From the NCBI RefSeq assembly GCF_015354245.1, contig NZ_JADKYZ010000011.1:124001-188000 (forward strand): a stretch of 64,000 bases of DNA, written 5' to 3'. Position numbers and translations under genes: made by a program. Source of the stretch: Diaphorobacter caeni (lineage in GTDB: Bacteria > Pseudomonadota > Gammaproteobacteria > Burkholderiales > Burkholderiaceae_C). Below, piece by piece: positions 1 to 64,000 of the stretch. The notes beneath the pieces are model-generated. The model saw only the letters and a list, made by a program, of their open reading frames with translations. It did not search any database and was not told the DNA's origin. Numbering within the stretch: position 1 is the stretch's first letter; each line of letters opens with the position of its first letter.

Positions 1-216
1 TTCCCGCTGTTCGATGGAGCGCGCGGCAAGCCCAAGAGCGATCTTGCCGCATTGCAAGCGTTGCTCCTGAAGGTATCGGACTTCGTGGTGAAGCATCCGC
101 ACGTGCAGGAAATCGACCTGAATCCCGTCTGGGTGGGACCACAGGGCAGCGGCGCCATTCCGCTTGATGCGGTGGTGATCGTGGACGCATCTCTCAAGAA
201 TCCATCGGAGCAATAA
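1..216 (+). CDS. acyl-CoA synthetase (ADP-forming type), C-terminal end only
   Basis: The window opens inside this gene; 71 codons and the TAA stop are present. The tail reads RGKPKSDLAALQALL, then HVQEIDLNPVWV, then a segment ending in VVIVDA. That matches the end of the ATP-grasp domain of acetate/acyl-CoA ligases of the NDP-forming family, where E-x-D-x-N-P-V is strongly conserved. These enzymes activate a carboxylic acid with CoA and ATP. The stop lies two bases before the next start, so the gene is very probably cotranscribed with the citryl-CoA lyase-like gene. The substrate cannot be told from this fragment. Confidence 0.8.
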   Translation, partial: FPLFDGARGKPKSDLAALQALLLKVSDFVVKHPHVQEIDLNPVWVGPQGSGAIPLDAVVIVDASLKNPSEQ

Positions 217-218
217 GC

Positions 219-1004
219 ATGGCAGTCAAAACAGAAATCGGATACACGACGCCCGACGTCATCACGGTGCGCGGCAAGAATCTTTCCACCGAAATCTTCG
301 GGAAGTTCGACTTTGTCGACATGATCTATTGGCTGAACTTCTCGCGCATGCCCGAGCCGCGCGAGAAGGCCATGGCCAACCTGATCCTGGTCGCTGCGGC
401 GGACCATGGTCTCACTCCCAGCGCACTGTCGGCGCGGCTGACCTTTTTGGGTGCGCCAGAGTCGGTGCAGGGCGCCATCGCTTCGGGCCTGCTGGGCGCG
501 GGAAGCCGGTTCCTTGGAACCGTGCAGAACGTGGCCGAGATGCTCCAGAAGGGAGCGAAGGAACTCGATCCGGCCGCGGATGACGCGGCGGTCGCGGCCT
601 GCGCACTCAAGCTGGTGCGCGCGCATCGCGAAGCCCGGACGCCGATTTTCGGCCTTGGTCACAACATCCATGTGCATGGCGATCCCCGCGTCCCCGTGCT
701 GCGCGATCTCTCCGAGCAGCATGGCTTCTACGGCAAGCACTGGCGTCTCGCGCTGGCGATCCCGGCCGCTCTGGAGCAGGAAATCGGCAAACGCCTTCCC
801 CTCAATGGCGCGGGGGCGCTCGGCGCGATCATCGCCGACATGGGTCTCGACGGAATCTTCGGGCGCGGCCTGATGCTGGTGGGGCGCGCGGCGGGTCTGG
901 TGGCGCATGTGCGCGAAGAGGCGGAGCACCCGACCGGGCAGGATCTGTGGGATCTGGTGCTCGATCAGGATCCGCGCAACGTCAAAGCCAACCGGACGAA
1001 GTGA
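219..1004 (+). CDS. citryl-CoA lyase-like protein (citrate synthase fold)
   Basis: This 261-residue protein has the small citrate-synthase fold of citryl-CoA lyases rather than the roughly 430 residues of a full citrate synthase. Visible landmarks are DHG at about 62-64, a glycine-rich stretch near 90-100 (GLLGAGSRFLG) and the active-site segment GLGHNIHVHGDPR at 145-157. The C-terminal GRAAGLVAHVREE matches the CoA-binding end of the family. The expected reaction is cleavage of citryl-CoA, or a related hydroxy-acyl-CoA, into acetyl-CoA and an oxo-acid. It follows an acyl-CoA ligase by two bases, so the pair resembles a split ATP-citrate lyase. The actual substrate is not established. Confidence 0.75.
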   Translation: MAVKTEIGYTTPDVITVRGKNLSTEIFGKFDFVDMIYWLNFSRMPEPREKAMANLILVAAADHGLTPSALSARLTFLGAPESVQGAIASGLLGAGSRFLGTVQNVAEMLQKGAKELDPAADDAAVAACALKLVRAHREARTPIFGLGHNIHVHGDPRVPVLRDLSEQHGFYGKHWRLALAIPAALEQEIGKRLPLNGAGALGAIIADMGLDGIFGRGLMLVGRAAGLVAHVREEAEHPTGQDLWDLVLDQDPRNVKANRTK

Positions 1005-1009
1005 AGACC

Positions 1010-2083
1010 ATGGCACCCTTGAATGGCATCCGCATTCTGGACTTCACCGAACTGCTTCCAGGGCCCTTCCTGTCTCAGAACCTGGTGGAACTCGGCGCGA
1101 TCGTGACCAAGGTCGAACGACCGCCGCACGGCGACAACGCGCGTCTGATGGCACCGGGCGTGTTCAAGGCCGTCAATCGCGGCAAGGATTGCGTCCGGAT
1201 CGATCTGAAGTCCGCCGAGGGACGTGAGCAGGTCGAGCGGATGCTTGGCGATGCGGACGTGCTGCTGGAGGCTTATCGTCCCGGTGTCATGAAGCGGCTG
1301 GGCCTTGATTACGGGACGTTGAGCGCGCGTTTCCCGCGCTTGATCTACGCCTCGCTCAGCGGCTACGGGCAAGAGGGCGTGCGGGCGTTGTGGCCCGGGC
1401 ACGATCTCAACTACCAGGCCACGAGCGGTGCTCTGGCGCTCTCCGGCCTTCCCGAAGGCAGACCGGAGCATGTGTTCGGTCTGCCGGTGGCGGATCTCTG
1501 CGGCTCGATGTACGGCCTGAGCGCGGTGCTGGCGGCGCTCGTCCAGCGTGGGCAGACCGGGCGCGGTCAGCATCTCGACATTGCGCTCGCGGATTGTCTG
1601 GCGCACTGGATGAACCCGAGGCTTGGCAGCTTCGAGGCGCAGGGGCTGGACGCGCTGGCCGAACAGCGCAGCGATGTGCTCGACAAGCCCGCCTACGGCG
1701 TCTTCCGATGCAGGGACGGGCAGGACATCACCATCTGCGCGCTGGAAAACCACTTCTGGCAGCGGCTGGTCGAGGTGCTGTCGCTTGATGCCGTCGCCGG
1801 CATTGAATGGATGGACTACGAGCATCGCGCAGCGAAGGCGGCAAGCATCCGCGGGCTGATCGCCGAGCGGGTACTGCAGCGCGACAGCGCCGAACTGCAC
1901 GACGCACTCGTCGCGGCGGACGTCCCGGTGATGCGGCTGGTGATGCCTTCGGATCTACTGCGCGCCAGTGCGATGGCCGGACGTTCTCTGCAGGCGCACG
2001 ACGGCAGTGACTTTGTGCGCTTTCCGGTTCAGCTCGAGGGCATGGGCGCGGACAGGGCTGCCAGCGGGACTGAGGGGGCATGA
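1010..2083 (+). CDS. CaiB/BaiF family CoA transferase or acyl-CoA racemase
   Basis: The protein has 357 residues from the ATG at 1010, which begins MAPLNGIRILDFTELLPGPF, the standard N-terminus of family III CoA transferases. An upstream in-frame ATG at 947 lies inside the previous gene and was not used. The segment GHDLNYQATSG at 130-140 holds the catalytic Asp (D132). Its GHD(I/L)NY form, together with the short length, points to the alpha-methylacyl-CoA racemase subgroup. A succinyl-CoA-dependent transferase remains possible. The gene starts five bases after the citryl-CoA lyase-like gene and overlaps the next start by four bases, so it is translationally coupled in the operon. Confidence 0.8.
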   Translation: MAPLNGIRILDFTELLPGPFLSQNLVELGAIVTKVERPPHGDNARLMAPGVFKAVNRGKDCVRIDLKSAEGREQVERMLGDADVLLEAYRPGVMKRLGLDYGTLSARFPRLIYASLSGYGQEGVRALWPGHDLNYQATSGALALSGLPEGRPEHVFGLPVADLCGSMYGLSAVLAALVQRGQTGRGQHLDIALADCLAHWMNPRLGSFEAQGLDALAEQRSDVLDKPAYGVFRCRDGQDITICALENHFWQRLVEVLSLDAVAGIEWMDYEHRAAKAASIRGLIAERVLQRDSAELHDALVAADVPVMRLVMPSDLLRASAMAGRSLQAHDGSDFVRFPVQLEGMGADRAASGTEGA

Positions 2084-3276
2084 GCATGACGCACTCCGCA
2101 ATGACCGCCAGTGCCGGCGGCCTGTATCGCAACACCATGCTGGAACGGGTGGTGCACGGTCAGCCGTTCGAGCAGGCGGCGGTGGCGGACGCGGTCGCAC
2201 GTGGCGTGAAGCGCATCCTCGTGATCGCTTCGCCGCGTGCGAAGGACTCAAGCACGCTGGCCAGTCTGAAAGCTGCGCTGGGTGAGCGCCACGCAGGCAC
2301 CTTCTGCGGAGCCTTGCCGCATGCGCCGGCTCCGTGCGTGATAGAGGTCGCTGCGTTGGCGCGCCATCTGCAGGCGGACCATCTGATCGCCGTAGGCGGT
2401 GGATCGGTCATCGATACCGCCAAGGCCGCGGCGTACGCACTGAGCGCGAGCGACGCGAACGATCCCACGGTGCTGTTCGATGCCCCTGATACGGGCAGCG
2501 CGGACCCCGCATCACGCGATTGGAATGCGAGCGCATGGCTGGGGGTCACGGCGATTCCGCAGACGCTTTCTGCTGCCGAATACACATGGTTTGCGGGAGT
2601 CTCTGACACGGATCGCAAGATCAAGAAGATCGTCGCGCACCCCGCCATGGCGCCGCGTACGGTGATTCTCGATCCGAAGCTGACGCTCGAGTTCGCTGTG
2701 CCCACGTTTCTTGCAAGCGGCATCAAGGCGGTGGACCACGCCGTCGAGAGATTGACCGCGCTGCACAGCCATCCCATGTCGGACGCGCTGAGCATTCATG
2801 CCCTCGGGATGCTGCTCGCGGCATTGCCCGCCGTGCATTTCGCGCCCGATGATCTGGCGGCGAGGCTGCAATGCCAATTGGCGTCATGGCTGTCGATCGC
2901 CGGGGGCTCGGCAGGCGTGCGCACCGGCGCAAGCCATGCGCTCGGACATGTGCTTGGCGCACATGCGGGTGTGGATCACGGGCTGACGTCATGCGCACTG
3001 CTGCCGTCGGTGCTGCATTGGAATCTGGCGCACAACCGGCCTCAGCAGGCACGCGTGCTGTCCCAATTGGGAATGGTGGGTGACGAGCTCGCACCGCTCA
3101 TCAGCGAGTGCATCTCGCGGCTCGGATTGCCGACGCGGCTGCGCGACATCGGCGTATCGGACGGCCAGCTGGCAGAGATCGCCGAAAAAAGCCTGCACGA
3201 CCCCGGCATGCGGCACAACCCCCGTCCGGTCCGCAGCGCCGCCGATGCGTTGGAGATCCTGGAGATGGCTTGGTAG
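2080..3276 (+). CDS. iron-containing alcohol dehydrogenase, maleylacetate reductase-like
   Basis: This 398-residue protein starts in an ATGA overlap with the CoA-transferase gene. GGGSVIDTAK (107-116) is the nucleotide-binding loop. Metal-ligand candidates lie in KAVDHAVERL (near 217-226) and in GASHALGHVLGAHAGVDHG further on. The segment TAIPQTLSAAEYTWFAGV sits where maleylacetate reductases have their substrate loop, and the length is close to that family although slightly long. It probably reduces or oxidises an oxo/hydroxy acid made in this pathway with NAD(P)(H). No ring-cleavage gene is nearby, so true maleylacetate reductase activity is not supported by the context. Confidence 0.75.
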   Translation: MSMTHSAMTASAGGLYRNTMLERVVHGQPFEQAAVADAVARGVKRILVIASPRAKDSSTLASLKAALGERHAGTFCGALPHAPAPCVIEVAALARHLQADHLIAVGGGSVIDTAKAAAYALSASDANDPTVLFDAPDTGSADPASRDWNASAWLGVTAIPQTLSAAEYTWFAGVSDTDRKIKKIVAHPAMAPRTVILDPKLTLEFAVPTFLASGIKAVDHAVERLTALHSHPMSDALSIHALGMLLAALPAVHFAPDDLAARLQCQLASWLSIAGGSAGVRTGASHALGHVLGAHAGVDHGLTSCALLPSVLHWNLAHNRPQQARVLSQLGMVGDELAPLISECISRLGLPTRLRDIGVSDGQLAEIAEKSLHDPGMRHNPRPVRSAADALEILEMAW

Positions 3277-3345
3277 CGTGGTTCAAAGGTCATCGCAAAG
3301 AAGTTGTTGGTCACAAGGTTGAATTCACTAAAAGGAGACGTTGAA

Positions 3346-4314
3346 ATGAAGAAGCTTGTTTACTCGGTGATGTGGATGGTGGGCTGCGGTCTGAGTCAGG
3401 CCGCCGGGGCCCAGAGCTACCCCGATCGACCCATCACGCTCGTCATCCCGTACACGGCTGCGGGCATCACGGACGCGTCAGGGCGACTGGTGGCCAAGAA
3501 GCTGTCGGAGCGGCTGGGTCAGCCCATCGTCATCGACAACCGGCCCGGCGCGGGCGGTGCGGTCGGTGCCGAGTACGCGGCGCGCGCCAAGCCGGACGGC
3601 TATACCCTGTTCATGGGCACGCGCGGTACCCAGGTGACCAATGCGATGACGCAGAAGGACGTGAAGATTCCACCGGCCAGCGATTTCGCGTCGATCTACG
3701 GTTTCATCGACGCCGCAACCGTCATCGTGGTGAGGGCGGATGCGCCCTACAAGACGCTGCCCGAGCTCGTCGCGTACGCCAAAGCCCATCCCGGCAAGCT
3801 GAGCTACGCCACGGCGGGCAACGGATCGGCGGCCAACCTCACGGGTGAACTCTTTCAGGACGTGGCCGGAATCCAGATGACCCACATCCCCTATCGCGGC
3901 AGCGCTCCGGCCGTGCAGGACCTGCTGGGCGGAGCCGTGCCCGTGGCATTCGACTATCCCGCGACGACCGCAAGTTTCATCAAGTCGGGCAGGCTCAAGG
4001 CGCTGGCCGTGGTCTACGGCGAGCGCATCAAGTCGCTGCCCGACGTGCCGACAACGGCGGAGGCGGGCGTGAAGGGCGCGGAATCCTCAAGCTGGATGGG
4101 TTTCTTTGCGCCGCTCAAGACGCCGAAGCCGATCATTGAACGTCTCAGCAAGGAGATGGGCGTGGTCATGCAGGACCCGGAGATCCAGCAAAAGATCTCC
4201 GACATGGGTGCCATCCCGCTTCAGGCCGACAGCAAGGGGCTGGACAAGATGATCGACGATGACCAGCGTCGTTGGTCGGAAGTGCTCAAGCGCGTCACGA
4301 TAAACTCAAATTGA
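3346..4314 (+). CDS. Bug-family tripartite tricarboxylate transporter receptor
   Basis: The protein has 322 residues. The start at 3346 follows a good ribosome site (AAAGGAGA) and gives a signal peptide MKKLVYSVMWMVGCGLSQAAGAQ. The mature part begins YPDRPITLVIPY and contains NRPGAGGAVGAEYAA and HIPYRGSAPAVQDLLGG, all hallmark Bug motifs. Bug proteins are periplasmic binders of carboxylates or amides. No TctA/TctB membrane genes are in the window, so it is an orphan receptor that would borrow membrane subunits or act as a sensor. It lies 69 bases after the dehydrogenase, so it may belong to the same operon and bind the substrate of the CoA pathway. Confidence 0.88.
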   Translation: MKKLVYSVMWMVGCGLSQAAGAQSYPDRPITLVIPYTAAGITDASGRLVAKKLSERLGQPIVIDNRPGAGGAVGAEYAARAKPDGYTLFMGTRGTQVTNAMTQKDVKIPPASDFASIYGFIDAATVIVVRADAPYKTLPELVAYAKAHPGKLSYATAGNGSAANLTGELFQDVAGIQMTHIPYRGSAPAVQDLLGGAVPVAFDYPATTASFIKSGRLKALAVVYGERIKSLPDVPTTAEAGVKGAESSSWMGFFAPLKTPKPIIERLSKEMGVVMQDPEIQQKISDMGAIPLQADSKGLDKMIDDDQRRWSEVLKRVTINSN

Positions 4315-4408
4315 CGTGATCAGGCGGATGGGGTCCTGAGGCCATGCCAAGCCAGACCCTGCCCGCCGCGGCGCAACCGGCCACAGGCAGAAAGGGCATC
4401 AAGGCATC

Positions 4409-5050
4409 ATGCTGTTCGACATGGAGACACTGGACCTGGCACGCAGCTACAAGCTGCTTTCTTCCACCATCGTGCCGAGGCCCATCGCCTGGGTGGTGAG
4501 TCAGGATGCAGGCGGCATCGTGAACGCCGCGCCGTATTCGCTGTTCAATTTCTTCGGAGGCCATCCACCGATCATCTGCATCGGCATGGGGCAACCCAAG
4601 GGCCGGGACAAGGACAGCCTCGCCAACATCCGCGCCACGGGAGAGTTCGCGATCAACATGGTGACGGACTCGCTCGCGCATGCCATGAACACGACGGCCG
4701 TCCCTTTTCCCGCAGGCGTGAACGAGCTGGAAAAAGCGGGCCTCGAGACACTTCCATGCGCCAGGATCAACGGCCGCAGAATCGCGAACAGCCCGCTCGC
4801 TTTGGAGTGCAGGCTTCAACAGATCATCGACGTGCAGCCGTCATCGGTGATCGTGGTCGCCGCAGTCCACGCCGTGCATATCGATGATGAATGCGTCAAA
4901 GACGCGGCGCGCTGTCATATCGACAGCTCACGCTTTTCCACCATAGGGCGCATGGAAAGCCCGGGCTGGTACACGCGCACGACGGATCGATTCGTGATGC
5001 CGCAGATGAGTGTGGAGCAATGGGAAGAGGGGCTGGGGAAGCACGACTGA
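4409..5050 (+). CDS. flavin reductase-like (FMN-binding split barrel) protein
   Basis: This 213-residue protein starts LFDMETLDLARSYKLLSSTIVPRPIAWV, the typical opening of the flavin reductase-like family (DIM6/NTAB group). NAAPYSLFNFFGGHPPIICIGMG follows, the FMN-phosphate contact region of the split barrel. Such proteins bind FMN and act as flavin reductases or as subunits of two-component monooxygenases. It lies 94 bases after the Bug gene on the same strand. No partner monooxygenase is adjacent, so its exact role is open. A weak ribosome site (AAGG) precedes the ATG. Confidence 0.75.
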   Translation: MLFDMETLDLARSYKLLSSTIVPRPIAWVVSQDAGGIVNAAPYSLFNFFGGHPPIICIGMGQPKGRDKDSLANIRATGEFAINMVTDSLAHAMNTTAVPFPAGVNELEKAGLETLPCARINGRRIANSPLALECRLQQIIDVQPSSVIVVAAVHAVHIDDECVKDAARCHIDSSRFSTIGRMESPGWYTRTTDRFVMPQMSVEQWEEGLGKHD

Positions 5051-5237
5051 ACGAACAGGTGGCCGTGGCCAAGCAGCCATGGATGGTCGCCGTACCCGTT
5101 GCACGTGGAAGCCCGGCCATGCCCGCCGTCCTCCAGTGCAGGACTCCATTCCAATCGGCTCTGCTTGGGTGTTCCAGAACTCCGTCATAGATCGTCCCTC
5201 CACCACGCCGCGCATGCGGCGTAGGGATACGACGAGA

Positions 5238-5696
5238 TCATGCGGGCAACGTCATGTCCGTGTGCGCACGACCAAGGATGGAGCGCTTGATGACGACGGG
5301 CTTGCCTCCCAGCCGCTGCTTGTTGACCCAGTGCACCAACGCGGAATCGAGATGCTGGGAGTGCTTGGGAAACCACTTCACCAGTTCGTCAATGAGTCTG
5401 CGGCACAGGGCCACATCGCCCGTCGCGAGTTTTGCGGCGACTTCGTGGGCGGACTTCAGGACCGCTGCGTGCTCGTCCATGTGGCACTGGCGCGGCGGAA
5501 AGCCGCTTTCTTCCATCATGCGGTCCTCCGATGCGAAATGACGAGTCAGGTGATCGAGCAAGCGCGCGTACTTCTGCGCGAGCTCCGAATCGTCCGCCGA
5601 CTGGGCTTCGCTCGTCACTTCGACGAACTCGTTGTGCATCGCGTCCACTGAGGGATGGCCCAGCAGCAGATCGTCGTTCCAATGCAGGGTGTTCAT
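5238..5696 (-). CDS. bacteriohemerythrin
   Basis: This 152-residue single-domain protein has a full set of di-iron ligands: H21, H53 with E57 (HFASE), H72 with H76 (HMDEH), and H112 with D117 (HSQHLD). The opening LHWNDDLLLGHPSVDAMHNEF is also typical. Hemerythrins bind O2 at a di-iron centre and serve in oxygen carriage, sensing or supply to oxygenases. It has no signal peptide and should be cytoplasmic. It is convergent with the flavin reductase-like gene and lies just downstream of the GntR gene on the same strand. A link to the oxygenase operon further along is possible but unproven. Confidence 0.9.
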   Translation of the reverse strand: MNTLHWNDDLLLGHPSVDAMHNEFVEVTSEAQSADDSELAQKYARLLDHLTRHFASEDRMMEESGFPPRQCHMDEHAAVLKSAHEVAAKLATGDVALCRRLIDELVKWFPKHSQHLDSALVHWVNKQRLGGKPVVIKRSILGRAHTDMTLPA

Positions 5697-5742
5697 GTGG
5701 TCTGTCGTCTCCTGATGAATAGTTCTTCTGAGCGTGCGGTTC

Positions 5743-6531
5743 TCAGAACGCCCCGCTCATCTCGAGAAACTGAAGGGGCCGGTGCGTCGCTCCGACAAAG
5801 AATTCCTGGAAGTAGGCGCAGCGATCGCGTCCGGCCTTGGCGACCGCCTGCAGATACATGCCTGAATAAGGAAAGCTCATTCCGGTACGTTCGCAGGCTT
5901 CCTCGTCGAAATCGCGGATCTCCACGGTGTGTGTGATGTCGGTGATGGGCAGCTTGAACTGCTCAACGATGACCTGTTTGAAATTCAGACCGTTGAGCTT
6001 GTCGATCTCCAGTTCCCACAATGGCCGAAGAGTCGCCTTGTCGGCATAGAAGCGGCTGAACACCTTGAGTTCGTTGCCATTGACGAGGATGATCCGGTCG
6101 AGCCGCATCACATCGGCGTCGGCACCGAGATGGCGTGTCCAGGGGCCGCGGCCCTTGGCCGTCACCCGGCTGATCGCCTGGGAGAAGATGGGCAGCACGG
6201 TCTCGCCGTCATCTTCCATGAAGCGGCAGTGCCATGGGTTGTGGATTTCGCGCGGCGCATCGGTCACGAAACTGCCCAGCCCATGCTGTCTCGACACCAA
6301 GCCCTGTTCCGCCAGTTCGCGCATGGCGCGTTGCACGGTACCGAGGCTGTAGGGCGTGAGTTCGGTGAATTCCTCTTCCGCCGGGAGCTTGTCGCCCGCT
6401 TGCCAGATGCCGGAGCGGATGCCGTCGGTCAACGCTTCAACGAGCCGCTGGTATTTGGGCCGCTTGTTGGGGTCTTTTTGGCCAAGCGCTGCAAACAACT
6501 CGGTCAGCTTGTTATTTTCAACCACATTCAC
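5743..6531 (-). CDS. GntR-family regulator with UTRA domain (HutC type)
   Basis: This 262-residue protein has an N-terminal winged helix (about 24-95; KYQRLVEALTDGIRSGIWQAG, then GTVQRAMRELAEQGLVSRQHG) and a C-terminal UTRA ligand domain (about 115-255). HutC-type regulators usually repress a transport or catabolic operon until a small acid binds. Its gene is 155 bases downstream of the MFS carrier on the same strand. An identical 15-base element occurs upstream of both the MFS gene and the oxygenase/sulfatase operon. This is the only regulator next to the MFS gene, so it is the natural candidate to bind that element, although the LysR at 17069-18058 cannot be excluded. Confidence 0.88.
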   Translation of the reverse strand: MNVVENNKLTELFAALGQKDPNKRPKYQRLVEALTDGIRSGIWQAGDKLPAEEEFTELTPYSLGTVQRAMRELAEQGLVSRQHGLGSFVTDAPREIHNPWHCRFMEDDGETVLPIFSQAISRVTAKGRGPWTRHLGADADVMRLDRIILVNGNELKVFSRFYADKATLRPLWELEIDKLNGLNFKQVIVEQFKLPITDITHTVEIRDFDEEACERTGMSFPYSGMYLQAVAKAGRDRCAYFQEFFVGATHRPLQFLEMSGAF

Positions 6532-6686
6532 CCCCTTGAATCACGTACTGTTGAAGACATCACCATTCATCGCTCGCAGCACTCCCGTCTGGATTGAATA
6601 GACACAAGGGACACCCGTTCGGCAAGGACGGGCGTGAAGCGTTTGATTCACGTCGCCCTTGCAGTGCCTGTCAATGGATTGGGCCG

Positions 6687-7985
6687 TCAGTGCGCCACGG
6701 CCAATGTGCCCTGTGAGGAAAGCTGTTCGAATCGCTTCTTGCTGCTGTCCGGCCGGATGGCGAAATAGCCGATGCCGCCCACCACGATCGCCAGAATCGC
6801 CGAAACGATGAACGCATGATCATAACCCTGCGATGGGCTCAGAGCGTTCTGGATCAGGCGCCCCGTGAGTGCGGGTGCCAGCAGCCCGCCAGTGGTGGCG
6901 AGCGCGCTGTTGATCGACATGGCGGACGAGCGCTGCGTCACGGGAACGATCTCGGCCACGATGGTGGAGCTCAGCACGAAAGTGAGCTGGGGCAGATTGA
7001 ATCCCAGCGCGAGCAGAATCACCTTGGTCATGGGATCGTTCACCAGAAAGATGGCGGCGAGAATGCTCAGGCCTCCGGCCAGCACGAAGGTGCAGCTGAC
7101 CCAGCCGCGAGCGATCAGCGATGACACCTTGCGCTGCAGCAGCTTCTGCGAGAGCCACGAACCGATGAACACCAGCGGTATGTTGATTCCGGTGAACAGC
7201 ATGAACATCCAGCCCGCTTCCTTGCTGCCGTAGCCCATCACCTTGGAGAGATAGGATGGAATCCATGTGAACATGATCGCGAAGATCCAGTAGCTCACCC
7301 AGTACAGCATCATGTTGGACAGGTAGGTCTTGTCGAAGATGATCTTCCGGTAGGCGATCTTTGCGAGCGATTGGCTCGTGGACTGGACAGCGTTCTTGGC
7401 GACGTAAGGTCCTTCGCCGCCAAACACGAACCACAGGATCATCCATACGACGCTTGCGATGCCCAGAGTGGCGAATGCCGCATGCCAGCTGTGGTTGAGC
7501 ATGATGTAGGTGAGGATCGGTCCGGAAATCAACAGACCCACCGTCACGCCCTGAAAGATGATCGAGGAGGGCAAATTGCGCTTCTCGTCCTTGAACCAGG
7601 AATAGCAGGCATGCAGCGCCAGCGGATAGGCGGGGCCCTCGCCGATTCCCAGCAGGATCCGCGAGAAATACAGCAGCGGCACCGTCGCCACGAAGGCCAG
7701 CGGAATCTGGGATATGCCCCAGATCATCGCCAGAACGATGAGCACCCACTTGGTCGATGTCTTGTTGGCGATGAAGCCGAAGATGATCGCGGAGATCGAG
7801 AAGAACAGAAAGAAGCTCGAGGCGATCATCCCGAACTCCGACGGATGTATGTTCAGCTCCTGCATCAACGGAACCGCGACGATTCCCAGAATGGCCTTGT
7901 CCATGAAATTGATCACCATGAACAAGGCCAACAACAGGGTGACTATCCACCCGCGTGTCACCAACGACCTTTCACTCATTGCCAT
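6687..7985 (-). CDS. MFS transporter, anion:cation symporter-like
   Basis: This 432-residue integral membrane protein has about twelve hydrophobic segments. The N-terminus (FMVINFMDKAILGIVAVPLM) and the loop GIGEGPAYPLALHACYSWF match the ACS group of the major facilitator superfamily, which takes up organic anions such as sugar acids, phthalate or hydroxyaromatic acids. The start follows a ribosome site (CAGGAGAC). The promoter region carries the same 15-base site that precedes the aldehyde dehydrogenase/Rieske operon. The likely role is uptake of the substrate degraded by that operon. Confidence 0.85.
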   Translation of the reverse strand: MAMSERSLVTRGWIVTLLLALFMVINFMDKAILGIVAVPLMQELNIHPSEFGMIASSFFLFFSISAIIFGFIANKTSTKWVLIVLAMIWGISQIPLAFVATVPLLYFSRILLGIGEGPAYPLALHACYSWFKDEKRNLPSSIIFQGVTVGLLISGPILTYIMLNHSWHAAFATLGIASVVWMILWFVFGGEGPYVAKNAVQSTSQSLAKIAYRKIIFDKTYLSNMMLYWVSYWIFAIMFTWIPSYLSKVMGYGSKEAGWMFMLFTGINIPLVFIGSWLSQKLLQRKVSSLIARGWVSCTFVLAGGLSILAAIFLVNDPMTKVILLALGFNLPQLTFVLSSTIVAEIVPVTQRSSAMSINSALATTGGLLAPALTGRLIQNALSPSQGYDHAFIVSAILAIVVGGIGYFAIRPDSSKKRFEQLSSQGTLAVAH

Positions 7986-8113
7986 TGAAGTCTCCTGATT
8001 TTTTAAAGTGGGGATTTAAGAATTTGAATGGGGTATGCGTATCGGCGCCGAATCCATGCCTGTACTGCAAGGCAAGCTGAACGAGTCCATGGGCGCAGGG
8101 AATATCGGCAGCG

Positions 8114-8137
8114 TGAATCTATGAATCTATGAATCAA
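8114..8137. repeat. 8-base tandem repeat, about three copies
   Basis: TGAATCTA occurs at 8114-8121 and 8122-8129 and is followed by TGAATCAA at 8130-8137. The tract lies between the MFS start and its putative operator, inside the 5' untranslated or promoter region. Its function is unknown. Confidence 0.6.
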
Positions 8138-8163
8138 TGGAAGTGGGTTTATCTATCCTTTAA

Positions 8164-8178
8164 AACTATATAGGACTA
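8164..8178 (-). promoter_or_regulatory. putative operator shared with the oxygenase/sulfatase operon
   Basis: AACTATATAGGACTA is identical to bases 16962-16976, and 18 of 20 bases match when the flanks are included. It contains the perfect palindrome CTATATAG. Both copies lie upstream of minus-strand genes: 179 bases before the MFS start here and 102 bases before the aldehyde dehydrogenase start there. A regulator-binding site is the simplest reading. The site may overlap a -10 element, since TATAGT appears on the minus strand. Confidence 0.6.
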
Positions 8179-8206
8179 GAGTGTTTCGCGTGCTCATGGA
8201 ATACCC

Positions 8207-8220
8207 TTGATTCGAATCAA
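8207..8220. promoter_or_regulatory. perfect 14-base palindrome
   Basis: TTGATTCGAATCAA is a perfect inverted repeat between the end of the DUF202 gene and the MFS promoter region. It has no T-tract and is AT-rich, so a protein-binding site is more likely than a terminator. No second copy was noticed. Confidence 0.4.
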
Positions 8221-8242
8221 TTGATTGGGGGCGATTCCGACG

Positions 8243-8548
8243 TCACAGCAGCACGTTGACTGCAATCTGCGCCGTGCTGGCACAGAGGATCAGGTTTTTC
8301 CACTGGAAATGGCGGCCGAAGTTCACCACCCGGTGCTGGGCCAGCAATCCCGGGCGCAGGGTGAACAGACTGGCCGCACCCAGCGCGATGGTGCTGACGA
8401 GCAGCGGGAGTTGCAGAACTCCGCCGTGCGTTGCGACGAACCGCAGACTGGCCGTCATCAGCACGAGCGTCACCAGCGCCGTGCGACGCTGCGCGAGGTC
8501 CGTGCGCTCGAACTGCAATCCCTTGTCCGGCTGTGTCATGGGCGTCAC
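8243..8548 (-). CDS. DUF202 family small membrane protein (YidG-like)
   Basis: This 101-residue protein has three hydrophobic segments. FERTDLAQRRTALVTLVLMTASLRF corresponds to the N-terminal helix of DUF202, and the remaining helices follow. It lies 25 bases after another DUF202 gene, as YidG and YidH are paired in enterobacteria. The function of the family is not known. It is the last gene of the minus-strand run that begins with the aldehyde dehydrogenase. Confidence 0.7.
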   Translation of the reverse strand: MTPMTQPDKGLQFERTDLAQRRTALVTLVLMTASLRFVATHGGVLQLPLLVSTIALGAASLFTLRPGLLAQHRVVNFGRHFQWKNLILCASTAQIAVNVLL

Positions 8549-8573
8549 TCGATGCGCAGAGGCGGCTGAGAAG

Positions 8574-8930
8574 TCATTGAAACAGGATGATCACCAGGGC
8601 CGCGCCGAGCAGCAACATGCACAGCGTGAGCATGGCGAGGGCCTGGTTGTGCGGCAGTGGCCGTCCCAGTCGCATCGCGATCTCGCACTGTTTCCATTTG
8701 CGGTAGGCCAGCGAGGACAGCAGGATGGAGACGAAGGCGCTCATGGCCGAGTAGATGGCCCAGTGCGGATCGAGTCCATAGATCTGGGCGACCTGTCTGG
8801 TGGCGAGCGATACGGCCAAAAAGGCGAGGGCGGTGCGAATCCAGGCAAGAAAGGTGCGCTCGTTGGCGAGGCTGAACCGGTAGTCGGGCTCGCTTCCCTG
8901 CGAATACCAGGAGGGTCGGTCGTTGTTCAT
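8574..8930 (-). CDS. DUF202 family membrane protein (YidH-like)
   Basis: This 118-residue protein carries the family signature RFSLANERTFLAWIRTALAFLA at about 19-40, followed by two more membrane helices. DUF202 proteins are inner-membrane proteins of unknown function. It is 22 bases after the TauE/SafE exporter gene and 25 bases before a second DUF202 gene. The context suggests a part in envelope handling of the exported anion, but nothing in the sequence shows this directly. Confidence 0.8.
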   Translation of the reverse strand: MNNDRPSWYSQGSEPDYRFSLANERTFLAWIRTALAFLAVSLATRQVAQIYGLDPHWAIYSAMSAFVSILLSSLAYRKWKQCEIAMRLGRPLPHNQALAMLTLCMLLLGAALVIILFQ

Positions 8931-8952
8931 GTCAGAGATGTTTTTTCAGTGG

Positions 8953-9678
8953 CTACAGCGCATCGCGCAGCGACCACAGCAGGAACGCGCTGTTGGATGC
9001 GAGCACCACATAGATGAACACGCGAAAGGCCCGTTGGCTGATGCGCGTGAAGAGCCAGTTTCCGCATGCGACGCCCAGCAGCGCGAGGGGTACCAGACTG
9101 AAGGAGAACAAGATCACGCGCGAGCTGTCCTGCGCGTTGTACAGCTGCATCGCGAGAGACAGTCCGTATGCGAAGACGAAGAAGGCCACCACGGTGGCGC
9201 GCACTACCGCCTTGGGGAGCTGCGCCCCCGCGAAGTACACGAGCAGAGGAACACCGCCCATCCCCACCGCCGAGGTGAAGGCTCCGGCCAGTGCTCCGCA
9301 CATCGCGTCGCGTGAGCGGGTGCGATCAAAGCGCACCTGCATCAGCAGGGCAACCAGAAACACCATCGTGAGCACAGCGATCATGAGCTTGAGCTGCACC
9401 GGCCGCACCAGAAGAATCAGGGCCATGCCGAGCGGCACTCCCACAAGGCCGCTCGCCACCAGCCGCTTGAGCAGCGTGTAGTCCACGTCCCGGCGCACCT
9501 GGGGCATCATCACGATGGACAGAATGACGGCGATGATCAGATTGATCTGCACTGCCGTGATCGGGTCGTGCAGCAGCAGCAGCAGCGGCACGGCGAGTAT
9601 CGAGAATCCGAAGCCGGTGGCCGAATGCAGGCACGAAGCCAGCAGAATGACGAACGCTGAGCTGATGTAGAGCGACAT
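8953..9678 (-). CDS. TauE/SafE family anion exporter
   Basis: The protein has 241 residues from the ATG at 9678 (MSLYISSAFVILLASCLHSATGFG), which places the first membrane helix directly at the N-terminus. Longer in-frame starts exist but add a non-membrane Arg-rich stretch. The repeated half-motifs with GFGFSILAVPLLLLLHDP and GMGGVPLLVYFAGAQLPK are typical of the sulfite/organosulfonate exporter family. It follows a sulfatase gene by 140 bases, so export of sulfate or sulfite freed in the pathway is a sensible inference. Confidence 0.85.
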   Translation of the reverse strand: MSLYISSAFVILLASCLHSATGFGFSILAVPLLLLLHDPITAVQINLIIAVILSIVMMPQVRRDVDYTLLKRLVASGLVGVPLGMALILLVRPVQLKLMIAVLTMVFLVALLMQVRFDRTRSRDAMCGALAGAFTSAVGMGGVPLLVYFAGAQLPKAVVRATVVAFFVFAYGLSLAMQLYNAQDSSRVILFSFSLVPLALLGVACGNWLFTRISQRAFRVFIYVVLASNSAFLLWSLRDAL

Positions 9679-9818
9679 GTTGTGCAAACCTCGTCGAGTG
9701 CGCTGTGACAATGCGGCTTCCATCATGCGCTCAATCGAACGCCGCGTCGCCGCATGAACAGGAGTCCGGTCAGGTGGAGCGCGCTGCCGCAGACACGCGG
9801 CGGCGCGCTCCCGTCGCG

Positions 9819-11282
9819 TCAATCCAGCGTGAACGCCACGCCCGGCACCGGCGTGAAGCCAAGGTCACCCCGGGCGATCACTGCCTCGCGGCCACCGTTC
9901 TCGGCCAGCAGCACGGCCTGGCGCGATTTCGCGCGCGCATCCACGGCGTTCGGGTCGCAGATGGCCCACAGCTTCTCGCGGCATTCCTCGAGCACGGCTT
10001 CATACTTGGGATTGGTGCCGAGGTCGGTCAACTCCTCGGGGTCCGATTCCAGATCGAAAAGCTGCGCGGGGTAGCCCACGTAGTAGACGTACTTGTACTT
10101 GCCGTTGCGGATCATGAAGGCGCCGGTGGCCGAGCCCATGCCGTGGTATTCGACCAGCACGTTGCGATCGGGCACCTGGTCCTGCGCCACATCGAACAAC
10201 GACACGCCGGGATAGCCTTCGCGCAGTTGGGGCTCGTCATTGCCCATCGCGTCCAGAATGAACGGGTAGATGTCCACATGGCTCACCGACGTGTCGATCA
10301 CCTTGTTCTTCGGGATGCCGTCACCTGCGATGATCATCGGCACCGCGGCGGCTTCTTCGAACATGGTGGACTTGCCCCACATGCCGCGGGTTCCGAGGTT
10401 ATCGCCGTGGTCGGAGGTGTAGACGATGCGCGTGCTGTCGGCAAGGCCCGCCTCTTCGAGCGACGTCAGGATCTTGCCGACATTCTCGTCGAGGAACGAG
10501 CACAGGCCGTAGTAGCCGGCGATGGCGCGCTTGACCGCGTCGCGATCGAAGTAATCATCGTAGTTGAAGCTCTTGCGGTAGTCCTGCAGGTAAGGATGGG
10601 TGGGACGCTCGTCCTGCCCGTAGAGCTTGGGCATCGGCAGGTTCTGGTTGTAGTAGCGGTAGTAGTGCTCCGGCGGAGCCGTCAGTGGGAAGTGTGGCGC
10701 GACCAGCGAGACGAAGAGCACCCAGGGCTTGTCGCTCTCGGCCTGCTTCAGTGCGCGTTCGCGCAGCCAGACTTGGGCGCGCGCGGTGATGTCGCGGTCA
10801 TACATGGTGTAGGTGCTTTCGCCCGGCCCTGCGTAGTGCGCCATCTTGTACGCGCCCTTGCGCACCGGCAACTCGCTGCGCACGAGACCCATGAGATCGC
10901 CCTTGCCCTCGAGAATGTGCATGGGCACGATCTCTTCGCTGAATCCGTGGTCCTCACCGGTCTTGCGGAAATGCAGCTTTCCGATGGACACCACGTCATG
11001 GCTGCGTTCGCGCAGATGGTGGTGCCAGCTCGGCACCTCGCCGTCGTAGGCGTCGGCATTGTCCCAGTAGCCCACCTGATGGATGTATTTGCCGACAGCG
11101 AACGACGCGCGTGAGGGAATGCACACGGGGCTGCTGCAATAGGCGGACGAGAAGCGCGTGCCGTTGGCGGCCAGACGATCGAGATTGGGGGTTTGAACGA
11201 TATCGCTTCCATAGCAGCCCAGGGCCTTGATGGAATGCTCATCGGACATGATGACAAGCAGGTTTTGAGGTTTTTGACTCAT
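9819..11282 (-). CDS. type I sulfatase (choline-sulfatase/arylsulfatase family)
   Basis: The protein has 487 residues from the ATG at 11282 (MSQKPQNLLVIMSDEH). The signature C54-I-P-S-R58 (SSPVCIPSRASF) is the type I sulfatase motif, whose Cys is turned into formylglycine by a separate enzyme not seen here. Metal-site motifs are SDEH near the N-terminus and YTSDHGDNLGTRGMWGK further on. There is no signal peptide, so the enzyme is cytoplasmic and the sulfate ester must be imported first. Phosphonate monoester hydrolases share this fold and motif and are the main alternative. It lies 96 bases after the GMC oxidoreductase gene. Confidence 0.85.
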   Translation of the reverse strand: MSQKPQNLLVIMSDEHSIKALGCYGSDIVQTPNLDRLAANGTRFSSAYCSSPVCIPSRASFAVGKYIHQVGYWDNADAYDGEVPSWHHHLRERSHDVVSIGKLHFRKTGEDHGFSEEIVPMHILEGKGDLMGLVRSELPVRKGAYKMAHYAGPGESTYTMYDRDITARAQVWLRERALKQAESDKPWVLFVSLVAPHFPLTAPPEHYYRYYNQNLPMPKLYGQDERPTHPYLQDYRKSFNYDDYFDRDAVKRAIAGYYGLCSFLDENVGKILTSLEEAGLADSTRIVYTSDHGDNLGTRGMWGKSTMFEEAAAVPMIIAGDGIPKNKVIDTSVSHVDIYPFILDAMGNDEPQLREGYPGVSLFDVAQDQVPDRNVLVEYHGMGSATGAFMIRNGKYKYVYYVGYPAQLFDLESDPEELTDLGTNPKYEAVLEECREKLWAICDPNAVDARAKSRQAVLLAENGGREAVIARGDLGFTPVPGVAFTLD

Positions 11283-11378
11283 GACGACTCCAGTGTTTTC
11301 GTGAGGTGAATGGCGCGGGCGCATCGACGATGCGCACCGATGGGAAAGTGTTGTTGTGTCCGCTGGTGTGATGTGGCG

Positions 11379-12980
11379 TCAGGCGCGCCGGCGTTCGGCC
11401 TTGATGAGATCGGCGGCTTTCTCGCCGATGACGATCGAGCCCGCGTTCGTGTTGCCCGAGAGCAGCAGCGGCATGATCGACGCGTCGGCCACGCGCAGCC
11501 CCTGCACGCCGCGCACGCGCAGCTGCGGATCGACGACGGAGGAGGCGTCCGAGCCCATGCGGCAGGTGCCCACGGGATGGAAGATCGTCGTCGCGTATTC
11601 GCGGATGAAGCCCAGCACCTCGTCATCGGAATCGATGTGAAATCCAGGGCGATACTCGTCGGCCACGTAGGGCTGCATGGCGCGCGAACGCGCGATCTGC
11701 CGCGCCATGCGCACGCCGGCGATCATGGTCTGTTCATCGTGCTCGGTGGAGAGGTAGTTGAATCTGGCCCAGGGCGACGCGAAGGGGTCGGTGGAGCGCA
11801 GCTTCACCTCGCCTCGGCTAGAGGGCTGCAGCTGGCATACCGACATCGTGAAACCGGAGAAGTCATGTGGCTTGCCGGCGGTCATGTCGGCACTGATGGT
11901 GCCGAAGTGGAACTGGATGTCCGGCGTCCCGAGCGACTGCTTCGAGCGCGCGAACATGCCGCCAAGCTGAATCCCCGCAGCCACGGGACCGGCCTTGCGG
12001 AACATCCAGCGCATGCCGATGCGCATCTGGCCGAACCAGGTGCGGATGTCGTCATTGGTCGTGATCGGCTTGGTGCACTTGTAGATCAGGCGCGACTGCA
12101 GATGGTCCTGCAGGTTCTTGCCGACTTCCGGGAGATCGTGCACCACGTCGACTCCCTTGGCCTGCAGCGCCAGTGCGTCGCCCACGCCGGAGAGCATCAG
12201 CAACTGCGGAGTCTGCAGCGCTCCGGCGCTGAGGATCACCTCCTGCTTGCAGCGTGCTTCCTTCACCAGCCCTGCCTGACGGTAGCGCACGCCCACCGCG
12301 CGCTTGTTCTCGAAGATGACGGACATGGCCTGTGCATCGGTGGCCACCTGCAGGTTGTCCCCCGCGATGCCCGAGCGCAGATAGGCCTTGGCCGAAGAAC
12401 AGCGCAGGCCATTGCGCGTGGTGAGCTGGAAGTAGCCCGCGCCTTCCTGCTTTGCGCCGTTGAAATCGTTGGTGCGGGGAACTCCGATCTCGTTGGCGGC
12501 GCCGATGAAGGCCTCCACCAGTTCGTGCTTGTCGCGGATGTTGGAGACCGTCAGCGGACCGCTGCCGCCATGCAGCGAGCATTCGCCACGCTCGTTGCCC
12601 TCGGAGCGCTTGAAGTAGGGCAGGATGTCCTTCCAGCCCCAGCCAGGATTGCCGAGCGCTTCCCACTTGTCGAAATCCTGCGCCTGACCGCGGATGTAGA
12701 CCAGGCCATTGATCGAGCTGGAGCCGCCGAGCGTGCGTCCGCGCGGCTGGTAGATCTCGCGGTCGTTCAGATGCGGCTCGGGCTCGGACTTGAACTGCCA
12801 GTTCAATTCCGGATTGAACATGGTCTTGCCGTAGCCGATCGGGATGTGGATCCAGATGTTCTTGTCGGCGGGGCCTGCCTCCAGCAACAGCACGGAGGTG
12901 GTCTTGTCCTGCGCAAGACGTGCCGCCACCGCACAGCCCGCGGAGCCGGCGCCGACGACGATGTAGTCGAAATTTTGCAT
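11379..12980 (-). CDS. GMC family FAD-dependent alcohol dehydrogenase (choline dehydrogenase-like)
   Basis: This 533-residue protein opens with the FAD-binding motif DYIVVGAGSAGCAVAARL. GRTLGGSSSINGLVYIRG is the first GMC signature. The C-terminus carries FHPVGTCRMGSD with the catalytic His and SGNTNAGSIVIGEKAADLI with the second active-site residue as Asn. Such enzymes oxidise primary alcohols, choline among them, to aldehydes. The gene starts 11 bases after the reductase gene and precedes the sulfatase. The order suggests oxidation of the alcohol released by the sulfatase, with the aldehyde passed to the dehydrogenase at the head of the operon. Confidence 0.88.
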   Translation of the reverse strand: MQNFDYIVVGAGSAGCAVAARLAQDKTTSVLLLEAGPADKNIWIHIPIGYGKTMFNPELNWQFKSEPEPHLNDREIYQPRGRTLGGSSSINGLVYIRGQAQDFDKWEALGNPGWGWKDILPYFKRSEGNERGECSLHGGSGPLTVSNIRDKHELVEAFIGAANEIGVPRTNDFNGAKQEGAGYFQLTTRNGLRCSSAKAYLRSGIAGDNLQVATDAQAMSVIFENKRAVGVRYRQAGLVKEARCKQEVILSAGALQTPQLLMLSGVGDALALQAKGVDVVHDLPEVGKNLQDHLQSRLIYKCTKPITTNDDIRTWFGQMRIGMRWMFRKAGPVAAGIQLGGMFARSKQSLGTPDIQFHFGTISADMTAGKPHDFSGFTMSVCQLQPSSRGEVKLRSTDPFASPWARFNYLSTEHDEQTMIAGVRMARQIARSRAMQPYVADEYRPGFHIDSDDEVLGFIREYATTIFHPVGTCRMGSDASSVVDPQLRVRGVQGLRVADASIMPLLLSGNTNAGSIVIGEKAADLIKAERRRA

Positions 12981-12991
12981 GATTGTCCCGT

Positions 12992-13945
12992 TCAGATTTC
13001 AAGCGCCATCGGGCCCTGCGCCACGCGTGCGCAGCACAGCAGCACCTGACTTGCGCGCTCCTCGTCGCCCAGCAGGTAGTCGTTGTGTTCCGGCGTGCCC
13101 GCGCTGTAGGCGGTCTTGCAGGCACCGCAGACTCCCGCTTCGCAGGAGGATTCGCAGGTGATTCCCGCGTTGCGCAGCGCATCGAGCATCGTCTGGCCGG
13201 CCTCGATCGGCACGACCTTGTTCGAGCGCGTCAGATGCAGCTCGCTTGCGCCCGCGCTGAGCGCTGCCGCAGAGGCCTTGGGCGGCTCCGCGCCGAAGTA
13301 CTCGAAGTGCACGGCATCGTTCGGCCAGTGGGCCGTGGCGTCGCGGATCGCGGACATGAAGCCGCCCGGGCCGCAGAAGTACACATGCTTGCCGTCTTCG
13401 TGACGGGCCAGCAGCGATGCGATGTCGAGCCCCTTGGCCGGATCGCCGCCGTCGTGATGGACCGTCACGCGCTCGGAAGACGATGCGCCGTCAAGGCGCC
13501 GGCGAAACGCCGTGCGGTCCTCGTCACGCGTGCAGTAGTGCATCTCGAAGGATTCGCCGCGCGCGGCCAGCGTCTCCATCATCGCGAGGATCGGAGTGAT
13601 GCCGATGCCACCGGCAAGCAGCACCGAATGGCGTGCGCCGGACTGTATCGCAAAGAAGTTGTGCGGCTCGGAGACCTCGATCCAGTCTCCGGCGTGCACC
13701 TTCTCGTGCATCGCCTTCGATCCTCCGCGACCGCCCGGTGCGTTGAGCACGGCGATGCGGTAGCAGTCCACATCCGTGGGCGAGTTGCACAGTGAATAGC
13801 GGCGCGAGAGGCCGCCGGGGATCTTCACATCAATATGCGCGCCCGCCTCGAAACGCGGCAGCGCGCGATTCGCAGGATCCACCAACTCATACGACAAGAT
13901 TCCCTCGGCCTCGTGGGTCACCGAACGGACACGCAGTTTCAACAT
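12992..13945 (-). CDS. PDR/VanB-type oxygenase reductase
   Basis: This 317-residue protein has a flavin domain (RRYSLCN at 48-54), an NAD domain (GGIGITPIL at 112-120; YFCGPGGFM at 189-197) and a C-terminal plant-type [2Fe-2S] ferredoxin. Cys 268, 273 and 276 plus 304 or 305 are the cluster candidates. This domain order defines class IA reductases such as phthalate dioxygenase reductase and VanB. It lies 17 bases after the Rieske oxygenase gene and should supply it with electrons from NADH. Confidence 0.92.
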   Translation of the reverse strand: MLKLRVRSVTHEAEGILSYELVDPANRALPRFEAGAHIDVKIPGGLSRRYSLCNSPTDVDCYRIAVLNAPGGRGGSKAMHEKVHAGDWIEVSEPHNFFAIQSGARHSVLLAGGIGITPILAMMETLAARGESFEMHYCTRDEDRTAFRRRLDGASSSERVTVHHDGGDPAKGLDIASLLARHEDGKHVYFCGPGGFMSAIRDATAHWPNDAVHFEYFGAEPPKASAAALSAGASELHLTRSNKVVPIEAGQTMLDALRNAGITCESSCEAGVCGACKTAYSAGTPEHNDYLLGDEERASQVLLCCARVAQGPMALEI

Positions 13946-13962
13946 GATGATCCCCTTGTGCC

Positions 13963-15375
13963 TCAGGCGTTGCCCAGTTCGGCGGCGGACTCTTCGCGCG
14001 CGTCGATCACATCGAGCTGGCTGCGAATGTGCGCATCGCGTTCCGCTGCACTCGGCAACGCATCGGCGGAGCGCATCACCGCGATGACCTTCTTGCCGAT
14101 GTCCAGCAGCAGCTTGCGGTCTTCCTCGCGCGAGAGCTCGGGGATGTCGAGCACGCTGTCCTGCGAGTAGAGCGGAAGTGTCTTTCCAGCGGCGGTCAGC
14201 GCGTCATACAGCGCGTTGGCCGGAGCCTTGCCGCGCACCATGTCGCGTAGCAGTTTGCGGCACATGAAGACGCCGATGTCCGAGCTGCCGGGGTTTTCGG
14301 CGCCATGCACGGCGATCCGGCCCTGGCTGACGATGGCCTCCCAGTCGCCGGGCGCGCGCTGGCCTTCTTCGTAGCTGCGGTCACCGACCTGTCCTTCCAG
14401 AAAGTCGATCTTGTCCACGCCACAGCCCGACTCGTCGCCGAGACCATCCGGGTCGACCGTGTCATTGAAATGTCGCCAGCCCAGAATCATCATGTGGTTG
14501 TCGTCGATCGGGACATTCCAGCGCGTGCAGCCCGAGTTGCCGTGGCGCTCGCGCGCGGCGGTGGGCATGAGCGAGCCGATCTGCAGATAGTTGGGGAACA
14601 CCATCTCGGTGATGCGCGACCAGACCTTGTTGTCCGGCAGTCGGCGATTGGCGCTGAAAATGCAGCCGTGGCCATTGCGCGTGGGCTCCCAGTGCATGAC
14701 CGGCATGTCGCCGAAGCCCTCGAGCGAGACGCCCGCGGCGGTTTCGGCGTCCACTCCCTCGACCACCATCTTGTTGTGCAGCACGGCCGTGTGCATGTGG
14801 TCCATGATGTTCTCGTAGACCTGCAGCCAGTTGCATGGATAGATGTTCGAGAACGGCACCAGCTTGTTGTCCTCCGGGAAACCGTAGCTGTCGAACTCGG
14901 GGAAGGGCGGCTGCTCTTCCACGGGTCCCATGTAGGCGAACACCAGACCATTGCGCTCGAAGGCCGGGTAGGCGCCCTGGGTGACCGTCGCCTTCAGGCG
15001 CGTCGCATCGTGTTCGCAGGGTGCATCGAGCAGTGTGCCGTCCACGTCGAAATGCCAGCCGTGGTAGCAGCAGCGGATGCCCTTCTCGGAGACGATGGCG
15101 TATTCCAGCGATGCGCCGCGATGGGCGCACTGGCGATGCATCACCCCGATGTTGCCGCTCTTGTCGCGGAAGGCCACCAGGTTTTCGCCCATGATGCGGA
15201 TGGCCTTGGGCACGTCCGTGAGTTCTTCGGACAGGCATACGGGCTGCCAGTAGCGTCGCATCAGCTCGCCCATCGGCGTGCCAGCGTCGGTGCTGGTCAG
15301 CTCCAGATCGGGAGCGGGGCGCACGCGCTTGTGATAACCGCTGTAGCGCTTGGCCTGGGTTGCGTTCGTGGTCAT
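13963..15375 (-). CDS. Rieske non-heme iron oxygenase, alpha subunit (phthalate dioxygenase/VanA type)
   Basis: This 470-residue protein has Rieske cluster ligands C83-x-H85 and C102-x2-H105 (RQCAHRG, RCCYHGWHFD). The mononuclear iron site is in YENIMDHMHTAVLH. The opening GTPMGELMRRYWQPV is typical of the phthalate 4,5-dioxygenase branch, which works as an alpha-only oligomer with a VanB-type reductase, as found next door. Members hydroxylate aromatic rings or remove O- or N-methyl groups. A good ribosome site (AAGGAGAT) precedes the start. The substrate is unknown. Confidence 0.92.
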   Translation of the reverse strand: MTTNATQAKRYSGYHKRVRPAPDLELTSTDAGTPMGELMRRYWQPVCLSEELTDVPKAIRIMGENLVAFRDKSGNIGVMHRQCAHRGASLEYAIVSEKGIRCCYHGWHFDVDGTLLDAPCEHDATRLKATVTQGAYPAFERNGLVFAYMGPVEEQPPFPEFDSYGFPEDNKLVPFSNIYPCNWLQVYENIMDHMHTAVLHNKMVVEGVDAETAAGVSLEGFGDMPVMHWEPTRNGHGCIFSANRRLPDNKVWSRITEMVFPNYLQIGSLMPTAARERHGNSGCTRWNVPIDDNHMMILGWRHFNDTVDPDGLGDESGCGVDKIDFLEGQVGDRSYEEGQRAPGDWEAIVSQGRIAVHGAENPGSSDIGVFMCRKLLRDMVRGKAPANALYDALTAAGKTLPLYSQDSVLDIPELSREEDRKLLLDIGKKVIAVMRSADALPSAAERDAHIRSQLDVIDAREESAAELGNA

Positions 15376-15408
15376 GGTTTTATCTCCTTCAATGCAATTG
15401 GCTTGTTT

Positions 15409-16860
15409 TCAAACTTGGCTGTTGGACTGACTGATGAATTTCAGGTGCTGGTAGGCGTCGAGCCCCTCCGGACCGCCTTCGTATCCGAGGCCGCTGTCTT
15501 TCAAGCCGCCAATGGGTGCGTCGGCCAGCGACGGCGTGAAGCTGTTGATGCCCACCCAGCCCGCTTCGATGCGTTCGGAGAACTCGGCGGCGCGCGCCAT
15601 CCGGTTGGTGAAGGCGTAGGCGGCCAGGCCGAACTCGACGCTGTTGGCCTTGGCGAGACCGTCTTCCATGTCGCTGAAAGTCATGATCGGGGCGACCGGG
15701 CAGAACGGCTCCTCCGAGAGAATCGAGGCCTGCTCGCTCAGGTCGGTCAGCACGGTCGGCAGGTAGAAGTTGCCGACCTGACCCATCGCCTCGCCACCCG
15801 TCATCACCTTGGCTCCGCAGCCGTGCGCCTGTTCCACGAAATGACGGGCGGCGGCCAGACGCCGCTTGTTGTTGAGCGGCCCCATCTGCACGCCAGCGTC
15901 CATGCCGTTGCCGACCTTCAGCGCCTTGGTGAATTCGACGAATTTGTCGATGAATGCCGGCGCGACGCTTTCCTGCACATAGAAGCGGCTGGGCGACAGG
16001 CATACCTGGCCCGCATTGCGGAACTTGAACCCCACACAGGCGCGGGCGGCCTTCTCGATGTCGACGTCGTCAAAGATCAGCACGGGGGCGTGGCCGCCGA
16101 GCTCCATCGTCGCGGGTTTGAGGAATTCCCCTGCCTGACGGGCCAGCAGCTTGCCCACTGGCACTGAGCCGGTGAACGAAATCTTGCGGATCACGGGAGA
16201 GGCGATCAGCTTCTGCGAGATCTGTGCAGGCACTCCGAACAGCAGATTCAACACGCCCGATGGCACGCCAGCATCGACGAAGGCACGCACCAGCTCGACG
16301 CAGACGGCGGGAGTTTCTTCGGCTGGCTTGAGCACCACCGTACATCCCGCAGCCAGAGCGGCCGCCACCTTGCGCGCGGCAAGAAACGCGGGGAAATTCC
16401 AGGGAGCGAAGGCGGCGACGGGGCCGATGGGGCGGCGCACCGAGGCCTGCATCAACAGGTGCGCACGCGGAGGAAGAATCCGCCCGTAGGCGCGCTTGCA
16501 TTCTTCGGCGCAATACACGATGCCTTCGATCACCCGATCGATCTCGCCCTGCGAATCAGCCAGCGGTTTGCCGTTCTCGAGCGTGAGCACGGCCGCCAGG
16601 TGATCGCGACGCTGGTCGATCAGAGCTGCCGCGCGCTTGAGAATGACCTCGCGCTCCCAGGCGCTGGTCTGCGACCAGGTGCGGAATGCCGCATCGGCTG
16701 CCGCGATCGCGTCATCGATGTCCTGCTCCGTCGCGACAGGCAGCAGTCCGATGACCACGTCCGTTGCGGGATTCACCACAGGCACGGTGTCGCGGCCTTC
16801 CACGCCGCGCCATTCGCCGCCGACCAGCAAACTCAGCCCTTGGGGGTAGGGATGATTCAT
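15409..16860 (-). CDS. NAD(P)-dependent aldehyde dehydrogenase, succinate-semialdehyde dehydrogenase-like
   Basis: This 483-residue member of the aldehyde dehydrogenase superfamily shows N155 in PWNFP, K178 in LKPAE, general base E253 in MELGGHAP and nucleophile C287 in NAGQVCLSP. Overall it resembles GabD-type enzymes (RRPIGPVAAFAPWNFP). It is the first gene of the minus-strand operon with oxygenase, reductase, GMC dehydrogenase and sulfatase, and likely oxidises the aldehyde made by the GMC enzyme. The ribosome site is GAAGGAATA. The 15-base putative operator lies about 100 bases upstream. Confidence 0.9.
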   Translation of the reverse strand: MNHPYPQGLSLLVGGEWRGVEGRDTVPVVNPATDVVIGLLPVATEQDIDDAIAAADAAFRTWSQTSAWEREVILKRAAALIDQRRDHLAAVLTLENGKPLADSQGEIDRVIEGIVYCAEECKRAYGRILPPRAHLLMQASVRRPIGPVAAFAPWNFPAFLAARKVAAALAAGCTVVLKPAEETPAVCVELVRAFVDAGVPSGVLNLLFGVPAQISQKLIASPVIRKISFTGSVPVGKLLARQAGEFLKPATMELGGHAPVLIFDDVDIEKAARACVGFKFRNAGQVCLSPSRFYVQESVAPAFIDKFVEFTKALKVGNGMDAGVQMGPLNNKRRLAAARHFVEQAHGCGAKVMTGGEAMGQVGNFYLPTVLTDLSEQASILSEEPFCPVAPIMTFSDMEDGLAKANSVEFGLAAYAFTNRMARAAEFSERIEAGWVGINSFTPSLADAPIGGLKDSGLGYEGGPEGLDAYQHLKFISQSNSQV

Positions 16861-16961
16861 TTGATATTCCTTCTCACTCTTGCCGCGCGGCCCTTCCGCA
16901 CGATCGTTCTGGAGCTTGCGGACCTCTGCGAAAAAGGCTTGATGAAGCTCAAGTGAGATAG

Positions 16962-16976
16962 AACTATATAGGACTA
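16962..16976 (-). promoter_or_regulatory. putative operator, second copy of the 15-base site
   Basis: AACTATATAGGACTA exactly repeats bases 8164-8178. It lies 102 bases upstream of the aldehyde dehydrogenase start, in the intergenic space that should hold the promoter of the oxygenase/sulfatase operon. The GntR protein at 5743-6531 is the most likely binder. Confidence 0.6.
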
Positions 16977-16990
16977 TAGATTTATAGAAA

Positions 16991-17008
16991 CATAGGGAAT
17001 GCCCTATG
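16991..17008. promoter_or_regulatory. inverted repeat with 7-base arms
   Basis: CATAGGG and CCCTATG are perfect arms separated by four bases. The element lies just upstream of the 15-base site, between the LysR gene end and the aldehyde dehydrogenase start. It has no T-run on either side, so an operator is more likely than a terminator. Confidence 0.4.
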
Positions 17009-17068
17009 TCGCCTGGATTGGGCGTTTGACGAAGGAAGAAGGCGGGGAGAGGAGGGCTGGCTGACCCG

Positions 17069-18058
17069 CTACGTCAGGTGCAGGGCGTGCGCCGTTTCGG
17101 ACACCGTGTCGATGAAGCGCAGCGCCGCAGGATGGAGTTCCGTGTCCTTGCGCCACAGCAGCGTGATGGGGACGATGTCCTGCTTCAGCCCCTTCTGGAG
17201 CTGCACCAGTCCATTGGCGCGCTCGCCTGCTTCGGCAATCGACTTGGGGAGCACGCCCACCAGTCGGCTGCAGGCCATGAGGCGGCTCATGTGATGAAAA
17301 CTTGTGGACTCAACGGTCACCACGGGCGGCCGCAATTTCTTGCGAAGAAAGATCTGGTCCGTGAGGTCGCGCAGTGGCGTGCCCCGTGGAGGCATGACCC
17401 AGGCCACCGCGCACAGGTCGCTCCATCGGCGGGAAGCGTCGCGCGCCAATGCGTGGTCAGCCCCGCAGACGATGGAAAAGCTCTCGCTGTAGATGGTCCG
17501 GGTCTCGTACATCCGCGCTTGCTCGGCGTGGAGCACCCGCCCGAACACCAGATCCAGCTTGCCCGCATCCAGCTCGGCCAGCAGTTCCACGCTGGAGCCT
17601 TCACGCGTGACGAAGCGCACGGCCGGGCTCGATGCGGTCATGCGATCAATGGATTGCGCAAGCAGCGCGGGGTCCAGCGAAGGGACGAACCCCAGACGCA
17701 CGCTCCCCGCCGCGCCGGACGCGAACTGCAGCACCTCGTCGTGCAGATGGGCCAGGTCGGTCAGCACCACGTTCACCTGCCTGAGCACCATGCTCCCCAA
17801 CGGCGTGATGCGCATGCCGCGGCGATCGCGCGCGAACAGCTGCTGTCCGAAGAGTTCTTCGAAGTCCTGCATCAGCTTGGTGGCCCCCGGCTGCGTGACA
17901 TTGCAGGCGACGGCGGCCTTGCGCAGCGATTGCATCTCGCACACGGCGCGGAACAGCTCCAGATGCTTGATGCGAATGCGTCCCTTGAAAGCGCTCAACG
18001 GCAGGGGCAGGGCACCAGTGGACGAGTCCGTGCGGGAAGATGGGTTGGTGATACGCAT
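17069..18058 (-). CDS. LysR-family transcriptional regulator
   Basis: This 329-residue protein has an N-terminal winged helix (about 30-90; ELFRAVCEMQSLRKAAVACNVTQPGATKLMQDFEELFGQQLFARDRRGMRIT) and a LysR substrate domain after it. The first 25 or so residues are low-complexity and may not be translated. It is divergent from the Bug receptor gene with 100 bases between them, and upstream of the aldehyde dehydrogenase operon in the same direction. A dyad with T-N11-A spacing covers its own start codon, which fits autorepression together with control of the Bug gene. Confidence 0.88.
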   Translation of the reverse strand: MRITNPSSRTDSSTGALPLPLSAFKGRIRIKHLELFRAVCEMQSLRKAAVACNVTQPGATKLMQDFEELFGQQLFARDRRGMRITPLGSMVLRQVNVVLTDLAHLHDEVLQFASGAAGSVRLGFVPSLDPALLAQSIDRMTASSPAVRFVTREGSSVELLAELDAGKLDLVFGRVLHAEQARMYETRTIYSESFSIVCGADHALARDASRRWSDLCAVAWVMPPRGTPLRDLTDQIFLRKKLRPPVVTVESTSFHHMSRLMACSRLVGVLPKSIAEAGERANGLVQLQKGLKQDIVPITLLWRKDTELHPAALRFIDTVSETAHALHLT

Positions 18059-18068
18059 TGGTTATCAC
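18048..18068. promoter_or_regulatory. putative LysR box over the LysR start codon
   Basis: GTGATA and TATCAC are perfect arms with nine bases between them. The dyad contains the T-N11-A spacing typical of LysR sites. It spans the LysR start codon (18056-18058) and lies in the spacer toward the divergent Bug gene, as expected for an autoregulated LysR. Confidence 0.45.
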
Positions 18069-18158
18069 TGATGGCAAAAGTTCGATTATCCAGAAAGTCA
18101 ATGGACTTGCAGAATGCATTGAAAGCCCCCTCAAAACCAGTTAACGGAGTTCAACAAC

Positions 18159-19148
18159 ATGCGCAAACGCACCTTTCTCCATGGCATCTCGTTGGCCCTC
18201 AGTGCAATGTTCGTCGGACCTCTGGCGCAGGCCGAGCCGAACGCGTGGCCGGAACGTCCGGTGCGCATCGTCGTGGCCTATCCGGCCGGAGGCGGCGTGG
18301 ACTTCGTGGCGCGCCTGCTGGCGCAACGTCTGGGGACGGCCTGGGGCCAGGCGGTGACCGTCGAGAACAAGTCTGGCGCAAGCGGCACCATCGGCGCCGA
18401 TTACGTGGCGAAATCCAGACCCGATGGGTTGACGCTGCTGCTGGCGTCTCCGGCGGAGGTGCTGGTCGGACCCATTGCCGGTCAGAAAACGCCCTACGAT
18501 GCACGGCAGGCGTTCAAGCCCATTTCGCTGGCGGGCGAAACCCCGCTGGCCATCGTCACCAACCCCGCGCTGGGAATCAAGGATCTGGGCATGCTGTCCA
18601 CGGTGGCCAAGCAACGGTCGCTGAAACTCAGCTTAGGCACACCGGGCTCCGGCAGTTCCATGCAGTTTGCGGGAGAGGCGCTGAACCAGACGCTGGGACT
18701 TGGCATGGGGCATGTGCCCTATCGCGGCGCGGCCCCGGCCGTCAACGACGTGCTTGGCAATCAGATACCGCTTGCCATCGTGGGCCTGCCGCCGCTCGTG
18801 GGTCACGTCACATCAGGAAAGCTGCAGGTCCTCGCCGTCACCACCGATGCGCGCTCGGCGGCCTTGCCGGATGTGCCCGCAGTGTCTGAGTTCCCGGGTC
18901 TTGCCGGTTATCGCTTCTCCAATTGGATGCTGTTGCTTGCTCCTGCCGGTACAGCGCAGAGCATCAGCGACAAGATTGCCAACGACGTGGCCACCATTTT
19001 GAAGGACCCGGAGATTCGGCGTCGCCTTGAAGTGGGAGGCGTCACCCCGATGGGGCTCCAAGGCGCACCACTCGCGCGTTTTCTCGCGGACGAGCGGGTG
19101 CGTTATGAAAATGTCGCCAAGAAGAGCCATATTCAGCTGGATTTCTGA
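18159..19148 (+). CDS. Bug-family tripartite tricarboxylate transporter receptor
   Basis: This 329-residue protein has a signal peptide ending at AQA (MRKRTFLHGISLALSAMFVGPLAQA). Bug motifs are WPERPVRIVVAYPAGGGVDFVAR, ENKSGASGTIGADYVAK and HVPYRGAAPAVNDVLGN. It should bind a carboxylate or related ligand in the periplasm. No membrane subunits are nearby. It is divergent from a LysR gene, a very common arrangement in Burkholderiales in which the LysR controls the receptor and a neighbouring degradation operon. Confidence 0.9.
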   Translation: MRKRTFLHGISLALSAMFVGPLAQAEPNAWPERPVRIVVAYPAGGGVDFVARLLAQRLGTAWGQAVTVENKSGASGTIGADYVAKSRPDGLTLLLASPAEVLVGPIAGQKTPYDARQAFKPISLAGETPLAIVTNPALGIKDLGMLSTVAKQRSLKLSLGTPGSGSSMQFAGEALNQTLGLGMGHVPYRGAAPAVNDVLGNQIPLAIVGLPPLVGHVTSGKLQVLAVTTDARSAALPDVPAVSEFPGLAGYRFSNWMLLLAPAGTAQSISDKIANDVATILKDPEIRRRLEVGGVTPMGLQGAPLARFLADERVRYENVAKKSHIQLDF

Positions 19149-19265
19149 GAGCGCAAAAGCGTTCTGAGAGCACGCGTTCGATCCGCCGGGGAGATCCGTT
19201 GAGCACCTGAAGAACGCGGTGGAAATTTAGCCAAATTTCAGATTCAGCGCATACTCTGCTCAACG

Positions 19266-20312
19266 ATGAATATCCGATGGTGCGTTTGTTTTCCTCGACG
19301 TTGGGCGGCGGGTCTGGTGCTCGTGGCTTCGCCGTTGCTCTCGCAGGCGAGCGTGCATCTGGCCGGGGAGCAGGCACCCGAGACCGGCGTGTCCGTGCGT
19401 GCCGATCCGGGCCACGGCGCGCGGCGCGAGGCGCAGGAGGCGATGCAACGTGGTGACTACCTGCGTGCCGTGCAGTCGGCCCAGCGGCAGCTCAAGGAAT
19501 CGCCGGGCGACGCGGAGATGCGTGCGTTGCTGGCGCGGGCCTATTTTCTCGGGCGCAACTATGAAGCAGCGGCGCGGGTGCTTCAGCAGGAGGTCCAGTC
19601 GTCGGAGCGCTCCGAGCAGGCACCTTCTGAATTGCATCTGCAGTGGCTGCTGGAGTGCTACGAGCAGCTCGGTGATGGCAATGGGGCGCTCTGGGTGCTG
19701 GAACGCCTGGTCATCCACCACCCCAAACGCGCCTACTGGTCCAGCCTGCTCTCGCTGTGGCAGAAGAAGCTGGGGCCGGATCACCGACTGACGCTGGATT
19801 TCCTGCGTCTGCGCAGGGCCACCGGAAGCATCACGACGGCGGAGGACTATCTGCAGCTGACGGCGTGGGCGCTGCGCAGTGGGGCGGCGCTTGAAGCGCG
19901 AGGCACGCTGGACGAAGGATTCTCCAAGAAGATTCTGGGCGTGGGACCGTCGGCCGATGCCCACAGGACGCTGCGCGCGCAGGTGCAAAAACAAGTGGAG
20001 GAAGAGCAGAAGCAGTTGTCGAGCCCGGATTGGGAAACCAATGCAGTGGCGGCCCGCAATGGCATGCTGCTGGTGAACGCGGGGCTGTCGGAGGTCATGC
20101 GGGGAGAGCATGTCCGGGGGCTGTCTCTGATGGAGCGGGGCATCCGCATCGGGATTCCGCATGCGCCCCAGGACGCCAAGCTGCGGCTGGCGATCGGATA
20201 TCTGAACGCCGGACAGCGCAGCAAGGCCATCGATCTGCTGCGCACCGTGACGGGGCGCGGTGGCGCGGCCGATCTGGCCAGACTGTGGGAGTGGTACGCG
20301 CGCCAGTCCTGA
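19266..20312 (+). CDS. exported tetratricopeptide-repeat protein
   Basis: This 348-residue protein has an N-terminal hydrophobic segment (about 12-28) that looks like a signal peptide with a site near SQA. Residues 55-115 contain TPR-like helical pairs (AQEAMQRGDYLRAVQSAQRQLKESPGDAEMRALLARAYFLGRNYEAAARVL). Further degenerate repeats run to the end (KLRLAIGYLNAGQRSKAIDLLRTV). It is a periplasmic or outer-membrane protein-interaction scaffold. It is convergent with the histidine kinase gene, and its partner is unknown. Similar proteins accompany bacterial surface polysaccharide or phage-adsorption proteins, but nothing here shows that role. Confidence 0.65.
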   Translation: MNIRWCVCFPRRWAAGLVLVASPLLSQASVHLAGEQAPETGVSVRADPGHGARREAQEAMQRGDYLRAVQSAQRQLKESPGDAEMRALLARAYFLGRNYEAAARVLQQEVQSSERSEQAPSELHLQWLLECYEQLGDGNGALWVLERLVIHHPKRAYWSSLLSLWQKKLGPDHRLTLDFLRLRRATGSITTAEDYLQLTAWALRSGAALEARGTLDEGFSKKILGVGPSADAHRTLRAQVQKQVEEEQKQLSSPDWETNAVAARNGMLLVNAGLSEVMRGEHVRGLSLMERGIRIGIPHAPQDAKLRLAIGYLNAGQRSKAIDLLRTVTGRGGAADLARLWEWYARQS

Positions 20313-20336
20313 GCGCGTCAACACGCTCCGAGCCGT

Positions 20337-21698
20337 TCAAGCGGGCGGGTGACGATCGATGCGGATGACGATGCGAAGCCCGCTGCCGGTGCTCGCGTTT
20401 TCCGCGCGGATCCGACCGCCATGCAGCTCCACGATGCTGCGGCTGATCGCGAGGCCGAGGCCGGTGCCGCTGTAGCGCAGATCCGCATTCTGGAAGCGGA
20501 AGAAGCGCTCGAACATGAGCTCGCGCTGCTCGACGGGCAGACCCGGTCCCTGGTCTTCCATCGCCACGTGCCAGACACCGTACTCGCACTCCGACGTCAC
20601 GCGCACTTCGGCCCCGGACGGAGACACATGGATGGCGTTGGTGAGCAGATTCAGCAGCACCTGGCGCATCCATTTGGTGTCGATCGCGACCGTTCCCTGT
20701 CCCGTGTGCCGGGAGACATAGCGCAGCCCATGGTGCTCGAGCAGCACCGCCGCATCCTGATCGAACGACTGCAGGAACGCCTGCGGAACCTGATCCTGCA
20801 CCTGCAGCGCGATGGCGCGTGCATCGGCTCTGGACAGCAGGAGCAGATCTTCGATGATGCGGTTCAGCCGCTCGATTTCCTCGAGCTGGATCTGGGCCGA
20901 CTCACGCAGCGGGTCGCTCAGTCCCTCATTGAGGACCAGCTTTTCCGCATGCAGGCGGATCAGGGACAGCGGCGTCTTCAGCTCATGCGAGGCCTCGGCG
21001 GTGAAGCGGCGGATCTGGGCGAACGAGGACTCCAGCCGGTCGAACATCTGGTTGAGCAGCTGTGCCAGATCGGAGATTTCGTCGCGCGCTCCGTCCACGG
21101 GAATGCGTTGCCCCAGATTGTCCGAGCGGATGCGGTTGGCGGTATCGCGGATCAGGCGCACGGGCTGCAGCAGCATCCGGCTCAGCCCAAAACCCAGCAG
21201 CAGGCTGACCACCACCATGCCGAGCAGCAGCGCCGCGCAGACACGGATGTAGTTCGACATCACCTGCTGGACGGGCTGCAGCGGGGTGCCGATCACCACC
21301 TGGAACGGCTGCATGGAGAACTGGCCGACGCGCAGCTCTCCGATGTCTTCGACGCGCGCGTTGTATTGAGCGGGTCCGCTCTGGTCGGGGATGTCGTTGC
21401 CGTTCAGGCTGGACGAGCGCATGACGCTGCCGTCGGGCAGCTGCACCTCGATCAGAAAGACCGCCGCGGCGTTTTCGGTGATCTCGCGCACGCGCATTTC
21501 TCTGAAGGGAGAGCTGGACGTCGCGAATTCCGGCCCGAGGTGCGACTGGATCTGCCGGAACTCCGCCTCGTTGAGAATGTCCAGACCATGCGTGAGGTGC
21601 AGGTCCAGATAGTGGTAGCCCGCCACGAAGACGCAGCCCAGCGTGGCGGTGGCGGCCGCCGTGTACCACAGCGCGATGCGCGCACCGATCGAAGCCAT
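20337..21698 (-). CDS. two-component sensor histidine kinase
   Basis: This 453-residue kinase has a membrane helix near 7-29, a periplasmic sensor region (about 30-150), a second helix (about 152-174) and a HAMP linker. The phospho-acceptor is H238 in FTAEASHELKTPLSL. ATP-binding motifs follow: NLLTNAIHVS (N box), DQGPGLP (G1) and GTGLGLAIS (G2). It starts seven bases after the response regulator stop, so the two form one unit. It resembles copper- or metal-sensing OmpR-group kinases, but the ligand is not visible from sequence. Confidence 0.92.
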   Translation of the reverse strand: MASIGARIALWYTAAATATLGCVFVAGYHYLDLHLTHGLDILNEAEFRQIQSHLGPEFATSSSPFREMRVREITENAAAVFLIEVQLPDGSVMRSSSLNGNDIPDQSGPAQYNARVEDIGELRVGQFSMQPFQVVIGTPLQPVQQVMSNYIRVCAALLLGMVVVSLLLGFGLSRMLLQPVRLIRDTANRIRSDNLGQRIPVDGARDEISDLAQLLNQMFDRLESSFAQIRRFTAEASHELKTPLSLIRLHAEKLVLNEGLSDPLRESAQIQLEEIERLNRIIEDLLLLSRADARAIALQVQDQVPQAFLQSFDQDAAVLLEHHGLRYVSRHTGQGTVAIDTKWMRQVLLNLLTNAIHVSPSGAEVRVTSECEYGVWHVAMEDQGPGLPVEQRELMFERFFRFQNADLRYSGTGLGLAISRSIVELHGGRIRAENASTGSGLRIVIRIDRHPPA

Positions 21699-21705
21699 GC
21701 AGGCG

Positions 21706-22368
21706 TCAGATCAACTGGTAGCCGATGCCGCGCACGGTCTTGAAGCGCGGCGTGCCCGGCGTCTCGAGCTTGGCGCGAAGCCGTGACATGTAGACATCCA
21801 GCAGGTTGGTGTCGGCATCGTAGGTGGACGACCAGATTTTCTCGGCGATGAGTGTCCGGGGAAGAATCCGTCCCGGGTTCTGCATGAAGATCTCGAGCAG
21901 GGCGTATTCGCGGCTCGTCAGATCGATGGTCTGGCCGTCCAGAAAAACCTTGTGCGCGACCAGATCGAGCTGCAGTCCCCCGCGCTGCAGCACCGCCTGC
22001 TTGACGGCGGACTGGCGCCTGAGCAGGGAGCGGATGCGGGCCTGCAATTCCTCGAGCGCGAAGGGCTTGGGAAGATAGTCGTCCGCACCCAGATCCAGAC
22101 CGGTGACGCGGTCTCCCATGCTGTCTCGGGCACTGAGGATCAGCACCGGCTCGTTGAAGCCGCTTTGCCGCCAGAGCTTGAGGAGATCCAGACCGTCGCC
22201 GTCTGGCAGACCGAGATCGAGAATGACCGCGTCGTAAGGAGTCTCGGCCAACGCGTCGGATGCATCGCTGCAGTTGCGCACCACATCGGAGGCGTAGCAG
22301 CACTCGGACATTCCCTGCTGAACGAACTGTCCCAGGCGCACCTCATCTTCGACCACCAAAATTCTCAT
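21706..22368 (-). CDS. OmpR/PhoB-family response regulator
   Basis: The protein has 220 residues from the ATG at 22368 (MRILVVEDEVRLGQF). The receiver domain shows acidic residues at 8-9, the phosphorylated D51 (ILDLGLPDGDG) and K101 (YLPKPF). The C-terminal winged helix contains DLTSREYALLEIFMQNPGRIL and SRLRAKLETPGTPRFKTVRGIGYQL. It is paired with the adjacent kinase. Both genes lie downstream of, and on the same strand as, the TonB receptor cluster, so control of that cluster is plausible. The 138-base gap allows a separate promoter. Confidence 0.93.
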   Translation of the reverse strand: MRILVVEDEVRLGQFVQQGMSECCYASDVVRNCSDASDALAETPYDAVILDLGLPDGDGLDLLKLWRQSGFNEPVLILSARDSMGDRVTGLDLGADDYLPKPFALEELQARIRSLLRRQSAVKQAVLQRGGLQLDLVAHKVFLDGQTIDLTSREYALLEIFMQNPGRILPRTLIAEKIWSSTYDADTNLLDVYMSRLRAKLETPGTPRFKTVRGIGYQLI

Positions 22369-22506
22369 GCTGGGCTTGCTCCCCAATTTCCTATGCCAGT
22401 CGGGAATGTTACGTGAATCCTGCCCCTTGTCATCGGCACAAACGCGGCGTCGATTCTGAATGGAAATTCAGATTGGAGGGGCGACCACGGCGGGCCGCCC
22501 CTGCCC

Positions 22507-24663
22507 TCAGAACTCCATCTTCGCGTTGAAGCGCAGGCTGCGCTCCATGCCGGTTCCATAGGTGCCGCTCGACACCGAGTTCCAGTAGCGTTTGTTGCCA
22601 AGGTTCTCGACGTTGAGCTGCATGGACGCCTTGCGGCCCATCAGGCGGGTGGAGTATCCGACGCCCGCCGACAGCAGGGTCACGCCGGGAATCTGCGCCT
22701 GATTCAACGCGTTGACGTACCGTGCACCCACATAGGAGGCCCCGGCATGCACGGTGAGGCCCTTGAACCAAGGGGCCTTGTGCGTGATGGTCACGTTGCC
22801 GGTGAGCTTGGGCGTGTTCTCCGGAACCAGACCATGCAGACTCATGTTGCGATCCGGCTTCTGCTCGGCGAGCAGGTATTGGCCGGCGGTGTTGATGGTC
22901 CAATGCCGGTTCACGTCCCAGCTTGCGGTGGCCTCGACGCCCCGGAACGTGTTGGTCCCGTCGAGCAGGAACACGTTCGTGTCGGGATCCACGACGGCGT
23001 TGGCCCGGGAGATGTCGAACACCGCAAGGCTGCCGTTGAAGCCATCCTGATGGTGGCGCACCCCGAACTCGATCTGGGTCGCCGAGGCGGGCGCCAGAAT
23101 CTCGAACTGATTGACCGCTCCCACCGGCGCGGACCCGGTTTCTTCGAGGCCCTTCATGTAGCTCGCATAGAGGGTGGTCTGCTTGGACACGTCAAACAGC
23201 AGGCCCACTGCGGGAGAACTGACGGTGCTCTTGTTCGACGTGGACACGCCGGCGGCCGACGTGTTGTCGGCGTGGTAGTAGGTCTGCCGGATGCCCGCCA
23301 GGAGCTTCCAGCGCGGATGCAGCTGGATCGCGTCATACGCGTAGATGCCCGTGTCCTTGCTGACCTGGGGCGCGTAGGTGATGGGCTTGCTGGAGGCCGG
23401 TGGCGCGGGCTGGGCGATCGGGTCGAAGATGTTCTGGCGACCCGTGAAGGAGCTCGTGCTGGGTTGGTTCGCGTCGCGTTCACTCGTCGACACGCCGATG
23501 GTCAGGTCGTGCTTGAAGCCGAGCAGCGAGAAGCGGCCATCCAGCTCGGTGCGGGCGAACTCGTTCACGTAGCGCTGGTTCTTCACCATGGTGGTGGTGA
23601 TCGTGCCGGCCCCGGATTCGAGGTCGTACCCGCCGATGCGGGTGATGAAGCGGTCACGGGACGCCTTCGATTGCCCCCATTCGGCCATGACTTTCCAGTT
23701 CTTGCCAAGGGCGTAGTCCACCCGTGCCTGCACGTTGTCGGTCACGGGCTTGTAGACCGCCCAGGGGCCGGACATCAGGCGGGTGGGATCCGGAATGCGC
23801 GGGACCTGGATCTGTCCGTTCACCGGCTTGAGCAGGCTGATCAGACCCTGCTCGACCACCGAGCGCTCGTAGTGCTCCACATCGAGGCTGAACTTCAGAT
23901 CGCGCGTCGCGCGCCAATCGGTGCCGAGGCTGATGAATTGTCCGGAGCCCGAGGCCCCGTCCACGCCGTTCTCGTAATGCGTTGCCGAAGCGTTGACGCG
24001 CAGACCGAACTGCCTGTCATCGCCAAACCGACGACCCAGATCCACCATGCCCCCATACTGGCCGAACGAATTGCCGGACAGCGTCGCCGTGCTCACGTCC
24101 TTGTCGCCCGCGCGCTTGGTCACGAGGTTCACGACGCCGCCGGGGCTTGCAATGCCGAACATCAGGGCATTGGCACCCTTGAGGGTTTCGATGCGCTCCT
24201 TGTTTTCCGTGGGCGAGGTGCTGACGCCTGCTATGGGAAGGCCGCCATTGAGGCGGTAGCTGGTGAACAGGTTGAGCTGGATGCCGCGGATCTTGATGCT
24301 GTCGTTGGCACTGCCGCGCGAGTTGTTGCTGGTGACACCGGCCACGTTCTTGACCGCATCGGCATAGCCGTCCTGGGCACCGTCGACGTCGTCGCCCGAC
24401 ACCACGGTCTTGGTCATCGGCATCGACTCCGGTGTGCCGGCCTCGCCCGCGTCGGCGGCGTCCGACGGGGCGGACGTGGTGGACGGGGCGGACTTCCTGT
24501 CGGCCTTGCGTTCCCTCTCGGCCTCACCCGTCACGCTTTCGCGCGCCTGGGCAACGGCCTCCGACTCCGAGGCAAATGCCGCGGGAGCCGCCATCACCGA
24601 CACGCCAAGCAGCGTGTACATCACGGGCATGGGCAGCCGGTGGCGGCGTTTTTTTCTTGTCAT
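22507..24663 (-). CDS. TonB-dependent siderophore-type outer-membrane receptor
   Basis: The protein has 718 residues. The ATG at 24663 follows GAAAGGAAAA and gives a signal sequence (MTRKKRRHRLPMPVMYTLLGVSVMAAPAAFAS). After a charged linker comes the plug (SIKIRGIQLNLFTSYRLNG; RIETLKGANALMFGIASPGGVVNLVTKRAGD), then a 22-strand barrel ending in a C-terminal Phe (RFNAKMEF). No N-terminal signalling domain is seen. The neighbouring YncE-like gene recalls E. coli yncD-yncE, where YncD is a receptor reported to take up PQQ. The ligand here is unknown. No Fur box was found upstream of the cluster. Confidence 0.9.
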   Translation of the reverse strand: MTRKKRRHRLPMPVMYTLLGVSVMAAPAAFASESEAVAQARESVTGEAERERKADRKSAPSTTSAPSDAADAGEAGTPESMPMTKTVVSGDDVDGAQDGYADAVKNVAGVTSNNSRGSANDSIKIRGIQLNLFTSYRLNGGLPIAGVSTSPTENKERIETLKGANALMFGIASPGGVVNLVTKRAGDKDVSTATLSGNSFGQYGGMVDLGRRFGDDRQFGLRVNASATHYENGVDGASGSGQFISLGTDWRATRDLKFSLDVEHYERSVVEQGLISLLKPVNGQIQVPRIPDPTRLMSGPWAVYKPVTDNVQARVDYALGKNWKVMAEWGQSKASRDRFITRIGGYDLESGAGTITTTMVKNQRYVNEFARTELDGRFSLLGFKHDLTIGVSTSERDANQPSTSSFTGRQNIFDPIAQPAPPASSKPITYAPQVSKDTGIYAYDAIQLHPRWKLLAGIRQTYYHADNTSAAGVSTSNKSTVSSPAVGLLFDVSKQTTLYASYMKGLEETGSAPVGAVNQFEILAPASATQIEFGVRHHQDGFNGSLAVFDISRANAVVDPDTNVFLLDGTNTFRGVEATASWDVNRHWTINTAGQYLLAEQKPDRNMSLHGLVPENTPKLTGNVTITHKAPWFKGLTVHAGASYVGARYVNALNQAQIPGVTLLSAGVGYSTRLMGRKASMQLNVENLGNKRYWNSVSSGTYGTGMERSLRFNAKMEF

Positions 24664-24709
24664 ACGATTTTCCTTTCGAACTGCAGGCGATCCGGAGTCG
24701 GCGCTCGCG

Positions 24710-25438
24710 TCATGGCTGGACGGCGTTGACCGCGACGGTCTCGGAGGTATGGATTCGAATGGACTTCTTGATGTCGTTGTAGCGCTTCCAGTCGGCGTTC
24801 TCCAGCAGCTTCGCCGAGCCCTGACGCTTGACGTCCTCGCGGCGTTCGAAGGAGGCGGGATCCTTGTATCCCATGAGCAGCACCGCGCGCCCCTTGGCGC
24901 TGTCGGGCTCGCGTTCGAGATACATGGCGTAGTCCGCCATGATGCCCGATCCACGCTGGCTGTTCATGTTGGGTGCGATGTAGAGATCGGTGTAGGTCTT
25001 GTAGTCGGCGGCGGAGACGAGCGAGTCGTAGAAGCTCACCACGTAGACGGGGCGCGCGCTGGCCGGAGCTGCCTTGCCTTCCGCGCGCACCAGATCCGCG
25101 CGCCTCACCCGGGCTTCGCCGCCCAGCTCGTTCCGTGCCTTGGCCTGCCATTGGGTGTAGGCCTTCTCGTTGGCGAAGTTCAGCACGGCGACCGTCGAAA
25201 AGCCCACCTTGTCCTGCTGCGGTGTGGCGCTCAGCGTCTGTGCGCCGCTCACCAGCCCTTGCTTGCGCCAGGCCTCCACCTTGCTCAGCAGCGAAGACGC
25301 GCTCTTGCTGCTGGCGTCCAGCGTCACGATGGCGTAGGCGGCGTCCGGCGCGGCGTGGGCCATTGCGCACGCATACATCAGTCCCATGGCCGCCAGTCCA
25401 TGCGTGAAGGTGCGGCGTGTCGAATTCAAAAATGTCAT
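24710..25438 (-). CDS. exported protein of unknown function, possibly two ferredoxin-like halves
   Basis: This 242-residue protein has a signal peptide (MTFLNSTRRTFTHGLAAMGLMYACAMAHA). The TRRTF motif resembles a Tat signal. The mature part has two halves of similar plan: AYAIVTLDAS...AVLNFANEKAYTQWQAKA, and PVYVVSFYDSL...AVLLMGYKDPASFERREDV. Each suggests a small dimeric alpha-beta barrel like those of monooxygenase-type ABM domains. I do not recognise the family. It sits 46 bases upstream of the TonB receptor gene and 90 bases after the duplicated-domain gene, in one minus-strand run. Confidence 0.6.
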   Translation of the reverse strand: MTFLNSTRRTFTHGLAAMGLMYACAMAHAAPDAAYAIVTLDASSKSASSLLSKVEAWRKQGLVSGAQTLSATPQQDKVGFSTVAVLNFANEKAYTQWQAKARNELGGEARVRRADLVRAEGKAAPASARPVYVVSFYDSLVSAADYKTYTDLYIAPNMNSQRGSGIMADYAMYLEREPDSAKGRAVLLMGYKDPASFERREDVKRQGSAKLLENADWKRYNDIKKSIRIHTSETVAVNAVQP

Positions 25439-25528
25439 GTCCCTGTCTCTCGTCTGTAGATTGAATGCTGTGATTCCGGGGAGGGTCGAGACGACCGTCC
25501 CCGGATCGGTTGGCTGACGTGCAAGTCG

Positions 25529-27046
25529 TCAATTCGTCGCGTTCTGCTCCATCACCCACATCAGGGAGTTCGCATAGAGCATGCGTCCTTCGTCGGTGAG
25601 GTCGGGGAAGCGCGTGGCATCCATCGGGAAGAGCAACCGGCGTGCCGGCGCGACATGGTCATTGGCCATGGATGCGCCCTTTTCGTAGGCGAAGAAGGTG
25701 CCGTGCTCGGGCTGGTTGGGAATGCCCGCGATGATCTCGGCGCCCGGCGGAACGCGCGACCAGGCCAGCACGCCGGGCGTCTTGTAGAGCTTGAAGTTCC
25801 CGGCGGGAATGCCGGCCGACAGCGGGTGTGCGGGACGCAGCATCTGCACGTAGTTCTCCGGCGGGTAGAGACTGCCCTTGTGATCGTTCACGCCGTAGTC
25901 GGTGTTGCGACGGCGTGCGACCATGTGGAACGAGTCGACCGCCTTGGCCTCCATGACGATCAGCGGTCCCGCCACGTCGGAGTACTTGTTGCCGATCTTG
26001 TACTTGTTGGTGGAGGCGGAAACGATCACCAGATCCATGCCCTTGGCGTGGCTGTCCGGCTCCATCTGGTCCACCACCTTCAGGTCGAAACCTGCGGATT
26101 TGAGCCACGCGATGTGCGCCTGATCCGATGCTTCATTGGCGGGCCAGGGCATGTCGAAGCGCCGCACGAAGAGCACCTTCTTGCCCTTGGCGAAGCTCTG
26201 CAGCCGGGACTGCGTCTGCGCGGGTGTCGTGGCGGCCTGCGGCGCGTCCGGCGCGCTCACCGCCCAGCGCAGCGAGGCGTCGAACAGTTTGCGGCCCGAG
26301 AACCAGCTGTTGCTCTTGGGGTCCTGCGAAGCCGGGCCCGTGGCGTCCGTCAGCACGGAAAAGCTGTTGTCGCCCAGAAACAGGCCGACGCGCCGCGCCG
26401 GGGCGGGCAGGTCGTTGACCATGAGCGAGCCCTTCTCGTAGGAGAAGATCGCCGCCTTGTCCGGATCGCCCTCGAAGTAGGCGGAGATGTCGGCCGAAAG
26501 CGACGGCTTGCCCCAGCCGGGATCGGTTTCGCCGGCACTGAACGTGAGCGGCGCGAAGATGCCGCTGGGCACGCCCGCGGCCTGGTTGATGGGCTTGGTC
26601 GCGCTCACCGAATAGGCGTAGTAGGCGGCATGATTGGCGTTGTGGAACACCTTCTCGCGCACGACGGAGAAGTCCTTGTGCAAGGCCTTGCCCGTCATGT
26701 CCATGTCGCCGAAGCTGTAGGCATTCCAGGTCACGACCGGGATGGTGCTCATCTTGTAGCGGTCGCCCAGCAGCCGGTGATTGACGGTGGAGGAGATCAG
26801 CACCAGGTCCTTGCCCTGCGCGGCGGTGGCGTTGTCGGTCACGCCGGCGAGCGTCACCTTCATTCCACGCGACTCGAGATACTCCTTGATGAGGCCATCG
26901 TCGTTGGCCCCTTTCTGTCCTTCTCCCACCACGAACAGGACGTTTTTGCCGTTGAGCGCCGTGGGCGACACCGGACCGCTCTGGGCCGACTGCGCGGCCA
27001 CCAGCGCAACGGATGCGGCGATCCAGCGCACGATTGAATGTTTCAT
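25529..27046 (-). CDS. exported protein with two tandem copies of a ThuA/GATase1-like domain
   Basis: This 505-residue protein has a signal peptide ending near residue 23. Residues 33-262 and 288-499 are clearly related to each other: GKNVLFV/GKKVLFV, DLVLISSTVN/DLVIVSASTN, FSYEKGSLMVNDLPAPARR/FAYEKGASMANDHVAPARR and LFDASLRWAV/LYANSLMWVM. Each copy has the opening strand and layout of class I glutamine-amidotransferase-like (ThuA-type) folds, which is a structural guess. No catalytic Cys is evident in either copy, so a binding role is more likely than amidotransfer. The function is unknown. It is part of the TonB receptor cluster. Confidence 0.6.
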   Translation of the reverse strand: MKHSIVRWIAASVALVAAQSAQSGPVSPTALNGKNVLFVVGEGQKGANDDGLIKEYLESRGMKVTLAGVTDNATAAQGKDLVLISSTVNHRLLGDRYKMSTIPVVTWNAYSFGDMDMTGKALHKDFSVVREKVFHNANHAAYYAYSVSATKPINQAAGVPSGIFAPLTFSAGETDPGWGKPSLSADISAYFEGDPDKAAIFSYEKGSLMVNDLPAPARRVGLFLGDNSFSVLTDATGPASQDPKSNSWFSGRKLFDASLRWAVSAPDAPQAATTPAQTQSRLQSFAKGKKVLFVRRFDMPWPANEASDQAHIAWLKSAGFDLKVVDQMEPDSHAKGMDLVIVSASTNKYKIGNKYSDVAGPLIVMEAKAVDSFHMVARRRNTDYGVNDHKGSLYPPENYVQMLRPAHPLSAGIPAGNFKLYKTPGVLAWSRVPPGAEIIAGIPNQPEHGTFFAYEKGASMANDHVAPARRLLFPMDATRFPDLTDEGRMLYANSLMWVMEQNATN

Positions 27047-27071
27047 GACTCTGTCTCCAGAATGATTGGAT

Positions 27072-28064
27072 TTATTTGTTCAGGACCAGAACTTCGGTGG
27101 CGCCGGCAAGAAACGCGCGGCCGCTCTTGGCGTCCACGGCGACGGCGCTGGACTTGGTGCCGGACGACGGCAGCTTGCTCTCCACCGAGGCGGTGAGCTT
27201 GGCGTTCTTGACCACGGTGAGCGCGCCATCGGCGCTGGGCACGAACAGCCGCACGAACCGGTTGGCGCCGAACTGCGCCGCGATGCCCGCTTCCCCGGCA
27301 CCGGTGGAGACGTAGCCGACCATCTGGCCGATGTCGGGATCCAGCACGACCATGCGACCGCTGGCGGTGGAGACATACAGGCGTCGCTCCTTGTCGTCCA
27401 CGCTCATGGCCACGGGCTCGGTGGCCGGCCAGGTGGCGATGCTGCCGCGCGTGGCGAGCGTGGCGGTGTTCAGCACGTGCAGCACATGGCGTTCCGCATC
27501 CGCGACGAACACGTCGCCGCGGGTGTCGGAGCCGATGCCACGCAGCTTGCCGCCGAGCGTGGCCGTGCCCACCACCGCGCCGGTGTCGGCCGCCAGTGCG
27601 GTGACCTTGCCGTCGCCCTCGTTGACGACGTACACGCGCTTGGCGCCGGGCACGTATTCCACCGACGTGGGGCGGGAGCCGGTGGACTTCACGGTCTTGA
27701 TCACCTGCAGCGAAGCGAGATCGAAGACGGTGATGCTGCCGTCGGAGGCGCTGGTGACGTAGCCGCGCTGGATGTCCGGCGCGATGGCCACGCCGGACGC
27801 GTGACCGCGCACGGGCACCTGGCCGATCTTCTTGTCGGTGTCCAGATTCACGATCTCCAGCGCGCCGTCGCGCCCGATGTAGAGCTTGCGCCCGGCGGAG
27901 TCGACCTCCAGCGCCCGGATGTCTCCCTGACCGTCGGTCTTGATGCTCGAGACGACCTTGTAGGCAGGGTTTGCGCCGCCTGCGGAGGATGGAGCGTCAG
28001 CGGCATGCACTGAGCTCATGGCGGCCATCGTGGCCAAGGCCAGCAGGTGATGTGTGAGTCGCAT
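27072..28064 (-). CDS. YncE-like periplasmic beta-propeller protein
   Basis: This 330-residue protein has a signal peptide (MRLTHHLLALATMAAMSSVHA). It is built of about seven repeats of the YVTN/NHL type, for example RKLYIGRDGALEIVNLDTDKKIG, RGYVTSASDGSITVFDLASLQVI and RRLYVSTASGRMVVLDPDIGQMV. YncE of E. coli is a periplasmic seven-bladed propeller encoded beside the TonB receptor gene yncD. The same pairing here supports a role in the uptake system. The start is 32 bases after the stop of the small exported protein gene. Confidence 0.8.
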   Translation of the reverse strand: MRLTHHLLALATMAAMSSVHAADAPSSAGGANPAYKVVSSIKTDGQGDIRALEVDSAGRKLYIGRDGALEIVNLDTDKKIGQVPVRGHASGVAIAPDIQRGYVTSASDGSITVFDLASLQVIKTVKSTGSRPTSVEYVPGAKRVYVVNEGDGKVTALAADTGAVVGTATLGGKLRGIGSDTRGDVFVADAERHVLHVLNTATLATRGSIATWPATEPVAMSVDDKERRLYVSTASGRMVVLDPDIGQMVGYVSTGAGEAGIAAQFGANRFVRLFVPSADGALTVVKNAKLTASVESKLPSSGTKSSAVAVDAKSGRAFLAGATEVLVLNK

Positions 28065-28096
28065 TGTTGTCTCCCGTTGAAAGGAACGGTGCTGGC

Positions 28097-28645
28097 TTAT
28101 TTCTGGGCGGCGGGCTGGAACAGCGACGCGTGGTTCGGAATCTGCGCGGCCATCTCGTCGCGGATGGCGGAGGCGGCGAGGAAATAGTCCTTTTCCGATT
28201 TCGTGTTGCCCTTGAACACGATCACCGTCAGGCCGATGTTCTGCCCGCTCTTGTCACGCAGAGGCAGCAGGTAGACGGACTTGGAGGGAGTCTCCTGACG
28301 GTTCCAGCGCGGATCCAGGATGGTGTAGCCCTTGGTCATCACGAGCACGTCGACTTCCGACGACATCTTTCCGATGCGCTCGGGGAACGTGCCCGCAAAC
28401 GTCGTGTGAATGCCCTTGTGGCCCGTGGGCTCGCCCTGCAGCGTCAGGCTGAGCAGTTCTGGATGCTTGGCGAAGGTGTCGTCGACCAGCGCCTGGCTTG
28501 TCATCTTGTAGTTGGGCGCTGTCCAGTTCTTGAGCACCGGCACCGAGCCGATCGCCGCATTGCCTGTTCCCTGAGCACCGGCCGCGAGGCAGCTCAGGCC
28601 CAGCGCGGCGGCCATGACGATCTGTCGAAGATTGATTGTTTCCAT
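28097..28645 (-). CDS. small exported protein of unknown function
   Basis: From METINLRQIV at 28645 the protein has 182 residues and a clear signal peptide (LRQIVMAAALGLSCLAAGAQG). An in-frame ATG at 28657 (MKVH) and a longer start at 28714 also exist, and none has a good ribosome site. The mature part has an alternating strand/helix pattern (GYTILDPRWNRQETPSKSVYLLPLRDKSGQNIGLTVIVFKG) that recalls a PAS/cache-like fold, though this is a weak impression. It is the first gene of the minus-strand cluster leading to the TonB receptor. I do not recognise a family. Confidence 0.6.
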   Translation of the reverse strand: METINLRQIVMAAALGLSCLAAGAQGTGNAAIGSVPVLKNWTAPNYKMTSQALVDDTFAKHPELLSLTLQGEPTGHKGIHTTFAGTFPERIGKMSSEVDVLVMTKGYTILDPRWNRQETPSKSVYLLPLRDKSGQNIGLTVIVFKGNTKSEKDYFLAASAIRDEMAAQIPNHASLFQPAAQK

Positions 28646-28844
28646 ATGCACTTTCATTTTTTGGAGAAGGTGCCCTATGGTCTTTTGCGTGCCTAAATCC
28701 GCGCTTAACGGCACATTACATTCCGTTCATCTTCGGCCTAGGGAAAACATGGAACGGAAAAAAATGATCTCGACGCGCGACGCGTTCGAAGCGCGCCGTG
28801 CGGATGGCCGCGCAGCGTTCTTGCGTCAGAGCGCGTTGACGATC

Positions 28845-29789
28845 TCAGGCGCCCGCTGAAGCGCTGAAGTCCCGCTGCAGCTCCGCCCAAGGCTCGTTCA
28901 TGAACTGCTGCGCGGCATAGTCGATGAACGCCTGCACCCGGGCCGGGCGGATGCGGCCGGGCGGAGTCACGATGTGCAGCGCGATGGACTCCGCCTCCCA
29001 GCCGTCCATGGCGGTTTCGAGCGTGCCGTCGCGCAGTTCCTTCCACACCAGAAAAGCAGGCTGCAGCGCAAGGCCCAGACCCGCGAGGAGGGCGGGCTGC
29101 AGGGCTTCGGCGTTGTTGACCTGCAGCGGCGTGCTCATGGTCTGGCTGAACTCCCCCTGCATGGTGTGCCGGAATCGCCAGTGGTTGCCGCCGCGTGCGT
29201 AGCTGTACTGCAGGCCCCTGTGCCCGGCGAGTTCGCGCGGATGGGCGGGCTTGCCGTGGCGGGCGAAATAGTCGGGCGAGCCCACCAGCAGGATCTGCAC
29301 CTTGCACAGCTGGCGCGCGAGCAGGCTGGAATCCATCAGGTTGGAGATGCGCAGGGCGAGATCGAAGCGGTCGCGGATCAGGTCCGTCTGCTCATCGCCG
29401 AAGTGCAGGTCCAGCTCGACATCCGGGTGCATCTTCATGAAGGCCGGCAGGATCGGGCTGAGCCGCGCGATGCCGAAGGACATGGGCGCGGAGATGCGGA
29501 TGCGCCCCCGCAGGGTCGAGGCGCGGTCGATGATTTCGTCCTCGATGGCTTCGCCTTCCTGAAGGATGCGGGTGGCGCGTTCCAGCGCGGCCATGCCCGT
29601 GTCAGTCAGTGAAATGCGTCGGGAAGTTCTGTGGAAAAGATTGGCTTTCATCCTACTTTCCAGTCGGGTGATTGCCTTGGACACTGTGCCCTGCGAAAGC
29701 GACAGCTCCGACGCCGCCTTGGCGAACGAGCCCATCTCGGCCACTTTGGCGAAGACGGCCCAAGCCTCCAGATCAGGTAGTTTTTTCAT
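28845..29789 (-). CDS. LysR-family transcriptional regulator
   Basis: This 314-residue protein has an N-terminal winged helix (about 5-64; FAKVAEMGSFAKAASELSLSQGTVSKAITRLESRM) and a LysR effector domain (GRIRISAPMSFGIARLSPILPAFMKMHPDVELDLHFGD). The arrangement is of the CrgA/DsdC-like type. It is divergent from the isochorismatase-like operon with 254 bases between, so it most likely controls that operon. No clear T-N11-A dyad was singled out in the spacer. Confidence 0.9.
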   Translation of the reverse strand: MKKLPDLEAWAVFAKVAEMGSFAKAASELSLSQGTVSKAITRLESRMKANLFHRTSRRISLTDTGMAALERATRILQEGEAIEDEIIDRASTLRGRIRISAPMSFGIARLSPILPAFMKMHPDVELDLHFGDEQTDLIRDRFDLALRISNLMDSSLLARQLCKVQILLVGSPDYFARHGKPAHPRELAGHRGLQYSYARGGNHWRFRHTMQGEFSQTMSTPLQVNNAEALQPALLAGLGLALQPAFLVWKELRDGTLETAMDGWEAESIALHIVTPPGRIRPARVQAFIDYAAQQFMNEPWAELQRDFSASAGA

Positions 29790-30043
29790 GTGAATTGCCT
29801 GTTTTCCCGCGCCCTTGCGTGGTTCCAGCGTGATTTTCCGGCCTGTGGCGGCCCTGTTCCAACATCAAAAATGGAATGAATGAGTTTCCATAATTTCTAT
29901 TTTCATCATAAGCCAATCTCCATAAACTTCGATCCATCGATTGAGCACATCAATGCCAATGGATGAACGAAGGCACGGATCCAACGCTCCGTTGTCCGAC
30001 CGATTTTTCATCACCAAACCCTGAACTTGAAAGCTGACCGACC

Positions 30044-30742
30044 ATGACCTCCAAGCAATACCGCGAAGTGCTGACCCCCGAAAACAGCCAGATCATCTTC
30101 ATTGACCAGCAGCCACAGATGGCGTTCGGCGTGCAGTCGATCGACCGCCAGACGCTGAAGAACAACGTGGTGGGTCTGGCGAAGGCCGCGAAGGCGTTCA
30201 ACATTCCGGCCACCATCACCACGGTGGAGACCGGATCGTTCTCGGGCCACACCTACCCCGAGCTGCTGGCGGTGTATCCAGAGAACAAGATTCTCGAGCG
30301 CTCGTCGATGAACTCCTGGGATGACCAGAACGTGCGCGATGCGCTGGCCGCCAATGTGGCCAAGGGCCGCAAGAAGATCATCGTCTCCGGCCTGTGGACC
30401 GAGGTGTGCAACACCACGTTCGCGCTCTCGGCGATGCACGATGCCGACTACGAGATCTACATGGTGGCCGACGCCTCAGGCGGCACCTCGCTTGACGCGC
30501 ACAACTACGCCATGGACCGCATGGTGCAGGCCGGCGTGGTGCCGATGACCTGGCAGCAGGTGCTGCTGGAATGGCAGCGCGACTGGGCGAATCGCGGCAC
30601 CTACGACGCGGTGATGGACATCGTGCGTGAACACTCCGGCGCTTACGGCATGGGCGTGGACTACGCCTACACCATGGTGCACAAGGCGCCCGAGCGCGTG
30701 ACGCACGGCGCGACCATCGGCCCGAATCCTGCCAAGAAGTAA
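30044..30742 (+). CDS. isochorismatase-family cysteine hydrolase (YcaC-like)
   Basis: This 232-residue protein has IIFIDQQPQMAFG near the N-terminus (catalytic Asp), a Lys-containing region before NKILERSSMNSWDD, and the nucleophile in KIIVSGLWTEVCNTTFALSAMHDADYEIYMVADASGGTS (Cys). This triad defines isochorismatase-like hydrolases, and the sequence is of the YcaC branch, whose physiological substrate is unknown. It heads an operon with XapX, amidohydrolase and DoxX genes opposite a LysR gene. Confidence 0.88.
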   Translation: MTSKQYREVLTPENSQIIFIDQQPQMAFGVQSIDRQTLKNNVVGLAKAAKAFNIPATITTVETGSFSGHTYPELLAVYPENKILERSSMNSWDDQNVRDALAANVAKGRKKIIVSGLWTEVCNTTFALSAMHDADYEIYMVADASGGTSLDAHNYAMDRMVQAGVVPMTWQQVLLEWQRDWANRGTYDAVMDIVREHSGAYGMGVDYAYTMVHKAPERVTHGATIGPNPAKK

Positions 30743-30825
30743 GCAGCTAGCCATCAGCGTTTTTTCCCGTGGCATGGTGCGCAGCCTCCGCGCACCACGC
30801 CATGCCCTCACGGAGTTGTCTCATC

Positions 30826-31110
30826 ATGAAGTTGTATGTTTTGTCGCTCGGCGCGGGCCTTCTGGTCGGCGTGGTCTACAGCCTTCTGCAGGTGCGCTCA
30901 CCGGCTCCGCCGCTGATTGCGCTGGTGGGCCTGATGGGCATTCTGGTGGGCGAGCAGATCGTTCCCGTGGGCAAGCAGCTGCTGCAGGGCAGCGCATTCA
31001 AGAGCGCCTGCGAACAGACCCACGCGACCACCCATGTGCTGGGGCAGCTGCCCGGCAAGCCGACGCAGCGGGCGAGCGTGAAGTCGCCGTCCGACGCGCC
31101 TTCCGCCTGA
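30826..31110 (+). CDS. XapX-domain small membrane protein
   Basis: The protein has 94 residues from the ATG at 30826 (MKLYVLSLGAGLLVGVVYSLLQVRSPAPPLIALVGLMGILVGEQ). Two membrane helices with the R-SPAPP-I-ALVGL-GIL-GE pattern define the XapX domain, named after a small E. coli protein. Its function is unknown. The C-terminal 45 residues are soluble and polar. It sits between the isochorismatase-like and amidohydrolase genes, an arrangement I recall from other proteobacteria. Confidence 0.85.
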   Translation: MKLYVLSLGAGLLVGVVYSLLQVRSPAPPLIALVGLMGILVGEQIVPVGKQLLQGSAFKSACEQTHATTHVLGQLPGKPTQRASVKSPSDAPSA

Positions 31111-31138
31111 GCGTTCACCGATTCACAGGAGCCCATTC

Positions 31139-33142
31139 ATGACCTCCCGCCGCAAAGTTCTGGGCGCCGCCACATCGCTTGCCGTCGGCAGCCTGTTGGG
31201 CTGCGCCAATGGCTCGCAAACATCTCGTCAAGGAGCATCGCGCATGTCCCAATCCACTCCAGAAGTCATCTTCTTCAACGGCCAGATCACCACGCTCGAC
31301 AAGAGCCAGCCCATCGCGACGGCCGTCGCCATCAGTGAGGGACGGTTCGTCGCCGTGGGGAGCGACGAGGAGGTGCTCGCGCTTGCCGGCGACGGCACGC
31401 GCAAGGTGGACCTCAAGCGCAAGGGCGTGCTCCCCGGCCTGATCGACAACCACACCCATGTGGTGCGCGGTGGTCTGAACTACAACATGGAGCTGCGCTG
31501 GGACGGCGTGCGCTCCTTCGCCGACGCCATGGCCATGCTGCGCGCGCAGGTCGCCGTCACGCCCACGCCGCAATGGGTGCGCGTGGTCGGTGGGTTCACC
31601 GAAAACCAGTTCATCGATGAACGCCGACTGCCGACGGTCGCCGAGCTCAACGCCGTGGCGCCCGACACGCCGGTGTTCATCCTGCATCTCTACGACCGCG
31701 CGCTGCTCAACGCAGCGGCCCTGCGCGCCGTGGGTTACACCAAGGACACGCCCAACCCGCCGGGCGGCGAGATCGTGCGCGACGCCAATGGCAACCCCAC
31801 CGGGCTGATGCTGGCCAAGCCCAACGCGACGATCCTCTATGCCACGCTGGCCAAGGGCCCCAAGCTTCCGTTCGAATACCAGGTCAACTCCACGCGCTAC
31901 TTCATGCGCGAGCTCAATCGGCTCGGTGTGACCGGCGTGATCGACGCGGGCGGCGGCTCGCAGAACTATCCGGACGACTACGCGGTGGTGCAGCAGCTCG
32001 ACAAGGAACAGAAGCTCACCGTGCGGCTGGCCTACAACCTGTTCACGCAGAAGCCCAAGGAAGAGAAGGAAGATTTCCTGAAGTGGGCGCAGGATGTCAA
32101 ATACAAGCAGGGCAACGACTACTTCCGCCACAACGGCGCGGGCGAGATGCTGGTGTATTCCGCCGCCGACTTTGAAGATTTTCGCCAACCCCGCCCCGAC
32201 ATGCCGCCGGAGATGGAAGGCGAACTTGAGGGCGTGATCCGCGTGCTGGTGCAGAACAAATGGCCCTGGCGCCTGCACGCCACGTATGACGAAACCATCT
32301 CTCGCGCGCTCGACGTGTTTGAGAAGGTGCACCAGGAGACGCCGATCAACGGCCTGAACTGGTTCTTCGACCACGCCGAAACCATCTCCGACAAGTCGAT
32401 AGACCGCATCGCGGCGCTGGGCGGAGGCATCGCCGTGCAGCATCGCATGGCCTACCAGGGCGAGTATTTCGTGGAGCGCTACGGCGCGCGTGCGGCCGAG
32501 GCGACGCCGCCGGTCAAGCGCATTCTGGAGAAGGGCGTCAAGGTCTCCGCAGGCACCGACGCGACGCGCGTGGCCTCGTACAACCCGTGGGTCTCGCTGT
32601 CGTGGATGATCACCGGAAAGACCGTGGGCGGCATGAATCTCTACCCGGAGCGCAACCTGCTTGACCGCGAAACGGCGCTGCGCATGTGGACCGAGAACGT
32701 CGCCTGGTTCAGCAACGAAGTGGGCCAGCGCGGGCGCATCGCCGTGGGCCAATTCGCCGACCTGATCGTGCCGAACAAGGACTTCTTCAAGATCCCCGAA
32801 GACGAGATCTCGTTCCTCACGTCGGACCTGACCGTGGTCGGCGGCCGCATCGTGTACGGCGCGGGCGACTTCACCTCGCTTGACGACAACGTGCTGCCGC
32901 CCGCGCTGCCCGACTGGTCGCCCACCAACACCTACCGTGGTTACGGCGCGTGGGGCCAGCCGGACGGTGCCGGCAAGAACTCGCTGCACCCCGCGCGCTA
33001 TCAGGCGATTGCATCCTGCGGCTGCGCGAGCAACTGCGACATGCATGGTCATGACCATGCCCGCGCATGGGCCTCATCGGTGCCGACATCCGACCTCAAA
33101 GGATTCTTCGGCGCGCTGGGCTGCTCTTGCTGGATGGCCTGA
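31139..33142 (+). CDS. YtcJ-like metal-dependent amidohydrolase with export signal
   Basis: This 667-residue protein has MTSRRKVLGAATSLAVGSLLGC at the N-terminus, a twin-arginine signal ending in a lipobox-like LLGC (C22). The amidohydrolase metal motif GLIDNHTHV (H105, H107) follows, with later YtcJ-family segments (GVTGVIDAGGG; WFFDHAETIS; AGTDATRVASYNPW). A second in-frame ATG at 31244 has its own AAGGAG and would give a protein without the signal. The C-terminal 40 residues are rich in Cys and His (ASCGCASNCDMHGHDHA, then GALGCSCWMA). The substrate is unknown. Confidence 0.85.
   Translation: MTSRRKVLGAATSLAVGSLLGCANGSQTSRQGASRMSQSTPEVIFFNGQITTLDKSQPIATAVAISEGRFVAVGSDEEVLALAGDGTRKVDLKRKGVLPGLIDNHTHVVRGGLNYNMELRWDGVRSFADAMAMLRAQVAVTPTPQWVRVVGGFTENQFIDERRLPTVAELNAVAPDTPVFILHLYDRALLNAAALRAVGYTKDTPNPPGGEIVRDANGNPTGLMLAKPNATILYATLAKGPKLPFEYQVNSTRYFMRELNRLGVTGVIDAGGGSQNYPDDYAVVQQLDKEQKLTVRLAYNLFTQKPKEEKEDFLKWAQDVKYKQGNDYFRHNGAGEMLVYSAADFEDFRQPRPDMPPEMEGELEGVIRVLVQNKWPWRLHATYDETISRALDVFEKVHQETPINGLNWFFDHAETISDKSIDRIAALGGGIAVQHRMAYQGEYFVERYGARAAEATPPVKRILEKGVKVSAGTDATRVASYNPWVSLSWMITGKTVGGMNLYPERNLLDRETALRMWTENVAWFSNEVGQRGRIAVGQFADLIVPNKDFFKIPEDEISFLTSDLTVVGGRIVYGAGDFTSLDDNVLPPALPDWSPTNTYRGYGAWGQPDGAGKNSLHPARYQAIASCGCASNCDMHGHDHARAWASSVPTSDLKGFFGALGCSCWMA
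31230..31246 (+). promoter_or_regulatory. internal ribosome site and alternative start in the amidohydrolase gene
   Basis: AAGGAG at 31230-31235 lies eight bases before an in-frame ATG at 31244. Translation from it (MSQSTPEVIFF) would skip the Tat/lipoprotein signal and yield a cytoplasmic enzyme of 632 residues. The upstream start at 31139 has a comparable site (CAGGAG). Confidence 0.5.
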
Positions 33143-33194
33143 TTCAAGCGCACGTTTCCAACGCGCAGACGCCTCGTTTTCTGGAGAACTGATC

Positions 33195-33632
33195 GTGGCC
33201 ACTTCCCCCCTCTCATTTGCAGACCGGCTGAGCGCCAAGGCGCGCCCATGGTTTCGCAGCGAAGCGATTCGCTTCATCGCCTACCTCGGCCTGTGCGCGG
33301 CATATCTGCAGGGGGGATTCAACAAGCTCACCGATTTCCCTGCGGCGGTCGGCGAAATGACCCACTTCGGCCTGACGCCGGCGCCCGTGTTCGCGGTACT
33401 CGTGATCGCGCTCGAGCTCGGCGCGTCGGCCATGATTCTGTTCGGCAAGCTGCGCTGGCTCGGCGCTCTGGCGCTCGCAGGCTTCACCTTGATGGCGACG
33501 TTTCTTGCACTGCGCTTCTGGGAGCTTCCCGTGGGGCCGGAGAGATTCGGGGCCGCCAACTCCTTCTTTGAGCACCTAGGACTGTGCGGCGCATTCCTTC
33601 TGGTCGCTTGGTACGACCTGCGTGACAAGTGA
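33195..33632 (+). CDS. DoxX-family membrane protein
   Basis: The protein has 145 residues from a GTG at 33195, with GGAG eight bases upstream. Four membrane helices are visible, with the DoxX pattern FIAYLGLCAAYLQGGFNKLTDFPAAVGEM near the N-terminus. DoxX proteins are small inner-membrane proteins with varied links to quinone chemistry and oxidative stress. Their biochemical role in operons like this one is not settled. It follows the amidohydrolase gene by 52 bases. Confidence 0.8.
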   Translation: MATSPLSFADRLSAKARPWFRSEAIRFIAYLGLCAAYLQGGFNKLTDFPAAVGEMTHFGLTPAPVFAVLVIALELGASAMILFGKLRWLGALALAGFTLMATFLALRFWELPVGPERFGAANSFFEHLGLCGAFLLVAWYDLRDK

Positions 33633-33657
33633 ACGGCGAATGGGACGTGAACACAGA

Positions 33658-33710
33658 CCGCCGACACCACCAGTACTGCCAATACCGCTCATACCACTGA
33701 TACCGCCAAG
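33658..33710. repeat. degenerate 9-base periodic tract
   Basis: The spacer between the DoxX and DUF1275 genes reads as about five nine-base units of the form CC-GACACCA, CCAGTACTG, CCAATACCG, CTCATACCA, CTGATACCG. It has no evident coding or terminator role. Confidence 0.45.
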
Positions 33711-33742
33711 CGAAGCGGATGCCCGAAGCCTGAGGAACCACC

Positions 33743-34429
33743 ATGCAAGCGACGAAAACCAACACCTGGCTCACCCTGCTGCTGGGCTTCAACGCGGGGT
33801 ATGTCGACACCGCCGGATTCCTGGCTCTGGCTGGGCTGTTCACGGCCCACGTCACCGGCAACTTCGTCACGCTGGGCGCCGCGCTGATCCACGGCACTTC
33901 CGGTGCCTGGCCCAAACTGGCGGCGCTGCCGGTGTTCTGTCTCATGGTGATGGTCACGCGCATCGCCAGCCACCGGCTGGTGGCCCGCAGGCAGGCACCC
34001 GTCAAATGTCTGATTCTGGTGAAAGTGGCGCTGCTCATCGCCGCTGCAGGCTTGATGGTGGCGTATGGACCGTTCGAGGACAGCAACGCCTGGCCCGCGT
34101 TTCTCGCCGGCATGCTGATGGTCGGCGCCATGGCCATGCAGAACGCGATGCAGCGCATCCACTTGAAGAGCACGCCGCCCTCCACGCTGATGACGGGCAA
34201 CACCACGCAGGTGATGATGGACCTGACCGATCTGCTCAAGGGTGCGCAGGGCACGGCGCGCGAGCAGGCCGTAGCCCGGCTGAAAAGGATGCTGCCCGCC
34301 ATCGCGGTGTTCGCAGTCGGCTGTGCGCTCGCGGCGCTGGCCTATGTGGGCCTGGGCATGTGGTGCTTCGCGCTGCCGCCGGTCGTCGCCGCGTTGGCGG
34401 TTCCATGGGCTTATGAAGAGGCGGCTTAG
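33743..34429 (+). CDS. DUF1275 (YoaK) family membrane protein
   Basis: This 228-residue protein has about six hydrophobic segments. LLGFNAGYVDTAGFLALAGLFTAHVTGNFVTLGAAL is the hallmark start of DUF1275, and STLMTGNTTQVMMDL is the second conserved motif. The function is unknown, and transport has been suggested from topology. It lies 110 bases after the DoxX gene on the same strand and may be a separate unit. Confidence 0.85.
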   Translation: MQATKTNTWLTLLLGFNAGYVDTAGFLALAGLFTAHVTGNFVTLGAALIHGTSGAWPKLAALPVFCLMVMVTRIASHRLVARRQAPVKCLILVKVALLIAAAGLMVAYGPFEDSNAWPAFLAGMLMVGAMAMQNAMQRIHLKSTPPSTLMTGNTTQVMMDLTDLLKGAQGTAREQAVARLKRMLPAIAVFAVGCALAALAYVGLGMWCFALPPVVAALAVPWAYEEAA

Positions 34430-34551
34430 TACATCCCGTTCATGCTCGCTGAAGCTGCTTTGAAATGACCGTGGAGTAGCGGACAGCCAACACCGGCGCG
34501 AGGGGCTCGCGCAAAGACAGCGTCACGTTTCATGGCGATTCAAGAAACCCA

Positions 34552-34582
34552 TTGAGCGGTTTGATGAATTTGCGCTTATACT
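34552..34582 (+). promoter_or_regulatory. possible sigma-70 promoter before rtcB
   Basis: TTGAGC (34552-34557) and TATACT (34577-34582) are 19 bases apart, about 95 bases upstream of the RtcB start. The -10 is close to consensus but the spacing is long. This is the best candidate in the 247-base gap, in which no other feature was seen. Confidence 0.3.
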
Positions 34583-34676
34583 GCGCCGACTCATCCTTCT
34601 TGATGCTGCTGCTCGAAGGTGCGAAGACCTCTCATGCAAAGGGAGTCGTTTCATCACGCATCTGTTTTTCAGCATC

Positions 34677-36068
34677 ATGTCGAACTTTCCCCGACTAAAA
34701 AAAGCCCTGTCCCGTCAGGGCATCAACGTCTCGTTCCGAGACGGCATCTACGAGATCCACAACGAACAAGCCGCGGCCTCGATTCTGCTGCCGGCGAGCT
34801 TGCCACTTGAACAAAAGGCGGTGACCCAGCTGCTGGAGTTTGCCTCGGTGGCCGACCCCCATGGCCGCGGAGCCGTATGCAAGGCCTGCGCAACGCCGGA
34901 CTTCCACCCGGGCAGCATCGCGCCGGTCGGGTCGGTGGTCGCCACATCGGCCGACTTCGTGATCCCCGCCGCCATTGGAACGGACATCAACTGCGGCATC
35001 CGCATCATGACCACAGGCCTCAGCCATGCTGAAGCCGAAGCGCACAAAAGCACCATCATCGCGAGACTCACCAGGGCGATCCTGCAGAACGGGCGCGACG
35101 TGCCGGTACGCAGCTCTGGGTTCAAGACCTTGTTCGACGCAGGACCTTCGGGCTTCATCGAGCAGCTGCCCGACCTCGGCATGTGGCGCGCGGTGGACCG
35201 CGACCGGCTGCATCGTGAATTGGCTGAATGTGTGGGCCTGCAGGATTTTCAGGGTGACTCCCGCTACGGACCGGACGCACTGATGCAGGAGCGCGAGATC
35301 GTTCGGCCGCCGTCCGCCGCGGATCTGGGCAGCGGCAATCACTTTCTCGAATTCAACATCGTCGACGAGATCTTCGATCGACATGCGGCCTACGCTGCGG
35401 GGTTGAAGAAGGGGGACGTTACCGTGATGATCCATACCGGCTCGCGCGACGTCGGATTCCATGTCGGCCGACGCTGGATCGACCTGGCGCGGCAGGAGTG
35501 GCCGCAGGGCCTCAAGCATCCCTCCCACGGCCTGTACGGACTCAGTGGCCCGCTGGCTGCGCAGTACATGAAGGCCATGGGCGTGGCCGCCCGCTACGCA
35601 TGGTTCAACCGTATGGCTCTGGGCGAGATCGTCCGCCAGCAGTTGGCCGGAATCGCCGCACAAGATGCGTCTCGCCTGATCGTGGACGTGCCGCACAACG
35701 TGGTGATGCGCGAGGCCGAATTCAACGTGCATCGCAAGGGATCGACGCCAGCGCATGACGGCCAGTGGGCCCTGATTCCGGGATCGATGGGCGACCACTC
35801 CTATCTTGTCAAAGGTCTGGGCAATGAGGATTGGATCAGTTCGTGCAGCCACGGCGCGGGTCGGCAGGTCCGCCGTCAGGACACGCGGCGGATGAAGCGG
35901 GAGCTCGTGGATTCGGTCTGGCAATGCATCACCTTGCGCGAGGAACGTCTGATCGAGGAAGCGCCCAGCGCATACAAGCCAGTGGGACCGGTGCTGCAGG
36001 CGCAGGAAGAGGCGGGGCTGATCCGCGCCAGTGTGCGGCTCAAGCCCTGGCTGACGTTCAAGGCGTGA
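34677..36068 (+). CDS. rtcB: RtcB-family RNA ligase
   Basis: This 463-residue protein has the RtcB metal-site motifs GTDINCGIR (D103, C106), GSGNHFLE (H222), HTGSRDVGFHVGR (H253) and DVPHN (H340). The His that becomes guanylylated is H392 in SCSHGAGR. RtcB joins RNA ends carrying 2',3'-cyclic or 3'-phosphate to a 5'-OH using GTP and Mn2+, and acts in RNA repair. It is of the longer RtcB-like branch. No rtcA, rtcR or peptide-release factor gene is adjacent. The next gene, a PAS-GGDEF protein, starts ten bases on. Confidence 0.9.
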   Translation: MSNFPRLKKALSRQGINVSFRDGIYEIHNEQAAASILLPASLPLEQKAVTQLLEFASVADPHGRGAVCKACATPDFHPGSIAPVGSVVATSADFVIPAAIGTDINCGIRIMTTGLSHAEAEAHKSTIIARLTRAILQNGRDVPVRSSGFKTLFDAGPSGFIEQLPDLGMWRAVDRDRLHRELAECVGLQDFQGDSRYGPDALMQEREIVRPPSAADLGSGNHFLEFNIVDEIFDRHAAYAAGLKKGDVTVMIHTGSRDVGFHVGRRWIDLARQEWPQGLKHPSHGLYGLSGPLAAQYMKAMGVAARYAWFNRMALGEIVRQQLAGIAAQDASRLIVDVPHNVVMREAEFNVHRKGSTPAHDGQWALIPGSMGDHSYLVKGLGNEDWISSCSHGAGRQVRRQDTRRMKRELVDSVWQCITLREERLIEEAPSAYKPVGPVLQAQEEAGLIRASVRLKPWLTFKA

Positions 36069-36078
36069 AGATGGAAGC

Positions 36079-37467
36079 GTGGCAACTTCATCGCCAGTTC
36101 GGAAGTGGCCCTTGAAGCATGTATCTTTTCGTACTGAATTGATTGAAAATACACCGGTGAGTTCAGTCAGCCCGCCCACTTCCACGGACCTTCTCTTGCA
36201 GCAGCCGCAGATGCGGCTGTTGCTGTCAGCGGCGATTCGTCAGTCGAGCAATGCGTTGATGATCACCAACGCCGACCTGGCGGGCGAGGGGCCGGTGATC
36301 GAGTTCTGCAATTCGGCGCTTTGTGAGATGACGGGGTATGCCGAGTCCGAGCTGATCGGTCGCTCGCCCCGGATGCTGCAGGGGCCGCTGACCGACCGGA
36401 AGGTGCTGGACGAGCTGCGCGCGTGTCTGGAGACGGGGCGTGATTTTGCGGGCGTGGCGCTGAATTACCGCAAGAACGGTTCGACCTATTGGCTGGAGTG
36501 GAACATCTCCCCTGTCAGAAGCGAGGGCGGAGAGATCTCGCATTTTGTCTCCGTACAGCGCGACATCTCGGACCGGGTGCATGCAGAGCAGGAGCGCGGG
36601 CTTCTGGCGCAGGCCCTGAATTCCAGCAACGACGCGGTTCTGGTGACGGACCGCTGGTTTGGGATCGTGTTCGTCAATCAGGCGTTCGAGCAGATGTCGG
36701 GCTACAGCGCCAGCGAGTTGCTCGGGAAGACGCCCATGTCGACCCTGCGCAGCGGCGCGCATGAGCCGGCGTTCTATGACCGCCTGAAAGCGGCGCTGGA
36801 CAAGGGGGATGATTTTCGGGCGACGTTCATCAACCGGCACAAGAACGGCGGCGAGTATTACGCGGAGCAGAGCATTGCGGCGCTGCGCGATGGTGAGGGG
36901 CAGGTCACTCACTACGTCTGCATCTCCAAGGACATCACGACGCTGGTCCAGCGCGAGAACCTCCTCAAGGAGCAGGCGACGCGCGACCGCCTGACCAGTC
37001 TGCTGAACCGGCACGCGGGAGAAGTGGCGCTGCAGCGCTGTCAGAGCCATGCGCTGGAAACCGGCACGGCTTACGGACTGATCATCGCGGATGTCGATTT
37101 TTTCAAGCGGATCAACGATGAGCACGGCCACCTTGCCGGTGACCGCGTGCTCAAGCTGGTGGCCAAGGTTCTGCAGGATGGCGTCGGCGCTTCGGGCGAT
37201 GTGGTGCGCTGGGGCGGCGAGGAATTTCTGATCATCGTCGGTGCCGTTGCGTCGTCGCGTGATGCGGTGGAACTGGCCGAACGGGTGCGCGCTGCGGTGG
37301 CCGCCTGCGCCGACCCGGCCGTGGGGCATTTCACGCTGTCGCTGGGCGTTGCCAGCTGGTCGGAGCGCGAGAGTGCCGACGCCGTGCTCTTGCGTGCCGA
37401 CCGTGCGCTGTACCGGGCGAAGCACGCCGGCAGAAACCGCGTCGTGCTGGATGGGCCGGAGCAGTAG
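36079..37467 (+). CDS. PAS-PAS-GGDEF diguanylate cyclase
   Basis: The reading frame gives up to 462 residues from a GTG at 36079, and the true start could lie up to 30 codons further in. There are two PAS domains (about 45-165 and 175-290) and a GGDEF domain (about 300-455) with an active GGEEF at 379-383. The usual RxxD inhibitory site reads ASGD, so product inhibition is probably lost. PAS1 has the LOV-like stretch GRSPRMLQGPLTD (94-106), but the photoactive Cys position is Pro. There is no membrane segment. It should make cyclic di-GMP in response to a cytoplasmic cue, possibly together with RtcB. Confidence 0.88.
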   Translation: MATSSPVRKWPLKHVSFRTELIENTPVSSVSPPTSTDLLLQQPQMRLLLSAAIRQSSNALMITNADLAGEGPVIEFCNSALCEMTGYAESELIGRSPRMLQGPLTDRKVLDELRACLETGRDFAGVALNYRKNGSTYWLEWNISPVRSEGGEISHFVSVQRDISDRVHAEQERGLLAQALNSSNDAVLVTDRWFGIVFVNQAFEQMSGYSASELLGKTPMSTLRSGAHEPAFYDRLKAALDKGDDFRATFINRHKNGGEYYAEQSIAALRDGEGQVTHYVCISKDITTLVQRENLLKEQATRDRLTSLLNRHAGEVALQRCQSHALETGTAYGLIIADVDFFKRINDEHGHLAGDRVLKLVAKVLQDGVGASGDVVRWGGEEFLIIVGAVASSRDAVELAERVRAAVAACADPAVGHFTLSLGVASWSERESADAVLLRADRALYRAKHAGRNRVVLDGPEQ

Positions 37468-37474
37468 CCGGTTT

Positions 37475-38725
37475 TCAGCGCTTGGATTCGGGGCGTGAAG
37501 GCGTCCGGGTTCGTTTCAGCCAGCGCAGCAGTCCGGTGATGCTCAGCAGCACGATCATCCCACCGCTTGCGGCGATGAGCAGGCGGCCGCCGAGGCCGAA
37601 CACCTTTCCGGAATGCACGGGATAGAGCCAGACCAGAAACCGGTCCGCGCCGGTGCCGCTTGCATAGCCGAACTGCGCGCGCAGTTGTCCCGATCGGTCG
37701 TCGATGAAAATCTGCTCGTAACGCACGCGCAACGCCAAGGAGCGAAAGCCGTTTTCCTTGAACGCCACCCGGTAGACGCCGCGCGCGGGGATATGGCTCA
37801 CGTACCAGGGCGCATAGTCCTTCGCGGCATCGGGCAGCTGCTCTTGGGCGAGGGCGATGCCGTCTTCCGGCGACAGACGCGGCAGCGGATCGACGCGCGG
37901 CGCGGGCGCGGATGCGGGTGCGGTTGGCAGGGTCGTCAACGGATGGGCCGTGACCTTGCCGAAAAGACTCACCAGCGGTTTGAACAGCTCGTTGCCCAAG
38001 CTGAGGTAGATGGCGCTGAAGGCCACGCTTATGCTCACCGCCAGCAGCCACAGTCCGGTGGCGCGGTGCAGGTCGTTGATGAGCCGGAAACCGCCGGTGC
38101 CGCGCTTGATTTTCCACGCGGGTTTCCAGCGTTCGAGAAAGCCCGGAGACGGCGTTGTTGTGGCGGACGGGCGGGCTTTTCGCAGACGGGCGGGCAGCGT
38201 GAGATACACGCCGGAGAGCGACAGAAACAGCCAGACCAGCGCCACCGATCCGAGCAGCCAGTTGCCCCAGCGGCCCGGCAGCGTGAGCGTGCGGTGAAAG
38301 CGGTTCAGCCACGGCATGAAATGCGCGCGATCGCCCTTCCATTGCCCCCACTTGCGGGTGCCGAGGATGGTGCCCGTACCCGGGTCCACCAGCGCGCGGT
38401 CGAAATCCAGCACCGCCTTGGAAGCCCGACCGCCTGGGCTGTCGGTGCCGCGCGCGGCGACCTGCACCTCGATGGCCTGCCCTGCTTTTCCGTCCAGCGG
38501 CAACTGGGTCACGCTGATGCGCGGGTCCTGGGCTTCGATCCGCTCGATCAGAGCGCTGGCCGTCATCACCGGCGCTGTGCTGGCGGTGCAAAAGAGCTGA
38601 GGATTGAGCCAGGCGTCGATTTCATGCTCGAACGCGAGCAGGCTGCCGGTGGCGCCGCTGACGACGAGAAAAAGGCAGATCGCGAGGCCGCACCAGCGGT
38701 GCAGGCTGCGCAGCAGACCACGCAT
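37475..38725 (-). CDS. PepSY-domain membrane protein (PiuB-like, iron-siderophore associated)
   Basis: The protein has 416 residues from the ATG at 38725 (MRGLLRSLHRWCGLAICLFLVVSGATGSLLAFEHEIDAWL), a start that begins just before the first membrane helix. A longer frame would overlap the receptor gene. About four membrane helices flank two periplasmic PepSY-like regions, with a later H-rich helix (FRLINDLHRATGLWLL). Proteins of this PiuB/FhuE-linked family are thought to reduce or strip iron from siderophores at the inner membrane. It lies 11 bases after the TonB receptor stop, so it is cotranscribed with it. Confidence 0.85.
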   Translation of the reverse strand: MRGLLRSLHRWCGLAICLFLVVSGATGSLLAFEHEIDAWLNPQLFCTASTAPVMTASALIERIEAQDPRISVTQLPLDGKAGQAIEVQVAARGTDSPGGRASKAVLDFDRALVDPGTGTILGTRKWGQWKGDRAHFMPWLNRFHRTLTLPGRWGNWLLGSVALVWLFLSLSGVYLTLPARLRKARPSATTTPSPGFLERWKPAWKIKRGTGGFRLINDLHRATGLWLLAVSISVAFSAIYLSLGNELFKPLVSLFGKVTAHPLTTLPTAPASAPAPRVDPLPRLSPEDGIALAQEQLPDAAKDYAPWYVSHIPARGVYRVAFKENGFRSLALRVRYEQIFIDDRSGQLRAQFGYASGTGADRFLVWLYPVHSGKVFGLGGRLLIAASGGMIVLLSITGLLRWLKRTRTPSRPESKR

Positions 38726-38736
38726 GCGCCGGCTGC

Positions 38737-41295
38737 TTACCAGGTGTGCGCGTAGCTCACGCGCAGTGCGGCTCCGGCGGCGGGCAGGTGGCTGGTATTG
38801 TTGTTGTTGCGAAGCAGCTGGCTGTACAGCGGGTAGTACTTGCGATTGAACAGGTTCTCGATGCCGACGGAAACGCGATTTTTGGGATCGATCTTCCATT
38901 GCGAGATAAGGTCCACCGTGGTGTAGCCACTCGCGTCATACCGGCCGAAGCTGGTCTTGCCGTTCAGACGGTAGTCCTTCGAGGAAAAGGACGTGGCCTG
39001 CAGGCGATGGTTCCAGCGGGTGCTGGGGCGGTACTCGACGTAGGCCGTCAGTTTGAGCGGAGGGATGCGGTAGCCGGTCATGTCCTGATAGCTGCTTGCG
39101 CCCTGTGGCAGTTCGCGGCCCTTCATCCAGGTGAAGCTGCCGCCGACGCTCCAGTGGTCGTCATCGCTGAAGTAGTCCACATTGCCTTCAAGACCAATGA
39201 CCTTTTCCTTGGTGCGCAGCAGGCTCAGGCCATTGTTGAAGCTCTGCACGGCCCCCAGATCGGATTGCGACTGGAACGCGCTGAGGCCGCTTTGCACATT
39301 GCTGAACTTGCCGCGCCAGCCGATTTCGTAGGTGTTGGTCTTCACCGCCTGCAGATTGGAATTGCCAAGGTTGAAACTCGGCGTGGCATTGCGCACCACG
39401 ATGCCGATGTCCGGCAGCTCGAAGCCCTGGCTGTAGGACGCGTAGAGTTCCTGGCCCTTGCTGAGACTGAGCACCGAGCCCAGATTGAAGCTCCACGAGC
39501 CGTAGTTCACCGTGCCGCCTCGGACCATCTGGGGGCTGGCCGCGCGTGATTGCGACAACGGGGTGAAATCGTTGAAGCTGGCCCGCGCGCGGTCGTAGCG
39601 CGCGCCGCCTTCGAGTGACCACTGGTCGCTGAACTTGTGCTGCAGTTGCGCAAAGGCGCCCATGCTGCGCGTGGTGACCTCCGGCATGTAGATCATTCGG
39701 CCTGTCTTGTTGAACACCAGGCCGCCGCTGGCGTCATAGGCCACGGGGTCGAAGATGTCGATCGGCATGTCGGTGCGTTCGTGGTTGAAGTCGGCACCCC
39801 AGATCAGCAGCGATTTCTTTTCCTCGCCGAGCGGTGTCTTGATGGTCAGGCGGCCGCCGAACACATTGGAGTTCTGCATGGCCTGATCGATGTTGGCGCC
39901 GCGAACCGGCACGGCGCGGGCGTCGAACGGCGCGAAGCGGGTGAAGAAATCGCGGTAGTACAGCTGGGCGGCCAGCGTGCTGCCCGCGATGTTGCGGTTT
40001 TCATAGTCCAGACCCAGCATGGTGTTCTTGATCTGGTTCTGATCGGCCAGTTGCAGACCCTTGATCGGGCGCGCGGCCACGGACCCGGCGGGCAGCTTGG
40101 CGACCGACGGGTCGGAAGCGTAGTCGGTGCTCTGCTGCGCGTCGTAGCGGCTCGCGGAGATTTGGATGCGCTGGTCGGCGTCGAGCTTGAAGCCCACCTT
40201 GGCAGCGGCGTTGTAGATGTTGGAGTCGAACATGTCGCCCTGGCTCGGCTCGGGCGCGATGCGGTGGCCGTTGGCGTCGAACGAGGCGCCGACGTGCTTG
40301 GCGCCGAGGCTCACCGAGTAGTCGACCACCTCGCCTCCACCGGAGAGGTAGTGCTGCACCTCGCCGCCCAGCCCTGCGGCGCGCAGCTTGGACAGGGGCG
40401 CGACGCCGGTCACGACCGTTTCCGCGCGCGTTTCGCCGGACGGGCGCTTGGTGCGGATCGAGACGATGCCACCCGCCGCGCCACTGCCGTAGATCGCGCT
40501 GCTGCCGCGCAGCACTTCCACTTGTTCGATGTCTGCGGCGCTGATGTTGGCGAGGTTTCTCGACGAATCGCGATTGGTGTTCAGCGGAATGCCGTCCACC
40601 AGCACCAGCATGTTGCGCCCGCGCAGGGTCTGGCCGTAGTCGGTGATCGTGTGGCTGGAGTCGGCCATGCCCGGCACCACTTTGCTGAGCACCGTGGCGA
40701 GGCTGTCGGAGCCCTGGCGCAGCTGCTCGATCTGTTCGCTCTCCAGAATCGTCACCTGACGCGCCGGGGCGGTCAGATTGTTCTGGGTGCGTGCGGTGAC
40801 CGTGACAGCGGCCAGTTCCGGCGCGTCGGCGGAGGTCATCGCGGGTGCCGCGCTCGCTGTCGGCGCGATGGGAGCCACCGTGTTGGAAGACGTCTTGGGT
40901 GCGGCGGTCTCGAGCGTGTAGTTGAGCTTGCCGACGTGGCGCACGCGTAGCGCGGTCTTGTCGAGAAGCCGTGCGAATCCGCCATCGACCGAATGCGCGC
41001 CGGACAGCCCGTCCGTCGTGAGGCCGCTGAGCTTGTCGAGATCGACGCTCAGATTCACGCCCGCCTGCCCCGCGAACTGGATCAGCGCGGGGCCGAGCGG
41101 ACCGGCTGCGATCGCATAGGACTTGTGGGCTGCGGCACTGGTGGCATCCGCCGACTGCGCAAGCGCCCACTGCGGCTGCAGGGCCGCGACCCCGAACAGC
41201 GCCACCAGCGCGCCGCGCACGGCCAGATGGGTGGCCGTGGGGCGATGCTTTCTCTGGGCGGAAGTTGCAGTGGGATGGGCGCTGGGTTGGTGCAT
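38737..41295 (-). CDS. TonB-dependent receptor with N-terminal signalling (STN) domain, FecA type
   Basis: The protein has 852 residues from the ATG at 41295, which follows GAGGA. After a signal peptide (about 25-47, ending WALAQ) comes a secretin/TonB short N-terminal domain (KSYAIAAGPLGPALIQFAGQAGVNLSVD). The plug (VTILESEQIEQLRQGSDSLATVL; IEQVEVLRGSSAIYGSGAAGGIVSI) and barrel follow, ending in VSYAHTW. The STN domain is the part that talks to FecR across the periplasm, and fecR and fecI homologues lie directly upstream. The ligand is probably an iron chelate, consistent with the Fur box before the sigma factor gene and the PepSY gene after. Confidence 0.92.
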   Translation of the reverse strand: MHQPSAHPTATSAQRKHRPTATHLAVRGALVALFGVAALQPQWALAQSADATSAAAHKSYAIAAGPLGPALIQFAGQAGVNLSVDLDKLSGLTTDGLSGAHSVDGGFARLLDKTALRVRHVGKLNYTLETAAPKTSSNTVAPIAPTASAAPAMTSADAPELAAVTVTARTQNNLTAPARQVTILESEQIEQLRQGSDSLATVLSKVVPGMADSSHTITDYGQTLRGRNMLVLVDGIPLNTNRDSSRNLANISAADIEQVEVLRGSSAIYGSGAAGGIVSIRTKRPSGETRAETVVTGVAPLSKLRAAGLGGEVQHYLSGGGEVVDYSVSLGAKHVGASFDANGHRIAPEPSQGDMFDSNIYNAAAKVGFKLDADQRIQISASRYDAQQSTDYASDPSVAKLPAGSVAARPIKGLQLADQNQIKNTMLGLDYENRNIAGSTLAAQLYYRDFFTRFAPFDARAVPVRGANIDQAMQNSNVFGGRLTIKTPLGEEKKSLLIWGADFNHERTDMPIDIFDPVAYDASGGLVFNKTGRMIYMPEVTTRSMGAFAQLQHKFSDQWSLEGGARYDRARASFNDFTPLSQSRAASPQMVRGGTVNYGSWSFNLGSVLSLSKGQELYASYSQGFELPDIGIVVRNATPSFNLGNSNLQAVKTNTYEIGWRGKFSNVQSGLSAFQSQSDLGAVQSFNNGLSLLRTKEKVIGLEGNVDYFSDDDHWSVGGSFTWMKGRELPQGASSYQDMTGYRIPPLKLTAYVEYRPSTRWNHRLQATSFSSKDYRLNGKTSFGRYDASGYTTVDLISQWKIDPKNRVSVGIENLFNRKYYPLYSQLLRNNNNTSHLPAAGAALRVSYAHTW

Positions 41296-41613
41296 GGCTA
41301 GGGATCCTCGGGAATCAATGTGTGTACTTGAAGCACATGTCAGGCGAGATCCGAAAACCGGACAGCTTTCGAGCAACTGTTACAAATTAGTGGCCGATGC
41401 CGCTGTGCGCCGTCCGCAGCGCGTGAAACTGGCACGACATAGGCGACGGCTGCAGCAAATCGATTCAGGGAAATTTGCAGTGACCCGTGCCCCATGCAAC
41501 CGGCGCGGCCCAGACGAGAGCAGCCGCGCAAGGGCCGCCCCGCCGCGCTGGCTGCGTCCCCCTCCCGCGAAGCGAGAGAGGGGGAAGGCGCGAAGCGCCT
41601 CAGGGGGTGAAAT
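41296..41613. other. 318-base gap between fecR-like and receptor genes
   Basis: No gene was recognised here. The end near the fecR-like gene holds a hairpin-rich repeat (listed separately), and the rest shows no clear promoter. The receptor gene could be read through from the sigma/FecR transcript or from its own promoter in this gap. Confidence 0.5.
41535..41610. repeat. REP-like hairpin element
   Basis: Two adjacent hairpins are present: CCCCCTC (41558-41564) pairs with GAGGGGG (41578-41584), and a GGCGC/GCGCC stem follows at about 41587-41599, then CAGGGGGT. I recall near-identical strings in intergenic regions of many Comamonadaceae genomes. The element lies right after the fecR-like stop and could stabilise the sigma/FecR transcript or reduce readthrough into the receptor. 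Confidence 0.6.
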
Positions 41614-42567
41614 TTATCTGCGGGCCACGCGCACCCACCAGCGTGTGCGTTCGTGGAGCTTCACCGGCAGCGACTGGGTCAGCAGTTCGAGCACGCTGTC
41701 CGTGTCCTGCACTTGGAACGCACCGGACACGCGCAGGTCGGCGGCGTTGGGGTCGCACTGCAGGACACCTTCGCGGTAGCGCGCGAGCTCCTGCAGAAAA
41801 TCGGCCAGCCGCATGTTGTTGGCGTACAGAATGCCCTGCGTCCACGACGGTGCTTCGGGCGATGCGGCAGTCACCGGCTGGATGGCGCGGCTGTCGAAGC
41901 GCGTGCGTTCACCGGCGCGCACCACCACGGTGTCGCCGGATTCGTCCGGCGTGATCTTGACGGCGCCCTGCAGCACAGTGAGTTCCGTGTGGCGTTCGTG
42001 CTTGCGAACGACGAAGCGCGTGCCCAGCGCCTGCATTTGGCCTTCATCCGTGCGTACGATGAAAGGCGGCGCGTTGCTGTCGGCGGGATGCGCCGTCTCC
42101 ACCAGGATCTCGCCCGCGTATTGGCGCAGCAGCCGGGATTCGGCGGTGAACACCGCGTTGACCGACGTGCCGGTGTTGAGTGTCAGCCTGCTGCCGTCGG
42201 CCAGCTGGATGCTGCGGCTCTCGCCCTTGGCGGTGCGGAACTCCGCATTCCACATGTCCCACGGCAGATTGCGGTAGGCGAGCCAGCCCAGCGTCGGCGC
42301 GAAGAGGGCCAGCGCGGCCGTCCGCAAGACTTGCCTGCGGGCGGACAGCGGACGCGGGCGACCGAGCGTCGACATGCCAAGGCCTTTGGGGATGGCGTCG
42401 AACTGCTGCTTCAGCGCCTGCGCGCGCTGCCACATCTGCTCATGCTCGGCGCTTTGCTGGCGCCAGCGATCAAGCGCGGCCTGATCGGCTGCGGAGAAGT
42501 TCGACGCCCCCTGCCGGGTGACCCAGTGCACGGCTTCGTCAATGATGCTCGCGGTCTTGCGCGTCAT
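41614..42567 (-). CDS. FecR-family anti-sigma regulator
   Basis: The protein has 317 residues from the ATG at 42567, which overlaps the sigma-factor stop as ATGA. It has a cytoplasmic N-terminal FecR_N region (IIDEAVHWVTRQGASNFSAADQAALDRWRQQSAEHEQMWQRAQAL). A single membrane helix lies near 80-95 (RTAALALFAPTLGWLA). The periplasmic FecR domain shows ADGSRLTLNTGTSV and LGTRFVVRKHERHTELTVLQGAVKI. It relays the state of the FecA-like receptor to the sigma factor. Confidence 0.92.
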   Translation of the reverse strand: MTRKTASIIDEAVHWVTRQGASNFSAADQAALDRWRQQSAEHEQMWQRAQALKQQFDAIPKGLGMSTLGRPRPLSARRQVLRTAALALFAPTLGWLAYRNLPWDMWNAEFRTAKGESRSIQLADGSRLTLNTGTSVNAVFTAESRLLRQYAGEILVETAHPADSNAPPFIVRTDEGQMQALGTRFVVRKHERHTELTVLQGAVKITPDESGDTVVVRAGERTRFDSRAIQPVTAASPEAPSWTQGILYANNMRLADFLQELARYREGVLQCDPNAADLRVSGAFQVQDTDSVLELLTQSLPVKLHERTRWWVRVARR

Positions 42568-43136
42568 GCAGCGCACTCTGTCGAATTCAGCCTCGCGCAC
42601 AGGCATTGCTTGAAGCCCTGCGCGATGTAGCGGGTGACGGTGCGCAGACTGACCTGCAACTGCGCCGCGATCTCCTCGTACGCAAGCCCGTCGAGCTGCG
42701 CGAGCAGGAACGCGGTGCGGACCTTGTCCGGCAGCGCATGGAGCAGGGCGTCAAGTTCCAGCAGCGTCTCGAGCAGAATGGCCTGATCTTCGACGGACAT
42801 GGTCGCCGCCTCGGGCAACTGCTGCAAGGACTCGAGGTAGGCCCGCTCCAGCGAGCGGCGCTCCAGGTGATTGGCCAGCATGCGCTTGGCCATGGTGGTC
42901 AGATAGGCGCGCGGCTCGCGGATCTCCTCGAGGGCCTGTGACGCCCGCATCTTCCACATGCGCATGAAGACGTCCTGCGCGATGTCCGCCGCGTCCCCGC
43001 CGTGACCGAGCCTGCGATGCAGCCACGAGAGCAGCCATGGGTTGTGCTGCACGTACATGCTGCCGAGCGTGTGGCTTGCAGAGTGGTCGGCAGGTGAGAT
43101 CACGGCGGGTCCTCGGGTTGATCGGGCTGGGTTCAA
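42564..43136 (-). CDS. ECF sigma factor, FecI type
   Basis: This 190-residue protein has sigma region 2 (HNPWLLSWLHRRLGHGGDAADIAQDVFMRMWKM) and region 4 with a helix-turn-helix (LDGLAYEEIAAQLQVSLRTVTRYIAQGFKQCL). The size and sequence match iron-starvation sigma factors. The start at 43136 is the first ATG, and internal starts near residue 12 or 27 are possible. A Fur box lies 17 bases upstream of the ATG, so iron represses the gene. The targets should include the FecA-like receptor gene downstream. Confidence 0.92.
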   Translation of the reverse strand: MNPARSTRGPAVISPADHSASHTLGSMYVQHNPWLLSWLHRRLGHGGDAADIAQDVFMRMWKMRASQALEEIREPRAYLTTMAKRMLANHLERRSLERAYLESLQQLPEAATMSVEDQAILLETLLELDALLHALPDKVRTAFLLAQLDGLAYEEIAAQLQVSLRTVTRYIAQGFKQCLCARLNSTECAA

Positions 43137-43152
43137 CCTTTTATTTTACATA

Positions 43153-43171
43153 AATGATATCTATTCTCATT
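43153..43171 (-). promoter_or_regulatory. Fur box
   Basis: AATGATATCTATTCTCATT has perfect outer arms AATGA/TCATT. It matches 11 of 14 defined positions of the 7-1-7 Fur consensus TGATAAT-N-ATTATCA. It lies in an AT-rich patch directly upstream of the FecI-type sigma gene, where a promoter would be. Confidence 0.75.
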
Positions 43172-43202
43172 AAAACCCCGAAGAGGACGCAGCCTTGCAC
43201 GC

Positions 43203-44531
43203 TCAGAAGATGGTCATCGGCATCTCCGCGAGCAGTCTGATTTGATCCATGTTGGATTCGCCCTGCGCCTTGTTCACGCGGTGAACGCCGTAACGCAGCT
43301 GCAGCGACAGGCCTTTGGACCATCCCTCCTGAACCACGTAGCGCATGACCATGTCGCGTTCCCAATGTTTGCCCTGTGTGCCGCTGTAGCCGAGGTAGTT
43401 GGCGTAGACGGTGTTGAGGCGGCTGTTGTCTATGCCCGATCCTCGTGTGTAGGCCACGCCTGCGCTGAGGCCGGGCGTCACGAGTGCGCCGAGGTCCACG
43501 TCGTACTTGAGCTGCCAGGAGGCCTCACGCGGGCCGTTGAAATCGGAGAGCTGCATGGCGTTTTCGAGCCAGATGGAGCCACGGTTGGCGTAGTCGAACG
43601 GGTTGTCGCCGTTGACCTGCTGGTAGCCAAGGCCGAGCGTGTGCGGGCCGAAGGCGTAGGCGCTCATCAGGCTCCAGGTTGTGGTGTCGAGCGCGCCGGA
43701 CTTCGCTTTTCCGGTGTCGCGGCTGCTGTACAAATTCAGGCTGAACGACAGCGCCTTCTTGTCTGCAATGGGTAGTTTGTAGAAGCTGCCGAGATACCAG
43801 GTTTTCCAGTTGTCTTCGTATTCACCCCAATAACCCGTGAGCGAGAGGTTTCGGAGAGGCGTGTTCCAGGTGCCTCCGGCAAACAGGAAAGAATCGCCGC
43901 TGGCGCCGGAGTAGTTGGCCTGCAGCCTGTTGCCGTTCTTGCGGGCGCTGCGATCGGCCCATGCCGTGAAGCGTCCGGCCTGCAGCGCCAGCGTGGGAAT
44001 GTCGGCGCTGGTGATGAGCCAGCCCCGGTTGGTTTCCGGCAGCAGACGGGTATCGGACGAACTGAAGATCGGGTTCTTGGTGCGCATCTCTCCCCATTTG
44101 AATTCCGTGGAAGAAACGCGTGCCTTGAGCGCACCGCCCATGCGGCCGAAGCTGTCGGGGATGGCCAACCCATCCTTGGCGACATAGCGTGGTGTGGAGC
44201 GGGCGGAGTCGGCATCTGTTCCCAGATTGACGGCACCGTATGCGTGGGCATCCACGCCGAATCCGATGGGTCCGCGTGTGTAGCCCGACTGGAAGTTGAG
44301 CATCAGGCCATAGGCGCTTTCGCGCGCCTGTGTCTTTCCGCGTTCGCCGTTGGCCGCGCGAAAACTGCTGCCATTCTGGTAGTCCAGCCGCTCGAAGACA
44401 TAGCGGTTGAGCAGGTTCAGGTGGCTGCCTTCGAGGAAGCCCTTGGCATTGTCCTGTGCGGCCAGCGCGGTGTTGCCACTGCAACTGATGGTAGCCATCA
44501 ACGCGGCGAGGAGGGGACTTTGGAGTTTCAT
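43203..44531 (-). CDS. OprD-family outer-membrane porin
   Basis: The protein has 442 residues from the ATG at 44531, with a signal peptide MKLQSPLLAALMATISCSGNTALA. OprD-family landmarks are EGSHLNLLNRYVFERLDY, RESAYGLMLNFQSGYTRGPIGFGVDAHAYGAV, GEMRTKNPIFSSSDTRLLPETNRGWLI and the C-terminal QIRLLAEMPMTIF. OprD porins are 18-strand monomers that take up basic amino acids, small acids or metal complexes. It lies 37 bases after the pseudoazurin gene at the end of the riboswitch-controlled operon, which suggests it passes a cobalamin precursor, cobalt or another B12-related solute. Confidence 0.85.
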   Translation of the reverse strand: MKLQSPLLAALMATISCSGNTALAAQDNAKGFLEGSHLNLLNRYVFERLDYQNGSSFRAANGERGKTQARESAYGLMLNFQSGYTRGPIGFGVDAHAYGAVNLGTDADSARSTPRYVAKDGLAIPDSFGRMGGALKARVSSTEFKWGEMRTKNPIFSSSDTRLLPETNRGWLITSADIPTLALQAGRFTAWADRSARKNGNRLQANYSGASGDSFLFAGGTWNTPLRNLSLTGYWGEYEDNWKTWYLGSFYKLPIADKKALSFSLNLYSSRDTGKAKSGALDTTTWSLMSAYAFGPHTLGLGYQQVNGDNPFDYANRGSIWLENAMQLSDFNGPREASWQLKYDVDLGALVTPGLSAGVAYTRGSGIDNSRLNTVYANYLGYSGTQGKHWERDMVMRYVVQEGWSKGLSLQLRYGVHRVNKAQGESNMDQIRLLAEMPMTIF

Positions 44532-44568
44532 TCTGAGGGGCGCAGGAGGCGAGGAAGCGGCGTACCGC

Positions 44569-45018
44569 TCAGTGGGCAGACGCTGCGCGCGACGCGATCG
44601 CCTGGAAGCGCTGCCGCGCCTGATCCGGCGCTTCGCCCGGAATGGACATCGCGGACAACGGCGCATCACCCACCTGAATGAGCATCACCATGCCCATGGC
44701 GTAGTGGGGCGAGCACTTGATGCCGTAGACGCCCTTCTCGTTCAGGGTGATCTCGATCTCTTCGTTGATCTTGCCGACGAAAGCAGCGGCGTTGGCGGGC
44801 AGCATGCCTTCCACGGTGGCCGCGTTGTGGCCGGTGCTGGAAGCCAGATACTTGACGGTGTCACCCGGTGCGATCTTCAGCAGCTCCGGCTCATAGGACA
44901 TGGCGCCATGTGGCCCGCGATTGAGCATTTTGACTTCGAAGGTTTCGGCAAAAGCGGCGGTGGCCAGGCCCATGCTGAGAAGGGTCGCGGCCAGTCGGGT
45001 GATGGTTCGTGTGGGCAT
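44569..45018 (-). CDS. pseudoazurin-type cupredoxin
   Basis: The protein has 149 residues from the ATG at 45018, with a signal peptide MPTRTITRLAATLLSMGLATAAFA. Type 1 copper ligands are H64 (TGHNAATVEG), C102, H105 and M110 (KCSPHYAMGM), spaced as in pseudoazurins. These periplasmic proteins carry single electrons, for example to nitrite or nitrous oxide reductases, none of which is in the window. It lies 14 bases after the ABC ATPase gene. Its presence in a B12-controlled uptake operon is unusual. Confidence 0.9.
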   Translation of the reverse strand: MPTRTITRLAATLLSMGLATAAFAETFEVKMLNRGPHGAMSYEPELLKIAPGDTVKYLASSTGHNAATVEGMLPANAAAFVGKINEEIEITLNEKGVYGIKCSPHYAMGMVMLIQVGDAPLSAMSIPGEAPDQARQRFQAIASRAASAH

Positions 45019-45032
45019 GATGGGCCTTGAAT

Positions 45033-45839
45033 TCAAAGTGAAGGAATGGGCTTGAAGCGCAGCCATGTCGATCCGTCCTCGGGGTCGGTCAGCGCGGTGA
45101 TGTGCACCTGAAAAACCTGCTCGAGCAACTGAGCGGTGAGGACTTCCGCCGGAGGTCCCAGCGCGACCAGCTTGCCCGCGCACATGACGGCGAGCCGATC
45201 GCAGGCCATTGCCTGGTTGAGATCGTGCAGCGCGACGATCCGGGTGATCGGCCATTGGCGGATCAGCTGCATCAATGACAATTGCTGGTGCACGTCGAGA
45301 TGGTTGGTGGGTTCGTCAAGCAGCAGCACCCGTGGCGTCTGGGCAAGAGCGCGGGCGATGTGCACGCGCTGGCGCTCGCCTCCCGAGAGCGTGTGCCATG
45401 TGCCGTCGGCTTTGGCCCCCATGCCAACCGCATTCAGGGCGTCATCGACGATGCGGTGGTCGTCGGCCTGAAACGGTTGCAGCGCCGACAGCCACGGCGT
45501 GCGGCCCAGTTCGACAGCGTCTCTGACGGTGATGGCGTCCTGCGTCTCGGCCAGTTGCGATACGAAGGCGAGATGTCGCGCTATGTCGCGCTGGCGCAGT
45601 TCCGTCAGCGGCCGCTGGTGCAAGCGCACGCTGCCGTCATGCGGCCTGGTGACGCCGCATAGCATGCGCAGCAGACTCGATTTGCCGGACCCGTTGGGGC
45701 CGATCAGTCCCAGCAGCTCACCCTCGTGAATTGAAAGCGAGACCTGCTCGACGATGCGAACATGCCTTGCACGCAGGCTGACGTCGATGGCCTCAAGCAC
45801 CACGGAGGCTCCAGTGGAGGGATTGCGCGTTGAAGTCAT
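45033..45839 (-). CDS. ABC transporter ATPase, FecE/BtuD-like
   Basis: The protein has 268 residues from the ATG at 45839, which overlaps the permease stop as ATGA. It has Walker A GPNGSGKSS (47-55), the signature LSGGERQRVHIARAL (from 151), Walker B VLLLDEPTNHLD (from 171) and the H-loop ALHDLNQ. It belongs to the iron-siderophore/vitamin B12 uptake subclass. A much longer open frame upstream is only the other-frame reading of the permease gene. It powers the adjacent permease under the riboswitch. Confidence 0.92.
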   Translation of the reverse strand: MTSTRNPSTGASVVLEAIDVSLRARHVRIVEQVSLSIHEGELLGLIGPNGSGKSSLLRMLCGVTRPHDGSVRLHQRPLTELRQRDIARHLAFVSQLAETQDAITVRDAVELGRTPWLSALQPFQADDHRIVDDALNAVGMGAKADGTWHTLSGGERQRVHIARALAQTPRVLLLDEPTNHLDVHQQLSLMQLIRQWPITRIVALHDLNQAMACDRLAVMCAGKLVALGPPAEVLTAQLLEQVFQVHITALTDPEDGSTWLRFKPIPSL

Positions 45840-46885
45840 GCGCGTCCTCCGCGTCCTTTGAGCAGGATGCATGCGAAGACTGGAGCACCCACCAGCGCGG
45901 TGATCACGCCGATGGGCAGCACCTGTCCCGGAATCATGGTGCGCGAAAGCACATCCGCGGCGATCAGAAAGATGGCACCCATGAGCGCACTGGCAGGAAT
46001 GAGGTGACGGTGGCGCACGCCCACAAGCAGGCGTGCCGCGTGGGGAATGACGAGGCCGACGAAGCCGATGGCGCCGACGATGGAAACCATCACGGCCGTG
46101 ATCAGCGCGGCGGCCAGAAGCAGCACGATCTGGACCCGGCGCACCGGCACGCCCAGCGCCGATGCCGATTCCGCGCCGAAGGTGAAGGCGTCGAGCGCGC
46201 GTGCATGCAGCAGGCAGATGAGCAGACCGGCCAGCGCCATCGATGCAGTCAGCCAGGTGTCGGGCCAGCGCACGCCGCTGAGATTGCCCAGCAGCCAGAA
46301 CATGATGCCGCGCGCCTGCTCGGCGCTGCCGGACTTGGTGATGATCAGCGAGGTGAGGGCGTTGAACAGCTGCGATCCGGCGATGCCCGCGAGCACGATC
46401 TGCCCGCTGTTGCGCAGCCCGCCGCCGCCCGCCGCATGCGCCAGCAGCGCGACCAGCGCGAACGCACAGACCGCGCCGAAGAAGGCACCGGTCGTCATCG
46501 AGATGGCACCGGCTCCCAGACCCGCGACGGACACCAGCACCGCGCCGGTGGACGCACCGGCGGATATGCCCAGAAGATAGGGTTCGGCCAGAGCATTGCG
46601 CAGCAGGGATTGAAGAATCACGCCCGCAATCGCCAAACCCGCGCCGCAGCTGGCCGCCACCAGAGCGCGCGGCAGCCGGTAGTTCCACACGATGCCCTGG
46701 GTGATGGGGTCGAGCGCATGCTGGCCGCCCAGAAGCTTGTTCGACAGCACCTGCAGCACGGTGGTCGCCGAGATGTCCGTTTCGCCGATGGCGATGCCCA
46801 GCGCGATGGAGACGGTGATGAGCAGCACCGGCGCCATCGTTATCGAGCCAAGGCGCAGCCAGCCGCCGGCCGAACACAATCGCAT
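45836..46885 (-). CDS. FecCD-family ABC permease (BtuC-like)
   Basis: This 349-residue protein has about nine or ten membrane helices. Family motifs are WNYRLPRALVAASCGAGLAIAGVILQSLLRNALAEPYLLGISAGASTGAVL, and GAIGFVGLVIPHAARLLVG near the C-terminus, the coupling region with the ATPase. It transports iron chelates, cobalamin or heme in other bacteria. It lies between the binding-protein and ATPase genes. The cobalamin riboswitch upstream argues for a B12-related substrate. Confidence 0.92.
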   Translation of the reverse strand: MRLCSAGGWLRLGSITMAPVLLITVSIALGIAIGETDISATTVLQVLSNKLLGGQHALDPITQGIVWNYRLPRALVAASCGAGLAIAGVILQSLLRNALAEPYLLGISAGASTGAVLVSVAGLGAGAISMTTGAFFGAVCAFALVALLAHAAGGGGLRNSGQIVLAGIAGSQLFNALTSLIITKSGSAEQARGIMFWLLGNLSGVRWPDTWLTASMALAGLLICLLHARALDAFTFGAESASALGVPVRRVQIVLLLAAALITAVMVSIVGAIGFVGLVIPHAARLLVGVRHRHLIPASALMGAIFLIAADVLSRTMIPGQVLPIGVITALVGAPVFACILLKGRGGRA

Positions 46886-46933
46886 GCGTGGTTCCTCGTG
46901 TTGAATGCGGTTGGAATTGGAGAAGAGGCGCGC

Positions 46934-47956
46934 CTATTTGCCAGCGTTCTCGAGCACGAGCACCGCATCGGCGATCTGCTCCATGCCGTCGACCATGCGG
47001 ATCGATCCCTGCAGCGCGTCGGCGTCGACGATGACGATGCGGCTGTTCTTCACCGCGTCCATGTGCTGGGCGACGGGGTCCTTTTTGAGGAACTCGAGTT
47101 TCTTCTGATAGTCATCGGCGGGGAAACGGCGGCGATCCATGCGCGCGATGATGAGCACCGACGGGTTGGCTCTGGCGATGGTTTCCCAGCCCACGGTGGG
47201 CCATTCTTCGGCGGAGGTCACGATGTTGCGCAGGCCGAGCGACTGCATCATGTAGCCCGCGACGCCCTTCTGGCCCGCCATGTAGGGGTCGATGGCGAGG
47301 TCGGCGCTCGAGAACCAGAGCGCGGCCGAGAGGCTCTGGAGTCTGGCCGACGCCACCTTGGAGATGGCCTTCGATTGACGCTGCTGGAGGTCCTTGACCA
47401 GCGCATCGCCCTTGGCTTCGACGTCGAAGATCTGAGACAGCTGGCGCACGCTCTTGTAGAGCGCCTGCACGTCATACGATGCGGTGCGGGTGCCGTCCGC
47501 GCCGCTCAGGTTGTTCTTGCCTTCGCAGTCCGACGGCATGGCATAGGTGGCGATATGCAGGTCGTGAAACTGCTCGCGCGTGCCGACTGCGCCGTCCTTG
47601 CCGACCATCCATTCAAACTGCGACACGAGCAGGGCGGGGCGCTTACCGATGACGGATTCAAAACTCGGTGCATTGTCCGAAAGGCGTGGCACCTTGTCGT
47701 TGACCGCCTTGAACCGCTGCTGCACCGGATTGAACCAGAGCGCCGTGCCGACGACTTTGGAGCCCAGCCCCAGCGCATAGAGCATCTCGGTGCCGGCCTG
47801 ACCGATGGTGACTGCGGAAGCGGGGGGCTTGTCGAATTTGACGGCGTAGCCGCAGTTCTGCACTTCCACCGGATACTGGGTGGCTTGCGCCGCCATGGGA
47901 GAGACGACGGCAACGGCGGCGACGAGCGAGGTGGCAAACAAAGTTTGAATCGACAT
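46934..47956 (-). CDS. periplasmic substrate-binding protein of B12/iron-chelate ABC transporter
   Basis: The protein has 340 residues from the ATG at 47956, preceded by GAAAGGAAG. A signal peptide (to about residue 25, PMAAQA) is followed by VEVQNCGYAVKFDKPPASAVTIGQAGTEMLYALGLGSKVVGTALW, typical of class III binding proteins (FepB/BtuF). ANPSVLIIARMDRRRFP lies in the second lobe. It is the first gene after the cobalamin riboswitch, so cobalamin, cobinamide or a cobalt complex is the likely ligand. An iron chelate cannot be excluded from the protein alone. Confidence 0.88.
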   Translation of the reverse strand: MSIQTLFATSLVAAVAVVSPMAAQATQYPVEVQNCGYAVKFDKPPASAVTIGQAGTEMLYALGLGSKVVGTALWFNPVQQRFKAVNDKVPRLSDNAPSFESVIGKRPALLVSQFEWMVGKDGAVGTREQFHDLHIATYAMPSDCEGKNNLSGADGTRTASYDVQALYKSVRQLSQIFDVEAKGDALVKDLQQRQSKAISKVASARLQSLSAALWFSSADLAIDPYMAGQKGVAGYMMQSLGLRNIVTSAEEWPTVGWETIARANPSVLIIARMDRRRFPADDYQKKLEFLKKDPVAQHMDAVKNSRIVIVDADALQGSIRMVDGMEQIADAVLVLENAGK

Positions 47957-48104
47957 CAGAATCTTCCTTTCGGTCCGGCCGAAAAGGGATCTGAAAGCGA
48001 AGCGCGCCACATGCCGATGGGCCCGCAAGTGCGCGAGGTAGCGCGTGTGCCAGCCGGAAGGGGAGAGGTACTGCTCACTTCCCGGACACCCCGCCGGCAA
48101 TGAA

Positions 48105-48292
48105 TAGGTGGTACTTGAGGCAGGTCTCCTGACTGACAAATCCTCGCTGCGCCATCGCCTTCCCGAACGCGTGTTCAGTGGCTTCTTTGATGGCGTGCTC
48201 ATTGCCTACAGTTGCGGGGGCAGTTCCATTTCGCGGATCGCGCCTGAAGGGCTCGATCGATGGATTCCCTCATGCACGGGCGACCGCCGATG
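48105..48292 (-). ncRNA. cobalamin (adenosylcobalamin) riboswitch
   Basis: Read on the minus strand the element shows GAGGGAATCC, then the B12-box-facing stretch CCCCCGCAACTGT, then CACTG, CGGGAAGGCGATGG, GCGAGGA and the closing B12 box CAGTCAGGAGACCTGCC. The order matches the cobalamin riboswitch consensus. It sits in the 431-base gap between the GNAT gene and the binding-protein gene and faces the ABC operon. About 150 bases of expression platform follow before the start at 47956. It should lower expression of the whole operon when cobalamin is abundant. Exact ends are approximate. Confidence 0.93.
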
Positions 48293-48387
48293 CACGTCCT
48301 TGCGGAACCAAAAGATGCGTTAATGTAGCCCATTTCACAGCGTCTCGCGGCGGTGACGCTGGAGCTGACCGTAGATAAGGTGCCCGT

Positions 48388-48918
48388 TTGAACCACTCCC
48401 CTTCGCCATTGATCCAGTGTGTGAAAGACGTTTCACAGGTATCGGAATTCCTGCACAACGCGCGCACCGACATGTTCGCCGAGCGCGTGGATGTGGACGA
48501 GATTCCCGCAGATGTGCGGCGTTTCAACGAGGTCTATGCATCGGGTGACGGGTGCATGCTGGCGGCATGGGCCGAGGATGACCGCGTGGTCGCGAGCATT
48601 GCTTACCGGCCTTATGACGGTCGCTTTCCGCATTTGAATCTGATGCAAGGGAAGGTGGTCGAGGTGGTGCGGCTCTATGTCGATCCGGCGTGGCGTCGCC
48701 AGGGGCTGGCGGCGCGGCTCTACGCTGAACTCAGGCGCCTGGCATTGGAGCAAGGCGTTCAGGTGTTCTATCTGCACACCCATCCATTTCTGGCGGGAGC
48801 GGAAGCCTTCTGGCGAATGCAGGGGTTCGAGCTGCTGTGCCGCGATGCCGATCCGGTCTGGCAGACCATCCACATGCAGGCCTTGATCAGACCACCCGCA
48901 CCCTCAACGAAGCGATGA
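48388..48918 (+). CDS. GNAT-family N-acetyltransferase
   Basis: This 176-residue protein has the acetyl-CoA motif VVRLYVDPAWRRQGLAARLYAEL (about 92-114) followed by ALEQGVQVFYLHTHPFLAGAEAFWRMQGFEL, the usual last part of the fold. The substrate is unknown. It is divergent from the riboswitch-controlled operon and overlaps the 3' end of the pentapeptide-repeat gene tail to tail by 32 bases. Confidence 0.85.
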   Translation: MNHSPSPLIQCVKDVSQVSEFLHNARTDMFAERVDVDEIPADVRRFNEVYASGDGCMLAAWAEDDRVVASIAYRPYDGRFPHLNLMQGKVVEVVRLYVDPAWRRQGLAARLYAELRRLALEQGVQVFYLHTHPFLAGAEAFWRMQGFELLCRDADPVWQTIHMQALIRPPAPSTKR

Positions 48919-49579
48919 TCGCGGCGGCCTGCGCGGTGGACAGGGTGCATCCTTTGAAGTGCTGCTGAAGATCACCAACGCTCACCTGCCCGAGCTCCGT
49001 CGCACTGAGGTCGGCGCCTTTGAAGTTCGTGCCTTTGAGGTTGGCGTCCTGCAGGGTTCCGCCCGCGATGGTGGCCGACGAGAAGTCGCAGCCGCCCAGA
49101 TCGGCGCCGCTCATATGGAGACCTTCGACCCGCATCTTGCGGAACGAGATTCCACGAAGGTCTGCGTGCACGAGGATCGAGTCTTTGAAACTCAGGCCCA
49201 GAGTCTGAGCGTTCAGAAACGTTGCGCCCGTCAGCTTGACCTCATTGAACGAGGCGGCGGACAGCCTGGCGCGTGACCAGGAGGTGTTGTTGTAGTCGCC
49301 CCCTTCGAACTTGGCCTCCGTGAGGTCGGCCATGTCAAAGCGCGCCTGGGGCGCGCGGCAGCCTGTCCAGTGCGTCCTCGACAGAAGCGATTTTTCCAAT
49401 CGCGCCGATGTGAATGAGCAGTCGACGAAGTGGGCTCCGGCGAGATCCAGCTCGCGAAGGTCGCAGTCGTCGAAGCGGCAGCCCTCAAACGAGAGGGGCT
49501 TGCCTTGGTGTGCGGAGATCAGTTCGCGTATCTGGTGGCGGTCGAGCGTTTGGGCCGCAGTGTTCATCAACTCGTTCAT
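48887..49579 (-). CDS. pentapeptide-repeat protein
   Basis: The protein has 230 residues from the ATG at 49579. From about residue 30 it is made of five-residue A(D/N)LXX-type repeats (for example FEGCRFDDCDLRELDLAGAHF, LHADLRGISF-like units, GADLGGCDFSSATIAGGTLQDANLKGTNFKGADLS). These form a right-handed square beta-helix. Some members of this class, such as Qnr and MfpA, protect DNA gyrase, but many have no known role. Length and Cys/Phe spacing resemble Qnr-like proteins only loosely, so no resistance function is claimed. Confidence 0.85.
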   Translation of the reverse strand: MNELMNTAAQTLDRHQIRELISAHQGKPLSFEGCRFDDCDLRELDLAGAHFVDCSFTSARLEKSLLSRTHWTGCRAPQARFDMADLTEAKFEGGDYNNTSWSRARLSAASFNEVKLTGATFLNAQTLGLSFKDSILVHADLRGISFRKMRVEGLHMSGADLGGCDFSSATIAGGTLQDANLKGTNFKGADLSATELGQVSVGDLQQHFKGCTLSTAQAAAIIASLRVRVV

Positions 49580-49699
49580 TTCAATTTCTTTTCGTGGCCT
49601 GTCTTGCCGATCCCGGTGAGAGTACCTGGGGCCGATGGGTTGGCATCGTCTTGATTGACCAGGATCTGTGGTGCATCGGCCCAAAGCCATCCGTATGGG

Positions 49700-51244
49700 C
49701 TACTCGTCGCCATCATGCATGTCCCGCTCTTCAAACGCCGAGCGCACGGCCTCCACCACGCGATCAGCGCGATGTGCGTCGTCCAGTTGCGGATACGCTT
49801 TTTTCAGCTTGCCCGAAACCTGCCAGCCGTTTTCCTTGAGCGAGCGGATGATGCAGTTGGCATCCTGATCCGGCATTTCCAGTACGTCCTTGAGCCGCTC
49901 CTGGGCGCGTTGGAAAATGATCAGGACCCGCGCCTCGTCGGCCATCTCGACCCGGATGGTGTGCGCCACGATCTCTGCGATGTAGAGGACATGCTCGGTC
50001 AGGTCGGGATAGCGCCATGCGAACTGCGCGTCCGGATAGTCGTCGAAATCCAGGTTGCTGGAGGTGCAGTCTTCATATTCGACGAGCTTGCCGAAGCGGT
50101 AGGAGTTCGCGTAGCGCTGCATGAAGGGGCGCGAGAACACCTCAAGCGTGCGGTCATATCGGGCACGGAAATCGATCGAGCTCGTGATGGTGGCCGATAC
50201 CGGCAGGATCACGCCATGCGGCACGGCCTTGTCACGGATCAGCGTGTCGTTGACCAGAAAACGATGAATCCGGCCATTGCCGTCGCGCATCGGATGGATG
50301 TACACGAAGCCAAAGGCGAGAGTGGCCGCCCGGGCCAGAGGCTCGGCTCCGCGGGTGGCCAGCTCGAAGGCCTTCAATCCGTCGAGCAGTGCCGGCAACG
50401 TCTCATGCGGCGGGGCGATGTAGTGCACGATGTCCTCGCGCATCGTCGCCTGTCCCACGAAGACCGGCGAGCGCCTGAGGCCGAGTCCGAGCGCGTCCTG
50501 CCCCAGAATGCCGGCCTGCAGCGTGCGCAGGCTGTCGCCGCCAAGGGGATCTTCGATGTGTCCGCAGTACTTGGCGATCACATGGGCAAAGCGCTGGATT
50601 CTGTCGGCCTTGTCCGCTTCCTTCTCGATCAGAAAGCTCGCGCGCGACTCTTTGAGCGTCAGCCAGCTGGCCGTACGCATCAGAATGTCCGGCCCGAACG
50701 TCTGATCGAGCTCGTGCAGTGCCGCTTGCAGATCAAACTGCAGCGCCGTCTGCACCAAGCCGGTTCGTCGCACCAGTGGGCAGAAGCCGGGTGTGCCGGG
50801 CAGGTTGTCGTTGATGCGCCAGCGCCGATTCCTTTGCTGCGCCACACGGGTCAGGTATCTCTGCGGAGACACGGCATTGATGTAGCCCCCATTGGTGACA
50901 TCCGGCACGTCGAGCGTCTGGCCAGTCAGCCATTCGAACAGGAAACCGGTGCGCCGCGCATACTGGCCGAACGGCGCTTCGCGGCACCAATTCTCGATGG
51001 GCTCTGGGCCGATCGCTGAGAACAGGCGGGCGAAAAACTCGAGGTGAATCTCCTCATACTTGAGCCCGAACTCGAAATGCCCGGCAAAGCTGTCCGCAGG
51101 CAGGTAGCTGCCGGGATACTTGTTCTCGGTACGACCATCGCTTTCGCGGCTGACCCGCGTCGTCCCGATCATCGATTCGACGCGCAGCGGTTGTGCAAGC
51201 GCGATACCGTAACGCTCGGCCAATGCTCTGAAGCCTACCTGCAT
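49700..51244 (-). CDS. Fic-domain protein with inhibitory-motif-like helix
   Basis: The protein has 514 residues from the ATG at 51244. The catalytic motif HPMRDGNGRIHR (317-328) fits HPFx(D/E)GNGRxxR, so AMPylation or a related nucleotide transfer is expected. Upstream, S203-FLI-E207 in SRASFLIEKE resembles the (S/T)xxxE(G/N) inhibitory motif of intramolecularly inhibited (class II) Fic proteins, with Lys at the last position. The C-terminal 150 residues may hold a winged helix. It is divergent from a recombinase-like gene across an AT-rich spacer. No antitoxin-like small gene was seen beside it. Confidence 0.85.
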   Translation of the reverse strand: MQVGFRALAERYGIALAQPLRVESMIGTTRVSRESDGRTENKYPGSYLPADSFAGHFEFGLKYEEIHLEFFARLFSAIGPEPIENWCREAPFGQYARRTGFLFEWLTGQTLDVPDVTNGGYINAVSPQRYLTRVAQQRNRRWRINDNLPGTPGFCPLVRRTGLVQTALQFDLQAALHELDQTFGPDILMRTASWLTLKESRASFLIEKEADKADRIQRFAHVIAKYCGHIEDPLGGDSLRTLQAGILGQDALGLGLRRSPVFVGQATMREDIVHYIAPPHETLPALLDGLKAFELATRGAEPLARAATLAFGFVYIHPMRDGNGRIHRFLVNDTLIRDKAVPHGVILPVSATITSSIDFRARYDRTLEVFSRPFMQRYANSYRFGKLVEYEDCTSSNLDFDDYPDAQFAWRYPDLTEHVLYIAEIVAHTIRVEMADEARVLIIFQRAQERLKDVLEMPDQDANCIIRSLKENGWQVSGKLKKAYPQLDDAHRADRVVEAVRSAFEERDMHDGDE

Positions 51245-51438
51245 TGTTGAATGCCCTAATTGCTGTGGAAAACAATAAAAACAAACCAATAGTATGCGAA
51301 AACAATATTTTCAACCGAAAAATCCATTGATTGCAGCACGAATTTGATAATATTTCGGCATTTTTGCTTTGAAATGATAATTTGATCCTTTGTGTCCATG
51401 TTTGCCGCTGACAATCAAAAGCATTAAATTCGGATTAC
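51245..51438. other. AT-rich divergent spacer with short repeats
   Basis: This 194-base spacer is far more AT-rich than its surroundings. GAAAACAATA occurs at 51268-51277 and again at 51298-51307, exactly 30 bases apart. TTTTC-AACC-GAAAA (51308-51321) is a perfect inverted repeat just beside it. It should contain the promoters of the Fic and recombinase-like genes and may mark acquired DNA. Confidence 0.55.
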
Positions 51439-52512
51439 ATGAGATCGACGTCTTCCACATCCTCAAAGTCCACACCTTCATCAACCACGAGGGGCGCTCC
51501 TGCGCAACACAACGTCCCGAGTTCTGGCATTCTTCTCGACCTGTGGCTAAACGCATGTCCTCAGGAATTGCGTCGTTCCATGGGCATCACGGACGAGGAC
51601 TCGTATCGGTACTTCTGGAACACCTGGAACCAATACCTGGTGCTTGCGGATCTTGGTGCATCCACCGATGAGCACCGCTGGACGCTCGCGAACGCATCGA
51701 CCGTGCTGCATTTTCTGAACGCCGGCACGTCCCCGAGAAAAACGCAGGAGGGTGTCAGCGCGATCACGCGCCGCAGATACTGGCGTCTGCTGGACCGGAT
51801 CTACGAGTTCGCGCTGTCAAAACACTGGATCGTCGCCAATCCTGCACGTGCCATCAACGAATGGGAAAAACCGCGTGCGGAGAACCCCAAGGGGGCCGTG
51901 CTCTCCAGCCACCAATGGGAGCGCGGCAAACGTCTGCTCCAGTCCGCTTGTCAGAGGCGAGAGCCGGACAACGCGACGGATGCCCGCAATCTGGCGATTC
52001 TGCTGTGCCTCTATGAATTGGGGATCACACCGCTTGAGCTGCGCTCGCTGAATCTCGACGCGCTGCAGGGCAACCCAGAGGCCAACACCTGGACGCATCT
52101 CCAGATCGACGGCTCCGGCGTGAACCAACGGCGCCGCTTTCATCTCGAGCCCCTGGTCGCAGCCGCGCTTTCAGACTGGGTCACCCATCGCAAGCACATG
52201 CCGAACGCCGGGAAGACCGAGCATCTTTTCTGCTCGACGCACGGCCGAATGATGAGCGCAGACAACCTGCATCTGCTCGTGCGCGAACACCTGCTGCAGG
52301 TCGCTGCCGCGTCGGAGAGCGACCCGGCCATGCGTCTCGGCCCACAGGTCATCAGAAACACCCGCATCGTCCGCTGGATCAACGAGGGCACACCACCTGC
52401 GCAGGTCGCTCTTCGCGCGGGTCTCAAGGACGAAAAGGGTCTGCATCACCTTGCGGATCATTTCAATCGGGAAGTTCATCCGGGGGCGCGGAGGACTGGC
52501 GAGCGGCGTTGA
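51439..52512 (+). CDS. degenerate tyrosine recombinase-like protein
   Basis: This 357-residue protein has an N-terminal SAM-like DNA-binding domain (about 55-145; TRRRYWRLLDRIYEFALSKHWIVANPA) and a C-terminal integrase-type domain. The first catalytic Arg is present (R202 in LELRSLNL), and a second Arg is at 306 in GPQVIRNTR, where the preceding box His is Gln (Q303). The last box reads AGLKDEKGLHHLADHF and lacks an obvious nucleophilic Tyr. It may be inactive for strand cleavage and act as a DNA-binding protein. The gene is intact. It is divergent from the Fic gene. Confidence 0.75.
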   Translation: MRSTSSTSSKSTPSSTTRGAPAQHNVPSSGILLDLWLNACPQELRRSMGITDEDSYRYFWNTWNQYLVLADLGASTDEHRWTLANASTVLHFLNAGTSPRKTQEGVSAITRRRYWRLLDRIYEFALSKHWIVANPARAINEWEKPRAENPKGAVLSSHQWERGKRLLQSACQRREPDNATDARNLAILLCLYELGITPLELRSLNLDALQGNPEANTWTHLQIDGSGVNQRRRFHLEPLVAAALSDWVTHRKHMPNAGKTEHLFCSTHGRMMSADNLHLLVREHLLQVAAASESDPAMRLGPQVIRNTRIVRWINEGTPPAQVALRAGLKDEKGLHHLADHFNREVHPGARRTGERR

Positions 52513-52679
52513 TGCTGCTTTTGAGGCATTTCAGTTTGTTGCGTTGTTGCGCCGCTCGTACCAGCTTGTTCATTCACCGGGCGAACCAGCGATGGTGGCG
52601 GGCTGGATTTGTACAACAAGCTGGCGCGAGGCGCAGTATCAAAAGGACGCGTGAGTGGGCACGCGTACGTTCAACAAGT

Positions 52680-53957
52680 TCATTTGGCATAGACCAGATC
52701 GCGCAATCCCAGCGAGATCCCCGGCACGTACGTAATCACCATCAAGCACGTCAGGATCACGAGCACGAAGGGCAACAACTGGGTGACGATGCGGTCCAGA
52801 GAAATGCGGGCCACGGTGCAGGCGGCGAAGAGGTTCACGCCGAAGGGCGGGGTGATCATTCCGAGCGCCAGGTTCACCACCATGATCAGGCCGAAGTGCA
52901 CCGGGTCGATGCCGAAGTGCTGCGCGACGGGGGCGAGAATGGGTGCCAGAACGATGATGGCGGCGCTGGTTTCGATGAACATGCCGATGATGAACAGCGC
53001 GGCGTTCACGCCGAGCAGGAACATGGCGGGGGACTTGAGCACTTCTTCCAGCCAGTGTCCGATGGCGTCCGGCACGCCTGCGCGGGTGATGAGGAAGGCG
53101 AACAGGCCCGCGTTGGCGATGATGAACATGATCACCGCGGACGAGAGCGCCGATTTGCGGAAGATGGCGTACAGGTCCTTTATCTTGATTTCGCGGTAGA
53201 TCAGCGTGCCGACGATGAGCGCGTAGAACACCGCCACGGCGGAGGCTTCGGTGGGCGTGAAGACGCCGCCGTAGATGCCGCCCAGAATGATCACCGGCAT
53301 CAGCAGCGCCCAGCTGGCCTGCAGCAGCGCACGGCCGAAGGACATGCGGCCTTCGCCGTCGTTCTTGCCCCAGCCTTTCCATTTGCAGTAGATCCACACG
53401 AACAGCATCAGCGCCAGGCTGATGAGAATGCCTGGGCCGAAGCCTGCGATGAACAGTTCGCCGATGGAAACTTCGGCGCTCACGCCATACAGAATCATCG
53501 GGATGGAGGGCGGGATGATCACGCCCAGCTCGGCGCTGGTGGCTTGCAGTGCGGCGGCAAAGCTGGTGGGGTAACCGTGCTTGATGAGCGCGGGAATCAG
53601 GATCGCGCCGATGGCAAACGTGGTCGCCACGGACGAGCCCGACACCGCCGCGAAGATCATGCAGGTAAGCACGCAGGTCATGGGCAGGCCGCCTTGCACG
53701 CCGCCGACGATGCTCTTGGCAAATTCGACCAGGCGGCGCGAGATGCCGCCGGTTTCCATCAGGTTGCCCGCGAGGATGAAGAACGGAATCGCGGCGAGCG
53801 GAAACCGGTTGATGGCGCCGAACATCTCCTTCACGGAAATCAGCATGTTGGCGTTGGACATGTGGATGCCTGCGATCGAGGCAAGGCCGATCGAGACGGC
53901 GACCGAGACGCTGAGCGCAAAGCACAGCACCATGGTGATGATCATCACTGGAGTCAT
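52680..53957 (-). CDS. TRAP transporter large permease (DctM type)
   Basis: The protein has 425 residues from the ATG at 53957, which overlaps the small-subunit stop as ATGA. About 12 membrane helices carry DctM motifs: PLAAIPFFILAGNLMETGGISRRLVEFA, GVIIPPSIPMILYG and NLALGMITPPFGVNLFAAC. It is the channel subunit of a sodium-driven TRAP system, which takes up organic acids with the periplasmic DctP. The operon order here is DctP, DctQ, DctM on the minus strand. Confidence 0.94.
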   Translation of the reverse strand: MTPVMIITMVLCFALSVSVAVSIGLASIAGIHMSNANMLISVKEMFGAINRFPLAAIPFFILAGNLMETGGISRRLVEFAKSIVGGVQGGLPMTCVLTCMIFAAVSGSSVATTFAIGAILIPALIKHGYPTSFAAALQATSAELGVIIPPSIPMILYGVSAEVSIGELFIAGFGPGILISLALMLFVWIYCKWKGWGKNDGEGRMSFGRALLQASWALLMPVIILGGIYGGVFTPTEASAVAVFYALIVGTLIYREIKIKDLYAIFRKSALSSAVIMFIIANAGLFAFLITRAGVPDAIGHWLEEVLKSPAMFLLGVNAALFIIGMFIETSAAIIVLAPILAPVAQHFGIDPVHFGLIMVVNLALGMITPPFGVNLFAACTVARISLDRIVTQLLPFVLVILTCLMVITYVPGISLGLRDLVYAK

Positions 53958-54448
53958 TGGGCGGTCTCCAGTTCGAGGCGCTTGGGATCGAGCAGGTTGC
54001 CGATGATGCCGGGAATGCAGAACAGCGCCCCCACCGGAATGGCCAGATAGGCCCAGAACATGGACACGGATTCGAGTCCGGCCATGGATTGCACGCCGCC
54101 ACGCTTGGCGTAGTCGAAACCCCACCAGATCAGCACGCCGATGAGCGCGAGCGCGGCCAGGCTGACGACCCAGTCGAGCACGCGGCGCATGCCCGGCGGG
54201 CTCCAGCGGTAGAGCACGTCAACGCTTACCATCGCGCCTTGCCGAAACGCCATCGGAATGGCGAGAAACACCATCCAGATCAGGCTGAAGCGGATCAGCA
54301 CTTCGGTCCATTCGGCAGGTTGCTCAAGCACGAAACGCATCAGGATCTGGAAAATCCCGAGCGTCGATGCCACCAGGAGCATCAGACATGCGCCAGCCAT
54401 TGCGATGGCCGTTGTCCATCGCTCGAGAGACAGGAAGAGGGATTTCAT
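53954..54448 (-). CDS. TRAP transporter small permease (DctQ type)
   Basis: This 164-residue protein has four membrane helices. QPAEWTEVLIRFSLIWMVFLAIPMAFRQGAMVSVDVLYRW is the family core. It forms the membrane complex with the overlapping DctM gene product. It follows the DctP gene by 87 bases. Confidence 0.93.
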   Translation of the reverse strand: MKSLFLSLERWTTAIAMAGACLMLLVASTLGIFQILMRFVLEQPAEWTEVLIRFSLIWMVFLAIPMAFRQGAMVSVDVLYRWSPPGMRRVLDWVVSLAALALIGVLIWWGFDYAKRGGVQSMAGLESVSMFWAYLAIPVGALFCIPGIIGNLLDPKRLELETAQ

Positions 54449-54535
54449 GCGCTGGGACGCACCCGCTGGAGGCGGGCGCGGCGAGGTTGCGTTGAGATGG
54501 GGGCGGGTGGGGTGAGGCGGCGGGTCAGTCGCCGT

Positions 54536-55516
54536 TCACTTGAAGTTGCGGATGCGATCGAGATTGGCCTTGCCGAAATCCTTCTCGAACTGCGCGTTCA
54601 CGTTGGTGAGCGCGGAAACGAACTTGGATTTGTCCACGTTGTCGATCACCGTCATGCCCTTGGCGCGCAGATCGGTCACGCCCTTGGCGTCGTCCTCGTC
54701 AACGCGCGCGCGGTTGGCTTTGGTGCCTTCCTTGGCGGCTTCGAGAAAGGCTTTCTTGTCGTCCGCCGAGAGCTTGTCGAACGCCGCCTTGCTCATCACG
54801 AAGATGCACGGTGAATAGACGTGGCCGGTGAGCGAGAGGTGCTTTTGCACCTGATCGAACTTGGCGGAAATGATGACCGGCAGCGGGTTTTCCTGACCAT
54901 CCACCGTGCCTTGCTGCAGCGCGGTGAACACTTCAGGGAAGGCCATCGGCGTGGTGATGATGCCGAACGCCTTGTACGCGGCGATGTGCACGGGGTTCTC
55001 CATCGTGCGCATCTTCAGGCCCTTGAGGTCGTCGGGCGATTTCACGTCGCGCTTGCTGTTGGTCATGTGGCGGAAGCCGTTTTCGGCCCATGCCAGCGCC
55101 TTGAAGCCTTTGGCGTCGAACTTGGCGAGCAGCTCATCGCCGATGGGGCCATCCAGCACGGCACGCGCGTGCGCCTTGTCGCGGAACAGGAAGGGCACGT
55201 CGAGAATCTTGGTTTCCGGCACGAAGTTGGGCACGGGGCCGGACGAGCTGAACGCCAGCTCCTGCGTGCCGAGCTGCACGGCTTCGATGGATTCACGCTC
55301 GCCGCCGAGCGCGCCGTTGTAGAACGTCTGGATCTTGTAGCGGCCGTTGGTGCGCTTTTCCACCTCTTTGGCAAAGGTGTCGATGGCCACGCCCTGGTGA
55401 GAGTTCTGCGCCACGGAGATGCTGATGCGCATGGTGGTCTGCGCGTTCGCCAGGCCGGGGGCCAATAAGCTGCCCATCATCAAGCCAACACCCAGAGCAA
55501 TCGATTGAAGTCGCAT
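54536..55516 (-). CDS. TRAP transporter substrate-binding protein (DctP type)
   Basis: The protein has 326 residues. The ATG at 55516 follows GAGGA and starts a signal peptide (MRLQSIALGVGLMMGSLLAPGLANA). A longer in-frame reading up to 55714 lacks a signal peptide and runs through the leader hairpin. Family motifs are NGRYKIQTFYNGALGGERESIEAVQLGTQELAFSS, LKGLKMRTMENPVH and FTALQQGTVDGQENPLPVI. It binds an organic acid in the periplasm. A terminator/antiterminator-like structure lies in its 5' leader. Confidence 0.93.
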   Translation of the reverse strand: MRLQSIALGVGLMMGSLLAPGLANAQTTMRISISVAQNSHQGVAIDTFAKEVEKRTNGRYKIQTFYNGALGGERESIEAVQLGTQELAFSSSGPVPNFVPETKILDVPFLFRDKAHARAVLDGPIGDELLAKFDAKGFKALAWAENGFRHMTNSKRDVKSPDDLKGLKMRTMENPVHIAAYKAFGIITTPMAFPEVFTALQQGTVDGQENPLPVIISAKFDQVQKHLSLTGHVYSPCIFVMSKAAFDKLSADDKKAFLEAAKEGTKANRARVDEDDAKGVTDLRAKGMTVIDNVDKSKFVSALTNVNAQFEKDFGKANLDRIRNFK

Positions 55517-55689
55517 AACGTTCGTTCCTCTCATCGGCGGTGCCGAAGTTGTCTCCAATTGGATGGTCAAACGAGCCGCAGCGGTTCGTTCGAAGCGGAA
55601 GCAGAAGCGGAAATCCACTCTGGTGAGCATTTTGAAGAAAGCTATCAGCGGCGGTATTGGGGTTTTTATGGTTCGCGCCCTCAAAGCAA

Positions 55690-55773
55690 AAGCCCCTTGG
55701 ACGGCGGTAACCATCCAGAGGGGCTGTGCGTGAGAGGGAATGTCGGTAAACGGGCTCTGCGGGAAAGGGGCTT
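55690..55773 (-). promoter_or_regulatory. attenuator-like leader of the TRAP operon
   Basis: On the minus strand AGCCCCT-C-TGGA (55714-55725) pairs with TCCAAGGGGCT (55691-55701), giving an 11-pair stem with one bulge, followed by TTTT. This is an intrinsic-terminator shape about 170 bases before the DctP start. Further upstream in the same RNA, AAGCCCCTT (55765-55773) can pair perfectly with AAGGGGCTT (55690-55698), the 3' arm of that stem. The two pairings exclude each other. It lies in the 386-base spacer toward the divergent Lrp gene. Confidence 0.55.
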
Positions 55774-55902
55774 CGGTAAAAGTGTTTCGATGGAAGAAGT
55801 ATGCGCTTGTGAGTGCAGAAGAAGTTTCTGAATCTTCCGCAGATTTCTGTCGAGATAGAATATTTTTCTGAAATCGTTCGAAATTCTTGGATCAATCGTC
55901 AT

Positions 55903-56352
55903 ATGGATCGCATCGACAGGAAAATTCTTTCCGTACTTCAGGCCAACTCGCGCGCCAGTCTGCAGGAGATCGGCGCGGCGGTGGGGCTGAGCGCATCACC
56001 CTGCTGGGGCCGCATCAAGAAGATGGAAGAGGCGGGTGTGATCGAGGGTTACACCGTGCGGCTCAACCCGCAGGCGCTGGGTCTGTCGGACACCGTGCTG
56101 GTGCAGGTCACGCTGGACAGCCACTCCGACAACACGCTGGAGAAGTTCGGCGAAGTGCTGGCCACCATTCCCGAGGTGGTGGAGGCGCACCTGGTGTCAG
56201 GAGACTATGACTACCTGCTGCGCATCGTCGTGAAGGACACGCGCGACTACGAGAGGCTGCTGCGCGAGAAGCTCTACAAGATCCGCGGTATTCGCCACAG
56301 CCGCTCCAGCTTTGTGCTGCGGACGCTGAAACGGGCGGATCTGCCGCTGTAG
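55903..56352 (+). CDS. Lrp/AsnC-family transcriptional regulator
   Basis: The protein has 149 residues from the ATG at 55903 (MDRIDRKILSVLQANSRASLQEIGAAVGLSASPCWGRIKKMEEAGVIEGY), which begins at the usual family start. The helix-turn-helix is followed by an AsnC/Lrp ligand domain (VEAHLVSGDYDYLLRIVVKDTRDYERLL). Such proteins sense amino acids. It is divergent from the TRAP operon and convergent with an amino-acid permease gene, so either could be a target. An in-frame start at 55813 is less likely. Confidence 0.92.
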   Translation: MDRIDRKILSVLQANSRASLQEIGAAVGLSASPCWGRIKKMEEAGVIEGYTVRLNPQALGLSDTVLVQVTLDSHSDNTLEKFGEVLATIPEVVEAHLVSGDYDYLLRIVVKDTRDYERLLREKLYKIRGIRHSRSSFVLRTLKRADLPL

Positions 56353-56360
56353 GACCAGTG

Positions 56361-57851
56361 TCAGTGGTCTGAAGGCTGCAAGCCCTGCACGTCCATTTCC
56401 TGGTACGAAACGATGCGCGAGCCCTTGACCCACTTGTAGCCGAACCAGATGATCAGGAAGAGCGGCAGGCCGATGTAGGTGGCGACGACGCCGACCCAGT
56501 CGATCTTGTCGGCCATGAAGTTCTCGTAGTTCTGGCCGAGCGTGATGATCATGCACAGCACGAACGCGAACACCGGGCCGATCGGGAAGGCGGGGGCCTT
56601 GTAGGGCAGGTTGCTCAAGGGGTAGCCCTGCGCCTCGCAGCCTTTGCGGAAGCGATAGTGGCTCACGGCAATGCCCAACCACGCCACAAAGCCGCACATG
56701 CCCGAGAGATTCAGCAGCCAGATGTAGACGGTGGAGGGGCTGAAGATATTGGTGAAGAAGCACATCGCGGCAATCACCGTGGTGGCGATGAGCGCCATCA
56801 CGGGAACGCCGCGCCGATTCACACGCGCAAACAGCTTGGGCGCCATGCCTTGCTGTGCCAGTGCGTACAGCATGCGGGTGGAGGCGTACATGCCCGAGTT
56901 GCCCGCCGACAGCACGGAGGTGAGCACCACGGCGTTCATCACCGCCGCCGCGCCGAGCAGGCCTGCGTGCTCGAACACCAGCGTGAAGGGGCTGACCGAG
57001 ATATCGCCCAGATCGTTCTTGAGCAGCTGGGGATCGGTGTAGGGGATCAGCAAGCCGATGATGAGAATGGCGAACACATAGAACAGCAGAATGCGCCAGA
57101 ACACCTTGCGCACGGCGCGCGGCACGTTCTTGGCGGGATCTTCGGATTCGCCTGCGGCGATGCCGATCAGCTCGGTGCCCTGGAACGAGAAACCCACCAC
57201 CATCGCCACGCCGATCAGCGCCGCGAAGCCGCCGGCAAAAGGCGCGTCTCCGTTCGTGAAGTTGGCGATGTTGCCCCACAGGCCTTCGGGCGAACCGCCC
57301 TTGAGAATGCCGAAGACCATCAGCAGACCAATGCCGATGAACACCAGCACGGTGACCACCTTGATGGTGGCGAACCAGAATTCGGACTCGCCGAAGCCGC
57401 GCGCCGACAGGGCGTTGAGCCCGAACATCAGCGCAAGGAACAGGGCGCTCCAGAGCATGCCGTTCACGTCGGGGAACCAGTAGGCCATCACCAGCTGCGC
57501 GGCCACGAGGTCGACCGCGATGGTCACCGCCCAGTTGTACCAATAGTTCCAGCCCAGCGCGAAGCCGAAGCCTTCGTCGACGTATTTCGCGCCATAGGTG
57601 GCGAACGAGCCCGACACCGGCAGGTGAGCGGCCATTTCGCCGAGGCTGGTCATCAGGAAGTAGACCATCAAGCCGATCACCATATAGGCCAGCAGCGCAC
57701 CACCGGGGCCGGCCTGGGAAATCGTGGCGCCCGAGGCGACGAACAGCCCGGTGCCGATGGAGCCGCCAATGGCGATCATCGACATGTGTCGGGCTTTGAG
57801 GGTGCGGCGCAACTCGCCGCTGGTGGAAGAAGAAAGGCCGCTATCGCTCAT
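56361..57851 (-). CDS. amino-acid permease, APC superfamily (LysP-like)
   Basis: This 496-residue protein has 12 membrane helices. The opening LRRTLKARHMSMIAIGGSIGTGLFVASGATISQAGPGGALLAYMVIGLMVYFLMTSLGEMA is the amino-acid permease signature. FSFQGTELIGIAAGESEDPAKNVPRAVRKVFWRI marks the AAT group to which lysine- and aromatic-amino-acid permeases belong. The exact substrate is not readable, and the lysine-permease branch looks closest. It is convergent with the Lrp gene. Confidence 0.9.
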   Translation of the reverse strand: MSDSGLSSSTSGELRRTLKARHMSMIAIGGSIGTGLFVASGATISQAGPGGALLAYMVIGLMVYFLMTSLGEMAAHLPVSGSFATYGAKYVDEGFGFALGWNYWYNWAVTIAVDLVAAQLVMAYWFPDVNGMLWSALFLALMFGLNALSARGFGESEFWFATIKVVTVLVFIGIGLLMVFGILKGGSPEGLWGNIANFTNGDAPFAGGFAALIGVAMVVGFSFQGTELIGIAAGESEDPAKNVPRAVRKVFWRILLFYVFAILIIGLLIPYTDPQLLKNDLGDISVSPFTLVFEHAGLLGAAAVMNAVVLTSVLSAGNSGMYASTRMLYALAQQGMAPKLFARVNRRGVPVMALIATTVIAAMCFFTNIFSPSTVYIWLLNLSGMCGFVAWLGIAVSHYRFRKGCEAQGYPLSNLPYKAPAFPIGPVFAFVLCMIITLGQNYENFMADKIDWVGVVATYIGLPLFLIIWFGYKWVKGSRIVSYQEMDVQGLQPSDH

Positions 57852-57995
57852 GGGGGTCTTGGGTCACGGCCCGATCATCTGATCTGGCCGCTCCACGCTA
57901 CGGGGAAACCCTCTATTTTCCCGGTTTTGGAAGACGCAGTGTGGATGCGGGTCTGGGCGGCCCCACGTGGCGCCGATTCGTGCCACCGATTCATG

Positions 57996-58886
57996 TCACC
58001 AATTGGCCTGCTCGAGCAGCAGCTTTGCCAGCGCCTTGATCTTGGGCGAGGCCTGCCGCGAGCGCGGGTAGACCAGCGCCAGTTCGCGGCTGCGTCCCTC
58101 GTGGCGGGGCAGGAGCCGCACCAGACGGCCCGCGCGCAGGTGCTCGTGCACCGCGAATTCCATGATCTGCACCACGCCCAGTCCGTGCAGGGCGCTCTCA
58201 AGCAGGGGATCGCCACTGTCGAAATGGATGGATTGCGGCACGGGCCAGTCTTCGGGCTGGCCTTGCTCATTGAGGAACTGCCAATGCACCCGGCGGCCGA
58301 GGTGGTGGTTGTAGACGCCGATGCAGGTGTGCTGCGCCAGCTCGGCCAGCCCGCTGGGCGTTCCGTGCTCGGCAAGGTAGGCGGGCGAGGCCACCGTCAC
58401 CCAGCGCAGCGGCGGCAGGCTGCGCGCGATCATGCGGCTGTCCTCGAGTGGGCCGATGCGCACGGCGGCATCAAAGCCTTCGTCCACCATGTCGACGAGG
58501 CGGTCGGTGAAGCTCGCGTCGATCTGCAGTTGCGGATGTTGGCGCATGAGCTGACCCAGCAGGGGGGTGAGCATCACGCGACCGAACAGGGACGGGGCCG
58601 TCATGCGCAGCATGCCGCTGGGCTCGCAGCGTCGGTCCAGCAGCAGCTTGCGGGCATCCTCCAATCCGGCGATCAGCGGCGTACAGCGATCCACGAGTTC
58701 GCAGCCATCGGGCGTGAGCGACACATTGCGCGTGTTGCGGTTCAACAGGCGCACCCCCAGCGTGGACTCCAGTTGGGCGACGCTGCGCGAAATGCGCGAC
58801 TGGCTGGTGCCCAATTGCTGGGCGGCGAGGGTGAAGCTTTTGCATTCGGCCACCTTGACCAGCATGTGGACGGCGTTGAGATCCAT
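57996..58886 (-). CDS. LysR-family transcriptional regulator
   Basis: This 296-residue protein has a winged helix in residues 1-60 (MLVKVAECKSFTLAAQQLGTSQSRISRSVAQLESTLGVRLLNRNTRNVSLT) and a LysR effector domain after it (GMLRMTAPSLFGRVMLTPLLGQLMRQHPQLQIDASFTD). It is divergent from a DHA2-type MFS gene with an 87-base AT-rich spacer, the usual layout of a regulator and its efflux pump. Confidence 0.92.
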   Translation of the reverse strand: MDLNAVHMLVKVAECKSFTLAAQQLGTSQSRISRSVAQLESTLGVRLLNRNTRNVSLTPDGCELVDRCTPLIAGLEDARKLLLDRRCEPSGMLRMTAPSLFGRVMLTPLLGQLMRQHPQLQIDASFTDRLVDMVDEGFDAAVRIGPLEDSRMIARSLPPLRWVTVASPAYLAEHGTPSGLAELAQHTCIGVYNHHLGRRVHWQFLNEQGQPEDWPVPQSIHFDSGDPLLESALHGLGVVQIMEFAVHEHLRAGRLVRLLPRHEGRSRELALVYPRSRQASPKIKALAKLLLEQANW

Positions 58887-58973
58887 GGGTGTCGGTTCGA
58901 TGAATAGATTGATTCAATTTTGCATTAGTGAAAGAAAAATATCGAATTTATCTTTTAAAGTGAATTAATTAGC

Positions 58974-60500
58974 ATGAATCCCATCGCCGTTTTGGCTTTC
59001 TTGGGCTCTGGATTCATGACGCTTTCTTCTTCCAAATCTCCGGCATCGGCGCTGCGCCATCCCCGCATGGCGCTGGCGCTGCTGTCGCTGTCGCAACTGC
59101 TGATCGCGCTGGACGCGACCATCGTCTTCGTCGCGCTCGATGCCATCGGCCAGAACCTGCAGGTGGATGCGCGGCACCTGCAATGGGTGATCAGCGGCTA
59201 CAGCGTGGCCTTTGGCGGTTGCCTGCTGCTGGGCGGGCGCTGTGCCGATGTGCTGGGCAAGCGGCGCATGTACCTCGTCGGCATGGCGCTGTTCGGGCTG
59301 GCGTCGCTGCTCGGCGGCTATTCGACGGATTCGCTGCAGCTGGTGCTGGCGCGTGCGGCGCAGGGCGTGGCCGCGGCGATGCTGTTTCCCGCCACGCTGT
59401 CGTTGATCAACACGCTGTGCGAGGCAGGGCCGGCGCGCAATCGTGCTCTGGCCGTCTGGAGCATGGCGTCGGCGGGAGGCCTCGCCGCCGGGGCATTGCT
59501 GGGCGGAGTGCTCACCCAGTGGCTGGGCTGGAATTGGGTGCTCTGGGTGATGGTGCTGCTCGCCTGGCCCTGCGCGCTGGCGGCGTTGCGCTATCTGCCG
59601 CGTGATGCGAAGAGCGGGCCCGGACAAGGCTTTGATCTGGCGGGCTGCATCACCGTCACGCTGGGCAGCACCTTGCTGGTCGCGGCGCTGGTGCAGGGGC
59701 CGGAATGGGGCTGGAGCAGCGCGGAGCTCATCGCCACCCTGCTGGCCGCGCTGGCGCTGCTGGGCTTGTTCGCCTTCATCGAAACCCGCTCGCGTTCGCC
59801 GCTGGTTCCCATGGCCTTGCTGCGCGTGCCGGGCCTGCGCACGGCGATGGCGCTCACGATGGTGTTCATGAGCAGCTATGGCGTGCAGTACTACTTTCTG
59901 GCGCTGTACTTCCAGCAGATCTACGGCTGGAGCCCGTTGCAGGCGGGGTCGGCATTTCTGCTGCCGACGGCGCTGTGCACCCTCGGCATCCGCTGGGCGG
60001 AGCGCTGGCTGCTGCGCAGTTCAGTGCGCAGCGTGCTCTTGGGCGGCTGGGTGGCGGGGACGCTGGGCATGGGCTGGATTGCATGGGCCTTGCCGCACGG
60101 AAGCACTTACTGGTGGCTGGTGCCGGGCTTCGTGGTGCTGAGCGTCGGGCAGGGGGCGAGCTGGACCGCGATGTGGATCGTGGCGGGCCAGGGGATTGAG
60201 CCTGAGCGGCAGGGCGTTGCTTCCGGCATCGCGGCGACGGCGCAGCAGGTGGGCGCGGCGCTGGGGTTGGCTGTGCTGGTGATGGTGGCGACTTCGCCGG
60301 TCGCCGCGCTGGGAGACGGCGCGGCCGAAGCGCCTGCCCGGTTGCAGGCGGTGGCGCGCGGTCTGCAGCATGCCGAATGGGGTGCGGCGCTGTTCGCGCT
60401 GGCGGGTTGCCTGATCACCCTGAAAATGAAAAGGCAGCCGCGAAGGGCTGCCAGTCCGGTGCCGCACGATGCGCTCGCCAAGGAGTGCCGCGCGGGTTGA
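58974..60500 (+). CDS. DHA2-type MFS drug/solute exporter
   Basis: The gene encodes 508 residues from 58974, or 494 from the ATG at 59016 (MTLSSSKSP). It has about 14 membrane helices. LIALDATIVFVALDAIGQNLQVDARHLQWVISGYSVAFGGCLLLGGRCADVLGKRRMYLVG is the DHA2 (EmrB/QacA) signature with motif A. It probably exports hydrophobic or amphipathic compounds. Its 3' end carries, inside the coding sequence, the terminator hairpin of the convergent ABC operon. Confidence 0.9.
   Translation: MNPIAVLAFLGSGFMTLSSSKSPASALRHPRMALALLSLSQLLIALDATIVFVALDAIGQNLQVDARHLQWVISGYSVAFGGCLLLGGRCADVLGKRRMYLVGMALFGLASLLGGYSTDSLQLVLARAAQGVAAAMLFPATLSLINTLCEAGPARNRALAVWSMASAGGLAAGALLGGVLTQWLGWNWVLWVMVLLAWPCALAALRYLPRDAKSGPGQGFDLAGCITVTLGSTLLVAALVQGPEWGWSSAELIATLLAALALLGLFAFIETRSRSPLVPMALLRVPGLRTAMALTMVFMSSYGVQYYFLALYFQQIYGWSPLQAGSAFLLPTALCTLGIRWAERWLLRSSVRSVLLGGWVAGTLGMGWIAWALPHGSTYWWLVPGFVVLSVGQGASWTAMWIVAGQGIEPERQGVASGIAATAQQVGAALGLAVLVMVATSPVAALGDGAAEAPARLQAVARGLQHAEWGAALFALAGCLITLKMKRQPRRAASPVPHDALAKECRAG
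60424..60452 (-). terminator. intrinsic terminator of the ABC operon, inside the MFS 3' coding end
   Basis: GGCAGCC (60433-60439) and GGCTGCC (60446-60452) form a perfect stem with a six-base loop, followed on the minus strand by TTTTCATTTT. It lies about 55 bases past the stop of the ABC ATPase gene. Confidence 0.7.
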
Positions 60501-60507
60501 GGGTGCG

Positions 60508-61302
60508 TCAGCTCAACAGCAGCGCGTCGTCCGACAGCTTTTCGCCACGCACCTTCTCGAACATCTGCAGCAGATCGGGCACGTCAGTGCGCGCGCGTTC
60601 CTCGCCAGAGATGTCGAGCACCACCTGGCCCTGATGCAGCATCACCGTGCGCTGGCCGACGTCGAGCGCCTGACGCATGCTGTGGGTGACCATCATGGTG
60701 GTGAGCTTGTTCTCGGCGACGATGCGGTCGGTGAGCTTGAGCACGAAATCGGCGGTACGCGGATCGAGCGCGGCGGTGTGCTCGTCGAGCAGCAGAATGC
60801 GCGAGGGCTGGAGCGCCGCCATCAGCAGACTCACCGCCTGGCGCTGGCCGCCGGAGAGCAGACCGATGCGGTCGGTCAGGCGGTTTTCGAGGCCAAGGCC
60901 AAGGATGGACAGGCGCTCACGGTACAGCTCGCGGTTGGACTTCTTGACCGCGCCCGAGAGGCCACGGCGCGTGCCGCGCTGGTGGGCCAGGGCCATGTTC
61001 TCTTCGATGGTCAGGTCTTCGCAGGTGCCGGCCATCGGGTCCTGGAACACGCGGGCCACGCGGGTGGCGCGTGACCAGACGGGCAGACGGGTCACGTCCT
61101 CGTTGTCGATCTTGATGGTGCCGGTGTCCACGCCCAGGTCGCCCGAGATGGCGTTGAGGAAGGTGGACTTGCCCGCGCCGTTGGAGCCGATGACGGTGAC
61201 GAACTGGCCGGCCGGGATCTCCAGCGTCATGCCGCGCAGCGCGCGGGTTTCGATGGGGGTGCCGGGGTTGAAGGTGATGAAGAGGTCTTTTGCGCTCAGC
61301 AT
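60508..61302 (-). CDS. ABC transporter ATPase of the TrpXYZ-like family
   Basis: This 264-residue protein has Walker A GSNGAGKST (39-47), signature LLSGGQRQAVSLLMAAL and Walker B ILLLDEHTAALDP. It belongs to the uncharacterised ATPases that accompany ABC_sub_bind-type receptors, for which streptococcal TrpXYZ (tryptophan) is the known example. It lies 36 bases after the permease gene at the end of the operon. Confidence 0.88.
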   Translation of the reverse strand: MLSAKDLFITFNPGTPIETRALRGMTLEIPAGQFVTVIGSNGAGKSTFLNAISGDLGVDTGTIKIDNEDVTRLPVWSRATRVARVFQDPMAGTCEDLTIEENMALAHQRGTRRGLSGAVKKSNRELYRERLSILGLGLENRLTDRIGLLSGGQRQAVSLLMAALQPSRILLLDEHTAALDPRTADFVLKLTDRIVAENKLTTMMVTHSMRQALDVGQRTVMLHQGQVVLDISGEERARTDVPDLLQMFEKVRGEKLSDDALLLS

Positions 61303-61338
61303 GATGATGACTTCCTTTTTATCGTTGTTCTGAAAGCA

Positions 61339-62226
61339 TCAGGAGCCGCGCTTGGCCAGCTTGCGCTTGAGCTGCGGAATGACGAGAGCGATGGTCACGA
61401 GCACGGCGGTGACCAGATTCAAGTCCTGAGCCTTCAGGCCGATGAAGTCGCTGTTGAGAGCGAGAGCGATGAAGAAACGGTAGACGATGGCGCCGATGAT
61501 CACGGCCAGAGTCGCGTATACGAGGCGGCGCGACGGCAGGATGGATTCGCCCACGATCACGGCGGCCAGACCGATCACGATGGTGCCGATGCCCATGGAG
61601 GCATCTGCGCCGCCCTGGGTCTGTGCGAACAGCGCACCGGCCAGCGCGACCAGCGCGTTGGACACGGCCATGCCCAGCAGCACCATGGCGCCGGTGTTGA
61701 TGCCCTGCGCGCGCGCCATGCGGGCATTGGAGCCGGTGGAGCGGATCGCGAGGCCGCGCTCGGTGTAGAAGAACCAGTCCATGATCAGCTTGGCGGCGAT
61801 CACGATCAGCAGCAGCAGGGCGGGGCGCGCCCAGTAGTCGGGCATGCTCTCGGGCTGGAGAATGGTGAAGATGGTGGCGTCGTTGATCAGCGGCACGTTC
61901 GGGCCGCCCATGATGCGCAGGTTCACCGAGTACAGCGCGATCATCATCAGGATGGAAGCCAGCAGATCCATGATCTTGAGCTTCACGTTGAGCCAGCCGG
62001 TCATGAGGCCGGCGATCGCGCCCGCTGCGGCAGCCGCCAGCGTCGCGAGAAAGGGGTTGTAGCCGCCGGCGATCAGCACGGCGCAGACTGCGCCACCCAG
62101 CGGGAAACTTCCGTCCACTGTCAGGTCGGGAAAGCGCAACAGGCGAAAGGAGATGAGAACGCCCAGCGCGACCAGGCTGTAAATCAAGCCGATCTCAACG
62201 GCGCCCAACAGTGAAAAAAGAGACAT
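61339..62226 (-). CDS. ABC transporter permease of the TrpXYZ-like family
   Basis: The protein has 295 residues from the ATG at 62226 (MSLFSLLGAVEIGLIYSLVALGVLISFRLLRFPDLTVDGSFPLGGAV). About eight or nine membrane helices are seen, of the branched-chain/ribose permease fold. The LTVDGSF motif is typical of this subgroup. A strong terminator-like hairpin separates it from the binding-protein gene upstream, so it may be expressed at a lower level than that gene. Confidence 0.88.
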   Translation of the reverse strand: MSLFSLLGAVEIGLIYSLVALGVLISFRLLRFPDLTVDGSFPLGGAVCAVLIAGGYNPFLATLAAAAAGAIAGLMTGWLNVKLKIMDLLASILMMIALYSVNLRIMGGPNVPLINDATIFTILQPESMPDYWARPALLLLIVIAAKLIMDWFFYTERGLAIRSTGSNARMARAQGINTGAMVLLGMAVSNALVALAGALFAQTQGGADASMGIGTIVIGLAAVIVGESILPSRRLVYATLAVIIGAIVYRFFIALALNSDFIGLKAQDLNLVTAVLVTIALVIPQLKRKLAKRGS

Positions 62227-62240
62227 GGACGGTAGTGTCT

Positions 62241-62280
62241 GAAAAAAACAAAGCAGGAGCCATGTGTGCACGGCTCCTGC
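62241..62280 (-). terminator. intercistronic intrinsic terminator
   Basis: GCAGGAGCC (62253-62261) and GGCTCCTGC (62272-62280) are perfect nine-base arms around a ten-base loop. On the minus strand the stem is followed by TTTGTTTTTTT. It sits between the binding-protein and permease genes. Confidence 0.85.
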
Positions 62281-62332
62281 ATGGATTCGCCGCAGTCATG
62301 ACGGGGTAAGTCATGACTGTAGCCGTAAGTGC

Positions 62333-63301
62333 TTACTGCACCACTTGAGCGGCGGACTTGATCAGCTCTTCGGAGAGCTTCACGCCCTGCTTTTCGGCGG
62401 CGGTCGGGTTCACGTACAGCTCGGTCTTGTTGGAGACTTCGGGCTTGATCGTGCCTGGCTTTTCACCCTTGAGCAGGCGAACCACCATCTGGCCGGTCTG
62501 CAGGCCCAGATCCTTGTAGTTCACGCCCAGAGCGGCAATCGCGCCACGCTTGACGGAGTCGGTGTCCGAGGCGATCAGCGGCAGCTTGGCGTCCTGACCC
62601 ACCTTCACGAGCGACTCGTAGGCCGAGACGACGTTGTTGTCGGTGTTGGTGTAGATCACGTCGACCTTGCCGACCAGACTGCGGGCAGCGGTGCCCACGT
62701 CCACCGAGCGGGGAGCGGCGGCTTCGACCAGCGTCATGCCGTGCTTGGGCAGCAGCGTCTTGAGTTCCTTGACCACCACGGCGGAGTTGGCTTCACCGGG
62801 GTTGAAGACCATGCCGACCTTCTTGGCGTTCGGCACGACCTTCTTGATCAGGTCGATCTGCGGCTCGAGCTTGAGCAGGTCGGACACGCCGGTCACGTTG
62901 GTCTTGGAGGGTTCCCAGTTCTTCACCAGCTTGGCGGCGACGGGGTCGGTCACGGCGGAGAACACCACCGGCACGTCCTTGGTGGCGGACACCACGGCCT
63001 GCGCGGACGGGGTGGCGATGGCCACGATGGCGTCAGGCTTGTCGCCCACGAACTTGCGCGCGATCTGAGCGGCGGTGCCCGGATTGCCCTGGGCGCTCTG
63101 GTATTGCCACTTCAGGTTTTTGCCTTCTTCGTAACCGGCGGCCTTCAGGCTTTCCTTCACACCGTCACGGATGGCGTCCAGCGCCGGATGCTCGACGATG
63201 GCGGTCACGGCAACGGACTTCTCCTGTGCCTGTGCCACGGGGGCGATGGCGGCCATTGCAAGCGCCAGTGCGCCAAGGGGTGCCCAAGACAATTTGTTCA
63301 T
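62333..63301 (-). CDS. ABC transporter substrate-binding protein (ABC_sub_bind, TrpX-like)
   Basis: This 322-residue protein has a signal peptide MNKLSWAPLGALALAMAAIAPVAQAQ. The mature part shows VAVTAIVEHPALDAIRDGVKESLKAAGYEEGKNLKWQYQSAQGNPGTAAQIARKFVGDKPDAIVAIATPSAQA, the standard opening of this family. It binds its ligand in the periplasm. Aromatic amino acids are the ligands known for related systems, but the ligand here is not shown. It is the first gene of the three-gene transporter. Confidence 0.9.
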   Translation of the reverse strand: MNKLSWAPLGALALAMAAIAPVAQAQEKSVAVTAIVEHPALDAIRDGVKESLKAAGYEEGKNLKWQYQSAQGNPGTAAQIARKFVGDKPDAIVAIATPSAQAVVSATKDVPVVFSAVTDPVAAKLVKNWEPSKTNVTGVSDLLKLEPQIDLIKKVVPNAKKVGMVFNPGEANSAVVVKELKTLLPKHGMTLVEAAAPRSVDVGTAARSLVGKVDVIYTNTDNNVVSAYESLVKVGQDAKLPLIASDTDSVKRGAIAALGVNYKDLGLQTGQMVVRLLKGEKPGTIKPEVSNKTELYVNPTAAEKQGVKLSEELIKSAAQVVQ

Positions 63302-63526
63302 TCTCTTTGATCTCCAGTCGGAAGGTTGTCAATTCCTGATGTCGTGCAGGCCGGGAACGGTGTTTCGGGGTTTCGTTTCTGCACGGAGGCAGAAGTCTAC
63401 AACCTGTCACGCAATCTTCTAGTATGCGCGCACCAAGTCGTTGGAGAAACCGTGGTTAATCCCTGTATTGGTAAATCCGAAACAATGATTTTGTGGGATT
63501 CGCGACAAAATGACGGTTTCATGACG

Positions 63527-63566
63527 CAAAAAAGGCACATGCGCCCGAATCGGGCCCATGTGCCTT
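63527..63566 (-). terminator. intrinsic terminator of the ETF-QO gene
   Basis: AAGGCACATG (63532-63541) and CATGTGCCTT (63557-63566) are perfect ten-base arms with a smaller GCCCGA/TCGGGC stem between them. On the minus strand the stem runs into TTTTTTG. It begins 12 bases after the stop codon of the ETF-QO gene. Confidence 0.88.
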
Positions 63567-63578
63567 CGCGGGCGATGC

Positions 63579-64000
63579 TTACATTCCGGAGTAGTTCGGG
63601 CCGCCGCCGCCTTCGGGTGTCACCCAGACGATGTTCTGCGTCGGGTCCTTGATGTCGCAGGTCTTGCAGTGCACGCAGTTCTGCGCGTTGATCTGCAGGC
63701 GCTCGGCCTTGCCGCCCTTGGCCTCGTCGGGCACGAATTCGTACACGCCGGCCGGGCAGTAGCGCGACTCGGGTCCGGCGTACTTGGCGAGGTTGATGTT
63801 CACCGGCACGCTGGCGTCCTTGAGCGTCAGGTGGGCAGGCTGGTCTTCCGAGTGGTTGGTGTTGCTGATGAACACGCTCGAGAGACGGTCGAAGGTCAGC
63901 TTGCCATCGGGCTTGGGATAGACGATGGGCTTGCAGTCCGCTGCGGGCTTGAGGTAGGCGTGGTCGGGCTTGTCGCGGTGCAGCGTCCATGGAATGTGGC
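63579..64000 (-). CDS. electron transfer flavoprotein-ubiquinone oxidoreductase, C-terminal part
   Basis: The gene continues past the window end; the last 140 or so codons are here. The part seen reads [19 protein letters not shown], then [22 protein letters not shown], then [30 protein letters not shown] and [10 protein letters not shown]. The Cys residues (C of RYCPAG plus the CVHCKTC group) hold the [4Fe-4S] cluster. The enzyme passes electrons from acyl-CoA and other flavin dehydrogenases, through ETF, to ubiquinone at the inner membrane. Apparent starts inside this stretch are not real starts, since homology continues upstream. A strong terminator follows. Confidence 0.95.

Follow-up and report, generated by a model that had tools for sequence, protein, structure and literature searches.

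The 64,000-nucleotide stretch of Diaphorobacter caeni DNA analysed here (the window) carries on its minus strand a cobalamin (AdoCbl) riboswitch aptamer (48102..48327; RF00174, E 1.4e-20), matched in full (model 1-189 of 189) at 88.8 bits against a gathering score of 31.5, and behind it a row of five genes. These encode (i) a CbtJ-like periplasmic metal-chelate-binding protein of 340 aa (46934..47956; Pfam Peripla_BP_2), (ii) a CbtK-like FecCD permease of 349 aa (45836..46885; PF01032, 291 bits), (iii) a CbtL-like ATPase of 268 aa (45033..45839; PF00005, ABC_tran), (iv) an intact pseudoazurin (44569..45018; Pfam Copper-bind and TIGR02375) and (v) an OprD-family outer-membrane porin of 442 aa (43203..44531; PF03573, full-length over profile positions 1-393 of 394, 386.9 bits). 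The Peripla_BP_2, FecCD, ABC_tran, Copper-bind and OprD matches all exceed the Pfam cut-offs. The genes are tightly packed, with intergenic gaps of 48, -4, 14 (ATPase-pseudoazurin) and 37 nt (pseudoazurin-OprD) in row order, which bears out the sequence-only reading of a clear cobalamin riboswitch heading a binding-protein/permease/ATPase set, with the pseudoazurin and OprD genes as closely spaced members of the same-strand row. The separate promoter for the last two genes that this reading had considered did not turn up either: a simple consensus scan of 42400-48700, weak as a test since chance alone predicts about one match, found no promoter-like site between genes of the row and a lone match past OprD, at 43170-43143.

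The divergent GNAT acetyltransferase gene on the plus strand (48388..48918; PF00583), which lies outside the downstream side of the riboswitch, is a conserved neighbour that adjoins the operon in the nine Comamonadaceae-type loci with OprD (the window counted) and in both Comamonas plasmids. OprD is followed by a FecI-FecR-TonB siderophore-receptor locus (43136-38737) that has its own Fur-box-like site. Homologues of its three genes turned up in only one of 52 related loci searched (L149, with ECF and FecR, 27-28% alike, upstream of the operon), and we treat this locus as a unit separate from the operon. The operon itself has no TonB receptor, but the earlier phrase 'instead of a TonB receptor' needs correcting in that such a locus comes next.

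Of the transporter's relatives whose function has been reported, the nearest is CbtJKL, an importer of cobalt. The binding protein, permease and ATPase are 47.7% (over 321 aa), 64% (over 325 aa) and 51.8% (over 255 aa) identical to their counterparts at a locus on S. meliloti 1021 pSymB, which likewise encodes a binding protein, a FecCD permease and an ATPase and has a B12 box upstream; 70 of the 86 residues invariant in 41 binding-protein orthologues are kept in the pSymB protein. The record copy of this locus is unannotated, and we take it to be cbtJKL from its replicon, gene order and B12 box. The review PMC7689651 reports the S. meliloti pSymB CbtJKL to be a B12-riboswitch-controlled cobalt ABC importer that is needed at trace cobalt, and the genome paper is a further source for this. 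The AlphaFold model of the binding protein (pLDDT 89.4) has the fold of a metal-chelate binding protein. There is also a likeness to EitABCD from E. coli plasmids, since the EitA model NF052484 is matched at 263.1 bits and E. coli plasmid binding proteins that are unnamed in their records, presumably EitA, are about 35% identical, but this score is far under the cut-off of 640 bits.

With BtuB-BtuFCD B12 uptake the operon shares riboswitch control and a FecCD-type ABC importer. It differs in lacking a TonB receptor, and the permease scores far below cut-off with two BtuC models (207 bits for a cut-off of 334, 213.9 bits for 461), as does the ATPase with the BtuD model (138.7 bits for 281), while no match to BtuF models was listed at E <= 0.01. 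Two other riboswitch loci in the same genome do carry a TonB receptor, a binding protein and a permease. On these grounds and the kinship with CbtJKL, the earlier view that the set fits B12 uptake is probably wrong. A literature search found no experiments on these genes; homology and regulation point to cobalt as the putative substrate, and we consider it highly probable that the operon imports cobalt for B12 synthesis.

Corrin-synthesis genes co-occur with the operon. CbiC/CobH is present in 39 of 40 carrier genomes, compared with 20 of the 120 family genomes searched, and CobN in 36 of 40 (two of the four genomes without it are apparently the same genome). The association of carriers with CbiC has p = 5.5e-7 when carriers are pooled from two sources and p = 0.07 in an even sample, in both cases among relatives that are not independent. 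Genes for corrin synthesis may even be neighbours, as cob genes lie next to the operon in Paracoccus yeei, in Pseudosulfitobacter and on two Comamonas plasmids, CobO adjoins it in Comamonas aquatica (L055), and CobN lies at 3742477-3745806 of genome G004, inside the operon locus (L043). This last carrier has the whole set, with two pseudoazurins, and no CbiC; it yields four TP-methylase matches versus eight or nine in five other genomes searched. The corrin ring is therefore not expected there, which speaks against a cobalt-for-corrin reading.

How conserved are the two additional genes? Of 41 orthologous binding-protein genes, 36 are preceded by a riboswitch that exceeds the gathering score, and the pseudoazurin gene is directly behind that of the ATPase in 21 loci, so that both associations exceed chance. 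This neighbourhood survey, suggested by the sequence-only reading, found the arrangement kept across related loci. A pseudoazurin accompanies the transporter in 22 of the 41 loci, namely all 22 from alpha- and betaproteobacteria and none of the 19 from gammaproteobacteria, and the linkage is also present in nine of nine plasmid pseudoazurin loci read. The stretches read around the ABC genes contain no pseudoazurin in Sagittula, Pseudosulfitobacter and S. meliloti or at the 19 gammaproteobacterial loci, so this protein is accessory and not essential to the transporter.

The association of both proteins with the transporter is nonetheless subfamily-specific. The D. caeni pseudoazurin, the only TIGR02375 match in its genome (125.3 bits for a cut-off of 109.85), belongs with the other operon pseudoazurins to one clade (support 100/99), has a signal-like N-terminus as do its relatives, and possesses H64, C102, H105 and M110 – four residues, invariant in 22/22 pseudoazurins, which we take to be the type-1 copper ligands. 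The porin, likewise the only PF03573 match in the genome, has counterparts adjoining 10 of the 41 loci, and of the 15 OprD paralogues in Pseudomonas, it is the copy next to orthologous ABC genes that clusters with the OprDs of the operon (support 100/99). The same clade includes a second C. testosteroni OprD with no such ABC genes nearby. One might still see both genes as passengers lying downstream by chance, the pseudoazurin being an ordinary electron carrier for denitrification and OprD a general amino-acid porin, as could be argued from their best PDB matches (ordinary pseudoazurins and Porin D) and from S. meliloti 1021, where no match to either was found in 12 kb around the cbtJKL-like genes. 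This we find very improbable, because the linkage spans alpha- and betaproteobacteria, Ottowia has the pseudoazurin apart from the transporter but under a cobalamin riboswitch of its own, the OprD subfamily is found beside such transporters in different classes, and the genome with this single pseudoazurin contains no match above cut-off to NirK, the denitrification enzyme searched for. Pseudoazurin and OprD do not look like passengers, and both are very likely functional parts of the operon.

The best explanation, which we hold to be likely, is therefore a CbtJKL-type cobalt importer with TonB-independent entry of small chelates and two dedicated extra parts. When adenosylcobalamin is low the operon would be expressed; a small soluble cobalt chelate, such as a cobalt-amino-acid or carboxylate complex, would cross the outer membrane via OprD without TonB; periplasmic pseudoazurin would act on it, most likely by one-electron chemistry converting inert Co(III) chelates to labile Co(II), or else by relaying metal; the metal or chelate would be captured by the binding protein; and the permease and ATPase would bring it into the cell, where it would be built into the corrin ring. 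Counting against this explanation, the D. caeni genome has another possible cobalt importer in HupE, whose gene lies some 4 kb downstream of a different cobalamin riboswitch and shares its strand. The idea of a cobalt complex handled through electron transfer by pseudoazurin, also put forward from the sequence, is the best one remaining: its cobalt half is well supported by homology, but the redox role is conjectural, and we lean slightly away from it. No more and no less credible, and compatible with the best explanation, is that the pseudoazurin of the same cobalt operon either relays Co(II) to the binding protein or stands guard by binding copper, so that the induced importer is not misloaded. 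The full ligand set in 22/22, the signal-like N-termini, the position next to the importer and the lack of a partner reductase among the five genes would all suit a relay or guard. A type-1 site, on the other hand, normally prefers copper. Also against it, PMC11966278 discusses a redox function for the cupredoxins of the iron systems FtrABCD and EfeUOB. These systems too have a periplasmic cupredoxin serving a metal importer, but with an Ftr1-type permease rather than an ABC transporter, other cupredoxin families and iron as the metal.

Alternatively, the cargo could be cobalamin, cobinamide, a different corrinoid or a precursor, with OprD letting in a small precursor and the ABC part being a divergent BtuFCD; this would fit the riboswitch, the sub-threshold BtuC matches and the G004 carrier. 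We judge it improbable in view of the Btu scores, the identity to the CbtJKL locus, the TonB-receptor riboswitch loci elsewhere in the genome and the corrin-ring gene held by nearly all carriers; moreover, four Roseomonas-type carriers tested had no BtuB-model match above 103 bits.

The cobalt importer has a parallel in a second (class II) module, which consists of an FhuD-like binding protein, a permease, an ATPase and a pseudoazurin, at times with an MFS protein and OprD. Fur-box-like sites at some of its loci suggest an iron version of the design, and an OprD beside one such locus falls in the same subfamily as the operon OprD. Actinobacillus pleuropneumoniae APPSER1_09785-09805 similarly have binding protein, permease, ATPase and pseudoazurin in a row, but they come from a table of an iron-starvation study (PMC12507848) and are likened by description, not sequence. 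A bolder proposal, which we regard as speculative and rather unlikely in its entirety, is that of a TonB-free cobalt module in which the OprD subfamily evolved to let a small cobalt chelate through the outer membrane, while a clade of specialised pseudoazurins serves CbtJKL in the periplasm by reducing inert Co(III) chelates or by relaying cobalt. With an iron version too, ABC metal importers paired with a cupredoxin would then form a general and unrecognised class.

According to the review PMC7689651, no cobalt-specific outer-membrane receptor has been confirmed. The operon offers two candidates to go with a cobalt importer of known type, one for the porin and one for a redox or metal partner in the periplasm, with culturable carriers in Comamonas testosteroni (porin and pseudoazurin) and Rhodobacter capsulatus (pseudoazurin). 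It suggests a role for pseudoazurin beyond denitrification and a design in common with iron import, and these conserved, unexpected helpers may show the route that cobalt takes through the outer membrane.

Five genes below a cobalamin riboswitch make up the operon, and Rfam and profile matches confirm them where the sequence-only reading had placed them. A full-model RF00174 match (48327-48102 (-), 88.8 bits) is followed on the same strand, down to 43203, by genes for a binding protein, a FecCD permease, an ATPase, a pseudoazurin scoring above its curated cut-off and an OprD porin matched over its full length, with intergenic gaps of 48, -4, 14 and 37 nt. A simple consensus scan found no promoter-like site between the five genes, and so none that would split the last two from the riboswitch; terminator-like matches in the region were not above shuffled-sequence level. 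The next genes on the minus strand, for a FecI-like sigma factor, a FecR-like protein and a TonB siderophore receptor (43136-38737), are treated as a separate unit, because they start 66 nt past OprD with promoter-like and Fur-box-like sites of their own, and because only one of 52 related loci searched has ECF and FecR homologues (L149, 27-28% identity, upstream of the operon). Divergent from the riboswitch lies a GNAT acetyltransferase gene (48388-48918 (+)), whose position next to the operon is conserved in Comamonadaceae-type loci and on two Comamonas plasmids.

The association is conserved. In a family sample, 43 of 120 genomes gave any match to the binding protein and only three held clear orthologues, i.e. 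the window's own genome, G018 (81%) and G004 (80%). A scan of one genome per species (84,980 species), using two peptide patterns derived from an alignment of three sequences, yielded 37 loci in Comamonas, Acidovorax, Lampropedia, Rhodoferax, Ottowia, Lautropia, Roseomonas-type bacteria, Pseudomonas and Brenneria; both patterns favour close relatives, and the yield is therefore no census. Adding the window, L042, L043 and L128 (L129 was left out, being from the same genome as L058) gives a set of 41 orthologous loci. Permease and ATPase genes follow the binding protein in 41/41, a riboswitch above gathering score lies immediately 5' of the binding-protein gene in 36, and a pseudoazurin is present in 22. 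Of the five loci without such a riboswitch, L060 (Lautropia dentalis) has a sub-threshold riboswitch match (25.6 bits) plus an exact B12 box, L128 has an exact B12 box (found by sequence search, outside the Rfam scan), and L059, L064 and L083 lack any Rfam match ahead of the binding-protein gene. L060 is also unusual in that two tandem CbtJ-like genes, the first followed by the permease and ATPase, flank a single permease-ATPase-pseudoazurin set (4631-10954).

Within this set pseudoazurin follows lineage, being present in all 14 beta- and all eight alphaproteobacterial loci and in none of the 19 gammaproteobacterial ones within the stretches read, and the binding-protein tree divides along its presence or absence (support 100/97). 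It lies directly behind the ATPase in 21 of 22 loci, with a gap of at most 34 nt in 20 and of 211 nt in L060 (start codons were picked by script). The exception, Ottowia sp. oral taxon 894 (L059), is informative: its pseudoazurin is about 7 kb away on the opposite strand and is still preceded, about 200 nt before its start, by a cobalamin riboswitch of its own (3832-3516, 50.9 bits). The four ligand residues are intact in every one of the 22, which together make up a single clade (100/99, or 97/99 when one long-branched row, dropped from the tree, is kept), apart from the tree's 17 other pseudoazurins. Plasmid records matching pseudoazurin number 352; the nine plasmid loci read, among the 25 matches listed, all have binding protein, permease, ATPase and pseudoazurin with an upstream B12 box (they include Rhodobacter capsulatus SB1003, Ensifer, Paracoccus, Shinella and S. 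fredii). Among other alphaproteobacteria, S. meliloti, Pseudosulfitobacter and Sagittula gave no pseudoazurin match within the stretch read. The window's genome has exactly one pseudoazurin, and no NirK above cut-off. A SAM-dependent methyltransferase gene lies behind pseudoazurin in R. capsulatus and Ensifer and behind the ATPase in S. meliloti ml46 (L143, L144 and L140), and in R. capsulatus another Cbt-like permease-ATPase pair lies upstream. Locus L130 encodes a 974-aa TonB-dependent receptor (9611-12535) whose N-terminal pseudoazurin-like domain (at most 42% identity to the class II pseudoazurins described below) apparently has Gly at the Cys ligand position, so its copper site looks lost.

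Ten of the 41 loci have OprD next to the operon (directly behind pseudoazurin in eight, convergent in L043, and directly behind the ATPase in L072, a Pseudomonas locus where pseudoazurin is absent), as do two of the nine plasmid loci. Found in seven of ten genomes searched, OprD has a single copy in the window's genome, that of the operon. Of the 15 OprD matches in the Pseudomonas genome, the copy adjoining the ABC genes clusters with those of the Burkholderiales operons (100/99). C. testosteroni has a second OprD of this clade with no ABC genes of the operon kind within the 20 kb read, and hence the link between this subfamily and the transporter, though strong, is not exclusive. In Pseudomonas (L072, 8478-9641) and C. 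testosteroni (L175, 8654-9823) the subfamily has HGSNAT-like acyltransferase genes nearby, and L175 also has an adjoining Fur-family regulator.

The substrate is probably cobalt rather than B12, whose uptake the riboswitch and ABC set had seemed to fit in the sequence-only reading. A review (PMC7689651) and two genome papers (PMC4207669, PMC12239276) describe S. meliloti pSymB CbtJKL as an ABC importer required at trace cobalt; according to the review, it is under an adenosylcobalamin riboswitch and was originally taken for a cobalamin transporter. The S. meliloti 1021 pSymB locus, unannotated in the record and inferred to be cbtJKL, matches the window's binding protein, permease and ATPase at 47.7%, 64% and 51.8%, and its binding protein keeps 70 of the 86 residues invariant across the 41. 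The two loci have three ABC subunits and a B12 box in common, whereas pseudoazurin and OprD are found only at the window operon, with no match to either in 12 kb of pSymB. BtuC and BtuD models score far under their cut-offs, and two other riboswitch loci in the window's genome (L037, L040) carry a TonB receptor, binding protein and permease, which also favours cobalt; the C33 receptor among them reaches 416.5 bits with the BtuB model against a cut-off of 599.7. The EitA model likewise scored far under its cut-off. Carriers, moreover, have CbiC/CobH, a corrin-ring gene, in 39 of 40 genomes (G128 and G419 are apparently one genome) and CobN in 36, and several lineages have cob genes next to the operon. 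CbiC/CobH occurs in 20 of the 120 family-sample genomes, two of them carriers; among genomes assigned to the family it is in 10/11 carriers, pooled from two sources, vs 18/117 non-carriers (p = 5.5e-7), and in 2/3 carriers within the even sample (p = 0.07). G004, with the full operon and CobN, is an exception to this co-occurrence, with no CbiC and four TP-methylase matches vs eight or nine in five other genomes searched; at its locus L043 (1141-19351), near CobN, two ABC-pseudoazurin systems face each other across a single OprD. Elsewhere in the window's genome (L038, C29, 6206-13048), another cobalamin riboswitch (12770-13048 (-)) precedes same-strand genes that begin about 1.1 kb downstream and encode a FhuA/FoxA-like TonB receptor, a HupE protein and a B12-binding radical SAM protein; if co-transcribed, these genes might provide a TonB-type cobalt route.

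A parallel class of ABC-pseudoazurin loci (class II) is likely, though not proven, to be the iron counterpart of the cobalt operon. A survey of 300 genomes of the order placed pseudoazurin at 27 sites in 25 genomes; three are operon-type sites, and a further nine likewise lie behind a FecCD-type ABC set. The nine class II loci read at length (L043, L118, L120-L126) have a FhuD-like binding protein, permease, ATPase and pseudoazurin, with an MFS gene in some; OprD is divergent in L123, where it nests within the operon-OprD clade (100/100), and behind in L043. Four of 11 class II starts tested have Fur-box-like sites outscoring nearly all shuffles. For Actinobacillus pleuropneumoniae, a section on genes upregulated by iron starvation tabulates a gene row in which a permease, an ATPase and a pseudoazurin stand between two binding proteins, the two value columns being opposite in sign (PMC12507848).

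In the route that we propose, a cobalt chelate would pass the outer membrane via OprD, pseudoazurin would act in the periplasm, the CbtJ-type binding protein would capture the cargo, and permease and ATPase would import it. Co(III) complexes are inert and Co(II) ones labile. This chemistry, together with the cupredoxins described as components of FtrABCD/EfeUOB iron systems (PMC11966278), suggests the idea that pseudoazurin might have a redox role in cobalt uptake. The operon is real and conserved, a variant of a known importer for which a literature search of limited coverage found no earlier report. As S. meliloti and the gammaproteobacterial carriers manage without an adjacent pseudoazurin, this protein is accessory to the transporter and may serve particular chelates.
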